Of a stretch of 64,000 bases of DNA, positions 1 to 64,000 are shown in pieces. Source of the DNA: Symbiodinium natans (taxonomy: Eukaryota > Sar > Dinophyceae > Suessiales > Symbiodiniaceae); assembly GCA_905221605.1 (NCBI GenBank), contig CAJNDS010000489.1:38501-102500 (forward strand), in the 5' to 3' direction. The first letter of the stretch is position 1, and every line of letters starts with the position of its first letter. The position numbers and the translations under genes were made by a program. The notes under the pieces are model-generated. The model saw only the letters and a list, made by a program, of their open reading frames with translations. It was not told where the DNA came from and did no database searches.

Positions 1-1
1 G

Positions 2-2361
2 GAAGCGCGTTCGGCCTTTGAAGCCTTGACCTTAGATCACGAACAGCTTCTTCGCTTAGCTCAAGGTGGCGCAGATCTTCATCCACTCCTACAAGTTCAG
101 GCTCAAGTTGAATGTGACCGCTTGCAGGGTTCAGTGTCCGAGAAGGCCCCTGACCACGGAACCTGGGATGGACGTTGGAGCTTACCTTCGAGTTCGCAGC
201 ATGAGCTTCTTCAGCGACTTGGTGCTCCTTTACCCGTAGGACAACCTGATGACGTTCATGAAGTTTGTGCCGCTGGTGGGCGAAAGGAGAAAATTTGGTC
301 CAAGATGTCCCCTTCAGAAAGGACGCTGTGGAAGGAGGCCGCAGTTAAAGGCTGGTCTGCTTACGTGGACAATGACGCTGTCAAAGTGTTGTCGTTGCAA
401 GAGAGCCTCGCCGTGCGCAAGGAGTTGGCGCGCAAAGGAGAGCTGGATCGAATCATGACGCCGCGCTTCGTCTTGACCGATAAGAACGACGGCCTTAGGA
501 CAGAGGGTGCCAACTTGCCTCCAGCCCCGAGTGCTAGGTTGGTGGTGCCTGGCTTCAAAGACCGGGCGAACCTTGAAGGTGAGATTCGTCGTGATGCCCC
601 GACAGGAAGCCGTTTGAGCCAACACCTTCTACTTTGTTTGGTGGCGTACCACAGCGCTTGGCGGCCGACGTTAAGTCGGCTTTCTTGAAAGGCGATCCAT
701 TCGTCACCCGAGAGTTGTATATCGGCCCCACCAACGAGAAGACGGGCCCTGAAATTCCATTACCTCGAGGTTGCTTGGCAAAAGTCCTGAAAGGCATGTT
801 CGGACTCGCCGACGCGCCGCGCCAATGGTGGCTAAAGCTGGCCAGCTCCCTCGAGCGGCGCGGATGGGTTCGCTCGGCACTGGACCAAGCGGTCTGGTTT
901 CTTTGGAGCGGGCCAGAGCGAAAGACTTTGTGCGGGATGATCATAAGTCATGTCGATGATTTGCTGCTTGGTGGCAATGCCTTGGCTGAGAAGTCCCTGT
1001 TGCAGGTGGGAGACGAGCTGGGGTTTCGTGAGGTCACCCGCAACTCCTTCACTTGGTGCGGCAAGTTCTTTGACAAGAAGCCTGACGGCTCGGTCACCCT
1101 GAGCATGAAGACCTACCACGAGAACCTCCGCGAGGTCACACTTTCTAAGAGCAGGCGCTCCGATGTGGCTGCTCTGCTGACACCCTTTGAACATCGCCAG
1201 CTTAGGGCTGTCTTGGGAAGTCTTCAGTGGTTGGTGGCCCAACTTCGCTTCGACCTTTCCTTCTGCGTGTCATCGTTGCAGGGAGAGTCTCCGCCTACGG
1301 TGGGAACTTTGCTGAGAGCGAACCAGGCCGTCCGGGAGTTCCAGAAGGACTGCAACTTTGAGCTGGTGTTTCGCGGGGTGAACCCGTACAAGGGCGGCCT
1401 GATGGCCGTTGCGGACGCTGCTTTGGGCAACGTCGACTTGAAGGGCTCGTCTCAGGAGGCCCCGCTCACCAAGGTGTACTCCCAGGCCTGCTACTTTATC
1501 ATCTTGGCTGATGAGGAGCTCATGGCAGGACGCACGGGATCGTTCAACATCTTGGACATGAGGTCGCACCGCATCCCTCGAGTGTGCCGCTCCTCGTACG
1601 CAGCGGAAACGCTGAGCACAGAGGAGGCCTTTGATGTGGGCCAGTTGTGCCGAGGATTTCTTGCAAGTGTCCGGGGACTTCCCTTGCACAAGTCGACCCT
1701 GGACTCTTCGCTTAACTCCGTGCCCCTCTGCACCGTCGTAGACGCCAAAGACGTATTCGACAGGTCCAACAATGACTCCAACAGTTTCGGCAGCCAGAAA
1801 AGTCTAGCTTTTACCATCGCCTGGCTCCGCAGTGTCCTCAGAAGGCCCAACACCAGTCTGCGTTGGACAAGCACGGAAAATATGTTTGCAGACGGCGGTA
1901 CCAAGGACATGGATCTCACGCACATGCGCAGCATCATGGCAGCTGGCAAATGGTCAGTCACCTACAGCCCTGCTTTTGTAAAGCAGGTGTCAAAAGGACA
2001 GCGCAAGCGCGCTGCGCCGACTTCGACTGCTGAGCTCATGGGGGAACCATTGGAACCTGGCGATCCTCTGCTCGGCCACCTCCTGAAGCTGGGTGAACAA
2101 CGTGGCTGGCATCATCGCGCTGACATGGGCATCAACGTGGCGTACGACGCCAAGAGTTTTCGCTCTCCTGAACCGCGGTTTTCACCGGCCCAGTTCCCAC
2201 TTAGGAGCACCTTTTGTCGGCTTGAGCTACAGACGGGCCAGGTCATGTGGCGATGTCTCGAGCGGGACTGTCGTTACCAAGATTTGGCAAACCAGCACGA
2301 ACTCCTTCCTCACAGAGCTCCAATCCTCGTGACTTTCTTCACCAAGGATTCTGTACAGTGA
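2..2361 (+). pseudogene. Ty1/copia retrotransposon pol (reverse transcriptase-RNase H), frameshifted
   Basis: This is the 3' half of a copia-type polyprotein. The reading frame is already open at the window edge, so integrase and gag lie outside. The first part (to about 660) holds the pre-RT region, with GWSAYVDNDAVKVL and RIMTPRFVLTDKNDG. The frame then shifts by -1 near 655-663. The rest (to the stop at 2361) holds the RT motifs DVKSAFLKGDP and SHVDDLLLGG (the catalytic DD box). RNase H signatures follow: VADAALGN, SSYAAETLSTEEA and a TSTENMFADGGTK tail. About 120 residues of unrecognised C-terminal extension come last. The enzyme would copy element RNA into DNA. The frame break lies between two well-conserved motifs and makes the copy non-autonomous unless it is bypassed. 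The family call is firm; no LTR was identified in the window. Confidence 0.9.
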
Positions 2362-2573
2362 TCATGTCCATCGAAGCCTGCAGTTTCCGCCTTTCGCAAC
2401 AAAAGAAATAAATACGGATGTAGAAACCTGCATCAGGCATCGATGGCATGGCTGAGCTCTTCTCCGCCATCACCTTTTGGCTTAGGCCTTCAGCCGTTGG
2501 CTTGCGGCAAGGAAAAGGAGCGTAGGCCGCGTGGGCCCTGCTTTGCTGTGGGTTCATAGGCTGCCTTCTTCAA
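2362..2573. other. Short non-coding stretch after copia pol
   Basis: This stretch separates the copia stop codon from the minisatellite. It may be 3' untranslated or LTR-derived sequence, but no LTR end or polypurine tract could be identified by eye. Confidence 0.3.
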
Positions 2574-2773
2574 CACGCAATCGCACGCAATCACACGCAA
2601 TCACACGCAATCACACGCAATCACACGCAATCGCACGCAATCACATGCAATCGCACGCACCCACCCACCCACCCACCCACACACCCACGCACCCACGCAC
2701 CCACGCACCCACGCACCCACGCACCCACACAACCACGCACCCACACACACTCTCTCACACACATCACACACAC
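2574..2773. repeat. ACGCAATCAC decamer array grading into CACCCACG array
   Basis: From 2574 to about 2655 a 10-bp unit close to ACGCAATCAC is repeated about eight times, with A/G changes. It passes into CCCA and CACCCACG units, then CA-rich DNA. The decamer resembles the CGATCGCACG array near 18.9 kb. Open frames across it are repeat artefacts. Confidence 0.9.
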
Positions 2774-3088
2774 ATGTGCATGTCTCCACGTCTCGGGTCC
2801 TGACTACCTGGTTTCACCTCTCAATCCTGAAAACCTGGTACAAACTCTCACAAAAGATTGCAAAACGGCTCAGCTATCACTCAACGGCAGGTGAGACATA
2901 CATGGCAGGTACGCGGACCAAGCGTCCTTGGTTCATATGAGTCACAAACACGGCCCTCTTCGTTGGACCGTCAACCATGCTTGTGAGACGGTACCCCTGC
3001 ATGCTTTAACGGTGAAAGCTCAGACGCTGGGCTACGCACACTTCCTCCCTTGGCAACAGGGTTGGCACACACACACACACACCCGTCA
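2774..3088. repeat. Repeat family X, copy 1, ending in (AC)n
   Basis: A non-coding sequence beginning around ATGTGCATGTCTCCACG and ending CTTGGCAACAGGGTTGGC is followed directly by (AC)n at 3067-3082. It is strongly similar to 4826-5092, with small indels (copy 1 has extra bases near 2875 and 3018). The shared segments are too alike to be chance. No coding function was recognised. Confidence 0.8.
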
Positions 3089-3397
3089 ATCAGAAGAGTG
3101 GAGGCACTTGCAGCCATTGAACACGCCAGTACAAATCGCCGGTCTGCTTCAAGCACTCTACTGCAACACTGTCAATGTCAATCTTGGCATCACGAATGTC
3201 TTTGAGCAACTGTGTAGTGAGCACACTCTCAGCAGCACTGCGTGTCCACACAAGGCATTGAAACCGCCCTTCTGAAAGCATTCAAAGACAAAATTCACTC
3301 ATTCCTCTGGAACACATCTCATGCGCTCTGATATCCTCAACTGGGCGACCAGCAAGGTTCGCCGCTCTTGACCAGTCAGTAGGCTGCACAAATCAGT

Positions 3398-4591
3398 CAA
3401 TCAAGGTTCAAGCACAAACGCTCGGAGACTGATTCTATGCTCGAACTGTCAGTTTGTGGCTTCGGCTGACAATTAGCAGCAGGCTCGCACAGCAAACGCT
3501 CGACAGGCTGAACCAGAACCTGTGAATGGTCGAGTCAAGTTCTGCTTTGGCTCAAGCAGGCTCATCCTCAGCAGTACTGGACTCGGCACCAAATATGTGG
3601 CAAATATGTAACGCGTCCTCCTTGTCCATTTCAATAATCATGAGAATGCTGGACCTCAAAGTGAGAGCAACTAGAACATGCACATGTCAGAATCGCTGCA
3701 GGCGTCTGTATGCACTCGGTACCAGGCTAAAACAACCAACAGGCTGAGGCATTCGATCATTTCGCTGCAGGCGTCTCACAGTCTGCAATCACTCGGCAAC
3801 AGACTGACGCATCAAGTAATCAACAGGCTGCGTTCAACCAATCAATCTTCGAAAACAACCCTTGCAGCTACATCACCAAAACACAGGCGAGCTACTCCCT
3901 TGGTCACAGGGCTGGCACACACACACACACACACACCCCCGTGAGCAGGGGCAAACCGTTTCAGCTTGCACAATCAGCGTTTGGAGTCTGTCTTCAGCGC
4001 CTGTAGACTCCTGTCTACTTTCTGGAGCAGACAGAATTGTTGCAGGCGTCTGTAAGCTCTCGACAACAGGCTAAACAGTCAACAGGCTGAGGCATTCAAA
4101 CAATTGACAGGCTGAGGCATTCCATCAATTCGCTGCAGGCGTCTCACAGTCTGCAATCACTCAGCAACAGGCTGAAGCATCAAGTAATCTACAGGCTGCA
4201 TTCAATCAATCAAGGTTCGAGCACAAGCGCTCGGAAACTGATTTCTCGAAGTGTCAATTTGTGGCTTCGGCTGACAATTAGCAGCAGGCTCGCGCAGCAA
4301 ACGCTCGACAGGCTGAACCAGAACCCATCCAAGCTCGAGTCAAGTTCTGCTTTGGCTCAAGCAGGCTCATCCTCAATAGTATTGGACTCGGCACCAAATA
4401 TGTGGCAAATATGTAACGCGTCCTCCTTGTCCATCCCAATAAATAATGAGAAAACTGGACCTCAAAGTGAGAGCAACTAGAACATGCACATGTCAGAATC
4501 GTTGCAGGCGTCTGTAAGCACTCGGCAACCGGTTAAAACAACCAACAGGCTGAGGCATTCAATCAATTCGCTGCAGGCGTCTCACAGTCAG
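3398..4591. repeat. Direct tandem duplication, unit about 810 bp
   Basis: Bases 3398-3783 recur at 4206-4591 with scattered differences, and 3738-3845 recurs at about 4082-4205. So the whole stretch is an imperfect two-copy array. A sub-motif CAGGCTGAGGCATTC recurs several times. Short conserved segments, such as the one around TGTGGCAAATATGTAACGCG, are preserved in both copies. No convincing coding sequence is present. Confidence 0.8.
3890..3942. repeat. Short copy of the X-family 3' end with (AC)n
   Basis: CTCCCTTGGTCACAGGGCTGGC is followed at once by (AC)n and then CCCGT. This is the same arrangement as at 3045-3088, where (AC)n is also followed by CCCGT. It is a third instance of this 3' end joined to a dinucleotide tract. 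Confidence 0.65.
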
Positions 4592-4825
4592 TACTCTGCC
4601 AACGACTGGATTCTGTGTTCCACATCTCTGCACTGCTAACACGAAAGACTACAGCACAACCGGCGCTTGGTACAAACCAACACTCATGCAATATCACTTG
4701 GGTAGAGAATAACACGGCTGAAGTCTCTAAGTGAATTGCTCCGATCAGGGAGCTCAGAGTGGTCAATCAAGACCATACTGTCAGGCAGGCAGACAGTGCG
4801 GTACACGAATACTGTCTGGAGCACA

Positions 4826-5092
4826 CATGTGCGTATCTCCACGCCAAGTCTCGGGTCCTGATTACTTGGTTTCACCTCTCAATCCTGAAAACCTGGTACA
4901 AAGTCTCATAAAGGATTGCAAAACGGCTCGTAGGTGAGACAGACATGGCAGGTACACGAACCAAGCGTCCTTGGTTCATATCAGTCACAAACATGGCCCT
5001 CTTCGTTGGACCGTCAACCATGCTTGTGAGACGGTACCCCTGCATGCTTTAACGGTGAAACGCACACTTCCTCCCTTGGCAACAGGGTTGGC
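4826..5092. repeat. Repeat family X, copy 2
   Basis: This is the second copy of the sequence at 2774-3066. It includes the CTTCGTTGGACCGTCAACCA segment and the terminal CTTGGCAACAGGGTTGGC. As in the other copies, the end abuts an alternating purine-pyrimidine tract, here GCGCGC passing into (CA)n. Confidence 0.8.
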
Positions 5093-5382
5093 GCGCGCGC
5101 GCACGCACACACACACACACACACACACCCCCACACACACCCACCCACCCACACACACACACCCACACACACCCACCCACCCACACACACCCACCCACAC
5201 ACACACACACACCCACCCACACACACCCACCCACCCCACCCACCCCACCCACCCACCCACCCAGCCACAGCACGCGCGCACGCACACGCACACACGCACA
5301 GGCACACGCGCAAGCGCACACGCGCACACGCACGCGAACGCGCGCGCGCAGGCATGAGGCACGCAGGCACGCAGGCACGCAG
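5093..5382. repeat. (CA)n / CCCA / ACGC array ending in GCACGCAG units
   Basis: About 290 bp of alternating purine-pyrimidine and CCCA repeats. It ends in three or four GCACGCAG octamers at 5360-5382. The same octamer resumes at about 18797, on the far side of the large minus-strand element. That suggests this array and the one at 18790 were once continuous. Confidence 0.9.
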
Positions 5383-5400
5383 CTTGGAAGCCCGCGGGGT

Positions 5401-5779
5401 TAATAAATACATGGCCAATGTGCTAAGTAATTGTGGCAGATACCAGACTTATATAAGTAGACATAGATTGACACTAAGTTGGTTTAGCAGTACTGAGTTA
5501 AGGCACATAGTATGTGAACTTAGCAGATTTATCTTAAGTTGTCTAAGTATGCTAACTTCTTTTCTGGGCCACAAAATATAACTAAAGAAACGTTCGGCAA
5601 CACCGGAACCAGGGGTATGAGACGCCTCCAAGAATGTGCCATGTAACCTGGTGCAGCAAAATACAGGTGCGAACTTCAAGGCAAGGCTCTGGTTACATGC
5701 TGACGAGATGTGGCAAGTGAACAGTTGAAGGCTGTGCTGGCTCGCTATATAGGCAGGGCATTTTGCTCGCCGGCAGGGC
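5401..5779. other. AT-rich subterminal / 3' untranslated region
   Basis: This stretch lies between the candidate left end and the stop of the transposase gene. It has repeated TAAGT-type motifs (for example GCTAAGTAAT, ATAAGTAGAC, CTAAGTTGG, CTAAGTATG) up to about 5570. No other coding sequence is seen. Confidence 0.4.
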
Positions 5780-8700
5780 TCATGGCACAATGAGTGCCTC
5801 TCCATTGCACCTTCGGTGCAGCACAGCCTTGTCGATCGTGTTTGTAGCGATCCAGGTCGGCTGCTCCCGAACATTGAAACGATTTTGGCCGAGAGGCTCC
5901 CACACAGATACCAGCGAGTGCACCTCACCGTTCGCCAGCTGCACATGCAGCCACACTTCGGCGACAACCTCCCCAAGGACAACTGTGTCACCTTGCTCGC
6001 ACGTCTGCCCAGGCTGGAAGTCAGCCACAAGGCCTGCTAAGGATCCCATGGCTTGTGGTAAACCGAAAGAAGCAACCAGTTCTGCGACAAGCTCTTCCGA
6101 GGCTGGCTTCGCTTTTGTGACGGAAGGCTTTGTCCAGAACTCATATTCCTGCAAGCTCAGGAAAGAACGACCCAAGACATCCTCCATCACAGTGAACTCA
6201 AATGTCTTCGTGACTTTGTGGAGGTTGTTTGCGATCGCCTTGATTTGTTTATGTTTCCGTTCATGGCAAAAGCATGAGACGAGCCTCTGATGCTGATGAA
6301 GCATGCCTGGCAAATGCAGTGAATAATGAAATGTCGGAATCACTGAATCTTCGCTGTGAACTTTCAAAAATGCTTGCGAGTGAGCCACAATGCGGGATCG
6401 CAGCTCCTGTGGGCTGATTGCCTTGCCCTTGTTCCCCTCCAGCAGAGAATCAAGCACCAAGCAAAGCTTCAGAAAGCTATCGCAAGCCATTCTGACAGCG
6501 GCTCCAGTGAGCGAGTTGGCATGGAGAAGCACGAAAAGCCTCAAGAGTGGGTATATGCTGAGGCCTTGCGATGCTGAGCATTTGAAATCACCCGGTGCTG
6601 TCTTCTTCTCGAAGATTTTCAAAACCTCTCGCTTATGGGGTCGCAGTCCATGAGGCCACTCGAAGGAGCTGAAGAAGGTCAGGATTTCCTTGACACTGTG
6701 TCCAGCAGCATAAAGCAATGGCATCAGGAGTCCCAGCTCCAGCTGAAGAAGTCCATTCACCAAATAACAGTGCATCCAGTCATACATGGTTGTTGAGGAG
6801 GGTGCAAGCAAGCGGGATCCCAACAAACCCTTATAGTTGTGGTTTATTCCCATGGCTTGCTGCAGCCTCTGCAATTCGGTCTTGCTGCCACGACCAGCAA
6901 TGGTCTCCAAACGATCATGCGAGGCCCACAGCACTTGGTCGCCACGAGCTCGCCACTTCGAGTTGTCGGTTTCGGCAATGGTGACCAAGGTATTCGTGGC
7001 ATCATGAACATCAAGCCTGTTGTTCTGGGAAACGACGTTGCTGCAAAACAAGCAGCACACTGACCCCGAGGCTCCCTTGAGGTCCCATGCAAACTTGATG
7101 CATGATTCATCCGCCACGAAGATGGCAGGCGATGCAAAGAACAAATGTTGCTTCCCTTGGCCAAAATCCAGCATGCATCCCGTCTTCAAGTTGAAAGGCC
7201 CTTCAAACAGTTTTTCCATGAAGAGTTTGAAAAGCTCTGAGAAGCCACCTTCCATTTTGTTGACGAGTTCACTTCTAGCTGCCAGGACAGTGAACCACAT
7301 GCTCTCCGATGACAATTCGGCGCCCATCTCTGCAAAGCTGACATAAAAGGCATGGATTTTTCTACTGTTGAGTGGTTTCAAAGCATTTCCGGGAGTGATT
7401 TCATCTGCATACACAATCATCTTCCATGGGCTTGTGGGCCCATTGGGGCATGCCCTGAGCCTGTCCAAGAAAAACTCTCGGAATCCATCGGATGTCGCAA
7501 TGGCATGAGAAAGCACAGCTGGCAAGCATATGAAAGGAAGCTTGTGCTCTCGAATACTTGCTGTTCCCGTCCGGCCATCCAGCTCCTCGATGTGGATGCT
7601 CAAGGAAGAAAAGGTTGGGCCCAGAGCTGTATTAACCTTGCAGTCGTCTTCCCGGGCTCGTTTGATGCTTGCGCGAGAAGATGCATCAGGCAGTCTATCC
7701 AGGGCTTTCAACTCTTTCAATACATTCGCAAGGCCATTGAGACTGACATATGATCGTCGGCCCAATTTGGCCAGATCAACCATTGTAGTCCCTGCTTTGC
7801 GAGCTTTACGGAAGCCCTGCAAAAGCGAGAATCTGCATGTGGATTCAACAAAAAAAAGAATTTCGTGTGAAGTGAAGAACCGACCGAAACTTCCTTATAG
7901 AAGCCCCTAAACCTTACAAATATAGAACCCTAAACCCTATATAAACCCTAAACCCTATAAGCAACAAGAAAGGTCTGAAGTTGTTTGTTTGACCCTAGAT
8001 AGACGGCGAATTGAAACTTTGAGGCAGCCAGGCATGCATCCACTTTAGTCTCGACTCAACGAGTTCAGTATATACTTTGTCGACCTGCATGCAGAACACA
8101 GTGACAACAGCACATCAGCAAGCCGAAGCCTACAGAGCTGACATCAGTGATTGTCGCAAAAAGATCCGTTGCGAGGACAGTCCATGAATGCTGCATGCCA
8201 ACTGGAGGACACAATCCATGAAGCAAGCATGCATGCACGCTGTTTCGAGCACAGTTGCGAGGGCGACTCCCTGTCACCAAATGCAACATCTTTCGTCTGG
8301 CACACAGTATATAGGATATAGTACTATAAGAACAGCTGCCCCTGAAGCTGCTGCCGAAGATGGAACAATTGTTCGCACGATGTACCATTCACCGAATGCT
8401 GAAGTCGCACAGACTGCATTGCTTCAATTGAAACACAAAACTCACACTCACTTCGGCTTGCTGGGCAGGCAGCTCAGGCAAAGCAACTTGGGGAACAGCC
8501 CGGCCTCCACCGGCACTTGCCACACCCATTCGGGCGCAATTTGATCCTTTGGGCACTGGTCATGGAGCGAAAGTGCTCACGATCCGGCTTTGCCATACCC
8601 TTGCTCTTTGCTTGGGCCTTGGCCTTGGGCTTCGAATCCTTAGTGCCTGCCTTAGCAACGGCTTTTGCCTTTGCTTTGGGCTTACCTTTGGGTAGCTCGG

Positions 8701-8934
8701 CCTTGGACTTGGCTTTAGCTTTGGCCTTTGAGGCTGCTGGCTTCTTCTTGTTCTCCATCTTCTTGTTCTCCAAAGCCTCGGTCACGAGCTGGCTCGACTT
8801 CTCCACTTCCCCCATGACGTCATTGTCATCCATGCTGGGCAAATGTGTCTGAAATGTAGGTGAAGTTCTTGACAGGGATGGGCTTTGCTGACCACTCGGC
8901 AAGGCCAGCTGCAGCTGCTGCAGCTGCTGCTGCA

Positions 8935-8966
<32 letters not shown>

Positions 8967-10030
8967 GCCTGCTGCTCGGGGGAGAGCTGCTGCACATGGG
9001 GGGACAGCTGCTGCTGCTGCTGCAGTGGGGACAGCTGCTGCTGCTGCTGGGGGGATGCTGCAGGCATGCCTGCACTTGTGCGAGGAGGCGACTGGAAAGC
9101 ATCTTCATGTTGCAGCATACCTGGGCTTCTGGATGCCTGCGAACCGCTCGACCCATTCGGGCCGAAGATCCTCAAGTTTTGCAAGCCCGAGCCCTGCCTT
9201 GTGCCCTGCTGCATGCCGGACTGCATATTCATGAGGGTTGTCATCATGGAGAGCATGGTCTTTGCAGCATCCGGTGCGAAAGCATTGGTAGGTACATGTG
9301 CAGGCCTACCCTGCAAAGTGTCTCGAACCACCTTGCTGCTTCTCCGGAGAACGACTTGCCCACTAGCACTGGATGCAGGAAGTTGTGCTTGATCTTGCTG
9401 CACCGGTTCCTCCGAGCTGTAGGCGAAGTCGAAAATCTTCGTGGGCAGCTGCCTGGGGTCGCTGGGGTAGGACTGCACGTGCTCGGTGAAAGACGGAGCC
9501 GATTTCCTCTTGTTTTTCAAGAGCCTCTTGAACTCTTGGACCAGATTGAACGAATCTTCCGGGGTGCAGGCAATGCCATGGTGCATGCCTGTTGCAATAA
9601 CATGCCCGACTGTTTGCTCAGAAGGGTTTGTCAAGCCGATCGACAGGCGTCGGGTCACCATGGTTTCGAGCTTCACACACAGGTTCCCATGTCCTGCCAA
9701 GACTGCAACATCGGTCGGTGTCAGGAAGGCACCGAAGTGGAGCAAGCTCTGGGTCGGCTTCCTGCCATTACTCCGGCCTTTGTGGGCGATCTTGTTCGAC
9801 ACTGCCTCGACCCATGTGCTCCGATGGGTGGCTGTCCAGCAAGGACCTTTCAAGGCTGCAGACAATGTTGTCGCCTGCTCGGTGGTCAGGTCATTGATGA
9901 GACTCAGCTTGTGCAACAGCTGCTCCATCTGGTTGGCTGCCACTTTCTCTTGCATGTCCGGTGCCATGCTGGAGGTCTGCTGCAAGAACTCCTCGATGCT
10001 TTTCACGTGCCCCAGAAGCTGCTCGGCCAT
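5780..10030 (-). CDS. PolyQ/Cys-cluster protein fused to CACTA/Plavaka-like transposase (two exons)
   Basis: Exon 1 runs 10030-8480 and exon 2 runs 7816-5780. They join in phase 0 to give about 1,195 residues. The start is the ATG at 10030 (MAEQLLGHVKS); in-frame sequence continues upstream, so an earlier exon is possible. Residues about 1-200 are helical and unrecognised. A glutamine-rich tract follows (about 325-375), then a KAKAKA-rich basic stretch and a cysteine cluster GCGKCRWRPGCSPSCF (C-x2-C-x5-C-x3-C) at the exon end. Exon 2 carries transposase-like motifs: VYADEITPGN (about 655), FVADESC then KGASGSVCCLFC (about 753-775) and MYDWMHCYLVNG (about 863). This order resembles the D, D-x-A...C-x2-C and D-x-x-H elements of CACTA/Plavaka DDE transposases. 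The product would cut and join element ends in the nucleus. The cysteine cluster may bind zinc or DNA; that is inference. Confidence 0.65.
7817..8479 (-). other. GC-AG intron of the transposase gene containing telomere-like DNA
   Basis: On the coding strand the exon ends TGCTTT. The intron starts GCCTGAGC, and its 3' end reads CTTTTGCAG followed by GGCTTCC. A GC donor and AG|G acceptor fit dinoflagellate splicing, and the two frames join in phase 0. Without splicing, exon 1 meets a stop three bases later (8474-8476). Bases 7905-7962 on the plus strand are several CCCTAAA-like units. Confidence 0.7.
8905..9060. repeat. Coding CAG/CTG repeat (polyglutamine)
   Basis: GCTGCTG runs on the plus strand encode interrupted glutamine tracts in the minus-strand gene. 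They are separated by LSP/SPEQQ-type interruptions. The repeat also opens long artefactual Leu/Ala frames on the plus strand. Confidence 0.9.
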
Positions 10031-10177
10031 GACGGGCAAGCTCGGGGACACGGGCAGTGCACGACAGTCGAGAGCAAGCCGGCTGCGAAAATCTGCTTGC
10101 GAGCAAGATGTGCCCTGCAAAGCGACTTTGCAGCAGGTGGCAGTCTGAAGCACATGACATGTATATGGAAAAACCAC

Positions 10178-10904
10178 AACAATCTCTGCATGCTCTTGTG
10201 CATCTCAGGCATTCACTTCACCACGGCCACCACAAGAACCACACGACCACAAGCACCCATGAGCACCAAGCATCACCGGCAGCAGCAGGACCAGCATGAC
10301 ATCATGCAGCACCATTGCATCATGTACGATTCAGAAATGACGGCACGACATCCCGATCGCCAAACCCAACACCACCAGCATGGTCAAAAATCTTTGTCGT
10401 TCCTTTGCTCTCGACTCTCTACTTTCTCTCTCTCTCTCTCTCTCTCTTTTTTTCCCCCCCTCCCTCCCTCCCTCTCCCTCTCTCTGCCTCTCTCTCTCTG
10501 TCACCCTGTGCATGATTACCTGCATGTGGCTGCATGGAATGCACTGCAGTCTCCTGTTTTTTTTCGGGCCAGCTATCTCTGTCCCCAGCATCCCAGTCCA
10601 AGGTGCACCCAGCGACGAAACACCAGCTACAGGTAGAGAGTTTTTAAAGAACAGATAAGTACACAGAGCCACATTACATAAAGTCGCTGGATGCAGCAGC
10701 ACCCTCTCCAAGGGAGCAGCCGCTTCGTGCAGGCTCGAGGCACCAGCTACTTCTCCGTATTTGTATATATATATATATATATATAAGTGTGTATATATGT
10801 ATACATATAGGGTTATAAGGGATTATACAGGGTGTTGGAGGGTCGAGGGGTGACATATAGGTGTTTAAGTATAGAGTGTTTCCAACAGAATCAGAACACC
10901 CAAC
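10178..10904. repeat. Non-coding spacer with (CT)n and (TA)n tracts
   Basis: The stretch holds a (CT)n tract with C-runs at about 10423-10500 and a TA tract at about 10765-10787. No supported coding segment was found. It is probably intron or spacer within the element. Confidence 0.6.
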
Positions 10905-11085
10905 AGAAGCGCTAAACCTAATATATAAACCCTAAACTGTAAATCCGAATACAAACTAAACATCCCTTAACCCTTAACCCTTATAAACTTATAAACCTAA
11001 ACCCTAAACCCTTACAAACCCTTATAAACCCTTATAAACCCTAAACCCTATAAACCCTAAACCCTATACTCTATACCCTAAACAT
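10905..11085. repeat. Interstitial telomere-like tract (CCCTAAA on +)
   Basis: Degenerate plant/dinoflagellate-type telomere units (CCCTAAACCCTTA, CCCTATAAACCCTAAACCC) repeat for about 180 bp. It is internal and imperfect, so it is not a chromosome end. Confidence 0.85.
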
Positions 11086-11556
11086 TCAACATATATATAT
11101 ATATATACACACATATTGAAATTTAAATTCTTACATATTTGTGTATATAGATATGTATGCATATGTACATATATGCATACATATACATCTACATATACAT
11201 ACACATACATATATATATATATATATGTACATATGTATATATATATACTATATATATATATATGTATATATGTATATATGTACACACATATACACATATA
11301 TACACACAGATATACATATATACATATACACATATACACATATACACATATACATATATACATAGATACATCTATACATATATACATATATACATATATA
11401 CATATATACATATATACATATATACATATATACATACATACATATATACATATTATACATATATACATATATACATATATACATATATACATATATGTAT
11501 GCATATATACATATATACATATAAACATATATACATACATGTATGTATATACAATT
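11086..11556. repeat. (ACATAT)n microsatellite
   Basis: About 470 bp of ATATAC/ACATAT repeats. It yields open Tyr/Ile frames on both strands that are not genes. Confidence 0.95.
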
Positions 11557-11784
11557 TGTGTATTTAGTTATTTATGAGTATATGTAGGAATTACAGTAGT
11601 GTATGAGCACGACACCACCCAGGACCCATGCACGTGCCATTCGGGCGACTTGCCGGCTTTGGTCAGCTGAAGGGTCTGGGTGGCAGGGTACAGGGCAGGA
11701 TGTTATAGAGGAAGCCGGCCTGTGCGACACCCGAATGAACCCACGGGGCGGCTGTCCAATTTCCGGCCGGGCGCAGGATTTTGT

Positions 11785-11825
11785 AGGGTTTGTGGTGTCT
11801 GCAGGGTTTATAGGGTTTAGGGTCT
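11785..11825. repeat. Short TTTAGGG-like tract
   Basis: GGGTTTATAGGGTTTAGGG-type units on the plus strand, one of a set of short telomere-like tracts within this element. Confidence 0.6.
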
Positions 11826-11947
11826 GCAGCTTGCTACAGCAAGTCCTGGGCCCTGCCATCGACGGCCGAATGCTTGTATCTGCAGACTGCAGTGGCCTGA
11901 TCTGCTACTCTGCTACAACATTAGCAACTGACCCCGAACCACAACCA

Positions 11948-12130
11948 TATCAATCTATAATGTGGCGACTGGCCCCGGAACCCGAAACTTATCAATCTAT
12001 AATCTGCTGGCCGGCCCCGGGCCCGGAACCATATCAATCTATAATCTGCTGCCCGGCCCCGGGCCCCGAAGCATATCAATCTATATTCTTGCGGCTGGTC
12101 CCGGCCCCCAACCATATCAATCTATAATTC
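11948..12130. repeat. 42-bp tandem repeat, five copies
   Basis: TATCAATCTATA begins at 11948, 11990, 12032, 12074 and 12114, so the unit is 42 bp (the last interval is 40). Each unit pairs this AT-rich 12-mer with a GC-rich segment such as CCGGCCCCGGGCCC, which is nearly palindromic. Confidence 0.9.
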
Positions 12131-12394
12131 TGTGGTTTTCCCTGAAGCACCAATATGCCCTTGCAGTTTGCCCGACTCAGCCGCCTCATCTGTAGCTGCT
12201 CCCACCTGCAAGCAAAGAAATTCAGGCCCAGAAGCTCTGTGTGTGCCGGAATATATGATGCATGTTGAGGCAGCAGCAGAGGTGGCGGGAGCAGCCCAGG
12301 GATTCCACGGGCCTCGAAGGGGCTGGTGTTTGAATCTGTTTAGGAGCATTTATAAGGTTCACGGTGAAAAAGTGTTGAGGGTTTTGGGTGTTTA

Positions 12395-12500
12395 TGTCGG
12401 TCTTTTAGGGTTTAGGGTTCAGGGTTTAGGGCTTAGAGTTCAGGGTTTCGGGTTTAGGGTTTAGGGTTTAGGGTGTGGGGTTTCGGGTTTAGGGTATAGA
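12395..12500. repeat. Telomere-like tract (TTTAGGG on +)
   Basis: Repeated TTTAGGGTTTAGGG with TTCAGGG and TTCGGG variants. Its orientation is opposite to the tract at 10905. Confidence 0.8.
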
Positions 12501-12689
12501 GGGGTTTGGTTACCAGCCGAGTCTTGACTTGAGATCCCGACACGTCTGTGCCCTGGCACTCCGAAGTGCCTGGGCACGAAGCATGCAGGACACGAAAGCG
12601 AGCAGGATCGGTGGATCCGAGCACACCAAGGTTCCCACTGCTCAGCCCCGGTTCTCGAAGAACTGGCTGGATCTCGCCTGTGCCAGAGG

Positions 12690-12900
12690 GGTGGGGGGGG
12701 GGTTGGTGGGGATGGGGGGGCGGGGGGGGGTTGGGTTTGCTTGAAGCACACCCCCACAGCTCTCCCAAAAACCCTCCTTGCCCTAAATTCTGGGTCTGGG
12801 TGCTTTTTTGCGGGACCCAAACGAGTAATTCTCTCGTTTGGGTTGTGTGAGGAAGGGGTGGGGGGGTGGGGGGGGGGTGGGGGGGGGTGCGGGGATCACA
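12690..12900. other. G-run-rich segment
   Basis: Two clusters of long G-runs (about 12690-12735 and 12855-12890) lie on the plus strand. They are able in principle to form G-quadruplexes and flank a short unrecognised segment. Confidence 0.7.
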
Positions 12901-13004
12901 AAAAAAAGAAGGCCTGGATGTTGACTGTCTCCGCCAGCTGCAGCAACCCAGTCACCAGGCGATCGTCCCGTTCCTGACCGGTATGAAGGTCCACGACCGG
13001 CTCG

Positions 13005-13190
13005 TCGAAAACCCTATATAGGCCCTTAACCCTTCTTTTAAACCCTATATAGAACACCCTATATATAAACCCTAAACCCTGACAACCCTAAACCCTGTAA
13101 ACCCGGAGAACCCTTTATGTAGGGTTTCGAATTCCGGGTTGAGGGTTGTTAAGGTTTATATAGGGTTTAGGGTTTATATATATCAGGGTT
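13005..13190. repeat. Head-to-head telomere-like repeats (inverted)
   Basis: CCCTAAA/CCCTATA units at about 13005-13115 are followed directly by GGGTTT/TTTAGGG units at about 13118-13185. This forms an inverted pair able to fold back on itself. Confidence 0.75.
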
Positions 13191-13507
13191 GATGAACACA
13201 GGGCGCTATAAACCCATTTCAAAGTAATGTTCCTTTAAGGGTTCGGCCCTATTGGGCCTCCGGGTGCTTCTGCTTGCCCTGCCCTCCTCGGGTACGGGCA
13301 CGGGACCTCCCGGAGCCTGGTGCCCACACGGTGCCCGTGTTGTCGACGAAGCCCCTCAGATACTCTCCTGATGTGGGCTCATGACGCATGCAAGCAAACA
13401 AGGTTCTGCATGGCAATCCTAGTCGCCGGCCTCGTCCTGAGGAGTCCGGCTTGCACAGCTCACCCGGGAACACAGACTTCCTCTTGTTGGTCCCGGCCCA
13501 TGGAGCC

Positions 13508-13695
13508 TGCAAACTTATAAACCCCAAACCCTAAACCCACCCCTATAAACCCTTTATAAACCCCATAGAAACCCTAAGCCCTATATAAGTCCTGTACAAA
13601 CCATACATAAACCCTAAACCCTTATAACCATATATATATATATACACTAAACCTATAAACCCTAAACCTTTTTATAAACCCTAAACCAATAATAT
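13508..13695. repeat. Telomere-like tract (CCCTAAA on +)
   Basis: Degenerate ACCCTAAACCC/CCCTATAAACC units with a short TA run near 13633. Confidence 0.8.
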
Positions 13696-14354
13696 AAATC
13701 CTAAAAGAACAATGCAGCTCCCGGGCCCTGCCTTGCCCTGTGCAACAACTGGCACGGGTGGTGGCGGGGGTGGGGGCGGGGGGGGGGCAGGCCAGTCCTG
13801 CCCCCGTCGCGAGGGGTGACATCCCTCGTGGCACCCTGCTTGATCTTCGGCTTCGGGGCGACGAACTTCTCCTGCATGCAACATATATAAAAGAACAAGA
13901 GAAATGAAGCACACCATGCATGCAGTCCTTGCCATACCATGGGGGGTGATCGGGCTCCCGGACCTAAGCAGCTGGCCCAATATAGATAAGGCCAATCACA
14001 TGAATGAGACTCCGAGCCGAGGACTTGCTTCGGCATCGCCTTCTTCTTGGCCTTTCTAGAGTGGGGTGTTGTTGGGGTTGGGGTTTCTAGGTTGTGGCTC
14101 AGCAGGGCAGTGTGCTCGCTTGAAGTCCACTCCTGCCTCCTTCCTCTCCAGCAACTTGATGCCGGTGCTTTCCATGGAGGGCTCCGGGTCCTGCAGCAAG
14201 CGACCCAGCATGGTTTATAATACTTTGGCCCAATGGAACAGCTGGCCTCCTCCACCAACACCTCCTCCGGCTCCTCCTCCTGGATGTGCAGGCTCAGGCC
14301 GGCCGGCACCCAGTCGTCGTCCAGCCAAAAGAGCCAACCTGCCAGAAGATACAA

Positions 14355-14430
14355 TTGGTTTAGGGTTTAGGGTTTAGGGTTTAGGGTTTATAAAGGCTTT
14401 GGGGTTTAGGATTTAGGGTCTATAGAGTTT
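14355..14430. repeat. Telomere-like tract (TTTAGGG on +)
   Basis: Four perfect TTTAGGG units in a row are followed by degenerate ones. It lies next to an exon-like minus-strand segment, so it is probably intronic. Confidence 0.85.
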
Positions 14431-14615
14431 ATAGCATTTATTTTCAGCAGTACACATGCAGTCGCCTGTCTCCGGAGGGTCTTGCAGGGAAGCATCTGGG
14501 TGCATCCACCATGGTTGGTCGGTTTCGATGGAAACCACCCTCCAGCCCAGCGCCTTGCTCCACCGAAGCGATGCCGAGCTCCCATTCCACCGTCCTGCCA
14601 TGCATGGTATATATA

Positions 14616-14616
14616 G

Positions 14617-14664
<48 letters not shown>
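14616..14664. repeat. (GT)n microsatellite
   Basis: An uninterrupted GT tract of about 45 bp. A second short GT tract lies at about 14825-14840. Confidence 0.95.
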
Positions 14665-14666
<2 letters not shown>

Positions 14667-14971
14667 GTATATGCATGCATGTCATGCTCACTGAAGCTCC
14701 TTTTCTGCCTGGGTGGAATGTACCCAGCATGCCCAGCTCGTCAAACTTCGCGAACTCGTCGGCATGCTCGGAGTCCATCGTAAAGGACATGGACTTCATC
14801 TTAAATGTGCATCTGTGTATTATATGTGTGTGTGTGTGTGCAGCCACCTGCCAGGACAGTATGTTGGCCCATGCATGCACACATAAACCGCCATTGGAGC
14901 CGTGTGCTGCACACAAGTGGAAATCACGATGCATGCCCTGCATGACAGACAAGACATACGAACCTCTCTGC

Positions 14972-14975
<4 letters not shown>

Positions 14976-15018
<43 letters not shown>

Positions 15019-15032
15019 CTTCCTCCCCATCG
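14976..15032. repeat. (CT)n microsatellite
   Basis: A CT tract passing into TTTC units, in non-coding DNA between candidate exons. Confidence 0.95.
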
Positions 15033-15208
15033 CCATCTCTATATATGTCTTTCTCTGTGCATTGCATGCAGCATATTGCATGCACCATCCCTCCCATGCA
15101 CCCGCCGGCCCCGAGTCTTTTTTTGTGAACCCTCGCCATGCGTGCCGGCCCTGCTTCAAGAACCTCGCTCACCTGCACAGTATATCTAGACTGATCATGA
15201 TGTTCGGC

Positions 15209-15793
15209 TCAGTTGCTGTCGCTCTTCTGCAATCGTCTCTTCTGCTTCTTCATCGGGGACTTCTTCGGGGACTTCTTTGCCCTGGCCTTGGGCTGCCGGG
15301 GCTGGGGCTTGGAGTCAGAGATGAACTCTTTCAACTTTCTGAGGGTCTCTTCGCAGGCCTCGACCCACAAAGTGTGACTGCCCAAACCTTCATACAGCAC
15401 CCGGAAGGAGTAGCCCCTGAACTGCAGAGTCAAAATGGGGGGTGCCATAAAGTCGTGCTTCGAGGAAGCTCTGGTGACTGCCTTCCGTTTCTTGCCAGCT
15501 GGGGCCTCATGGTCCTCTGTCTGGAATGCTTCTTCGATTGCCTTGTCCGCCACTTCCTGGCGAGCTGCCAGCAAGCCATCCCAAACATCGGAGTTCAAGC
15601 TGCCCCCGTCTCGGTTCTTTCTGAGATCTAGAGCTTTGCCGGTCAGGGCAAGGACGGCCTGGCGATCCCACTTAGATAATGCGAGGAAGCTGGTCTCGTT
15701 CACTGTCTTCTGCTTCGGAACCCATGCTTTGCACCCCTTCAAGGTCACGACCCATTTTTGGGCAAGGTGGAGGTCTTGATCTGCATCTGCCAT
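15209..15793 (-). CDS. Unrecognised basic-tailed protein, first exon
   Basis: The start is the ATG at 15793 (MADADQDLHLAQKWV), and the frame closes at 15209 after about 194 residues. The middle part has a compact, globular-looking composition (FRGYSFRVLYEGLG, HTLWVEACEETLRKL). The C-terminal 40 residues are very basic (RAKKSPKKSPMKKQKRR), suggesting nucleic-acid or nuclear localisation. The start lies about 290 bases after the stop of the 18232-16079 gene, on the same strand. Such close same-strand spacing is typical of dinoflagellate gene runs and fits both being cargo of one element. The visible stop may be read-through of a splice donor, since exon-like segments continue downstream. No domain was recognised. 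Confidence 0.55.
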   Translation of the reverse strand: MADADQDLHLAQKWVVTLKGCKAWVPKQKTVNETSFLALSKWDRQAVLALTGKALDLRKNRDGGSLNSDVWDGLLAARQEVADKAIEEAFQTEDHEAPAGKKRKAVTRASSKHDFMAPPILTLQFRGYSFRVLYEGLGSHTLWVEACEETLRKLKEFISDSKPQPRQPKARAKKSPKKSPMKKQKRRLQKSDSN

Positions 15794-16078
15794 GTGCAAG
15801 CCCGATGGGGTGATCGCAAAACTGTTTCAGGCGCAATTGAATAATTGGCTGCGAAACAGCACCACTTTTGCTGCAATGCATGCTTTCACATGTTCATGCC
15901 ACACTGACTGCTGCATGCATGCATGCAGAGGCACACAACCCAACATTTCAATTTTGGCAGAAAAGATGAAAGGTTCTGTCGCTGTCTTGCAAAATCGCCC
16001 AGAGGCTCTGCAGCAGCAAAGCAAAGCTCTGCAGTGGATCACGTCACCCGGACTCATGCTCGTGTCGAACCACTGCCT

Positions 16079-18232
16079 TCATGCAGCCTGCTTGCCTTTC
16101 AGGCGCCTTTGGGGGGATGCTGCCTCTAAGGGCTCTTCCTGCTTGGGGGCCTTTGCCTTGAAGATTAAGAGCTCTTGCCCAGCAGCCAAGGGGACACTGT
16201 TCTTCATCAATGGCACACGAAGATCCGATGACTTGGTCCCCGACAGCACACTCGTCATGTTGGCCTTACTCTCGTCCTCTACGGTCTGGATCATGAAGTA
16301 CGGGCACAAGAAACCCACGGGCAGGTCAGGGGCCTCCTCGCTTGCTTTGGGCATGATGTTGGAGGCAACAATGAAGAAGCGACGATCGTGGCATCCGTTC
16401 TGCAAAGTCACCTCTGCAGCTCCATGCAGGGTGTCCGAGCTGCTTCGGGCGACAACCTTGGAGCTGAAGGGGACGAGAATCAGTTTGCCCTTGCCGATAG
16501 CCGACTTGGTCACAAGGCTTCTCGTAGGTCGAAACACGAACTTCAACATCTTCATGCTGCCATGCACATCATGGTTCTCAACGAGAGCATGCATCTCGCA
16601 ATGGATTTTGGCCACTGTGTGGGCGATATCGAAATCGGGGTGGACTGACTGCCCCTGGGGTCCGTATAGCTCCAGGTCCACGATCTCATGCACCTCTTGC
16701 TTCGGGGTATACACTTGCCATTCGCCTCGAACAAAAGCATCGATCTGGACCTTCACTGCACGGCCGTCGCTCAGGTTTTTGAGCTTCACAGCATGATCAA
16801 CATGCAAAACTTCGCATTCGACTTTGTCCTTCTTCCGGCGAACGAATGTTCCAGCCTTGATAGACATGGATTCCAAGATCTCACCTGGCTGCTTCATGGA
16901 CCCGTCCGGGTTAAGCTCAATGAGTCGATCTGCTGGTTTCCCTCCGGATTCGGCTGCAGGGAGTGTCTCGGCATGGGCCTCCCACAGGGAAGCAATCGGC
17001 ACACCGAGGACCTTGGCGAGAATCGAGACAGCATCGTGGCAGATGCCCTCCAAAGATCTGTATCTTTTCTCATCTGCGACCTGCATGTTCATGACATGAG
17101 CCACCATGTTGGAGTCCACCACTCCCAAGACATTCACAAGGTTCTGCTCGGCGGGAGCTCCGTGGCTCGCTTGAGTGGCCAGTGTTCGGAGCTGGGACAT
17201 GAGCCCGTCAGCCTTCACAGCCTTGCCAACCATGGAGCTGTTGCTGAAAACACGCTTGCAATCTGTGGCACTCAAGTGCATGCCGGTCATGGCGAGTTTC
17301 AGCAACCCGTGCCGAAACAAGGGCAGCTGGTTCTTGCTGCCTTTGATTTCATGACAGATCGCCTCCCACACCTTCTCGCCGAGTGCTGTCGTGGAGCCCC
17401 TAGCCCTCACGAACTTCTCCGTCTCACTCAAGAAGAGGCCTTCGGCGCCACCACAATACCTGTTCTACAAAAAAAATGCAGACCCAATTATACCTCACAT
17501 GCATGCATGCAACAGACAAGGTCTATCTGCAATGCGAGCTATATAGCCCTGCAAGCGATAAATCCTGAGGACAAGAAGCTTTAAAGCGAACTGGTAAAAG
17601 TGTGGGAAGGAGTTGCCACAGGCCGGGCGGGATGACAGTGTCTTCTTCTGCAAGAGTTCTGGCCAGCGAAGGCCCACCGATGACGACAACACCTCCCAAT
17701 TCAAGCCATACCGAACATGGTCGGCGAGGGCTGCATCGACCTTGGACACCAACCCCACATCAAGCCGGCCTCCCACAGTGACCTTCTCGCTCTCGGGGCC
17801 CTGATGAGGGGCAGCGTCGGCGATGACCCGAAGAGCAAAATTGGTGTGACTGCCACAAAGGCTCAATGCCTTCAGTGTCTGCAGAGGTTTCATCGTCCCC
17901 AGCAGCCCCTGGCAACTGTCGATGAGCTGCTGATTCCATTTCAATTCTTCATCGCTGGCTGGTTCGATAGCAACACAATGTGTCCTCTCCGACACAAATC
18001 CTACTTCGAGGAGGTTCGAAAGGAGAGTGTGGACGTCACTGCTATTCAAGCCCATGCCATCCCTATTTTTGGGATGGACCCCAACTGCCGAGGGAACCAG
18101 TCTCATAGAGGTTACGAGCCCATTATCTCTCAAAACCTGCATGACTTGGTGAACTGTGTTCACCAGTTTCTCTCCACTGGCGGCACCGTCCAAGAGCATG
18201 CTGACTCGGCGATCAACATCTGCAGGAATCAT
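16079..18232 (-). CDS. Unrecognised 673-residue accessory protein of the large element (two exons)
   Basis: Exon 1 is 18232-17592 and exon 2 is 17459-16079. The 132-bp intron has a GT donor (CCA|GTTCGC), a pyrimidine-rich 3' end and a CAG|G acceptor. A glutamine codon is rebuilt across the phase-2 junction. The start is the ATG at 18232 (MIPADVDRRVSML); an in-frame stop lies a little upstream. The N-terminal third contains HPKNRDGMGLNSSDVHTLL, a pattern I associate from memory with a multi-copy dinoflagellate family of unknown function. The second exon is a mix of alpha/beta sequence with basic, KGKL-type stretches and ends RRLKGKQAA. No catalytic motif was recognised. It is the first gene of a minus-strand run inside the candidate transposon, so a role in element biology is a reasonable but unproven inference. 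Confidence 0.65.
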
Positions 18233-18419
18233 GCCAAAACTGATGGCACTGAATCTTCACAAGCAAAAGTCTGAGCAACAAGCTGCAAATATACCCACAA
18301 TCACAAACATGCGTGCCCTGCTTGGCATCTCGATCGTGCCATGACTGCCAGCGAGCAAACATATATATATATATACAACCCTGCATGCAAACATCCTGCA
18401 TCCATGTGCACGGTTTAAA

Positions 18420-18789
18420 AAAATTTGCTTCTTCGGCATGGTCTCCAATGCCATTCCTCCTTTACAAACAAACTGATTTAGCTTGCTTGCTAAAACAAAT
18501 AAGTGTGTTTAGCTAAGTCTCGTAAATGAGTCACATTAAACTCGTAATCATTTCGTGCAATTATATATAATTGTTCTTTTAGACATATATCTGTGCTATC
18601 CATATACATCATTTACTTTGTAAATATATGTCCATGCTACCAACATACTGAGTGTAACAAAATCAATATGCAACATAGCATGCTTATAAATGCAATAAAC
18701 CATACTTACCCATATTATTATGTTCACTTAAACGATATATTATTTTCGTTGACAAGCCTATTCACTTACGAAACCGACGCCCTTCCAAG
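18420..18789. other. AT-rich right subterminal region of the large element
   Basis: This is markedly AT-rich compared with its neighbours, with no coding segment. It contains TAAGT/ACTTA motifs in several contexts (for example CGTAAGTGAA and GGTAAGTATGG on the minus strand). It ends at CTTCCAAG before the GCACGCAGG array. Confidence 0.45.
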
Positions 18790-19175
18790 AGGCACGTAAG
18801 CACGCAGGCACGCAGGCACTCAGGCACGCAGGCACTCAGGCACGCAGGCACGCAGGCACGCAGGCACGCACGCACTCACGCGATCGCACGCGATCGCGCG
18901 CGACAGCACAAGACCGCACGCGATCGCACGCGATCGCACGTGATCTCACGCCATCGCAGGCGATCGCACGCACCCACGCGCGCGCGCGCGCCCGTCCGCG
19001 CTTGCACGCTCACGCGCACGCACGCGCGCACACGCGCACGCTCGGGCGCACACGCGCACGCATGCGCACACACGCGCACGCACTGCGCACGCACGCGCAT
19101 GCACGGGCACCCGCACATGCACTTGCTTTCATGCGTGCACGCGCACGCGCACGCGCACGCATAAGCACACACGCA
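18790..19175. repeat. GCACGCAG octamer array, CGATCGCACG decamers, then CGCACGCG-rich DNA
   Basis: Octamers GCACGCAG/GCACTCAG (18797-18870) give way to decamers close to CGATCGCACG (18876-18970). Then come CGCA and GCGCAC repeats to about 19175. The octamers match 5360-5382 and the decamers resemble 2574-2655. Confidence 0.9.
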
Positions 19176-19394
19176 CACATTAGTGTGTATATGTGTGCGA
19201 TTGTGTGCGTGTATACATGTGTGTGTGATTACTGCATTGACTGTCAAGGTAGGTGTTTTTTGTCCTGCAAATGTTATGCGGCCTCAGCCGAAGCTGCCAA
19301 CCAACGACAAGATCTCACAAGACATGGTGTGGCACGTGGTGGTCTTGCATGCGACGATGCACCGTGCCCAGAGTGCCCCTGTGCAGAGTGGCAG

Positions 19395-20945
19395 GCACGA
19401 GGCGTCGGCGTACTATCTGAGCCCGAGATCAGCACATGTGTCCAGCGCGAAGCTCTGTCACATATGTCGTGAAGCTTGGTCCCTCGATGTTGGCAAGAGC
19501 TGCAGGCTTCCCTCTCACAGCGCCATCATTGTTGCATCTGATGGCGTGTGGGAGAAGGCTGGATGAGGATGGGGGAAGCACTCTTGCCGGGGCAGCGCGT
19601 GTGCCAAAAGATTTGGAGCCTTAAGGTCGGAGGGCAGGCGCGAGGCCTGCACATAGTACTGATCGCTGAGATAAGTAAGGACTCTGCACTCATAGAAGGC
19701 AAACTTTGGTGGAAACCGTCCCAAAAGTCCAGGGCTGCATGGTATCGGGTTCCTCGTTTCAAGCGGCCTTGCCTGCATCTCGACACAAGAAGCTAACTGT
19801 AAACACTTGTCACGCCACCGCGGCAGCTGGGCCGGCCCAGCCAAGGCTTTGGAGTTTCCAAGTGGCACAGGTCGAGGAAAAAGATGCCGGAGAGCAGCCG
19901 ACAGGTAAACCTGAAAGTTTGAGCCCGCAGCGTAAGGCACAGTCGGGGCACGTACAGGCTTGTTGGGATCCTAGGATTTCATCTGGCAACTTCTAAGTGC
20001 GGTACCAAGATACCAAGTCTCTCTACCGTCCAGGTGACCTCGCAAGAGGCTGCTGCCATCACCGCTGCAGCTTTGAAACTCAATGGAGGAGAACAAGGTG
20101 CGATGAAGCTTCTTTGTGCGACTATTATAACTGCAAGAAATTGTGTTCAAAGCTCCGCCCTTTCAGTCCTGACCTTAACCATTCCCCCGCCCTCTGCAAG
20201 GGACCAGCATCGCAGCTAAAGCGCTCGTATCAGAGGCGCTCTGCCAGTTTCAATTTGCCTGGCTGATGCCGTTGGCTTGCTTATCTTGCTTCCTCGACAA
20301 CACTGTTCAAAACTATTTTTGCATGCCAAATAAAGAGAAAGAGAGACGGAGAAATCGAGCACAAGAGCACATGCGGGTGACACGGGGTTACCCTCGCAGG
20401 AAGAAATCAAGAGAGCCACGCTCATCATAAACGGTTTATCGGAAAAGTCTTGTAAGGGGAAGAAGAAGAGAGTTGCGGAGGGGGGCGGTGAACCCTTCGT
20501 GCCGCACTCAGCTTTCTCCCATCGAGACCGCTCTCCGGGGTGCGTGTCATGTGGCACGCCTCGCGCCAAGCATCGTGCCCTAAGCCCCTCTAAAACCAAA
20601 AGAAGGAAGGGAACATAAGGGAACAAGACAGAAAGAGTCGCAGAGAAGCGACAGCAAGGAAGATGGCCACCCCTCAGAACCAGAAGAGACACCAGCTAGG
20701 GAGTCGGACACGCGTTGGGCATGGAAACGTACCAAGTCGCCGTCGCCTGTTGCGGAAGCTGTTCATGGAGAGATGGTCATGAAGTAAAGGTCCACCTATC
20801 TTTCAAGACGTGCTTGGCAGAAGCCCGACCACTGCGACGAACGCAGTAAGAGCAATACATAGGTGTTTCATGGTGTTTCTCTGCAGCAGGCGAGATCTCG
20901 CTGGATCCAACAAGGTGGTGATGTGGACGACATCACCGCAGTAGT
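19395..20945 (+). CDS. PP2C-type protein phosphatase, 3' exons only
   Basis: Four short exons rebuild the C-terminal part of a metal-dependent Ser/Thr phosphatase (PPM/PP2C). They are 19395-19444 (GVGVLSEPEIS), 19506-19557 (AIIVASDGVWEK, the metal-binding ASDG-W box), 20034-20117 (VTSQEAAAITAAALKL) and 20890 to about 20945 (GGDVDDITAVVW, the terminal DDIT box). Introns 1-3 have GC donors and AG|G acceptors, and the frame is kept at each join (phases 2, 0, 0). The upstream PP2C signatures (DGH box, N-terminal aspartates, GLA-SR-x-GD) were not found. The 5' flank is minisatellite and the large element. Either the gene is 5'-truncated, or its other exons lie beyond the element and were not recognised. 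The enzyme would dephosphorylate phosphoserine/threonine using Mg or Mn. Confidence 0.75.
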
Positions 20946-23094
20946 CTGGCCTGGACTTGAAGCTAGTGACATGATGTGTCATGCTGACAATGATGAAACT
21001 GTGCTGCTGGTGAGTCTGCCAGGTTGTGGTCGAGATGTTGTCGGGTGAGGCTCATGACTCATGACTCGTTCTCTATTGCATTGGCGCTGCTTCGAGAGAT
21101 GCTTGACCAGGCTGTGTGAGCCGGCATGAGCCAGCTGTACAGCTGTATCAACTTAGTATCAACGGTTTCACAACCCTGCTAATGATTCATGCCGGCACTG
21201 GTCGCTGCACCATCGCAATAAATCGCCAAAGAGTGCCGGTCTGGACATCATGCATGGCACGGCAGTTGATGCACACACGGCTGCTGTAGCGAATCTGACA
21301 TCGACGTTCCAGCACTCCCTCGCATCAACTGCCTTGCTTGCATCGTTAATGCAGACAGAGATGTAAAACGGAAGCGCGGGTTGTGTAGCGGAACTTATCG
21401 CAGCGTTGATTTCAGGTTGTGTAGTGGGAACCGCGTGGAACGGGTCGCAGTTGGTCAGTTCGAGTGCCAAGGGCCCAAACCTTGCAACCTTGTCCGTGCT
21501 TATCTGAATTTAGCTGGTTTCTGGAGGATGATGATGTGGTTCAGTGGTCCATGATGCACACATCCAGACAAAGTACAAGTTACAAGCTGCTAATTACCCC
21601 TGCACCCTCACGGACCGCCCCTGAAGCACCGACAGTCGCGACCGCCCAGAACCACATCCGGCCTGTCAATCAAGTGGGTCTCGGTATGGCCACTGAGGCC
21701 AGCGGAAGTTTGAATCCTATCGCCTTTGCAACATCAGCAAGTGATAGGATATTAGAGATACATTGATTCCGTCGTGACGCGCCAAGCTTCAGATCCTTGG
21801 CAGGGTGATTGCAGTGAATGAATTCAGAATGCATAAGTTGTGAATGTGCATTGCGTGTCTTAGTTGCTGAGTTTGTGGCAACAAGTCAACAAGCATGTAA
21901 ATATCCAGAGAAATTTCAGACTTGCACACGATTGAACTTATGTTCACCATGTGACTTTCAAAGTTTCCAGAATTTCATGTCGCCAAAATCTCCACAGTTT
22001 TCCCAACTTTCGCACCGGAATTTCAACCTTTTTGCTTTCCAAGCTCCTGCCATACTCAACACTTCCACGCTTCCAGTTTTCAGGCAGGGGAGAACACGAA
22101 CACAATAGAGAGCAGGATGACCCAACGCTAGCCGCGGCATGTGCACCCAACAGCTCGGAGTGTTCTTGGTTTTCACATGTTTTCACACTTCCGTGTTTGG
22201 CTGAAAGACAAGCAACAACTGACGGAGATGCGACCCGCATTGCAGGATGCCAAAGTGGAAATCCTGAGTCCACTCTCTGGACCATCCTGGGCCCATACTG
22301 ATTCGAAGGGCTTTCAAGATTCCTGCATTCAGTGTTATCTTGAGCATTTTTGACTGAGCTTCAGCAGCTTAAAGCCTTCAGCTGGCCAAGAAGCCCCAAC
22401 TGGATTTTTCGTACGAACTGTGCTTTGCAGTTTTAGTCCAGTCAGCAAATTGCGAAGAAGATTGCTCTTGCGTTTTGTGAGGTAAACACCGAACTGGTGA
22501 ATCCCGTCGTGGCATATATGACTTGTCCCAAGCCCCCAATCTCCAGGCCCAAGCCTCACCATGCGTTGGAAGTTTACCACCAGCAGCTGGAAGATTAAAG
22601 CATTCTAGCATTGTCGTTCGCGCCCTCAAGTCTGGTACTTTAGTGCATTTCAGCGCCATCATGCCTAACCAGTGGATCATGTTGCATAGTAGTTACATTT
22701 TCTTGGGATTTCCGGGGAGCCACTGGTACAGCATGTACGTGTTTTTACCTGTTACGGCTTTTTCGGCTTAGCCACAGCCTGTACTCAAACCACGGAAACC
22801 GGCAAGGACCGGCCACAGGTCAAACCAACACTGTCTAGACAGTACCTTGGGGGTTTCGACGGCTTGCAGATTGCGAACTACAAGCTGTATTGGAAAGCAA
22901 TTGCTGTTTCTGGACTAAAGGACTCAAAAACCAGAACATCCTCGTCACTTATCTGTACCAATATATCACAAGCCTTGATTGAAGAAGCCATCGTACCGAG
23001 AGCAGCCTGGTGACCACAAGCATGCACTGCAAAATGTCACGCAACACACACGCACCCGCTGCACAAAACAAAAACAAATATTTACCTCCGAAGT
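20946..23094. other. Intergenic or intronic DNA with one exon-like stretch
   Basis: Mostly without recognisable coding signal. A plus-strand segment at about 21600-21766 has exon-like composition (HIRPVNQVGLGMATEASGSL) and ends in a stop. It could be a terminal exon of the PP2C gene or unrelated. Nothing else could be supported. Confidence 0.3.
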
Positions 23095-24093
23095 ATGGAC
23101 TGCTCTCCGCGACGTGAAGCTGCATCGAGGGCAGTGAGGGTTCCTTTCGCGGTTGCCGATGACTCTGAAGCTCTACAACACGAGCTATTGGCAAAGGTTG
23201 ATGTTAGCAAGGTGCAGTCCCTTCAAGCTCGTGTGCAGGAGATCCTTCAAGCGAAGGTTGCCAGACTTGCAGATATCCGACATGTGACGCAATGCGCCCG
23301 CGACTTGCAGAAGCAGCTGCAGGTTGATCAGGTCGAGCGTTTGGGACGCGTGGGCTGGCCACAAAAACAGCTTGCTCACTGTGAATATGTCTTGAGCCTC
23401 GTGGACGCTTGGGATGATTTGCTGGCGCAAGTCCACGACCGCATGAAGACCCCAAATTCAATTGGCGGCCCTGCCTTGCTAAAGCAGCTAGCCACGACCT
23501 GGTCAGGGCTCGTGAAGCTTGGGGTGCAATATTCAGAAGTCCACGACCGGGCTCGGAGATCTGCAGGCCTTGTTTCGGCCTTTGCAGATCGACTCGCAAA
23601 CGATGCAAGGCTCGAGACAATGTCTGGACTTCGTCGTGGCTTGGCCTCCGTGCTGGGTGACCAAAGCATTCGCCACAGTCTGGAGAACCTCGGAGCCGAG
23701 TTGCCACCGTTGGAGACTCGCTCGGTGCCTAGATCACCTCCCCCCCAACAAACTCGACAACAAGGCCGAGCGTGGCTACACTGTTTCCGTGTACAAGTAC
23801 CAGCATCGACCACATGCTCTGCACATGCTCTGCGCATGCTCCGTGCATGCTCCGTGCATGCTGTTCCGCGATCTCAGCTATGGTCCATGGTGCAGTGCTG
23901 TGCGGTGCATGTCTTTGCAGGCTACACCTCGAACGAAGGCAGCGGAGTCCCATGTGCGAAAAAGGCAGGCCAGCAAGATTTTGTTTGGACTGGAAGTGCA
24001 ACGTGCTTTCGCCACTGCCTTGGTGGCATGGAGGAGACGTTTTACAAGTGCCTGGCGCTGGGCGAAGGCTTGCAGGCAGCGATGATTGCTTGA
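23095..24093 (+). CDS. Unrecognised helical protein, 5' exons
   Basis: The frame is open from the ATG at 23095 (MDCSPRREAASRAVRV). To about 23740 it encodes a strongly helical, heptad-like protein (ALQHELLAKVDVSKVQSLQA, RVQEILQAKVARLADI) with few prolines. The frame then degenerates, and the real exon probably ends near 23745. A second exon-like segment at about 23921-24085 follows a TTTGCAG|G acceptor in another frame. It reads KILFGLEVQRAF then ALVAWRRRFTSAW, resembling an IQ-type or basic amphipathic helix. Together these suggest a multi-exon coiled-coil protein, perhaps cytoskeletal, but no family was recognised. The 3' boundary given is that of the open frame, not of a proven exon. Confidence 0.45.
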   Translation: MDCSPRREAASRAVRVPFAVADDSEALQHELLAKVDVSKVQSLQARVQEILQAKVARLADIRHVTQCARDLQKQLQVDQVERLGRVGWPQKQLAHCEYVLSLVDAWDDLLAQVHDRMKTPNSIGGPALLKQLATTWSGLVKLGVQYSEVHDRARRSAGLVSAFADRLANDARLETMSGLRRGLASVLGDQSIRHSLENLGAELPPLETRSVPRSPPPQQTRQQGRAWLHCFRVQVPASTTCSAHALRMLRACSVHAVPRSQLWSMVQCCAVHVFAGYTSNEGSGVPCAKKAGQQDFVWTGSATCFRHCLGGMEETFYKCLALGEGLQAAMIA

Positions 24094-27000
24094 GACTGCT
24101 GATCAGTTCCGTTTGTTGCATTCCGTAAACTTTCGTGCTATGAAGGTGACTCGGCAGGAGCTTGGTTGTTGTCAACAAACAAAGGTCGCCATGAAAAGAC
24201 ATGAGACTTCTGATTCGATACATCAATTCTTGAAGGCTCCTTTCCTGTTGCCACATGCAAAGCCTCCCGGGTCCTTCAGTGACTTCACTCTTTTTGCTCA
24301 CGTTTCGTTCTCCAAGTCGCAACTGCCTCCTCAGTTCATTCATTCTTGCAGGCGCAAGCATCTAAGGAATCTACCGCCAAGAGCTGAACGCGCCAAGCTT
24401 CCAACTTGCACCGTTGATGCCTCCCCCTCAAGGCCCTGGGCATGACATGCCTCATACCCAGAGTAGTCCAGGAGTCCTCCAGCCCGTACTTAAAACGGAC
24501 GGGCTTCCACAAACCTCCAGGCATCTCCAGGCAAAAGGTGGCTGACGAGCTTCCAAGACACCTTCGGAAGTGGTCCCATGGTCAGAGGGAAACCCCTGTG
24601 TTTGGCTCACATAGCCAGAATGATCACCCCGCACCTACAGCCCAAGAAGGCGAAAAGGTTTCAGTGGCGAGTTTGGTTCTAAAAGACGTTCGTGGGCGGA
24701 TGCCTTCGGCCTCGACAGATGGTACGGCTCACCTTCACAAGTCCAGCTTGTTTCGACCGTAGGCACTATAGGCTTGGAGCGTCTTGCAGCAAATCCTGGA
24801 GGCCAAGCTCCTGGCGGCAGAGGCGCGACCGAAGGTTTGTTGCTGAGAGCTCATGAGTGCTAAATCCTTCATGGTCCATCCATTTGGCAGACACCCTAAA
24901 CAGTTCTGACACTGCAGCACACGAGCTTGCAATACCCCGCCTGCATCAGCCTCCTTGAGCGAAGCGTGCTGCTGCGGAACGTAAGGTTTCTGGCGCGATG
25001 CCAGCCAGTACGCCGGTGAGTTTTCCTCATATCTTGAGCCGGAAATTGTACTGTCTGCAGTAGATGTATATGTCTCTGCGGCGGATGCGTTAATGAGATG
25101 CTCACTCTTGAAGCACGTTGACCTGCTCGCAGGTTTTGAACAGCGGACGCGATGGAAGGCTTCGTGATTCTACAACACACGACAATAAATGTCCGTCATC
25201 GAAACGAATAGTGGCATCGTGCTTGATCTTTCGTTGAGGAGAGGCCAAAGCGCGTTCCTGTGTTCCATACTGCAAGAGACTCAGCTTTGATTTGCGGTTG
25301 GCATTGAGAATATTTGAGTTTTCGAGAAATGTTCCGGCTATACTCGAGGCAGGGGCTTCCTGCTGTAGCCCTTCGAATATGGTCTGCATCCCAGTTCTCG
25401 ACACATGTTCAACATAACCAGGGTTGGTGATGTTTAGTGACCTTTTTTTGCCTGAACTCAGGGAGTTGTTCCCTCCCGAGACCGGGAGCAGAGGCCAAGT
25501 GCCCAAGTGCGTGTTGAGCTACGAGCAAAAGTTGTGGGGTGCAGTAGGATGGGTGTATCTGGGAACCCATCTCCCATCACTTGCTTCATGTCGGCTGGAA
25601 GGCATATCTACGTGTTCCCTTAGAGGCATGAAAGTCGAACACAGAACAAAACTAGCTTGCCTTCTGCGTCAGCTCCGCTCATCCCTGCAGAAGTGCTGCA
25701 GAAGTACTTGTGCATCCCTTGAAGCCCTTTACCATGTGGCCCGTGCCAGGTGTTAACACAGCGGAGACCACGGATTCGGGAGATACGCCCTGGGCTTGTT
25801 TCAGACTTGTCTCGCGTCCGTGCCGAAGTTGAGCTAAGTCCAGAAGTATGGTGTTTTTTTCGTATAATTATGTTGTTATGATTTGTATGCAACCAACATC
25901 GGGCTCAGTACAAATAGAGGGATGCTGCTCGGGGCCGGTGAGGCTCAATAGATTTATCACATGCTGCACTATCCCACGTCCAGCTCAAAAGGGCTGAGCC
26001 ATGCTGAGCCTATGTCTTCAAGAGAAGTGCATCATGGATATTTATGGATCAGTTGAGCAGCCACCCTGTCACTTTGTTCACATCGATGTTCATTGCGTTT
26101 AAGACGATTCACTTGATTGGGAACTCGGGTAAGCAGGGAAGTGTCGGACACAACCGTGGGTGGATCCACGAGGGGTTGTGGGACAGCCTATGGTGCTGCT
26201 GCGTGATGATTTCACAGTCGGGCCAGAGAGAGAGAGAGTATCCACCACATGACGATGACATGTTTCAGCTTTGCCGCTGCAAGGCTGATGCACGTTGTCT
26301 GCAGAGCCAAGAAGTTCGACAGTCTTTACTCAGAGTTTCGCGGCCTCATGGGTTCAACAACATCATGGAACCGTTGTCTCTCTAGTTCGGCTGACGAGGC
26401 TGGCATCAAAGATCCTCTGCGCATGCAGAAGTACGCCAATCATTTGCCAGACGCAAAGATGCGAACCGCTTGAAGCGTTTTCTTGCAGTCAAGCCTTGTG
26501 TGCTCTGCAACACAGGCCAGAAGAATCTGGCAGGCAACTGCACTGGGGCTCGCCATCTGTTGTGACTCAAATGCATCGGAGCTGTGGTCTCTGCAATTGT
26601 ACATACAGCTGCTTGCATCTCTCCTGGCATTTTATCAGGGGCAGTGGTGTTGACTGCCTCGCATCTGGCATCCTTCTCTGGAGCGCGCCAGGCCAGACAT
26701 TCCTGCACGTTGCAGCAGGGCGTCTGAATTGCAGAGTACTGGCTAGGCTCCGAGCTTCCAGTATTTTTGAGGTCTCTTCTTGTAGCAGTCAATCCTCCTG
26801 TATCAGCAAATCCATTTCAGATTTTCGCGGTATGAGCTGTGGCATGTTCTGGACTTCGTCAAAACCACAGGCGCAATGCCTGGGGACTGTCCCAGAGTTG
26901 GCAAACTGGGCTGTGCAGTTCTCAGCTTCGGTTGTGAGCTGAACAAAAAGAATCAAAGACTGCAAGGACTGCAAGGGCACGCCTGCGCTAAAGGCATCAA

Positions 27001-30000
27001 TAGGCCCCTGCGTGCCTTCTTAGGTCAAGCCTGATTCTTCGGGCCAGACACTGCTGACCATGCTTGTGCCATGACTTACCAGAAACAGCTAAGAGCATAC
27101 TTTTTTCTTTCCGTGTGTGTGAAGTAGTGTTCAGGTAGAACACTGGTAGAACATGTCAAAAGTTGAGGCACAGCATCTTCGATGTTTGGGCGAAGCGCCA
27201 GCTCCAGATGCTCCAGTGACATCTCGTGATGAAGTTCAAGGAGCTCAACCAGCATCCAAACCCGCAAGTGGTGCAGAGGTGACGCTGGAGGTTGAGGCGC
27301 GGGCGTCTGCAACCTTCTACAAGCACGTGCATACCAAGCATGCCTCTTGCACAAGAAGGATGAAGTCTCCGGCAAGCCCGTATGTTCGCATCTGAGCTTT
27401 GTTGGGGCAAGACAACGAGTTCGACAGGTGAAAGTATGGAAGCTGGGTCTAGAAATATAGCTAGCTGTTTAGTCCTAGCGAGTGTGGGCGATTCGGGGGG
27501 GGGAGGTCATGTTAATCTTCGAGGCCATGCTTAGGGTACCGTGCTCCAAGCCGACTGCCAGTTGCCTCGTCCTTGAGCGTTTGCTGCCCGCACCGGAGCG
27601 CAAGTATGACAGTTATGACAGTGCATCCATGGCGTCAGATTTGGGAGGTGGAGGAGGGCGGACCCCTGAACGAAGTCTTTGGGAGGCATGAACCTTTTAA
27701 AGAAACGTTCTTTGGGACTGGAATTCTGAAAAAAGCGTGGCCTCCCGAATTCAGAAGTCGAGCTCATCAGTCCTTGTGCCAAGGAGTTTGGAAAAGGTCC
27801 AATATTTCCAAATAAAAGGTGGTCCCAGGCAAGGGTCCCAGGCATGGACAGGCGGGACCCCGCGGCATCGGTGCAGCTCCCGCCACAGGGCTGGGGGGGG
27901 GGGGGGGGGGTGCGTCACAAAATTCTGCGGGGAAGGGTTGGGTTAGGGGGAAGGAGGTATTTAGGCGAAGTGATGTGCTGTGATATGCTGTGATCACCTT
28001 CCGCAAGGTGGCATTTCAAAACAGTCGAGGGGGCAAGCTTTTAGAAGCAGAAGGAGAGCTTACATTGTCAGTAGGTTTTCGCCTCTGAGGTGTCCACTGC
28101 AAGGCTTCCATCTTCGAGGGCACTGCCTGGGCTTCTGTGCAGTGGGCCCAGAGTGGGCCCAGAACATGTCAGGTCGGGGTTCTGGGGATCGCCAACACCT
28201 CCCAAAGTACCCTACGTTTGATCAGGCGAGTTGGTCGCATCAAGGCAGGAAAATGAAGCACCGATTCAGGGATGGAAGGGTGCAGCACGGACTGCTGGTT
28301 CAGGTGGACTCTGCTTGCTGCAGAAGCGCTTCTGCGGTAAGAGCTGCGGTGTCGTTTCTGGATGGGGAGCCACGAGCTGACACTCTTGACAAAGCTGACT
28401 TCTGGAATTTTACATGAACATGTCCGGAGTTGGCCAAGTGGCCCAAGGCCACTATCGATTACAGATGGTCGAGCTCTTTGGCAACTATTGAGTTTGACCG
28501 TCCAGTCAGGAGCTAGGATTTTCTCAATTCCCAACATCGCTTCGATGGCAGAGCCGCAGAGCCTCTTTGATCCTCGTTGAGGTATCGGCTGCCCAGTGAG
28601 CTGAGACTTGCTTCGATTTCTGCTCTGTCTTCGACCTGAGAGGGCACGCCATGTGACCATGCCATTTCGCCATGACACATCATGACACCACGTGCCAACC
28701 TTTGGCACATGTTTTGGTCGGGTCGCGGGAATATTCACGGGACTACCAGTCCTGTGCTGCCCGCTTGCAATTGTCCGATTGTCAGTGAATTGCCCGGCCG
28801 AGGCTGAGGAGCCTGGAGGATCCAATCAACGCGCCTGTTCTGCCAGTAGCTCAGCTATGCTCAGCTGCCAGCTACCCGCAAGGTTCACGCAGACACAAGC
28901 CGCGGGCGGCCAGCGAAGACCTGTACGTCTCCTGCGTGGTGAACAGTTGCATTCAACATGAACTGCTCGGTAGAGCCATTGCCGAAAGTCGAGCTGATAA
29001 GCCTATATGCCGCAAAAGCAAGCCAATGTGCTTTGAGGCCGATGCTCATCCGTGGCGGACAAGCAGCGGGCCTTACCTTAGAGCAGCGCCGATACGTGTT
29101 GCCGGGTTCCCAAGCGGGAACCTCACTGGATGGGAGCACATGCTCACGTGATAGGAGGGCGCGTCGGTGCTCTGAGGTACAAGACGCTGACCATGCCTGA
29201 TGCCCTGCTGTCAGCAGGACTGCCGTTCGCTCTTCTCCAGCTGTGCGGGGTGCTGATGCCCATAACTTTGATAGTTTTGACAGTTGCTGAGTAACAGCAT
29301 GATAGCTTGACAATGCTTCTGATTTCCATATGGCACGCCAGTGGAAAGGACATTCCGATGATGGCATTCAGAGGCAGGCGAAGGCACTGAGTTTGCATGT
29401 TGAGCAACGCAGGCTACCCAGGTCGAGGGTTTGGGCATTGCTCAGGTCCTGCAGGCTGTGCTCTCTGAGATGGAGCATCAGATCGTGTACAAGAAGCATG
29501 CCAGGTCCCAGAGCAACCGTGATGAAGGCCGGCTACCCACAACATCCCACATGTAAAACCTATGGCCAGGGCTTTGATGCAGGGTGTTTCTAGGTGGTTT
29601 GTGGCTCAAAAGCTGACGTGTTCGGACGACATCAAGACAGGCAGCAGAGCTGAGAGTGACGAAGGAGGCGAAAATCGAACCACTAGCTGGAACACGAGCT
29701 CCAAGTCCCTTCCTGCTGTGCCCTACTTTCGCAAAAGTTGACACAATTCCACAAGCATGATTCTGGTCCTTGACTTCTCCGACGAGGCCGACTCAGAACT
29801 TTGGACGGATGCTCGCTCAGAATTTGAAGCACGCTTCCAAGGATTCCCCCGCAACCCGCGGCGGCAATGTACTGAATGTAACGTCTCCCATGGTCGTCCT
29901 AGCTCCGTGATTGCCACCTGCCTGACATTGCTTCACCATCCTCACCCACAAGCGCCACATCGCTCACCAGGGCCTGAGTGTCAACAAAGTTGGCGACAAG

Positions 30001-30488
30001 TATTTCACAAGTTTAAGTACGGATGCAAGTCGCAACGCTTCTGGAATCCAGTTGAACCCAGTGTTGAACCCAGTGTGACTTTGTGCATGCTGTGAGAATC
30101 CCTTCCCCGGCATCTGCCGCATGCCCTAACCATGTCCCTAAGTCCTAGCCCTCCCTTCCGGTGCTCTGGCAGGCGTAACTCTCAAGCTTAGGCTTAGCCC
30201 CAACTTGCGTGAAGCTTATGGCGAAGGTACGAAGTGTACGCAGTGTACGCAGCCTGGCATGAATTTCAAGAGCAGGCGAGCCCCCGAAATCCGATGCAGC
30301 GAAAGCGACCCGGGTACTGGAGCAGCCACTTTGAGAACAGAAGTTGAGGATGGAGTCCTGGCTCGAGAAGAGCGAGCTTTCGCATCTTTCGCACGTCACC
30401 TTGAGCATCTCAAGTCATGTATGACACTTGTATGACATATTGTGACTGTATGTGTTGCGTTCGGTGAATCGAAGCCGTGCCATGTAAG
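24094..30488 (+). other. Sparse plus-strand exon-like pieces, unassigned
   Basis: No long coding region is present. Several short plus-strand segments after plausible AG|G acceptors look coding. One at about 24351-24443 reads RKHLRNLPPRAERAKL. One at about 24522-24762 reads RQKVADELPRHLRKWS. One at about 27318-27440 reads ACLLHKKDEVSGKPVC, one at about 27640-27815 reads NEVFGRHEPFKETFFG, and one at about 29438-29540 reads SEMEHQIVYKKHARSQ. They share a charged, helical character with the 23095 exon and may continue that gene through large introns. A run of about 20 G lies at about 27892-27911. Order, frame and completeness are unproven. Confidence 0.3.
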
Positions 30489-32092
30489 GAAGCCTGCCTG
30501 GGCGGCTCGCCAATGACAGTGAGGTGGACGCTACTGCGTATCAGGACTCTGGCGGCAAACCTCTCAGTTCTCCCAGAAAAGAGAATGAAGATGAGAAAAA
30601 GTCAGAGACAGACAGGTCCAGTGACGATGGAGCTGACGGTTTGGACAAGGCTGCCGAGATGTCTGGGACGAGGCCCTTCAAGTTTAAGCCAGAGGGCGAA
30701 GCCCCACCCGCGAACCCGAGTGGTGACGCCGCTGCGTCGCGGGCGCGCAGCAGGAGCCCGAGGAGCCCGAGGAGCCCGAGCCCGAGCGGCAAGGCATGCG
30801 CACAAGCCGGGGAAGCCGAAGCAAGGCCCGAAGCAAGGCGCGAAGCGGCGGAGCCGGAGCCGAGGGGCCCTCGCGTCTTGCGACAGTCCGGCCGACGTCT
30901 TCGCGACAGTGACCTGGTCCGCATTGCCCGGGATCATGGCAAAGGCAGCTATGATGAGATCGACTTCTCTCGCAACGACCTGACGTCTGAGTCTGTCCCT
31001 GACATCGTTGAAATCTGCAAGAAGTCCGATCGGCTGAAGATCCTCAAGCTTTTCAACAACCGCTTGGGAGACGATGGCGCCGAGGAGCTAGGGGAGATCT
31101 TCCGACATTGTGCTGCCATTGAAGAAGTACATCTTAGTCACAATGACTTCACTCGAAAGGGTGTTGAAAGCCTTGTGCGGGCTGCTGACAGAGGTCTGCC
31201 AAAGGATGTCAAACGTCCACTGTGGCTTCGCCTGGAGCATAACAAGGTGCCTGACACTGAAGGCCTTGCGCGTGATTTGGAACGGGACTGTCCTGCTGTG
31301 TGCGGAAGAGAGGACCGGCATCGGTGCACGCCGAGAGTCTGTGCCAAAGGCAGACGCATTCACCTGCCGTTCTTAATTGAAGCTCCAAAGGGAAGGGGAC
31401 GTGGCACCCGCGGTCAAGAGAGCTGGGGCCATGTGGGCCAGGGCCAGCGGCGCAGGCGAGACTCGCGAAGAAGGCCGACAGCTCCGACGCGACGAAGGAG
31501 TTTTAGGCGACGCAGGTCGGATTCCCGGGATTCCCGTTCTAGGTCTCGGAGATCTCGGCGATCTCGGAGATCTCGGAGCTCCAGGTGCCTCTCCAGGACC
31601 AGAAGTGCATCAGTACGATCTGGAAGCATGCCTCGGACTAGGACGCCTTTGCAACCGCGACGCAGCCGCAAGGGCCTCAAGGCACACAAGGCACACAAGG
31701 CCCAGAAGCCGCAGAAGCCTCAAAAGCTTCGCAAGGGCCACAAGCGGTCGGCCTCCAGCTCACAATCTCCGCCCAAGCGGCAATCGCTTTCTGCTTCCCC
31801 CCCCTCCTCTGCGCCATCACCAAAGTCTGTGAGTGAGCTCCCGCTGGCCGTGACAAAGCTCAGAGCGAAGGCCAAGCCTCGTCCGCTGAAACCACCCAAA
31901 GGATCCAAAGGCAGACCACTTGCAAGAGGTAATGAGGGTCATGTTGCGACCCGTGCATCTCGAGGCAGTGTTGCGACCCGTGTACAGAATCAAGCCAGTA
32001 AGGCAAAGCATGCACGACCGTCGAGAGATGTGCGTGATGCCATTGAATATAGCTACTATAGCGAGTATGAATATGAGTACAGCTATGTTTAG
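30489..32092 (+). CDS. LRR/RS-rich protein, copy 1
   Basis: One long frame runs from a plausible AG|G acceptor (30488) to a TAA at 32092. No ATG is seen at the 5' end, so an upstream exon is likely. The order is: an acidic N-terminus; an arginine-serine stretch (RARSRSPRSPRSPSPS); and about three ribonuclease-inhibitor-type leucine-rich repeats at roughly residues 140-235 (IDFSRNDLTSESVPDI, LKILKLFNNRLGDDGA, IEEVHLSHNDFTRKG). A Cys/His-bearing segment (GREDRHRCTPRVCAKG) and IHLPFL follow, then a long RS/RG/K-rich tail. The end is tyrosine-rich (YSYYSEYEYEYSYV). RS domains are typical of nuclear RNA-processing proteins and LRRs mediate protein binding, so a nuclear RNA-related role is plausible but inferred. 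A second copy follows at 34996. Confidence 0.75.
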
Positions 32093-33222
32093 CGGAAAAT
32101 GAGAGGCGGATGCTGACACTTGACAGATGCCGCATGGAGTTCGGGTTCCCGTGCCTTGTTTCGTCGGAAGTCTCGGTAGCTGTGTCCATGAGTGAATTTC
32201 TATGCGAGCGTTCATTGCGAACGGAACCTGCATGTAAGTGAGTGAGTGCGTGAGTGCGAGAGTGAGTGTGAACGAAGACGGCGCGGGTGTGAAGGGCAAG
32301 GCTCGGGTGGTCTTAGAAGCCACGGCCAAAGAGATGGAAACAGAGTCAGGGCATGTCAGTCCTGACGTGGTCTGAGCAGCTGAGCATGTTCAACAACGTT
32401 CAACATGTTCAACGTTGCCCAGTTGCCAGGTGCCACAGCGAGCACCAGGAGCTTCCTGCGTTGTTTTTTTTGCTGTTCCTGCTGCGTTTCCAGTCAAGCT
32501 ATCCGCCTTTCGAGCATCTGTATACTCGAGCTGTCGAAGTCCTGCCATCACTGCCAAACATGGAGGTGCGCACCCAGAGCCTTTGACATTCCGCTCAATG
32601 GCCCGGAGATGAGGCACTTGCTGCGACACTTCCACCTTGCACGATGGGAGGTCCATTCAAATTTGAAAGTTCTCGCCTGTTGCAGGGAGCGTGGATGAGC
32701 CGGTCAACAGCTGCAAGGCTGGCCAGCAGAAAGCTACGCACAACGAGCTGCAAGGCTGTTTGCGCAGATGTAGAAGGGACCTCGGAGAACATCGAAGAGT
32801 ATGGAATAACCAGAGAAGGCGACAGAGACCGAGCAAGCGAGCCGTCGAGAGCCAAAATGGTCTTGTGAAGACTCTTGCGCTGACAAACTGATTGAGTTCG
32901 GGCAAAGATGGTGTTGCCCCCAAAGCTGTTGACCAATCGCAGGTGGCCTGCACGCGATAGATGTGCACCTTTGCACCAAGCAAGGCTGGAAGACGTGCAT
33001 TCTAGGACTGTTCTAGGTCAGGCTTCTCCGTCCACTTCTTGTGAGGCCTAAAGCAAGGACGTCTTGGATGCCTTGCCTGATGTCAGTACCGCGCACTTTC
33101 AGGTGGCACAGTCGCACAGAGTCGCACATCGTATGCGAGTGACTGGAACATGGAGAGAAAGGTAGCTGTCCGACCAAGGGCTTAAAGGCAAGATAGTCAA
33201 AGGCAAAATAGGCAAGGCACGC
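32093..33222. other. Spacer between the LRR gene copies, no supported genes
   Basis: No recognised coding, RNA or repeat feature was found. A GAGTGAGTGCG-like short repeat occurs at about 32235-32270. The segment is not repeated downstream of the second copy. Confidence 0.4.
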
Positions 33223-33598
33223 CTTGTCTGGTGTCACAATACCACACGCTCAATCCTCTGTTCTTGGATGGAATTGGGGTTCGGCTTGTCTGAGTCTATC
33301 GCATGCCAGAATCATAGACCATGCGCAGCCTTTATGTTGGTTAAGGGCTTTGGGTGGCAAGTCCTACTCGCCTGTTTTTCGCGGCTCGAAAATTCGTAAT
33401 GAACTCTTAAACTTGTATGTTCCTGTCGCATGTGTGAGAAATACACCCACCACCAGTTTTGCTTTGCAAAAAGCTGGATTCGGCTTGTAATATCGTAGGC
33501 GCACTCCACCTCTGATTTGTCATGCGACAAAGACAAGCTGAACCTAAGTTTCCATCCAGGAAAGAAGATTGAGCGTGTGGCTTGCGATGGCAGACAAT
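33223..33598. repeat. Imperfect inverted repeat (foldback/MITE-like)
   Basis: The arm at about 33223-33330 is matched in reverse complement by about 33505-33598. Shared blocks include TTGTCTG, CCACACGCTCAATC, TGGATGGAA and GGCTTGTC (AGCTTGTC in the other arm). The arms are about 95-105 bp, perhaps three-quarters identical by eye, with about 175 bp between. This could be a small non-autonomous DNA transposon or a foldback element. Confidence 0.65.
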
Positions 33599-33864
33599 GT
33601 GAGTCTGCTTTTCTTCCTTGGAACTTCTAGTCTTAGTAGACATGAGTATGCCCAGCTGCCCAGCAAGTAAACACTTTGGGATGGGGTGGGGATGCTGGAA
33701 GTGCTGATTGGAAGGTGTCGCTCTTGCCGTCGTGGTTTTTGGACGTCCGGTTTCGCGAAACGCCAAAGTGTCCTCCCGGAAAGGCCTGGCCGCATCTCGA
33801 TGCTGTTTTTGCGGTGGTCCGCTGTATGACTGAGATTCGCCAGCCCGAGAAAGCCCGCTGGCCC

Positions 33865-34115
33865 GCCATTCTGTGGTGGAATCACCGGCCTGAGAAGCTT
33901 CCAGCCTCTATATGCCGGCTACTTTTCGGCGCAATCGCCGGCCGAGAGGCTGCCGGCCAGTACATGGCCACTGTTTGCGCTGGAAACGCTGGCCTGAATG
34001 ACCTGCTGGCCCCTGCGCTCCGCTGTTTCGTGGTGCAATCGCCGGCCTGAGAGGCCTGCTGGCCGTTTTCCGGTGCAATCGTTGGCCAAACAAACCTGTT
34101 GGCGTGATCAGTGTT
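33865..34115. repeat. Imperfect CCGGCC-rich tandem repeat
   Basis: Degenerate units of about 50 bp share CAATCGCCGGCC, GAGAGGC and CTGCTGGCC words (near 33880, 33933, 33990, 34045 and 34080). They have no reading frame in common. The rest of 33599-34995 shows nothing I can support. Confidence 0.5.
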
Positions 34116-34995
34116 GCCGGTGATGGTGCATGTGGGCATAATTGTCCTGGGAACCATGCAACAGCCCATGCGAACGCAGCGAAAAGTTGAGCCACAATTA
34201 ACTGATAGGATTCTATAACACATGGCAAAATCACAGACGACCTTCGCCATGCCGTCCGCAGTCCCCACAGTCCGCAACCCCAAAGTTTGTGCGTGCGGCG
34301 GGCCTGGAAAAACGCAGTAGCAAAACTAAACCACAGCAGGCAAAGTCTGTGCATGTCGAGACATGTGGTGCTGTGCTTCTATGTCCTTCCGAGCAGGAGG
34401 ACCCTATCCATCGAGTCAACCTATTTGCGGACCAGGGTGAGAAGCTGAAGGCTTGAACAGATTCCCTGAAGATCCTGAAGGTGTTTCTGCTTGGGCGCGG
34501 TGAGTTGACTGTATGATGCCATGTTCATAGTGCTCATCAGAATCAGTGCTCCTGTGTATTCCTCGGCCGATGCTCGAACTCAGCTTGCCTGAACGCCCTG
34601 GAAGCCTCCACAGATCCGAGATGCCTGTTGGCATGATTTTCGGCGGTGCCTTTGCCAAGCACCCAGTCGATGACAAGCCAAGATGCGGAGGTGGCAAATG
34701 AAGGTGACAAAAATGGATGCTTGGATTGTTACTAGCACCCGGTAGCTCGTGTAGTTTTTTCATAAGCGGTGAGACACGCCTAGGCTTAAGACATGTTGAT
34801 TGGAAGCTGGATGGTTATGCAACGTATCTTAACCACAACACAACTGTTGGGGTTAGATTCCTGGATAAGATCAAAAGAGTGTTGTCTAGCCTTGCATGTG
34901 GCCTTGGGATGAGTAGATGCTCTGGTGGAGATGACAATGACGCAAAACAAACACAATAAGGTGGCGCGAAGGCTGCTTGTGCAGAGGGCCAAGCT

Positions 34996-36438
34996 TTGGA
35001 CAAGCTAGCTGATCAGCGCGAAGTATGGTCCAGTTCTGAAAGTTCAGAAAACTTGCACGAAGATGCGGAACAGCCTGATACAAACTGCGGCACCTTGGTG
35101 GCTGAAGTGACAGGAGCTTCTGCGGAAGAGGTGTTGCCCGCGAACCCGAGTGGTGACGCCGCTGCGTCGCGGGCGCGCAGCAGGAGCCCGAGGAGCCCGA
35201 GGAGCCCGAGCCCGAGCGGCAAGGCATGCGCACAAGCCGGGGAAGCCGAAGCAAGGCCCGAAGCAAGGCGCGAAGCGGCGGAGCCGGAGCCGAGGGGCCC
35301 TCGCGTCTTGCGACAGTCCGGCCGACGTCTTCGCGACAGTGACCTGGTCCGCATTGCCCGGGATCATGGCAAAGGCAGCTATGATGAGATCGACTTCTCT
35401 CGCAACGACCTGACGTCTGAGTCTGTCCCTGACATCGTTGAAATCTGCAAGAAGTCCGATCGGCTGAAGATCCTCAAGCTTTTCAACAACCGCTTGGGAG
35501 ACGATGGCGCCGAGGAGCTAGGGGAGATCTTCCGACATTGTGCTGCCATTGAAGAAGTACATCTTAGTCACAATGACTTCACTCGAAAGGGTGTTGAAAG
35601 CCTTGTGCGGGCTGCTGACAGAGGTCTGCCAAAGGATGTCAAACGTCCACTGTGGCTTCGCCTGGAGCATAACAAGGTGCCTGACACTGAAGGCCTTGCA
35701 CGTGATTTGGAACGGGACTGTCCTGCTGTGTGCGGAAGAGAGGACCGGCATCGGTGCACGCCGAGAGTCTGTGCCAAAGGCAGACGCATTCACCTGCCGT
35801 TCTTAATTGAAGCTCCAAAGGGAAGGGGACGTGGCACCCGCGGTCAAGAGAGCTGGGGCCATGTGGGCCAGGGCCAGCGGCGCAGGCGAGACTCGCGAAG
35901 AAGGCCAGCTCCGACGGCTCGCTGGAGTGAACCAAGGGATTCCCGGAGCAGGAGCACCAGGAGGCCTGCCAGGAAGCCTGCTGGCGAACCTGTGAGCCGC
36001 TTGTGCCTGCGAAGCGCACCAAGAGTGCCTCGGAAGCGGCCTTCCAGCTCTCGATCGGGGACACCGGTGGGTCGTCAAGCTCGTCGCTTTCCCATGCCCA
36101 GTCCTCCACGAGCTCCGAGAGCTCCGAGAGCTCCGAGAGCTCCGAGAGGTGCGCAGGTCCGGTCCCGACCCAGGCCGGAAACGCAGCGGAGGCCTTCTCC
36201 TCCTTACCGGACCCATCGCACACCTCAGCAAGCTCAGCGTGTTGCGAAGCCCCGAGAGCCCCATCCTATAGGAAATTCACGCGGGCTTAACGGGCGCAGG
36301 CCGCAAGCCCGTGGCGGCAGTCGAGTACCGGCTTGCATAAGTCAACCTGCCGTGCCTAGAGATGTAAGAGACAACAGTGTCGAATATAGCTACTACAGCT
36401 ACTACACAGAGTATGAGGATGACGGCAGCTGCGCGTAA
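34996..36438 (+). CDS. LRR/RS-rich protein, copy 2
   Basis: The frame runs to a TAA at 36438; it opens at a TTG, so the true 5' end is probably a splice acceptor or upstream exon. Bases 35137-35906 are identical to 30707-31476 of copy 1 except at 35700 (A versus G at 31270), a silent change in an alanine codon. So the N-terminal RS stretch, the three LRRs, the GREDRHRCTPRVCAKG segment and the basic linker are the same protein. The first about 47 residues and the RS-rich tail differ, but both copies end in a related RDVRD...EYSYYS tyrosine-rich tail. A GAGCTCCGA repeat at about 36106-36150 codes for RAPRAPRAPRAP. The paralogue probably shares the function of copy 1, with a diverged tail. Confidence 0.75.
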   Translation: MDKLADQREVWSSSESSENLHEDAEQPDTNCGTLVAEVTGASAEEVLPANPSGDAAASRARSRSPRSPRSPSPSGKACAQAGEAEARPEARREAAEPEPRGPRVLRQSGRRLRDSDLVRIARDHGKGSYDEIDFSRNDLTSESVPDIVEICKKSDRLKILKLFNNRLGDDGAEELGEIFRHCAAIEEVHLSHNDFTRKGVESLVRAADRGLPKDVKRPLWLRLEHNKVPDTEGLARDLERDCPAVCGREDRHRCTPRVCAKGRRIHLPFLIEAPKGRGRGTRGQESWGHVGQGQRRRRDSRRRPAPTARWSEPRDSRSRSTRRPARKPAGEPVSRLCLRSAPRVPRKRPSSSRSGTPVGRQARRFPMPSPPRAPRAPRAPRAPRGAQVRSRPRPETQRRPSPPYRTHRTPQQAQRVAKPREPHPIGNSRGLNGRRPQARGGSRVPACISQPAVPRDVRDNSVEYSYYSYYTEYEDDGSCA

Positions 36439-37300
36439 GACAAAAGAAGCGAAGTTGCGCTGCATGGGAAAGTACTTCAATGTACTGGGTTTAATTCGTG
36501 GCAGCTTGCGATTATTTGAAGTTGCGGTACTTGCGAGGTCTGAGCCGCTCGGCTCTGCGCAGGAGAACGATTTTCGATTGGCTTCCTGCAGAGAGCTGGG
36601 CTTGCTGCGTGCACTGGTAGAGTGCTCAACCTGTTGACACCAGTCGACGGTGTGCATGCCGGACAATGCTGTGCAAGACGATATGCAAGCAAAGCGGTTT
36701 TGCACTAACAAACTCTGGACTCTGGACTGGAGACTCTGGTTTCCTCAATGAGGGTATATGATGGTATTATGTGTGTCGTACGTTCGTGGTAGCAGAGACT
36801 CATGGATTTGGTGCTGCCGCCCGGCTCACAGCATTTGCAAGGGAGGCGTGTTAATGCGTGTTAAAGTTTGATTTCATGCACCGGACGCGTCCGGACGAGG
36901 CATGTGCCGAGGAACAAAAAAAGGCTCATCGGCAGCACTCGGAGTCAGCGTAGGTCAAAAAACAGCATATATGCCGCACTGCTGACCATGGACAGACCCC
37001 AGCGGATTGGGCCTGTCTGTGTGTCGATTCCTGGAAGATTGCGCTCCAGGCAGAGCAGGATTTCGGAGGTGTCAAAGCAGTGTCAAAGTGCCAAGGCAAC
37101 TTGAGGTCATCTTGAGACAGCTGAAGCGAATTTTGGTGCAGGCTTCGGAGAGGGCTCCTCGCCGGAAGCCCATTGGGCCCCGTGCCTCTGCAAGTCCCTG
37201 GACTTCAAGCAGCAGAAGAAGCCTCTTCGATGCTTGGCTGAAGCATGCTGAAGTGCTGTGATTGTGAAGCCCGCAATAGCCCGCATCTGTTGGTGGCATG
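36439..37300. other. Unassigned stretch
   Basis: No recognised gene. A short plus-strand helical reading at about 37085-37258 (RQLEVILRQLKRILVQAS) may be an exon of the gene whose next piece is at 37367. Confidence 0.3.
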
Positions 37301-37366
37301 TCCATGTACAAAGGCGGAGATCACACTCATCACCTCCTCCTTTGGAGTACTTGCCTCGTTTGGGTT

Positions 37367-37804
37367 TCATTCACCATTTCGATTCAGGACGTGCATCCGA
37401 GTCTCGTTCGCCACAGCCTCAACAGCCTGGAACAGCCTGGCATCAATTTGGTTGATCCTGGGTTGATCGTTGCACGAGAGACAGAACGCAAAGCACGTCA
37501 GAACTTTGAGGTCACAAAGGCTGCAGCTGCGGTGTTCCTTCTGAGACGCATTCGGGTTCGCCGAAACTACCAAGGCCCAGTGGTGAAGAAATGTGCAGCA
37601 TGGGTTCAGACACGTTTAGACTTGTGTCAGGACGCCAATGTGACATCTGGGAAGAAAGGCAAGCGCTGCGATTTGGCCACACTGGTTTCAACAGCAGTGC
37701 AAATCAAAGGTAAGTACACTTGTCCAAGGAAAGCTGAAGCGCAGAGGCTACGAACAGAAGCTGCCCAATTAGAGCAAGAACAGGCCATCCCGTTTCCTAC
37801 GTAG
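37367..37804 (+). CDS. Unrecognised helical exon with IQ-like segment
   Basis: This is an open plus-strand frame with protein-like composition. It contains LVDPGLIVARETERKARQNF, then AAAAVFLLRRIRVRRNY, then GKRCDLATLVSTAVQIKG. It ends with an LRTEAAQLEQEQ helix before the TAG at about 37802. The central part resembles a basic amphipathic (IQ-type, calmodulin-binding) helix. No start codon or clear acceptor could be fixed, so the left limit is approximate, and it could be part of a larger gene. The family is unknown. Confidence 0.35.
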   Translation, partial: SFTISIQDVHPSLVRHSLNSLEQPGINLVDPGLIVARETERKARQNFEVTKAAAAVFLLRRIRVRRNYQGPVVKKCAAWVQTRLDLCQDANVTSGKKGKRCDLATLVSTAVQIKGKYTCPRKAEAQRLRTEAAQLEQEQAIPFPT

Positions 37805-40800
37805 AAGTCCAACCATGTCGCAGGGCTGCCCAGTTTTTCAATCGAATTGTTTACCTTTTTTTCGCCGCATTGTATGCCGTGCTGATGCAACTTCCCTTGT
37901 GAGCCTCGGCAGCCTCTAAGCATCTCTAAATTCTCTAAAGCCTGACGTGCTTTGGAGCTTCTTGTTGTACACGCTTTGCATTGGCCGGCTCGGCTTGGTC
38001 AGGCCTTAGAGGAAAGCACCAATGAGTTTCGACGCGCTTGCCTGTGGACAAACGCTTCGCACAGGAAATTGCAACACAACTTGCAAGGTGTAGAGCGATT
38101 CGGAAAGAAGATGAAAGAAGGTTCGGGCGCTGTACGTCGCTTCCAAAAAGACAAGCCGGGTTTTTGAGGAAGGGGCTGGCCAAGACCATGGAAGGCCTTT
38201 TAGTAACTTTCAGGCCTTCCGGCCTTGAGATGTGCTTTGAACAGCACGGGTCCGACTGACCCGAAGCTTGGAAGCGGGCCTAACGCATGGGCTTCCAAAA
38301 TCTTCCAAAGCATCCGAAGCATCCAAGTTTCAGCGTAGCTTTGACAAACCGTGTCAAGGGCGGAAGTGTTCGAAGCCGGGGCTTCAAACACCTCCAAGGC
38401 TCCAGTGATCTCCAGTGCCAACGATCTTAAAATCACAGACCATGACAGGCCTGAGAAAGTAGAAATTACAGAGGACGGCCCCAGGGGTCCATAGGACTCA
38501 GGCCGAGGCTCGGCTTCTTCATGCTTTTCTGAGTTTTCGTTTTTAGTCAAAAGCCATGCGGACGTGCCGTGTATCATCGCATGTTACCCGAGAAAGTTCA
38601 AGAGGGTTTCAGGTGCGCACGTGAGGGTTCCTCAAAATATTGGAAGGTCTGCAATCGTTGTAACCCATTTCTTGAGCACCTTCTAACTTCTAACTGTAAT
38701 CTCAAGGAACTCGCACCAGTTCAGCACCTCCCCTCGATGGCCGGCCCCTGGCAAAACAGATGTTGGCTCTTGATGGCTCTTGTCACTACTAGTAGCAGCC
38801 ACCAGAAGATTGCGAGCACGTCTTTGTCCGTCAAAGTGCGGCGTAGCAACAGAGCCCCCATCTGCATGGGGAACACACGGAAACATGTCGAATGCATTTC
38901 GCGCCACACTCGTGAAGGACCCTTTTCCTGTGGACAAACTTCCCGGGCATGTCAGGAGCAGTCACGGAAAGCCATTCAGATGCTCGAGCTTGTCACAGGT
39001 TGCCCGGCTGCGAAATTGTGAGCATCTGACAAGTGCGGCAATGTCGCAAGATCGCCACATTCCAGGTGACCTTGTCGATCCCCAGCCGACGATCTTGTTC
39101 CATCCAGCCACGTAGTTCTGATATGTTCTGATGTATCATGCAATATCGAAGCAGTTCGAAGTTATAGGCGTGCTGCAGTTTGTCAATAAACAAGGAAGAC
39201 ATTCGTCGACCTCCTGCGCCCCGGTTGGACGAGGATCCGAACAACGAAGAAGCTTCGGCGCCAAGCAGGTGCTTCCAACCGTGCCATCAATGAATCAATC
39301 ACACGGCCCTGTTGAGCCCCTGTAAAGTGCCAACCCAAGAGCTGCAGATGACCCAGCAGAAGCAGAAACCTCGGTTTGCACCTGCGGTATCCGGTGTCAA
39401 TTAAACAAAACAGTTATCGTGAGGCACAGTCTCATTGGCGTAGCGGCATGTCTATCATGCAGCAACGCATGCATCCTGCTTGTTCGGAGATGTGGGAGAT
39501 GAAGCTCCCGAGGTCTAAATCATTACAGAGCCGGCGCCGAGATCGTAAACGGTAGAAAACTTTCCCCAGCGAACTTGGCATTCCAGCCATTGCTTTCAGC
39601 CATTCCGTGATAATCTTGGCATGTCCCGTTGTATCTCATTATTGGTTTTTTAGTTTTTTGCTTTACGACTTTACGTGTACTGGTGCGCCCCCGCGCTCCG
39701 CCGAACGTGTCAAAAAAACCCACGAACAACGAAGCAGAGGAAGATTCCGTAAGATACCACAGGACGCCCTTTCCCGCACAAAGCGACATGGGTCGGCGCT
39801 GCACGGGGGACCACAGCGCCGGAAGTCTGATGCCACTGCTGTGGAACTTGGCATGTGGCGAGGGCCCACGCCTCGTGCAACCCCCCGAACTTTCAGCGTC
39901 TGAAGACCGGGAAACGCTCACTTCATGTTGTTGCAGCAAAACCTGCTACACCAGCAGGCATGGATCCGAGGCAACGGGGCCGAATGTCTGCTGGGGGTGG
40001 GGATGTTTGAGGCTTGGACATGCATGGGTGGCACGGTGGGAAGTGTTCGTACCCGGAGTAGCAATGCTACTGGGATAGATGCTAACTACTCTGCTAGCGT
40101 GGCAGAAGGAGACACAATGCTGTGTTGCTTGTTGTTCACTCCATGAGGCCGGCAGAGCTCAGATCTCAAGTCTCAAGGTGAGCGACAGGTGTTCTTAACT
40201 GTCATGAATGAAGGCTTCATGCCCTGCGACTACGGGGTGACATAGTGCAGTTTGATTGCAGTTGCCTGGCGAAGCGCTACCTAATACAAGAAACGACACG
40301 TCTACATGTTGCGTGTTTCTCTGGCGAAGCGATACCTCATACAAAGCTGATACCCTTTCACGTATGCCCGCTTTATCCGCTTTGGATCCCTTGAATATTG
40401 CCACTCGATCAAGTGGTAGCCGAGCTCTCGGTAATTTCCTGAAGCTCAGGCGCTTTCTGAGGCAGGCAAGCTAGTGGTTTGGGGTCAAAAGGCCGGATGC
40501 TGCAACCTCCCGGTAAAGCAACGTTGTGTGTTTCGTTTTTTGCTTTTTTCGTGTAGGCCATGTGGGCATTGGGGCTGAGGCCACGGGATAGGCGACACAA
40601 GATCCCGGATGTTTTTGCGGAATTGTGGGTGGTCTTTCCAGAGCCCAAGATCGAGGGCCTTCTCTGTCGTTTTCGGAGGAGGCTAAGGTCTGTCAGGGGC
40701 ATGAACATGAACCCACAAGGCCTGTCCCCTGCAAAAGCAGCTGGGAAGTTTTTTCTTGGGTGGGAGCAGACCTTCCGCGGCGCGCTCGACCCGAGATACC

Positions 40801-41300
40801 CGAGTCAGGGTTCCGAAAGCCATTTGGATCTTTGCGCTGTGCTGGGTCTTAGCAGTCTTAGCAGTCACGGCAGCTGCAAATGATGCCAACGGTGAGCTCG
40901 CATAGGGTTGTCCACTTCGCTCTCACAGGACAAGTTCACAGAGCCACACGGACCATGCTCTTCCTGTCCGGATGTTGGCTATGCATCGTGGCGGCAAACG
41001 AAAGTCTTAAGAAAGGTGAAATGTCGAGTTGTCATGATGTCATGCGTTGGAACAGGATGGAACAGGTGGATGTTGCTCCAACATGAATGCCTCTTGAGTT
41101 TGAGACTTTTGCGATGCACTCACAGTACCATACCCGTAAGCATCTTTAGCACTTTGATGAAAACAGTGACGCAGGCACATGCAGGCACCTAGGGATCTGC
41201 TTTGCCCTTGATAGAGACACGTCAATAGTACGTCAATGGCCTGTAGCTACGCATGAGGGTGCTCCTGCTCTCGCGGGCACCTCTTACTTCACAATCTCTC
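37805..41300. other. Unassigned DNA with weak exon-like pieces
   Basis: No recognised gene or RNA. Short helical readings exist at about 38040-38200, for example KRFAQEIATQLARCRAIRKE on the plus strand. Another candidate lies at about 40570-40690 (KIPDVFAELWVVFPEPKIEG). None has supporting domains. Confidence 0.3.
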
Positions 41301-41319
41301 GCAATTATCGTCTCTGTCC

Positions 41320-42680
41320 AGGTTGCCGTACTTGCTTGCAGTGGTGGACGCCTTGCGCTTCTTCGGGCCGGGCATCGTGTCAGAGCACTGGCCAGGCAAC
41401 TACCTGGCTTCATGCTCAGCTATGCACGACTTATGCAACTTATGCATAACTTAAGCACGATGGCTCCCGGATCGCATCTGCCCATGTCAATTAGGCATGG
41501 AGTCTTGCGGTCCCGAAGGCGCGAGAGCTGGGCCACCGAGCCGCAGCATGCGCTACAAATCACTTGATGAATGCAGGATGTCCCCCAGCTGCTTGATCTG
41601 GCCCAGCCGCTTCTTCTTTTTGCTATGCCCACCATTGCAGTGTGGCTCGGCCAGCAGAGCAGAATCCTTTTGTTCAAGCAATCTTCATCTGGAGCGCAGC
41701 GTTAGCAACGGAGCATGTTCTGCAGAACCACCCTCTAGCGTGTGCGCTGCCATGCTGTGCTCCTGGGAGCTTGGATATATGAACCTGCAAAAGGCTTCGA
41801 AAGGTCAGGTGCCAACGAGAAAGCCTATCATTGGCTGCGATATAGAGTCTGCAACTTCTACATACTTGCTTGGAAACTTGCGCGTGTATCACCTGAAGGT
41901 TTTGGTTTTTCCCATCGAGCAGAACAGTGCTCAAGCTTTCAGGAAGTTTGCAGTGAATCAAGGTGAAGATCTCGAACTCATAGAAGCAGCCCACATTGAT
42001 GCGTCGAGAACACGCGTTTTCGACCAAGTCCAGTGTGCTGAGTGCTCCAGGAAATCGGATGAGCGCAGAAGTGCTTGAAATTTTTAGGGATTGTCGGAGT
42101 CACACATTGTGGTTCTGTTCTTGCGATTTGCTGAGTTCCGGCTTCGCGTGAGAAAGTTCAGCCTTACCATCCTCGATGCTACCCCAGTGGATTGGTATAT
42201 CACTTCAGGTGCTACCCATATCCGTGGGAGTCATGCAAGCCTGAGGCGACGACATTTGCCGGAGCTCATCCGCTTCAACCTAAATCAGGCGCTGTTCCTG
42301 GTGACTGTAGCTTGGGGGAGCTTGGCGATTGGCGGTTCCGGAGAGAATCTGAGCTCACCTCAGCTTTGCCAGGCTTTCCTGCTGGACCTGTCCACATGCA
42401 TGGCTTTCCATCTATCTTCCTGCGTCCGATGGTGGCTTGATCCGAGTGGACATGTGTACAAGTCTGATGTACAATGGCAGCACATACAGCACTATGCGGA
42501 TAAGGATGGCCTTCATGATGAACGAAAACGCTTTGTATGTGCCTGCAGCGGCAGAGCCTCCTCTGATGCCATGCAGCCACGTGAACAGACTGCCTTTACT
42601 TGCCGTATCCCTTTTCTTCGCTGCTTTGTGTTTTCTTGGCAAGATTGGCAAACATGCGCAACGAACCTCAGGTAGTACTT
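41320..42680 (+). other. Possible multi-exon membrane-protein gene, unrecognised
   Basis: Several plus-strand segments read like exons. One at about 41327-41450, after CCAG|G, contains VVDALRFFGPGIVSEHWPGN. One at about 41575-41700 contains QLLDLAQPLLLFAMPTIAVW, a hydrophobic helix. One at about 41890-42050 contains QAFRKFAVNQGEDLELIEAA in changed frame context. One at about 42205-42440 contains GDCSLGELGDWRFRRESE. One at about 42440-42665 contains LPLLAVSLFFAALCFLGKIG, a good transmembrane helix. Frames change between them, as expected for exons, but no domain family was identified. Treat this as a hypothesis for a membrane-associated protein. Confidence 0.25.
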
Positions 42681-45600
42681 CTACTTCTTTCAGCATGCAC
42701 GGCGTACTGCATTTGCAGCACGCTTCTTGGAGCTACGCCGGATGGCATCCCTTACCTCTCCGTGCTGCGCTTAAGTTTCACAGAGGCCGACCTCTAAAAG
42801 CTTCTTCAGACTTTATGTTATCATATGACTTTATGACTTAGGCTGAAGCCAGAAAAAGCTTGGGGACCAGCGCTGCTGCCATGAAGCGCAACAGCAACGC
42901 AGGTCGCTAAGATCCGCAGGGGCCCAACATGGCCCAACATGGCCCAACGCGGCCCAACCTGCCACTTGTTCCTGCTCCGAAGACGTATGTGTTTGTATGC
43001 CGCATTCTGATCTATGCTGCCTTTTCTTCGGCAAATTGGATCAGCTGAAGTCGTATGTAGGCTCATCCAATTCTCCCGCTAGGAGATTGCAATGATTGCA
43101 AGCTTCGAGAAGAAAGCAGGCCAGGTGTGGTCATCAAGGTTCCGGGACAAATTCCCGACAAACGCGGCATTGCGAGCCTTTGCGAGGAGTCTGCAAAGCT
43201 CAATTACCCGGCAATGCAGCAAGTCTGTTCCCGTCGTTCTAAGTATTTCCAAGTGCAGAGCATGTGCCTGCAGCTGTGAGATGCTACAAGCTGTGTCCTG
43301 CCTCAACTTTTTAAAACGCTGACGATCCGGCTGCAAGCTGCGCCGAAATGTCCTCATGCCAGTCTCATGCCTCCAACTTGGCACCATGCAGTGCAGTGTG
43401 CGGAGTGCAGTGCACCGTGGCCAGGGGACTTTCCTGGCCCGGGGCTTTCCTGGCCCGAATTCACGAATATACGGGCATGCCGTTCCCTGCCCGACCTGGA
43501 ACCAAGTGGTTCTGGCTGCTTCATGCTGCTTCTAGCTTGCAACGGTGGCACATTTCATCCAGAAAAAGTGTGCGCCTCCGTCACGAGGTGTCGTGCTGCT
43601 CATGGCGAGTGCGAGTTTGGCGGGACTGTTCATGACAAGCTTTGTTGACTGTTCTCGGCTTGGTGTTGCCAAAGAGAAGCCTTCAATGACCAGACTGGCG
43701 CTTTGATGATGCGGCACGAACCCTACCCCACCCACCTCCTGAAACCCAGACCCCTGCACTGAACGGTATCTCCACCAGGATCCAAAGACACACACACAGA
43801 CACGCACGCACAGTCAGCCACGCAATGATGCCATGGTGCCATTTGAGAGCATCTTGACATAACATTCGAAGAAGCGGGAGCTCCCCGCAGCCCCCTTGCT
43901 GTTGCAGTTGGCTAGTCTAGTACGATAGCTGCGTGCAGTAGGCACACACACAGACACACCAATATCACAGACTGATCATTAATCCCATGCTAAGGCGCTA
44001 CCTGGCCTGCTGGCCATTCTGCAGATTGTGCCTGCTGCAGCGGAGGACGTTGATGCACATCAGCCACTTACGATGACCGCCGCGACTGCTAGACTTCGAG
44101 CGTTTTCGCGTATTACATTTTAGGACGTGTGGTGTGGCTCACCAAGTAAAGACTTCCATACGTTTTGAGTTGTCTGCGACAGTTCGAGGAGGAGGAGGAG
44201 TCCAGCCCTGTAGCGATTGCAATATCCGTAAGGCACTCAGTTGTCGCTTGCCGCTGATGCCCGGCCTGACAGCTGCCCCTGCAGGGTTCTTGAAAAAAAA
44301 AGGTACACGGCTAAGGAGGACATGTGATCTCAGCCACATAAGTCAAGAACATTGTCAGATTGCCTTATTATGGCGAATTCAGCATGCAGTGATGTAATTA
44401 GTGCAGGCAGGTCCAACAATACACTCTCCCGTGATCCTTTGGCCGACGCGCCCACAATGGATTCTGACAGTGAACTAGGGGACCTGGACACTGGGCTGAG
44501 GTGCAATGTAAAGTAATTCTATGCCAATAACAAAACAAACGTACAGTAACCCCCGAGCAAGTCTGCAGCGGATTGCAGTCCGTGCGGAACCCGTGAAAAG
44601 CGCATTTTATTGTCGTTGCATCTTCCTGCAGCTGCGAACAGTGGATTGCAACTAATGCTATGAACATACAGGCGCCGCAAGTTCTTGAGCTTAGCTTCTC
44701 GACTCGTGTTTCCCCAGCGATGGTGAACTTCTTCTGATCCACTGCGAAATACTGGGAAGTTGCAGGCTTGCCTGAAAGAGTGGGACAGTGTCAACGATCA
44801 ATTGTTAGACTGGTAGCTACTGGTGCTGTCAATCGTCGGAACATCGCAGCCCAGACTTCCTGAACGGGAAAATACAGCGCTGCACTGCAGAATTAGAAGC
44901 AGCAGCTCATGTGCGGTGGCCTGCGCCCTGCATATAGTGACATAGTATGCTCTCATTGGATGCCATGGGCCATAACTGATGTCTCAGGTTATGTTGATGG
45001 GCAGCATTGGGCACTTGCCTCAACTTCTCAGTTCTCATGTGGTCGTTCCCGGCGCCGAGTAGATCCAGAGGCACCATTTTTGCTTTGATCAGTGCGTGCT
45101 GTGCCGTTTCAGGGGTTAAAACTGACACTCAAAGGAACTTGGTACTGTTGATCTGCATTCTATGATCATCTCAGATCTTTGTGGCCATTTCTTCATCGCT
45201 CCTCAAGTCGCTCCATGCGGGAAAGCCCGAAGTGCTTCGAGCTAGAAACTTTTGCTTTTGGCAAGAAATCGGCAGTTCAACGGGGTCTAGTTGGGGCTGA
45301 AGTTCTGTTCGATTTCCCCTCTGGCAAGCTGGCGCAGTTGCAAGCGCACAGGCGCAGATTTGTGTCAGGCGGCCTTGGTGGCCTTCTGCTTTGTCTCTGC
45401 TTCCCCTGCCGTCATGAGATTGCGTGAGGTTCCAGATGCTCATGTTCTACTTGGTTAACTGGCCCGACCGCGATATCCAGCGCTATTCCTGGCAAGTCGC
45501 GGCCTCATGCTTCTCACATCTTCTCACACTCCGACAAAGCTAAAGTTGCACAACTGCTTTTGCCTCTTGCGCTTATGCGCCCTATATAAGGTGATCAGCC

Positions 45601-48400
45601 AAACCATCTCCATTTTCTGCGCTGCTGCTGACTGAGACATGCGTGCTTATCGTGATCTTTCTGTGTTCTTTCCCCAAATCGCCCGCTGCGTCGGTCACAG
45701 GGTTCTAGTGGGGTCTAGTGAACCTTCCAGGTTTTTATCTGGTGAATTGGGTCTGTCTCCGGTCCACCTCAGTTGACATATCTCAGCAATCCATTTAGGG
45801 TCCCAGTAGCAAGGCCTGGCAGCAGTAAGGGGACAAGGAGCAAGCCTTTCCCAAGTCGAACATCTGCAAAACAAGGTGCTGCTTTTTCAAGGATGCAATG
45901 GTTTGGTGGAGGAGACCATTTTGCAGCCAAGCTGTCAGCCGAGCAGCTGTGAACTTGGAGGAGCACTTCATCAAAGGCACTTGGTCAGTCTGTGAAGCCG
46001 TGTGATGCCGTGTGTGCACCATTGTGCACCGTGTTAGTGCATGCACTCGTTCAAATTGCAGGAATGCGACTAGTAAGTACGTAAAGGGCGCAGATAAGGC
46101 AGACCCGAGAGAAACGCGCAGTAGAAGTATCTACTGCTGCAGCCCGATTGGAAGGCAGTTCACCTCCCATGGAGGTTGCCGTGGACATGGGTCAAATGCC
46201 CTTTGGCCTGCTGTTGCGGTGAAACACTGGCTCTGAGATGCAAAATGTATTTGATACCAACCGATGTAGCATGAAACATGGCATAACATGGCCTCTTGCT
46301 TGGCCTCTTGCTTTTGGCAGAGGCTGTTCTGGCTCACGTGCATGCAGATCGTGTTGGCGACTCTCGGCGGTGAGGGTTTAGCTGAGAGAATGGGCGAATG
46401 TTCTCGATTGTTCTTCAATACAATCTCCTCAGCACAACGAACATAATGCGTTCTTCTGGGGGTTTCGTGGCTACGTGTGCCCGTTCCACTGCATGCTGCA
46501 AAGCGCCTTGCCCATGCATTTTGAACTGACTCAGGGTGACCAGCGGTGCCCTGAACGAGTACTTCGGTGCTGAGTGAGACTCTCAGCCAGAGCTGCAACG
46601 GTGCCACAAAACTTCATCAACAAGTCGGCACGTGACTGTGTGTGTGCAAGCGCCATGAACACATGGCCTTTTGTGATGCGATTGTTAAACTGCGTTAGCT
46701 ATGGATCTTGTGTGATTCAGAAATCTCCAAATTGTAGGGGGGGGGTTGGAGACTCACCTCGAAGAGTCTGGGTGCCGCTGTGCGAGGCCAGACATGGAGA
46801 AGGTTGAGCTCAACCTGAAAAGCTGGCGACCGCCCCGAGGGCTATGGAGAGTTGCAGAATGCAGGTTTGCAAGCTGCGCTTCGTCTGCGCACTCTGCTCA
46901 ATGAATGAAAAGCCTTGCTACCTGGACCTGGACTCGTCCAAGGTCGGTGTTGTTTTCACATGTTGCTGGGTTTGCAACAATCAACGCCCGGCGCTTCGGT
47001 CATTTGCTTGTTTGAGTTTGCCTGAGTTTGTCTGTATCCACGAGAGTTAAGAATAGGCGTTGGGCCAAGGCATGGGGCTCGATCCAACAGGACTCCTCCA
47101 AACATGCATTCCGCCGAAGGAATGCGATAGTACCACGCAGTGAGAGAGCGATGCCCAATACCAAAAAGCCATGGTTCAAAATGTTCGAGGAGTACTTCAG
47201 CGGTTCTCCTCTGCAAGCCCTGATGGTTGTGCCAATAGGCAGCTGTCTCAGCTGCAGTCAGCAGTTCAGTGCGACGCCCATTTGGGCGCTGCGTCAACCT
47301 CATGATGACTCTGAGGCTACACTGGCTTGATCATCATGTGGGCGCCTGAGAGACTGAGTTGATGATTCATTCTCCATCTGGGTATGGCTGACTGCATTGC
47401 TCAGCGGGGTAGTTTTGGAGCATCTTTCCGGCCCGCTCGTCTCAGATATCATTTCTTCGACATTGTTCGAGAACACGTTTCCCACATGGACGATGACGTG
47501 AAGGATGAGTTCGAGGAGAAGTGGGACGAGGACCTCACTTCACTCCTGTGTCGTTGTTCTGAAGCGCGGAATGCATCCAGCAAAGCTGGCAACAGCTGTC
47601 AGAATTGCGCACGGGCTGGTTCCAAATAATTTTGAGTCTTTCTAGCTAGGCGAGTATATGCCGATGGTGAAGGTTTTGTGAGTCGAACTTACTGAGCTGC
47701 TCATTGCGTACATATCTAGGTGGAGAAGACTTCCCTCAGATGTCTGGATTTGGAGTTAATAGAGGTCAACTCATCCTTCTTCGAAGAGATGTTTGTTCTT
47801 GATCTTCGACGTTTGGATAATGAATGAATGGCATTTAGCTCTCTGAGGAGACCGAGGAGGCAGAGAACGACGTCGCAGGTTTGAGTCTTTCCTTCCTCAC
47901 TGTGCAGGCACGACTGAATAGGTTGAGTAGGCTGAATGCTCGGATCTTCAAGAGCACAGGGGACTGGGCCTAGGCACAAATGTTTTTGGAAGTTTGTGGA
48001 GGCACTCCGCTTTGCCATAAGTGGCCTTCTACCGAATCAAGAGGGCTTGGTGCCAAGACGCGCCCGTTGCCAACAGATACCTTTTCGTCCTGACAGCTCT
48101 CTCATCCAGTGCTTGGGAAGACACCGCAGCTGAGGCAATGAAAGCTCGTCCGATGCCTTTTCGCACTCTTCCAGGCACGACCGCCCGCGGTCCTTGTGAG
48201 ATGGCTAGGTCAAGGTCAAAGCAGCAGGCAAACAGCTTCGAGTCTTTTAAAGCTGAGCAAGTGTGATTCCACATGCGTCATTTTGTCGACTTCACCATGC
48301 GTGCAGTTGTTCTGCGATGAAGCTCTGCAATGCCGATGCTCTTTCTCTGTGTTCAACTGCCTGAAATTAACATGATCAAACATGGCTCATGTTACGGAAT
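42681..48400. other. Unassigned DNA
   Basis: No recognisable gene family, RNA or transposon. Minor features are a four-fold GGCCCAACAT-like repeat at about 42918-42962, a CA-rich patch at about 43785-43815, and an exon-like acidic stretch at about 47460-47600 (HMDDDVKDEFEEKWDEDL). Codon-like composition in other open frames is not convincing. Confidence 0.35.
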
Positions 48401-48404
48401 GGGT

Positions 48405-48485
48405 GGTTGTGGTGGTGCTGGTGCTGGTGCTGGTGCTGGTGGTGGTGCTGGTGGTGGTGGTGGTTGTTGTTGTTGTTCTTCTTCT
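48405..48485. repeat. (GGT)n / (TTG)n / (TTC)n trinucleotide repeat
   Basis: GGTGGTGCT units lead into GGT, then TTGTTG, then TTCTTC. Any reading frame through it is homopolymeric. Confidence 0.9.
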
Positions 48486-50390
48486 TCTTGCTGTTGTTGG
48501 GGAGTGTTTGCGACTGAAACACAAAAAGCAGCGAAGTGGCGGTGATGTCGTTTCCTGCTTTCAAAGCCTCTTCTTAGCTGCACTCATCCAGACATGTGCA
48601 GACATTTGCCAGCTCATGTCGTAACGTTGCTAAGCCTTAGAGCGCAAGCGGCCTTTGGATTTTTGAACTGTTGAACTTCTAGAATCGTCCGCTGCCATGC
48701 GAATGATTTTGCCACATGTGATGCGGAAAAGGCAATGTCACATCTTGATGGGTTGCGGCTTCTGGCTCAGATGACACAGGTCAATTGAGGCTTCTCCCGT
48801 GGGTCTCAGTGCTTGAGACGCGATGTCGTCGGTAAAGCTGAGGTGTGGGGTTCTTCGTGCTGTCAATCTCTGTTGTGAACTTAGAGCGCTTGTGGGAGGC
48901 CCCTTTGCGTCGAATGAATTGCTTCCTGTCCTCAATCTTGCTCATGAGGCATGATATCATAGACGGCAAGTGCAGGAGCCTTCAAAAAGGATGGAGAGGG
49001 TGATTGAGATCCTCAACAACTACTTTACGTTTGGCGCTGGACTTAATGTGTCCGTTCACGTCAATGTGCAATGCCTGGCGAATCTTCTGTCCAGTTTCCC
49101 GACAGGCTTGTCGTGGTGCTTCTTCTACGGCGCTACACACTTAGACTGACTCACCAGGCTTCGTTCTGCACATGCATCCGCGAATCTTGCGGATGCCTAC
49201 AAGGTGCGATGGGGAATGTCAGCTGCGCGATTCACAGATGACTGATGGGCTGAACAAAGTGTACACATGTCCACACTCTCAGCTCCTGCGCAGGGTCGCT
49301 GCAAAGCTTTTAGATATGGATCTTTCGAGGTGTAGTGCACTTACAGTGTGGTTGCAACTTTCAGCTTGCAGTTTGGCCCGGCAAGCGTAGTGAGACCTGC
49401 CACGTGCAGTCACGCGCCTTCCCAAGTTGCAGACGACGTCAGACGATGCTGATGGCTTTCAGCCATCGAGTTCACACTCCGCCCAAGTCGCCCACAGCAT
49501 CCAAGAGCCTGCAAACACGTGCACAAAGTTTCCAAGCTTTCGCTTGACCCTCGCTGGAAATTGTGCGATCTGTGCAGCTTCCAAAGCTAAGGCCAGGAAA
49601 AATCAAAGACAATTGCAACTGGATAAGAACTGGATCATATTGCAGTCCACATGAGGAAACAGGCAGAAACAGGCTTGCCACAAGATTCGCGTCCAGTGCA
49701 TCAGGGGGAGGTGGTAGGAGGATTCGACCGACGTGGCAGTTGCTCGCTTGAGAACTTTGAGATCAGTGCAGTCATGTGCAGACTGACATCTGCTGCCATC
49801 AGCATGGGATAGCTTCTGTTTTTCTCTGTCAGGAGAACGCCCTCTTGATGGTTGCTGGCGCCCTACTGCAGCTCTGCCGGTTGCCTCCAGTATCCCCTAT
49901 ACAGCACGCTGCCATATCTGCACGAACCGTCAATGAGTCGTAAATTTTGATCTTGGAAGCTGACTTGGCAGCTGTCTGCGACATTGGCAAGAGTCATCAG
50001 CAGCAAAAGCCAATGCCCGAGCCGAGTCCATAGCGCTCTTCCTGTCAGTCGTGTCGTTTCTCACGATTTTCATTCTGGACAAGGTTGAGGAGAGACACCA
50101 GAGTGTTGTTGCTGTTTGCTGCCGATCTGGATAGGAATCATCGGTTAACCCTGCCAAGATAGCAGGTTCTTGAATCCCAAGAGCTCCTACAAAAGGATTC
50201 TGATGGCACCTCCATGTCGGCTCACCCGCTTCCTTCTCGCATTGTGTCGTTTTCTCTCTTCATTCGTTCTCTCATTCATTTGTTCACTTCGTACTTTTAG
50301 TGTCGTATCTAGAGAGTGAAGGTAGTGATTGAAAGTGCATGAACGAAGTTAATAAGCGCTCGAAATAAGATTAAGAAGAGCGCGTGCTCA
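48486..50390. other. Unassigned DNA before the (TAC)n array
   Basis: No recognised feature. A short plus-strand exon-like reading at about 49550-49650 (ASKAKARKNQRQLQLDKNW) is the only coding-looking piece. Confidence 0.3.
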
Positions 50391-50394
50391 CTAC

Positions 50395-50465
50395 CCCACC
50401 ACTACCACCACCACCACCACGACTACTACTACTACTACTACTACTACTGCTACTACTACTACTAA

Positions 50466-50508
<43 letters not shown>

Positions 50509-50509
50509 G

Positions 50510-50547
<38 letters not shown>

Positions 50548-50587
50548 GCTACTACTACTACTCCTACTACTAACTACTACCTACTAC

Positions 50588-50645
<58 letters not shown>

Positions 50646-50686
50646 TACTTCTACTACTTCGACTACTTCGACTACTACTTCTACTA
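50395..50686. repeat. (TAC/CTA)n trinucleotide array, left part
   Basis: About 290 bp of CTA repeats with TGC and TTC interruptions. It stops at TTCTACTA (50679-50686). The same repeat, same strand, resumes at 56533 with TTCTACTA, which indicates one array split by the intervening element. Confidence 0.95.
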
Positions 50687-50842
50687 GGGGTATTGCGCGT
50701 ATTTGACGCTGTGTCATCCTTCATTTTGCATGTTTTCCCATGTTCTTCCATAGGCGAAAACACTGCTATTTGCAGTGTTTTCTGCTCATGCATTGAATGC
50801 TATGCCACACTCCGCCAATTCCCAACGGCGACGCCCATGAGG
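50687..50842 (+). repeat. Left terminal inverted repeat of the Merlin-like element
   Basis: It starts GGGGTATT, then the shared GCGCGTATTTGACGC core, TTCCATAGGCGAAAA, and AATTCCCAACGGCGACGCC. It contains a perfect 10-bp hairpin, AAAACACTGC with loop TATTT and GCAGTGTTTT, at 50757-50781. Confidence 0.8.
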
Positions 50843-50960
50843 GCCTTTCGATTTTTTTGTCACGGTCTTCGGTTTCCCATGAGGGCCTTTCGATTTTTTG
50901 TGAGGGTCTTCGGTTTCCCATGAGGGCCTTTGATTTCCCATGAGGGCCTTGCCCCAATAA
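50836..50960. repeat. Subterminal CCCATGAGGGCCTTT repeats
   Basis: CCCATGAGGGCCTT occurs four times (near 50834, 50877, 50917 and 50937) with intervening TTCGGTTT or GATTT. These may be transposase-binding subterminal repeats of the element. Confidence 0.7.
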
Positions 50961-51099
50961 TTTGTGATTAAAATTGGCTTTGGCTTGGCTTGGCTTGGGG
51001 GGGTGGGGGGGGCTTGGGGCTGGGGGGGGGGTTACCTGGGGTTTTGGGTTTAAGGCTATAGGATTCAAGCTTCGGGATTTCTGGTTTTCGGTTTCAGGG

Positions 51100-51995
51100 T
51101 AGGCGAGTTTTGAGCTTGCACTTGAAGCTTCGGGGTTCGGGTTTAGGGTTTAAGGGTCCAGGAAATTTGGGCTTCCACTTGAACCTTCGGGGTTTGGGGT
51201 TTAGGGCTTCAGGGTCCAGCAATGTTGGGCTTCCACTTGAAGCTTCGGGGTTTGGGGGTTAGGGCTTAAGGGTCCAGGAAATTTGGGCCTCCACTTGAAG
51301 CTTCGGGGTTTGGGGTTGAGGGCTTAAGGGTCCAGGACTTGAAGCTTCGGGGTTTGGGGTTAGGGCTTAAGGGTCCAGGAAATTTGGGCCTCCACTTGAA
51401 GCTTCGGGGTTTGGGGGTTAGGGCTAAGGGTCTTCCAAAGGGGGTTTGAGGGCTTAAGGGTCCAGGAATTTGGGGCCTCCACTTGAAGCTTCGGGGTTTG
51501 GGGGTTAGGGCTTAAGGGTCCAGGAAATTTGGGGCCTCCACTTGAAGCTTCGGGGTTTGGGGGTTAGGGCTTAAGGGTCCAGGAAATTTGGGCCTCCACT
51601 TGAAGCTTCGGGGTTTGGGGTTGAGGGCTTAAGGGTCCAGGAATTTGGGGCCTCCACTTGAAGCTTCGGGGTTTGGGGGTTAGGGCTTAAGGGTCCAGGA
51701 ATTTGGGGCCTCCACTTGAAGCTTCGGGGTTTGGGGGTTAGGGCTTAAGGGTCCAGGAATTTTGGGGCCTCCACTTGAAGCTTCGGGGTTTGGGGGTTAG
51801 GGCGTAAGGGTCCAGGAAATTTGGGCCTCCACTTGAAGCTTCGGGGTTTGGGGTTGAGGGCTTAAGGGTCCAGGAATTTGGGGCCTCCACTTGAAGCTTC
51901 GGGGTTTGGGGGTTAGGGCTTAAGGGTCCAGGAATTTGGGGCCTCCACTTCAAGCTTCGGGGTTTGGGGTTTCGGGCTTAAGGGTACACGGCTGT
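51100..51995. repeat. About 15 copies of a 57-60 bp satellite, telomere-like core
   Basis: Each unit carries CACTTGAAGCTTCGGGG, GTTTGGGGGTTAGGGCTTA and AGGGTCCAGGAA. One copy near 51420-51450 is disrupted. The G-rich half resembles degenerate TTTAGGG. It lies entirely within the Merlin-like element and opens long meaningless frames on the minus strand. Confidence 0.9.
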
Positions 51996-52134
51996 TGGCC
52001 CTTCACTTGAATTTGGGGGTTTGGGGCCGTCCCTCATTTTCAACGCTGCTTCTCCCCGTGCAACTTTCGTGCTCTTTGTCTGGCACTCATTTTGGAGTCA
52101 CCGACTTCACGCCCCCTGAGAGCAAAGCCTAGTG

Positions 52135-52617
52135 CAGAGACCCTTGTGCACGCGTAGACTACTTCTTGAACATGTACCGTTCCTCGGCTCAAGGCCTCGC
52201 TCCTCGGCTCAAAGCTGCCCGGAAAGATATCCACTCCGCCTTTGTCTCTGGGCTCAGCTCAGAGATCCTCGAGCGGGGAAACTCATGCTTGAAAAAGCAG
52301 GCGCATCTGCCAATGTAGTCCCGGTCCCAATACCCACTACATATCAAGATAAGGTCGCCGGCATGTGCGCCGTCCGGCACCGCCCAAGGCACCATCGCCC
52401 TTTGGTTGTGCCACGGGCAACGGCCCCAACGAAACTTGCGGGCATGTTTCTGCCCCTCTACGTACATGTCATGCCCTCCAAAGGTCACGTCGGCTCCCGG
52501 TCGCAGGAACATGTTGCTGGTATCCGGCACGTTGCGCGCCCACGAGGCGTCAAGCTTCACAAACCAGGAAGCTGGAGCTGGCACCATGTTCGTGCCACCC
52601 GCCGCAGTCTTCCTCAC
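52135..52617 (-). CDS. Unrecognised accessory exon A of the Merlin-like element
   Basis: This minus-strand open stretch has convincing protein composition. From 52617 it contains PASWFVKLDASWARNVPDTS, then LRPGADVTFGGHDMYVEGQK, HARKFRWGRCPWHNQ, then DRDYIGRCACFFKHEFPRSR and LSPETKAEWISFRAAL near the end. There are several Cys/Trp/His residues but no known motif. No ATG opens it, so it is probably an internal or last exon. It lies downstream of the transposase on the same strand, separated by telomere-like DNA. It may belong to a second gene carried by the element. The function is unknown. Confidence 0.45.
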
Positions 52618-52674
52618 TTTGGCCGGCCTCCCAGCAGGTTACTTTTTCGGTTCGACATGCGGCCTTCGGGCTTA

Positions 52675-52905
52675 GGCCTTAGGGCTTAGGGTTTCAGGTT
52701 TAAGGTTTAGGGTTTGGGTTTAGGCTTCAGGGTTCAGGGTTTAGGCCTTTGGGTTTCAGGTTTAGGGTCTAGGCTTGAGGGTCTACGGTTTAGGGTTTAG
52801 GGTTTCAGGTCTAGGGTTCAGGGTTTTGGGTTTTGGGTTTCACGTCTAGGGTTCAGGGTTTAGGGTTTACGGTTTGGAGTTTAGGGATTACATATTCGGG
52901 TCGGG
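52675..52905. repeat. Telomere-like tract (TTTAGGG on +)
   Basis: Degenerate TTTAGGG, TTCAGGG and TTTGGG units between accessory exons, probably intronic on the minus strand. Confidence 0.85.
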
Positions 52906-52984
52906 TTTAACCTTCTTCAAAATCCCCGCCTGCTCTCTTCTTCCGGCTGTGTGCCGATGACAGACTCCTGCAAAATTGTGGACT

Positions 52985-53167
52985 TTAGTTACCAGGCTTT
53001 CGGGCTCCGATGCTTACTTTGGGCTCTTCCGGGTCCTGTGAGTCCGAAGAGATGCCCTCCTCATCCGTTGCTGTGCTCGGGCCAGACGTCTTGACATCAA
53101 CTGCCCCATCTGCCCCAGCATCGGCACTGAAGCGCCACGGACCCAACACTGCGTTGCCAGGAAACAT
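52985..53167 (-). CDS. Unrecognised accessory exon B
   Basis: A short acidic segment from the minus strand (ADAGADGAVDVKTS, ATDEEGISSDSQDPEEPK) is followed by a possible GT donor (CCCAAA|GTAAGC). It lies between exons A and C in the same orientation. Low-complexity acidic composition gives no functional clue. It may be a linker exon of the same gene. Confidence 0.35.
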   Translation of the reverse strand: MFPGNAVLGPWRFSADAGADGAVDVKTSGPSTATDEEGISSDSQDPEEPKVSIGARKPGN

Positions 53168-53364
53168 GGCACTAGCCGCTTGTCTGGACTAACTGTAATG
53201 CACAAAACTGCGGCAAAAGGTCCATGTTCCATCGTCCCTCCTTCTTTCATTCCAAGCCTGCAGTAAAACTACACCCTTCGGTCTGCTGCAGAGGTCCTGA
53301 GCGCTGTCCCCCGTAAACCCTCAAGTCAGCAAGTCTTCTTATACTGCCGCGGCCTTCGCACATG

Positions 53365-53853
53365 TCACTGTCCAGAAACATCGGGCTGGGTCAGCAGCCC
53401 GGCAGTCAACAGCGCAGCATCTTCAAACACTTGCTCCAAGCTTTTCCACACATGCTGCTGGAAGATATCTTTATGACTTCGCATGTGGTGCAAAGCCTGC
53501 TGAAGCAACTCTTCCAGGCACCCAAGCCGAACACGCCACTCATTGCCGTGGCATTCCAGGACTTGTGCCCGGAAGCTCATGGGATACTCTGAGAACGTCA
53601 CTTCCCTCAGAGATGCAGGAATGTACTCGAGCATGCGAACATCAGAGAAGACCAGTGTGCAAAGAACGTCGCCGCACAGGCGGAGCAGCATCAAATTTTC
53701 CATGTCCGGCCGGTCCACGTACACTCTGCTCCTAATGTTCCACAGCGGCACCAGTGCACAAAGAATCTCATGAAGCTCATGGTCACGCCAGTTCTCGTAA
53801 GAGAGACCCGTGCCGAAGCTCTCTTCTGCCACGCTGCTAACCCTCGCTGCCAC
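53365..53853 (-). CDS. Unrecognised accessory exon C
   Basis: After a CCCAAAAG|G acceptor the minus strand encodes about 162 residues of well-formed protein. It contains SYENWRDHELHEILCALVPL, VYVDRPDMENLMLLRLCGDV, LEYIPASLREVTFSEYP and CLEELLQQALHHMRSHKDIF. It reads as a helical, leucine-rich domain with tryptophan and cysteine residues, perhaps protein-binding. No catalytic motif or family was recognised. It follows the transposase gene on the same strand and may begin an accessory gene of the element, or form its C-terminal extension through further splicing. Confidence 0.45.
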   Translation of the reverse strand: MAARVSSVAEESFGTGLSYENWRDHELHEILCALVPLWNIRSRVYVDRPDMENLMLLRLCGDVLCTLVFSDVRMLEYIPASLREVTFSEYPMSFRAQVLECHGNEWRVRLGCLEELLQQALHHMRSHKDIFQQHVWKSLEQVFEDAALLTAGLLTQPDVSGQ

Positions 53854-54059
53854 CTTTTGGGTCACATGTCATGGAATGAAGGTCATATTCCAATCTGCAC
53901 AGACACGGAACGCTTATGCAGTCCCAACCCATGCCTGCATGACCAGGTCCTCTGCAACCGGAGCCCACATGGCCAGGGGTGCAAAGAGCGGGTGGTTTCC
54001 GTACAGTATCAGAGCCACCAAGCTACGCTTCACTTATACTTTGTACATACCATATAGTG

Positions 54060-54215
54060 TCTAATATATAGTATATAATATATATAATATATTATATACT
54101 ATATATTTCTTATATACTATTTATTATATAAAAATAATATGTATATATATATATATATATTATTTTTTATATATTTCTTATTATTATTCTTCTATCTATA
54201 CTATATATTTTAGTG
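54060..54215. other. AT-only block inside the Merlin-like element
   Basis: About 155 bp of almost pure A/T (ATATATAATATAT runs), with no coding content. It could be an intergenic spacer or easily melted DNA. Confidence 0.8.
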
Positions 54216-54640
54216 GGTTTCAGGTTTAGGGCTTAGGGCTTAACCCCACACCTCAAGCCCTGGTGGTCCCACGGTGCATGTTGGCCGTTACCAGGACGAG
54301 AGGATGTGGGGGGGGCTGCCGGAACTAAACCTATGCCTACACCCCAAAGCTTTCGAGTTTTAGGGTGTAGCCCTTTTGATCTTTCCCTTCAGGCTTTTGG
54401 GTTGGGACTTTAGAGTTTCAGGGTTCACGATTTTCGGGCTTGCGAATCATGGAAGGTCCTCACCCTAAGCCAGGAAACTCAAGCTTCTTAAGCCTAAACC
54501 CCAGACCTGCAAAGTCTTTAGGCTGGGCCCCAAAGCTGCAAGGTTCTAAGCGTCTTCAGCCCAAGTCTGAAAGCTTACGAGTCTGAGCCCTAACCCCTAA
54601 ACCACATAACTCAAGCTCCCCGGCTAGACCTGCGATTTGG
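54216..54640. repeat. Degenerate telomere-like / GGGTTTCAGG-derived spacer
   Basis: TTTAGGG-related words (GGTTTAGGGCTTAGGG, then CCCTAAGCC and CCCCTAAACC in the opposite sense) lie in DNA without supported exons. A 20-bp word GTCTGGCACTCATTTTGGAG just beyond (54678) is repeated at 52078. Confidence 0.6.
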
Positions 54641-54790
54641 CTGCTGTCTGTGTCCGCGCAGCTGCAGCAATCTCTGTGTCTGGCACTCATTTTGGAGTCC
54701 CTGACGTTTTTCCCCAGATGCCAAGGCCGTAACACAGTTGCAATATGTTTAACTGCGCTACTTTCGTATGGTTTACACAGCACGCCTGCC

Positions 54791-56359
54791 TCATGCTGCC
54801 TCGGCATCACCCCCAGTGAACAGGGCCCATCTCCCCACGGACCGGCTCACGTGATACTTTCTGTGGTACATCTTCAGCCCGCGCAACAAGCAGGCGCGGA
54901 AGTTCCGCTGCGTCAAGCTTTTCATGTTCTCGTTATGCCGCAACAGCCAAGCGAAAATCAGCGTCACAAGCCAGCCATTCATGGATCCGTCTGATTTTCG
55001 CGCTCTGACGCCTGCACAAAATTTGTCCAGTGAACGCCATCTGGAGTCGATTGACATTGTACCCGCCACTTTTCCATTGCTGAGCTTTCTGACGTACTCC
55101 TCGCAAGAGATGCGGACAGTTGACTTAGAATGAAAACGCTTCTAGGATTTTGGGCCTGGCCCTAAACATGTGGATTTTTGGGGTCTGGGCTTCCACATCT
55201 CGGATTAGGAGTCCTTCTTCTTGTGGCTCACTGCATGAAACTGCAGTTTCTTCTTCTTCTCTTTGGCTGCGCACCGAGTGTAGCAAGAGTTACCATCTGT
55301 GTACACCGCACGCTTCTTCGACACACAGACCTTGTTCAAGATCTTGCTGGAAACCACGTCCTCCCAGCAGTCGCAGACGACAGTTGCACTTACAAAATGC
55401 TCTTGAGGGTTTAGGGTTTAGGGGTTTCAGCTTTCCAAAACAAAAACCTGCAGGGACTCCGGCGGCGGTGGGGCTTTCTTGGACACCAACTTGGACGGCA
55501 GCATACTGACACATAGCGCGCCCCCACGGACACAGATGCCGGCCAGGCGCACGTGGCACTGGAACACTTCTGGTCCACGCTCTGCACCATATATCTTCTG
55601 AAGATGCTGAAAGTGTGGATTCCTGCCTGACACGTAAAAGCGTTTGAGCGCATGCGCATCAACTTCTGTGTCATTCTTGAGAATCCGCTTTCTGTTGTTC
55701 GCGAAACCCAGGAGAGACTCCGACTTCAAACAGACATCGATCATGTTCCCCAACTTTCTCCTGCCCCATCCAAGAATGCGATTTAGATCCGTGGCTGTCG
55801 GTCTCTGGAGCATGCTCTGTCGACTGTAGACCACGAGGAACTCGTAGATCTCTGCAGGTGTTGTTCTGCAATGCCGGAAGGGGGAAAACCACACGTAGTT
55901 CGTGTACCTGTGGCACTTGGCACAGGATATGAAGCGAAGACCCGCCTTTGTCCCCCGCTTCGTGTTGCTCGGCTTGACTTGGTCGGACTTGCAGTGGCTG
56001 CATGTCTTTGGTCTTTCCATGACACCAGCCTTCAGCAGCTCTTGGTAGCATTTCTCCTCATCTTTCAGGATCTCACGCTCAGATTCGATGTCTGCCCGCT
56101 TCACGCACGGCTGCTGCTTGCGTTTCCGCGCACCGCTATACTGCAGCCTGGCAGAAACTTTGCTCTCACCGTCCTTGCGAAGACGACGAAGCCGCCGTTG
56201 AGGTTCCGCACGCGCATGCCTTTGCACTTTTTCCTGAAGCTCCCGGATGAGCCTACCTGCATAGGTAGTGCAAGTCTCCTGCCGGTGGCCCGGCTGCCCA
56301 CACACACGGCATCTATGTCTGGACTGCTTCGGCATGGCTTTCCTTTCGCATTCGAGCAT
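54791..56359 (-). CDS. Merlin/IS1595-like transposase (three exons)
   Basis: The exons are 56359-55448, 55399-55214 and 55123-54791. All join in phase 0, giving about 476 residues. Starting at the ATG at 56359 there is a CCHC zinc knuckle (CRVCGQPGHRQETC, residues 17-30), then a zinc ribbon with cysteines at about 120, 123, 146 and 149 (CSHC and CAKC). Next comes a helical DNA-binding region and the first catalytic aspartate in TEVDAH (about 234). Exon 2 gives the second in VYTDGNSCY (about 339), then LQFHAVSHKKK. Exon 3 has SIDSRWRSLDKF (about 392) where the third acidic residue is expected, then AWLLRHN, the family's usual C-terminal element. The third acid is D rather than E. The enzyme would bind the terminal repeats and move the element. 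A CTTGTAAG|G site at 56399-56406 could be a trans- or cis-splice acceptor just upstream. Confidence 0.8.
55124..55213 (-). other. Second intron of the Merlin-like transposase, GA-AG
   Basis: The boundary is AAG|GACTCC at the donor and TTCTAAG|TCAACT at the acceptor (90 bp), keeping phase 0. The intron contains in-frame stops, so removal is needed to connect the second and third catalytic regions. The GA donor is unusual but reported in dinoflagellates. Confidence 0.55.
55400..55447 (-). other. 48-bp intron made largely of telomere-like repeats
   Basis: On the coding strand the exon ends CTGCAG. The intron starts GTTTTTG, contains CCCCTAAACCCTAAACCC and ends CAAGAG before CATTTTGTAAGT. GT-AG boundaries and phase 0 fit. 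Without splicing the frame reaches a stop at 55427, inside the intron. Confidence 0.7.
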
Positions 56360-56420
56360 GGAAACAAGCGAAGACAAGTCCGAGATTGCAGCCTTGACCT
56401 TACAAGACAGGAAATTCCTG

Positions 56421-56532
56421 TAATTGGCGTCGTCGTTGGGAAATGAGCACTCTGCCCAAAAACGCTGCTTTTACCGATGGAAAAGGCACTTCGGACGCAG
56501 ACGGACGCGGCGTCAAATACGCGCGGAGCGCG
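56421..56532 (-). repeat. Right terminal inverted repeat of the Merlin-like element
   Basis: In reverse complement it reads CGCGCTCC, then GCGCGTATTTGACGC, TTCCATCGGTAAAAG and TTTCCCAACGACGACGCC. It matches the left end with small gaps. Confidence 0.8.
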
Positions 56533-56616
56533 TTCTACTACTTCTACTACTGCTACTACTGCTAGTACTGGTACTACTGGTACTACTGGTACTATTGGTA
56601 CTACTAGTGCTACTAT

Positions 56617-56696
<80 letters not shown>

Positions 56697-56717
56697 GTAC
56701 TACTACTACTACTACTT

Positions 56718-56752
<35 letters not shown>

Positions 56753-57920
56753 GCTACTACTACTACTACGTCCACCCCTACCACTACCGCTCCCGCTACC
56801 GGTACCGCTACCACTACCGCTACCACTACCACTATTGCTACTGCTACTGCTACTGCTGCTGCTGCTCCTTTTGCCTGTGCTGCTGCTGCTGCTACTGCTA
56901 CTGCTACTGCTACTGCAACTACTGCTACTGCTACTGCTACTGCAACCAACAACCAACAACCAACAACCAACAACCAACAACCAACAACCAACAACCAGCA
57001 ACCAGCAACCAGCAACCAGCAACCAGCAAACAGCAAACAGCAACCAGCAACCAGCAACCAACAACCAACAACCAACAACAAGCAACCAACCATCCACCAA
57101 CAACCACCAACAACCGCCAACAACCACCAACAACCACCAACAAGCACCAACAACCACCAACAACCACCAACAACCACCAACAACCACCAACAACCACCAA
57201 CAACCACCAACAACCACCAACAAGCACCAGCAACCACCATCAACCACCAACAACCACCAACAACCACCAACAACCACCAACAACCACCAACAACCACCAA
57301 CAACCACCAACAACCACCAACAACCACCAACAACCACCAACAACCACCAACAACCACCAACAACCACCAACAACCACCAACAACCACCAACAACAACCAC
57401 CAACAACCACCAACAACCACCAACAACCACCAACAACCACCAACAACCACCAACAACCACCAACAACCACCAACAACCACCAACAACCACCAACAACCAC
57501 CAACAACCACCAACAACCACCAACACCAACCCCAACAACAACCCCAACAACAACCCCAACAACAACCCCAACAACAACCCCAACAGCAACCCCAATAACA
57601 ACCCCAATAACAACCCCAACAACAACCCCAACAACAACCCCAACAACAACCCCAACAACAACCCCCACAACCCCACAACAGACAACACGACAGCCGACAG
57701 CCAGCAGTCAACAGCCGACAGCCAACAGCCAACAACAACCAACAACCAACAACAACCAACAACCAACGACCAGCGACCAGCGACCAACGAACAACGAACA
57801 GCCAACAGCCAACAGCCAACAGCCAACAACCATCAACCATCAACCATCAAACATCACACATCACACATCAACATCATCATCAACATCAACATCAACATCA
57901 ACATCAACATCACTACTATT
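56533..57920. repeat. Compound satellite: (TAC)n, (CAACCAA)n, (CAACCACCA)n, (CCCCAACAACAA)n, (CATCAA)n
   Basis: The right part of the (TAC)n array (56533-56940) is followed by CAACCAA units (to about 57110), a 9-bp CAACCACCA unit (to about 57520) and a 12-bp CCCCAACAACAA unit (to about 57665). CCAACAGCC units and CATCAA units (to about 57915) come last. Long open frames on both strands (poly-Val/Gly-Cys-Trp or Thr/Asn/Gln/Pro) are consequences of the repeat. Confidence 0.95.
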
Positions 57921-59625
57921 ACGCTTCTACCTACTACCTACTTGCTGCTTGCTAATTGTTACTTACATACTACTTACCGCTACTACGGCGGAGAGCTGGG
58001 GTGTTGGGCTTGGGCGCATTTTGAAGCCTCGACGACGATGGTGTCAAGTTTCGGCTTCCGCGGAGACGAAGGCTCCAGAATGTGAAGCGAGCACTGCTGG
58101 GCTTTGGAAACTAGGAACACGATGGAACAGTAATGTACAGTAAATGAACCGAAGGAATGTTAAGGAGGTGAACAATGCAGTTCGGGTCAGCGCCTGTTAG
58201 TTTCACTTCGTAGCTCGGATGCCCCAGCGATCCTCGCGATGCTCGTTGTTAGTTCGAGCTTGAAACTTGCGAACGCTAGCAAATCGAGTAGTTCAATTTA
58301 TGTGAGAGGCGGTGGGAGTGGTGGATGGTGGTGTTGGGTACTGCCTTTGGTGATGGCGAGAGCTGGAAGCAAGAACATGGTCAATCGATTTTACCCAAAC
58401 GCAATCCGCCAGAGCAGCCAGAGGCTGCGGGTGCCGGAAGAACTTTGCACGGTTGTGCATGAACTCAGCATCCGAGATGATGTGACAGGACAACCACCTA
58501 TTTGGTGAGGACTCCGAGATTGCAGAAGGAGCGACCGAGAAGATGATTTCAGGTGGGGTCGTGCTGATCAAGCAAAATGCAGCCATTTGCAGCATGGTCA
58601 GGTCTGGGCATCCTCATCGGATTCTCTTGGGAGCCTCTCGATCGCACGACGCAGTTTCAAACTTGCGCAGTTGCTCCCAACACAGGCAGAGCTTCGACAC
58701 GGCAGTTGATGTTGTGGCAGAAGGACTGAAGCACGAGTGCCGCAGCCTGAGGTTGAAAGCCAGGCTGAGACCACCTGACAGCCCTGTCATGCTTGTGTAG
58801 TGATGCCATGCCATGTGATGCCTGCTCCCACTCGATCCGCAAATCCAATCAAAACCGACGAGCAGCCCCGTGGGGATGCAATGGTGGAGGTGGAGTGGGG
58901 GGTGGAGGGCTGGGTGGGGTCGGGGGGGGGGGGTTGGGAAGGGGTGGAGAGGTGGAGGGAGAGTGGCAACGGTTGGACATTGGGAAGGTCGCCAGCGGCG
59001 GGTCGTGGTGGGCACAGGGCGGATTGACACAATCGCATGACAGCGCGGCGCGCGCCAGTCTCCCCCAAGCACCATATGGCCACACATCTTGCTGTAAGAA
59101 AGCAAATCTTCAGGGCTTGGAATTGACAGAGGCCCGCCCCTCATCTCGAAGATGGTGATGCCCGCATTCTGAGATGCAGCATGCCGTTCGGTGACTGCAG
59201 CTCCCAAGCATCTCATGCTGCTTGTGACGCCTAGTTGATCAGGTCGGTGATCCTGGTGCTGATCGTATTTCCAGCATGGCGCATCTACATACTGCCGATG
59301 GAAAGAGAACTCTCTGAGGAGCCAGTGCCTTGTTACGTTCGAGCTAATGGAGCAGGGTGGGGACCGGTTCGAGATAACTTGAGCATGGTGCACTCAATGA
59401 ACAGGAAATGACTGAAGAAGGTGGCAAGAAAGCTCTTCTGAAGCAGCACTTGGAGACAATTCAGTGATTTCGGGAGCTGGGTGGATTCTTGGGAAAACGC
59501 CACGGCTTGAAAGTGGTGCTAGATTGAGGTACGCGCAGCAGCACTTTGACTTGTTCCTGCATAATGCGACAGATGAGCACCGGACCTACTCGTGAGCTCA
59601 TGAGTTTTTTGTTGGGCAGCTCGAA
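57921..59625. other. Unassigned DNA
   Basis: No recognised gene. Plus-strand readings at about 58350-58505 and 58640-58800 have some protein-like composition (QSSQRLRVPEELCTVVHELS; DTAVDVVAEGLKHECRSLRL), which could be exons of an unidentified gene. A G-rich patch lies at about 58890-58970. Confidence 0.3.
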
Positions 59626-60117
59626 GTGGAAGAGTGGGAATCAGTGGGAGAGGAATCCGGGAGAGGAATATGGGAGAAGCAAAGCGTCGAAGCAAGTGCC
59701 TTAAGGGATGATTTGGACAAAGCGCACCTGCTCATGAAGCGGCACAGAAGGACTGGGCATTTTGGGGCGCTCGGGGTTTGGCGAAGTCGTTTCTACCTCC
59801 TGCTGAGTCCTACTGGTGCCTACTTCGACTTGCCTACCTGCTTGTGCTGCGCTTTGTACTGGCAAGGAACGCGCATGGTCTCCAACACCCAGGCGCACCT
59901 TCCAAACTTCCGAAGAAGGCGCAACGTGACGCTCACATTCCCACATTCCGGAGGTCATGGCGTTCCTTCCGGCCTCAAGCACCTCATGGTGACATCGTCT
60001 GGAATTGTGGAGGCACTTGCTTCCCGTGCAGCGGCCAAGGAAGTGGAAACGTTCTGGCTTAGGTGGATGCACCAGAAGAACATGACCGCCAAGAGAAGCA
60101 GGGTGTTCATGCCTTAG
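59626..60117 (+). CDS. Unrecognised protein, weakly PH-domain-like
   Basis: An ATG-initiated plus-strand frame of 163 residues. An acidic N-terminus (MEEWESVGEESGRGIW) is followed by KAHLLMKRHRRTGHFGALGV and WRSRFYLLLSPTGAYFDLP, which loosely fits the first strands of a PH domain. Near the C-terminus EVETFWLRWMHQ could be the PH capping helix with its tryptophan. The middle is less convincing and the frame may cross an intron. If a PH domain, it would bind lipid or protein at membranes. Equally it may be an exon of an unrelated gene. Confidence 0.3.
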   Translation: MEEWESVGEESGRGIWEKQSVEASALRDDLDKAHLLMKRHRRTGHFGALGVWRSRFYLLLSPTGAYFDLPTCLCCALYWQGTRMVSNTQAHLPNFRRRRNVTLTFPHSGGHGVPSGLKHLMVTSSGIVEALASRAAAKEVETFWLRWMHQKNMTAKRSRVFMP

Positions 60118-61540
60118 TCATTTTTAGTTTTGCAGTCATGGACGGCACATACGGCACAACCCCGTCTTGTGTTTCTTCTCTTCTATCTCACCGGCTAAGA
60201 AGAGCGCGAAGCCTCCAACCTCTCGGCATGTTCCTTTCACATTGCCTTGTCGTCCGTGCACTCTCCTCATCACAAGCAAGCTCGAATAAAAGTTGCTGTG
60301 TTTCAGCCATACGCTGTAACTGCCACATGAACCGGAGGCCGAATGAAGCAACGTCCTAGCAGAATAGTGGCAGCATATGCAGCCATTGAGCCGCGGAACG
60401 TATATACCACATGGAGGGGACATTTATCGGACAATGATATCAATGATATCAACGATTCACAGCAAGATTTTGCTGCGGACGGCATACTCCTAATACTGCT
60501 ACATAAAGGAGAGATCGGATAAAGCAACGATGTCCTGCCAGATGGGGGAGACTAGAATGTTCCGCGCCTACATCGCTTTAAGTGGCAGCTAAGCAACACG
60601 AGACGTCCTCACACGTCGTTCCTTTTCAAGAAGCAGAGCTCTAATCATTATCCCGTTGCTCAAGCTAAACACTTGTGTTCGCAATGACGCGGAAAAAGAA
60701 AACAACAGGATGCACCCCAGCTTTCTTGGGGAAGAAGTGAGAACGCTTTTTACTCTCAGCTAGAAGCTTCTTGAACTGAAGACGCACGAACAGTTGGCAA
60801 AGTCGACTTCCTAACCTTGAAATGCAAGAGCAATTTGCTCTTCCATTCCAACTTCCCTCAATGTTCCACGGCTTCAAAAGAACATAAAAGAACCGAATAA
60901 GAAAGCCAAAGATCATGACATCAGAACCTCTCGAGCCATCTGTCACCCACGCGCACGTCAGTGTTCTCATCTTGGTTGCCGCAGCCCTGCGGAAAACTTG
61001 GCTAAGCATTAATGCATTAGGACGCCTAGCTGAGGAGAAGAAGAAACGCAAAAACGCTGCTCACCAGACGCTTGGAGTGTCGATTGTAGCTTCGGGCTGA
61101 CATGGTTACCACACATGTGATCGCCTGATCGACTCTAAGGAAAGATCTCGCAGTGAGCTTATTGGGCCCTTAGAATGAGAGCTTGCTCTGCGCTAAAGCT
61201 CCCAAGCCGTGAGGTGACAAAGTCACACATTCCGTCGCATTCCTAAGGCTGAGAGCTCCTCTTGCCATGTCTTCAATCAAAATGTGCCAGCACTGATTTT
61301 ATGGCCTGTTTGGCTGTTTGGCATGTGGGCTTCATAGACATCCAATAAAGCAAGCAACAGCTCTACGAAGAAGCACATGATACTCCAACACACGTTTTTT
61401 GGGGCACACTAAACTTGTGCATGCGCAGAAGCAATAGCTCGTAATGTTCCCATTGCACGGTCGCTTACCTACTTCGTTTTTATGCCTCTATGAGCAGTTG
61501 ATTGGGACGCTGGCCACGGGCGGCGCTTGACAAACTGCCC
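60118..61540. other. Unassigned DNA
   Basis: No gene, RNA or notable repeat could be supported in this interval on either strand. Confidence 0.4.
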
Positions 61541-61909
61541 TGCATGGGACGTCTTCGAGGTGACACGAGCTTGCTGGCCATCGAAGTTGTCATGCATGTG
61601 CAGGGGTTTGTCTCACATGTGCCAGGACACCTGGTCTCGTTCGAGGCTTCCAAGAGCGAGGGCTTAGGCCAGATAGAAGAGGCAGATGGGCTTGGAAGGA
61701 CCAGGATGCTCTTGCCATGCATGCTGCACATGCCATCCTGAGGTCACCAACATGCTGAAGGCCTGTCACGTGTGGATTCCATGGGCTTTCTGGCGAGGCA
61801 GCAGTACTGGACGCTAGGTTCAGACAGACGCCCTGGCAGACTTGCACCTCAAGGTCTGCACTTCCAGTTGTACAGCTGCGCCGCTCACATTTTGCATGGT
61901 CTATCATGA

Positions 61910-62420
61910 TCATGGCTGTCCCAGATCAAGAACATCCAAGACACCGCCCACAAAGTTGGCGAATTTGCCAATCAAATCCGGGGAATCGAGGCGGAACTGG
62001 AGTACGCGCTCACGTTGGCAAAAAGACGGTGCTGTGCAGATTGGAAGCTTCAGGTCGAGCTGGGGGAAGCCAAGAAAGCTGCGGAACAGATTGTGGGTGC
62101 AAACACAGGCCATCAGAGCATGGCTGCGCAATAGTTCACACCTGCGGGCTGCACTGCAGACACTGTAGACCATTGTAATTAGAGGCATGGGTGAGTTGGC
62201 GAAGGAGGTGGCAACCATCAAGGCTTTCGGATCTGTGTTGAACTGTGTCAAACGGGACATAGGGACCTAGGGACGCACAATGACGCACATGACACACTCA
62301 GGCCAAGGCCGCGGAGCAGCAATCTGACCTCATATTGGCGAAGGCACCCGCAACGGATCCTGGCGGATTTGCGAGTGACGAACACGACTCTCTGACCAAG
62401 AGGATGCTGTCGACAAGCTG
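61910..62420 (+). CDS. Coiled-coil protein, cluster of small exons
   Basis: Three neighbouring plus-strand segments read as one helical protein. At 61922-62134 there is IKNIQDTAHKVGEFANQIRG, then IEAELEYALTLAKRRC and VELGEAKKAAEQIVGA. At about 62190-62255 there is MGELAKEVATIKAFGSVL. At about 62305-62420, after a clean CACTCAG|G acceptor, there is AKAAEQQSDLILAKAPAT. None contains a full start, so they are internal exons. A candidate upstream piece at about 61560-61739 reads VVMHVQGFVSHVPGHLVSFE. Composition suggests a long alpha-helical or coiled-coil protein. The opposite strand is also open here, so strand assignment rests on the helical pattern and the acceptor. Confidence 0.4.
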
Positions 62421-63581
62421 ATCCCCACCAATGCGAGCATCGGCATTGGCATGGCTTTGCTGGCGGGCGATGGCTCGTGCGGTGGTTTTCACAGCATTCC
62501 CAGCGAATCCCAGTGCTTCGAAGGCTTTGCCGTGCAAGCAGGAGATCCGTACCAAGTTGAGTTCACGGTGGAGGTGGAGCAGCAGATCATGTCATGTTAT
62601 CCGGCCTAGCATTCCCCTTCGGAATGTCAGGCTTGTTGAAGGTTGATTTGTTTCGTTGCGTGTTGGTTTCGGGTTTCAGGTTTGGCATACGGATCATACG
62701 GTATTCTGCGTTTGAAGGCTGGGGTTTGGCAAGGAGTATTCACAGGGAGCAGACTTATTGCTGCTTCGTAATTTTTGTTGAAAGATATACGGCTCTTCTT
62801 GTGCGGGGAGTTTGGCGCACAATTCTTCGTGGTTCTCTCTCTGCCCTGCTCGATTACATAGTGCATTCAGTTGGAGGCGGGCGAGACGATGGGAGCCCCC
62901 GTGGCATACTGCTTTCCTCTGAGAAGTTCTTGCTGCGAATGCAGGGCGAGGGCTGAAGGGCTGAAGGGCTGGAAGTAGCCTCGAACTGCCATTGAGAGAG
63001 CCGGCGACAAAGACAGCGTCCAGGCCCAGGAACGTTGGTGCAGCAAGCGCAGCGAGAGAAACACGCGGGGCCTGAACAAGCGGTGTTAGCATGCCGCACG
63101 CATGGCCGGACATTTTGGGCGGCAACCTGCTCATGCAGACTCTTGCATTTTGGCTTGGAGACTGAGGCGAAGAGCCCACATAGCTCACATGGCAGACTGA
63201 AGAGCAGCGTACTCCAACAGCTCAGAAGCTTTCACGCGTAGACTTGCCACATGCTGCCCCACAGAACCTGGCTGCAAGTGCCTGCAGTGTAAACATCTTA
63301 TGCAAAGTCCAGAGAACTACCTGAGTACTCACGACAAAATGTCATGGGCGACAGCTAGGCTGCAGCTGGCCAGATTTACTTCTCCATAGCCGGCGAAGCC
63401 AGGATGAGTAGAACGTGCAATGTGAGTCGGAGATCGGGCACTTTTGCCTGTCCAACCTGAACATTGCTGGCTCTCAGGGATGCCGTGCACAGCCGACGCT
63501 GTTTCAACCGTTATCGACCTGACGCACATCGTACACTTTCCTCTTGAGTTGTTCCTCAAGAAGACTTGCTGTGGCCAGGTA
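62421..63581. other. Unassigned DNA
   Basis: A short plus-strand reading at about 62420-62608 (SIGIGMALLAGDGSCGGFHS, FAVQAGDPYQVEFTVEVEQQ) has protein-like quality and may be a further exon of the coiled-coil gene. Nothing else could be supported. Confidence 0.3.
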
Positions 63582-63881
63582 ATGGGCGCGGCCTGCTGCT
63601 CGGAAATCGACAAGGCTCATTGGAATCATTGGAACAGTACGGAAGAAGGGTCGGCAAAGTCCGCAGGGGGACATTCCCGCCACGCAGAGGACAACAAAGG
63701 TTTCAAGAGCTTCTGCAGCGATAGGCCCCTGGGGCGAACCAGCCGGCACCAGTTCGCTCTCAACCGAGTTTGCTACCGCCTCTGCCAGGCACAGTTCAAC
63801 GGAAGCTTGTTGTTAAGCTATGACTTGATTTGCTTGTGTGCTGCCTTGCTTCGTTTCGGCCCAGGCTCGTGCTTTTCATGA
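63582..63881 (+). CDS. Possible N-myristoylated/palmitoylated protein, 5' exon
   Basis: The ATG at 63582 follows GGCCAG|GTA, a plausible splice-leader or cis acceptor three bases upstream. It opens with MGAACCSEIDKAHW. Gly2 with small residues and adjacent cysteines is the classic pattern for N-myristoylation plus palmitoylation, placing the product at a membrane. The following NSTEEGSAKSAGGHSRHAED is polar and low in structure. The last third becomes cysteine- and leucine-rich and may be intron read-through, so the true exon may end near 63740. No domain was recognised before the window ends. Confidence 0.35.
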   Translation: MGAACCSEIDKAHWNHWNSTEEGSAKSAGGHSRHAEDNKGFKSFCSDRPLGRTSRHQFALNRVCYRLCQAQFNGSLLLSYDLICLCAALLRFGPGSCFS

Positions 63882-64000
63882 GATGGTGAGGTACATGGCA
63901 GGATGTCAGTTTTTCACAGACGCTGTGAGGTGAAGCTGAGCAGCTACGAAGCCCTCCGTGCCCTCCCGAGGAGCATGTGCAGGCGCGCTACTACCCTCAC

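Follow-up and report, generated by a model that had tools for sequence, protein, structure and literature searches.

A complete 13.4-kb DNA transposon in Symbiodinium natans encoding a transposase with a predicted RAG1-type fold

Introduction

The 64,000-nucleotide stretch of the Symbiodinium natans genome that we analysed (C489:38501-102500; hereafter the window, W) contains a run of genes lying between weakly matching inverted ends, which raises the question of whether these genes form one mobile element and, if so, to which group of transposons it belongs. A preliminary description had proposed a single CACTA/Plavaka-like element with unknown cargo genes, belonging to a dinoflagellate mobile system. 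That the host is a dinoflagellate is confirmed by the DVNP family (PF19060), which has 25 matches in the assembly and none in 14 control genomes.

The candidate groups belong to the CMCT clade (CACTA-Mirage-Chapaev-Transib/RAG). In the parts of the literature drawn on here, the clade is characterized by a DDE transposase with C(2)C and H(3-4)H motifs between the second D and the last E, by target duplications of 2-5 bp, and by termini that are CA..TG in most cases (PMC12730594). The same source prints CAC..GTG as the termini of CACTA/EnSpm and TGT..ACA or CATCA..TGATG as those of Plavaka, in which 2-bp duplications also occur (PMC12730594), while target duplications of Transib/RAG elements are given as nearly always 5 bp (PMC7204232). 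Among the matches listed for dinoflagellate and Symbiodiniaceae transposon literature, which consisted of titles and abstract openings and included few subscription papers, there was no description of an element such as the one reported here.

Results

The stretch at 5383..18789 is a real DNA transposon, complete at 13,407 bp and present in three copies, and its boundaries are correct to the base; all four of its genes lie on the minus strand and read leftwards. When the 759-Mb assembly was searched with the left end (5383-5900) and the right end (18230-18789), each gave at least three matches, the window included, and both ends were recovered together on the same three contigs. Copy A (C2068:312321-332815, 20,495 bp) and copy B (C1824:116924-129949, 13,026 bp) lie at loci unrelated to W. 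The alignment of copy B with W runs exactly from 5383 to 18789, contradicting the possibility that similarity ends elsewhere; the BLAST match of copy A extends to 5092 and 18881 by way of similar GC-rich simple repeats. Only 6-37 of the outer 100 bases match between copies in ungapped comparison.

The left terminal inverted repeat (5383..5408, plus strand) begins with CTTGGAAG and the right one (18764..18789, minus strand) ends in CTTCCAAG at 18789; the outermost 8 bp match perfectly and, over the 26 terminal bases, 18 positions agree when inverted, just as had been described. There are four occurrences of CTTCCAAG on the plus strand of the window, and the element end is the only one that reaches 18/26. 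The TAAGT repeats noted earlier in the subterminal zones are also present: TAAGT/ACTTA occurs seven times in the 200 bp of the left subterminal region (5383..5582) and five times in the 350 bp of the right one (18440..18789), giving 12 in 550 terminal bases versus 8 in 12,857 interior bases. Comparison of the copies further identifies a target-site duplication of AG at 5381..5382 and 18790..18791 in W, with TA in copy A and TT in copy B.

Apart from an insertion present in A alone, copies A and B are 99.8% identical over 4.8 kb and 99.1% identical over 8.3 kb within different flanks, indicating that the element moved recently. Divergence between W and these copies is uneven, with dS values of 0.019 for the Q-rich gene, 0.066 for the transposase gene, 0.12-0.19 for the accessory gene, and 1.23 (near saturation) for the small basic gene. 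A low-complexity spacer of CCCTAAA-like and AT repeats (10503..15208) has no match to copies A and B apart from short repeat-type stretches. Given the uneven dS and the unmatched region at 10.5-15.2 kb, W and A/B both appear mosaic, their parts differing widely in age.

Five further elements, belonging to three diverged families, combine inverted CTT(G/A)-type ends with transposase and accessory matches. They measure 13.2 kb (C2350) and 13.4 kb (C1767) in family 2, 10.7 kb (C2078) in family 3, and 8.6 kb (C532) and 7.5 kb (C48) in family 4; for all except C2350, ends were paired by their spacing, by matching ends, and by gene matches between them. The ends read CTTGGAATCCTGG in family 2, CTTGAAGGATCG/CTTGGAGGGTCG in family 3, and CTTAGATGGGCCC in family 4, such that ends across the four families start with CTTGGA, CTTGAA, or CTTAGA (CTT..AAG). 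The duplication is TA at C2350, C1767, and C2078, and TG at C532 and C48. A 2-bp direct repeat is thus found at all eight elements in which both ends were read (four families), TA being the commonest (4/8). A pair on C735 with 48 kb between its members was not treated as a single element. The right ends of elements on C2366 and C2024 read ATCCAAG followed by TA; for C2024, a search of 3.5 kb recognised no left end. Downstream of 13 transposase relatives, an end-like TC(C/T)(A/T)AG was matched at six and absent at seven.

The transposase gene (5780..7783, minus strand) is predicted to consist of one exon starting at an ATG at 7783, with the frame open upstream; residue numbers below refer to 680 aa counted from 7822. 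It had been described as a second exon (7816-5780), a structure that we revise, as the frames of most relatives have their own Met shortly upstream of the conserved part. Positions 8474-10177 were considered as a first exon and dropped for that same Met. The gene has 67 matching stretches in the assembly, three of which are the copies, and its dN/dS between W and the copies is 0.31-0.33 (point estimates).

The predicted protein carries the signature DDE + C(2)C + H(3)H. In 15 non-copy relatives, a set that includes the broken frames L030 and L034 and from which gaps were left out, we found D140 in 14/14, D238 in 13/14, C257 in 13/15, C260 in 15/15, H499 in 12/12, H503 in 13/13, and E521 in 12/13; the exceptions to the D/D/E triad, at D238 and E521, both come from the truncated L019. 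In a 14-member alignment, C260, D348, and H351 do not vary at all, and D140, D238, and C257 hardly vary; H499, H503, and E521 were counted on a separate alignment. The second D and the first C of the signature are 19 residues apart, the same spacing as between D708 and C727 of mouse RAG1.

Consistent with these motifs, the AlphaFold model of the transposase (pLDDT 84.0, pTM 0.82) has RAG1 as its best Foldseek match in the PDB (E 5.5e-10, TM-score by target up to 0.55), and the 30 hits with E ≤ 0.001 comprise 28 RAG1 chains, BbRAGL, and HzTransib (E 5.2e-4). No profile matched the DDE region at the Pfam cut-off, an outcome named beforehand as a refutation of the proposal: none of 14 family members reached it (best E 0.0049, to a DUF). 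Searches of the PDB by sequence or profile gave no match to the transposase. Searches of the element's proteins against Pfam, PHROGs, and PDB sequences returned noise only (best Pfam E 0.0045), and no stretch of viral contigs fits six peptide patterns of the transposase. Because the Pfam and PDB sequence searches fail, placement in the CMCT clade is carried by the fold and the catalytic motif.

The C-terminus of the transposase is likely a BAH-like domain (5783..6130, minus strand; approximately residues 565-680), a range deduced from the strand-rich tail of the model together with match lengths. Foldseek ranks 31-50 are BAHCC1, EBS, ZMET2, MET1, or DNMT1 (E 0.04-0.16), with a probability of 1.00 for most of these BAH-type matches and 0.25 for the weakest; EBS, ZMET2, MET1, and DNMT1 all carry BAH domains. 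By sequence, the tail had no match in Pfam or among PDB sequences.

Upstream of the transposase gene lie three further genes, all predicted and on the minus strand. The first encodes an accessory protein in two exons, an N-terminal part (17495..18232) with the motif NRxG..G..E..G.L..S..SH and a C-terminal part (16079..17431) whose relatives in C853, C2078, C1853, and C2135 each adjoin an N-terminal part. The N-terminal frame is open throughout in copy A and split in two in copy B, and dN/dS of the gene between W and A/B is 0.26-0.37 (point estimates). The second encodes a small basic protein of 196 aa (15209..15799; dN/dS 0.17, point estimate), and the third a basic protein rich in Q whose C-terminus reads GCGKCRWRPGCSPSC (8474..10030), for which dN/dS is 0.68-0.73 with few changes. 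The gene at 8474-10030 is an addition to those previously listed.

To what extent these genes travel with the transposase differs between them. The N-terminal part of the accessory protein has 20 matches, or 15 loci once five in the copies are removed, and at eight of these a transposase relative follows downstream on the same strand, no more than 15 kb away (C2078 at 602 kb, C2135, C180, C2350, C1767, C48, C532, and C1797). No such relative was detected within 15 kb at the other seven (C735, at 48 kb, C853, C1853, C2239, C2078 at 706 kb, C2234, and C216). Several loci are near-identical and thus non-independent, namely C853/C2078, C735/C2350/C1767, and C48/C532. Occurrence of the genes apart from one another, named beforehand as counter-evidence, is seen in part, at seven of the 15 loci. 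The proposal that accessory genes travel with the transposase is supported. Relatives of the small basic gene (C2078, C853, C1853, and C1956, the loci on C2078 and C853 forming one family) are near accessory, Q-rich, or transposase relatives at 4/4 non-copy loci, and those of the Q-rich gene (C2441, C2024, C234, and C1956) lie at most 4 kb from a transposase relative, also at 4/4. Since relatives of both smaller genes all stand beside other genes of the element, the label of cargo does not fit, and the set of four has the appearance of a core rather than of random cargo. Insofar as it is legible, the gene order (accessory, small basic, Q-rich, transposase) is conserved. In a family-2 element of 13,218 bp, an accessory gene, a frame with the GCIRCRGNTKGCSTC motif, and a transposase gene follow in the same order, together with further frames that have no counterpart in the W element. 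To the eye, the GCIRCRGNTKGCSTC-motif frame resembles the Q-rich gene.

One reading of the accessory protein is that it is a ParB-type CTPase clamp acting on the subterminal repeats. Its motif recalls ParB boxes, and ParB structures occupy Foldseek ranks 1, 7, and 11, with the ParB-like PadC at rank 4 (probability 0.80, TM-score 0.48 by target). Against this, the best of these E-values is 0.4, with no Foldseek hit significant and no Pfam cut-off reached, and a profile-profile comparison against ParB (80 bacterial sequences) gave a score of 14.2, below the 22.5 attained by shuffled controls, with the alignment falling on a different region. The AlphaFold model of the 456-aa C2135 relative has a pTM of 0.54 overall, with block pLDDT of 78-96 in the first 200 residues. 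On balance we regard a ParB-type clamp as rather doubtful.

Tandem arrays of GCACGCAG, detected with TRF, lie outside the element on its left (5347..5382) and right (18790..18875), as had been described. Because the flanks differ in each copy, the arrays belong to the target and not to the element, and we ruled out the GC-rich arrays as an element part. A tandem array spans the joined empty site at four of seven insertions (W, A, C2350, and C532), versus 95/800 control positions with 150-bp flanks and 50/600 with 400-bp flanks (8-12%), all drawn from 90.8 kb comprising the window and two other contigs; by simple arithmetic, P is about 0.005 and 0.001, respectively. No spanning array was found at copy B, at C2078 (family 3), or at C48 (family 4; 180 bp of right flank examined). 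The two flanks share direct repeats at 5/7 sites versus 61/300 controls. Five additional sites offer one flank: array sequence lies at the element end in C853 (a 51-bp array) and C2024, no array lies at the end in C735 and C2366, and in C1767 an array begins only from about 66 bp on. The flanking array of C2024 resembles a 112-bp satellite of C2350. The seven sites suggest that insertion is likely biased to tandem arrays, the alternative being that insertions survive in gene-poor arrays.

Discussion

Taken together, these results make it highly probable that the element is an autonomous CMCT-clade DNA transposon that moves by cut-and-paste. This reading draws on the ends found in three copies, the 2-bp duplications at 8/8 elements, the RAG1 fold, the D/D/E triad, the gene linkage, the dN/dS point estimates of 0.17-0.37 for the transposase, accessory, and small basic genes, and the arrays across empty sites. 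Counted against it are the lack of any Pfam or PDB sequence match, the presence of a transposase relative at only 8/15 accessory loci, some of them non-independent, a dN/dS of the Q-rich gene at which selection is not evident, the split N-terminal accessory frame of copy B, a BAH-like tail recognised by structure and not by sequence, and a target bias drawn from seven sites. With the clade the element shares the DDE triad with C(2)C + H(3)H, an RNase-H core that is in the RAG1/Transib arrangement in the predicted model, and the 2-bp duplication; it differs from the clade in having CTT rather than CA or TGT ends, a probable BAH-like C-terminus, and its own four-gene set. As CA..TG termini are said to hold in most cases, CTT ends alone leave membership possible.

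That the element is instead an ordinary CACTA/EnSpm or Plavaka transposon, merely diverged in sequence, we consider rather unlikely. The C(2)C + H(3-4)H signature is shared, subterminal repeats are present, and 2-bp duplications are known in Plavaka; however, the CTTGGA/CTTGAA/CTTAGA ends of four families differ from the termini printed in the sections of PMC12730594 cited above, being neither CAC..GTG nor TGT..ACA or CATCA..TGATG. In addition, 0/14 members reach a Pfam cut-off even though Pfam has profiles of such transposases, PF02992 for CACTA-type and PF18759 for Plavaka-type proteins. Of the earlier CACTA/Plavaka-like assignment, then, the affiliation with the CMCT clade stands, by fold and catalytic motif, and membership in CACTA or Plavaka is not supported.

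A Transib/RAG-like element proper is very unlikely. All significant fold matches are to RAG1, BbRAGL, and HzTransib, and the overall predicted fold of the transposase is shared with RAG1/ProtoRAG/Transib; yet the duplication is 2 bp rather than 5 bp, the transposase has a probable BAH-like tail, and no RAG2-like partner was recognised. To our knowledge there is no CACTA-type transposase in the PDB, so RAG1 may rank first just because no closer relative has a solved structure. As far as the cited descriptions go, the element is outside the terminal signatures printed for CACTA and Plavaka and outside the 5-bp duplication of Transib (PMC12730594, PMC7204232). ESTA elements, EnSpm-like transposons of rust fungi with TA duplications, are similar in that TA is also the most frequent duplication here and in that their transposases resemble RAG1 by published HHpred; going by the description of ESTA, the comparison differs in that our element also uses AG, TT, and TG. 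Finally, the alternative that these genes form a segmental duplication or a cluster carried by satellite DNA, for which one could cite the small copy number (at least three) and the frequent flanking tandem repeats, is extremely improbable given the differing flanks, the exact ends, and the 2-bp duplications, the latter two recurring in three further families.

For the autonomous CMCT-clade transposon, we envisage a mechanism in which the transposase would recognise the CTT(G/A)-type ends, cut by zinc-stabilised RNase-H chemistry, and join strands with a 2-bp stagger. TnpA of En/Spm binds subterminal repeats and aids complex assembly; by analogy, and judging from their position, the accessory proteins may attach to the TAAGT-rich repeats near the ends and assist in complex assembly. 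The putative BAH-like tail could tether this complex to chromatin or to partner proteins, which may in turn bias insertion to tandem arrays.

A bolder proposal, which we hold to be unlikely, is that these elements form a separate superfamily-level lineage of dinoflagellates in which a RAG-fold transposase with its own BAH reader and a ParB-like clamp partner is aimed at tandem arrays, as an independent counterpart of RAG1 with its PHD-bearing RAG2. Dinoflagellate chromosomes are histone-poor, and if the BAH reader is real, it raises the question of what such a domain reads on them.

Judged by fold and motif, the range of the RAG1/CACTA clade now takes in a dinoflagellate transposon whose gene set and ends are both unusual and whose transposase may have a tail that reads chromatin. 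Pfam-based annotation misses the genes of this element. Its near-identical, recently moved copies provide material for testing the origin and targeting of RAG-type transposases. Copy A, alone among them, additionally contains a 7.4-kb insertion with TG..CA ends, a 5-bp duplication (AGTCT), and a single open frame of 2,337 codons whose translation, read by eye, appears to be a Copia-like polyprotein; this insertion probably entered copy A after the copy's own move.

Variation along the element and its surroundings

The middle of the 13,407-bp element (window 10503-15208) had no match to the two other copies, A on C2068 and B on C1824, except for repeat-type stretches, in contrast to the outer parts of the copies, which were 91-97% identical. 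When the window copy was compared with copies A and B, dS along the element spanned 0.019 to 1.23. Only copy A contains a nested Copia-like element (element positions 4779-12199), which has an open frame of 2,337 codons and a 5-bp duplication. Left of the transposon in the window lies a remnant of a Copia-type polymerase (595-2358), for which the RVT_2 match (E 1.4e-5) fell short of Pfam's cut-off.

A 112-bp satellite or similar sequence flanks two different elements of the same group, on contigs C2350 and C2024 (positions 1-452 of the sequence piece L055, from 3663 in L056, and 3843-4198 in L027).

Elsewhere in the window, a direct duplication of 783 bp with 99.5% identity (30707-31489 and 35137-35916) falls within two long open reading frames that match leucine-rich repeats. 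A tandem array at 51064-52026 has a 58-bp unit that includes the telomere-like GGGTTTAGGG, and 56535-57912 holds (CTA)n and (CAACCAA)n simple repeats with a strong strand skew, the GC skew being -0.79 at 57-58 kb.
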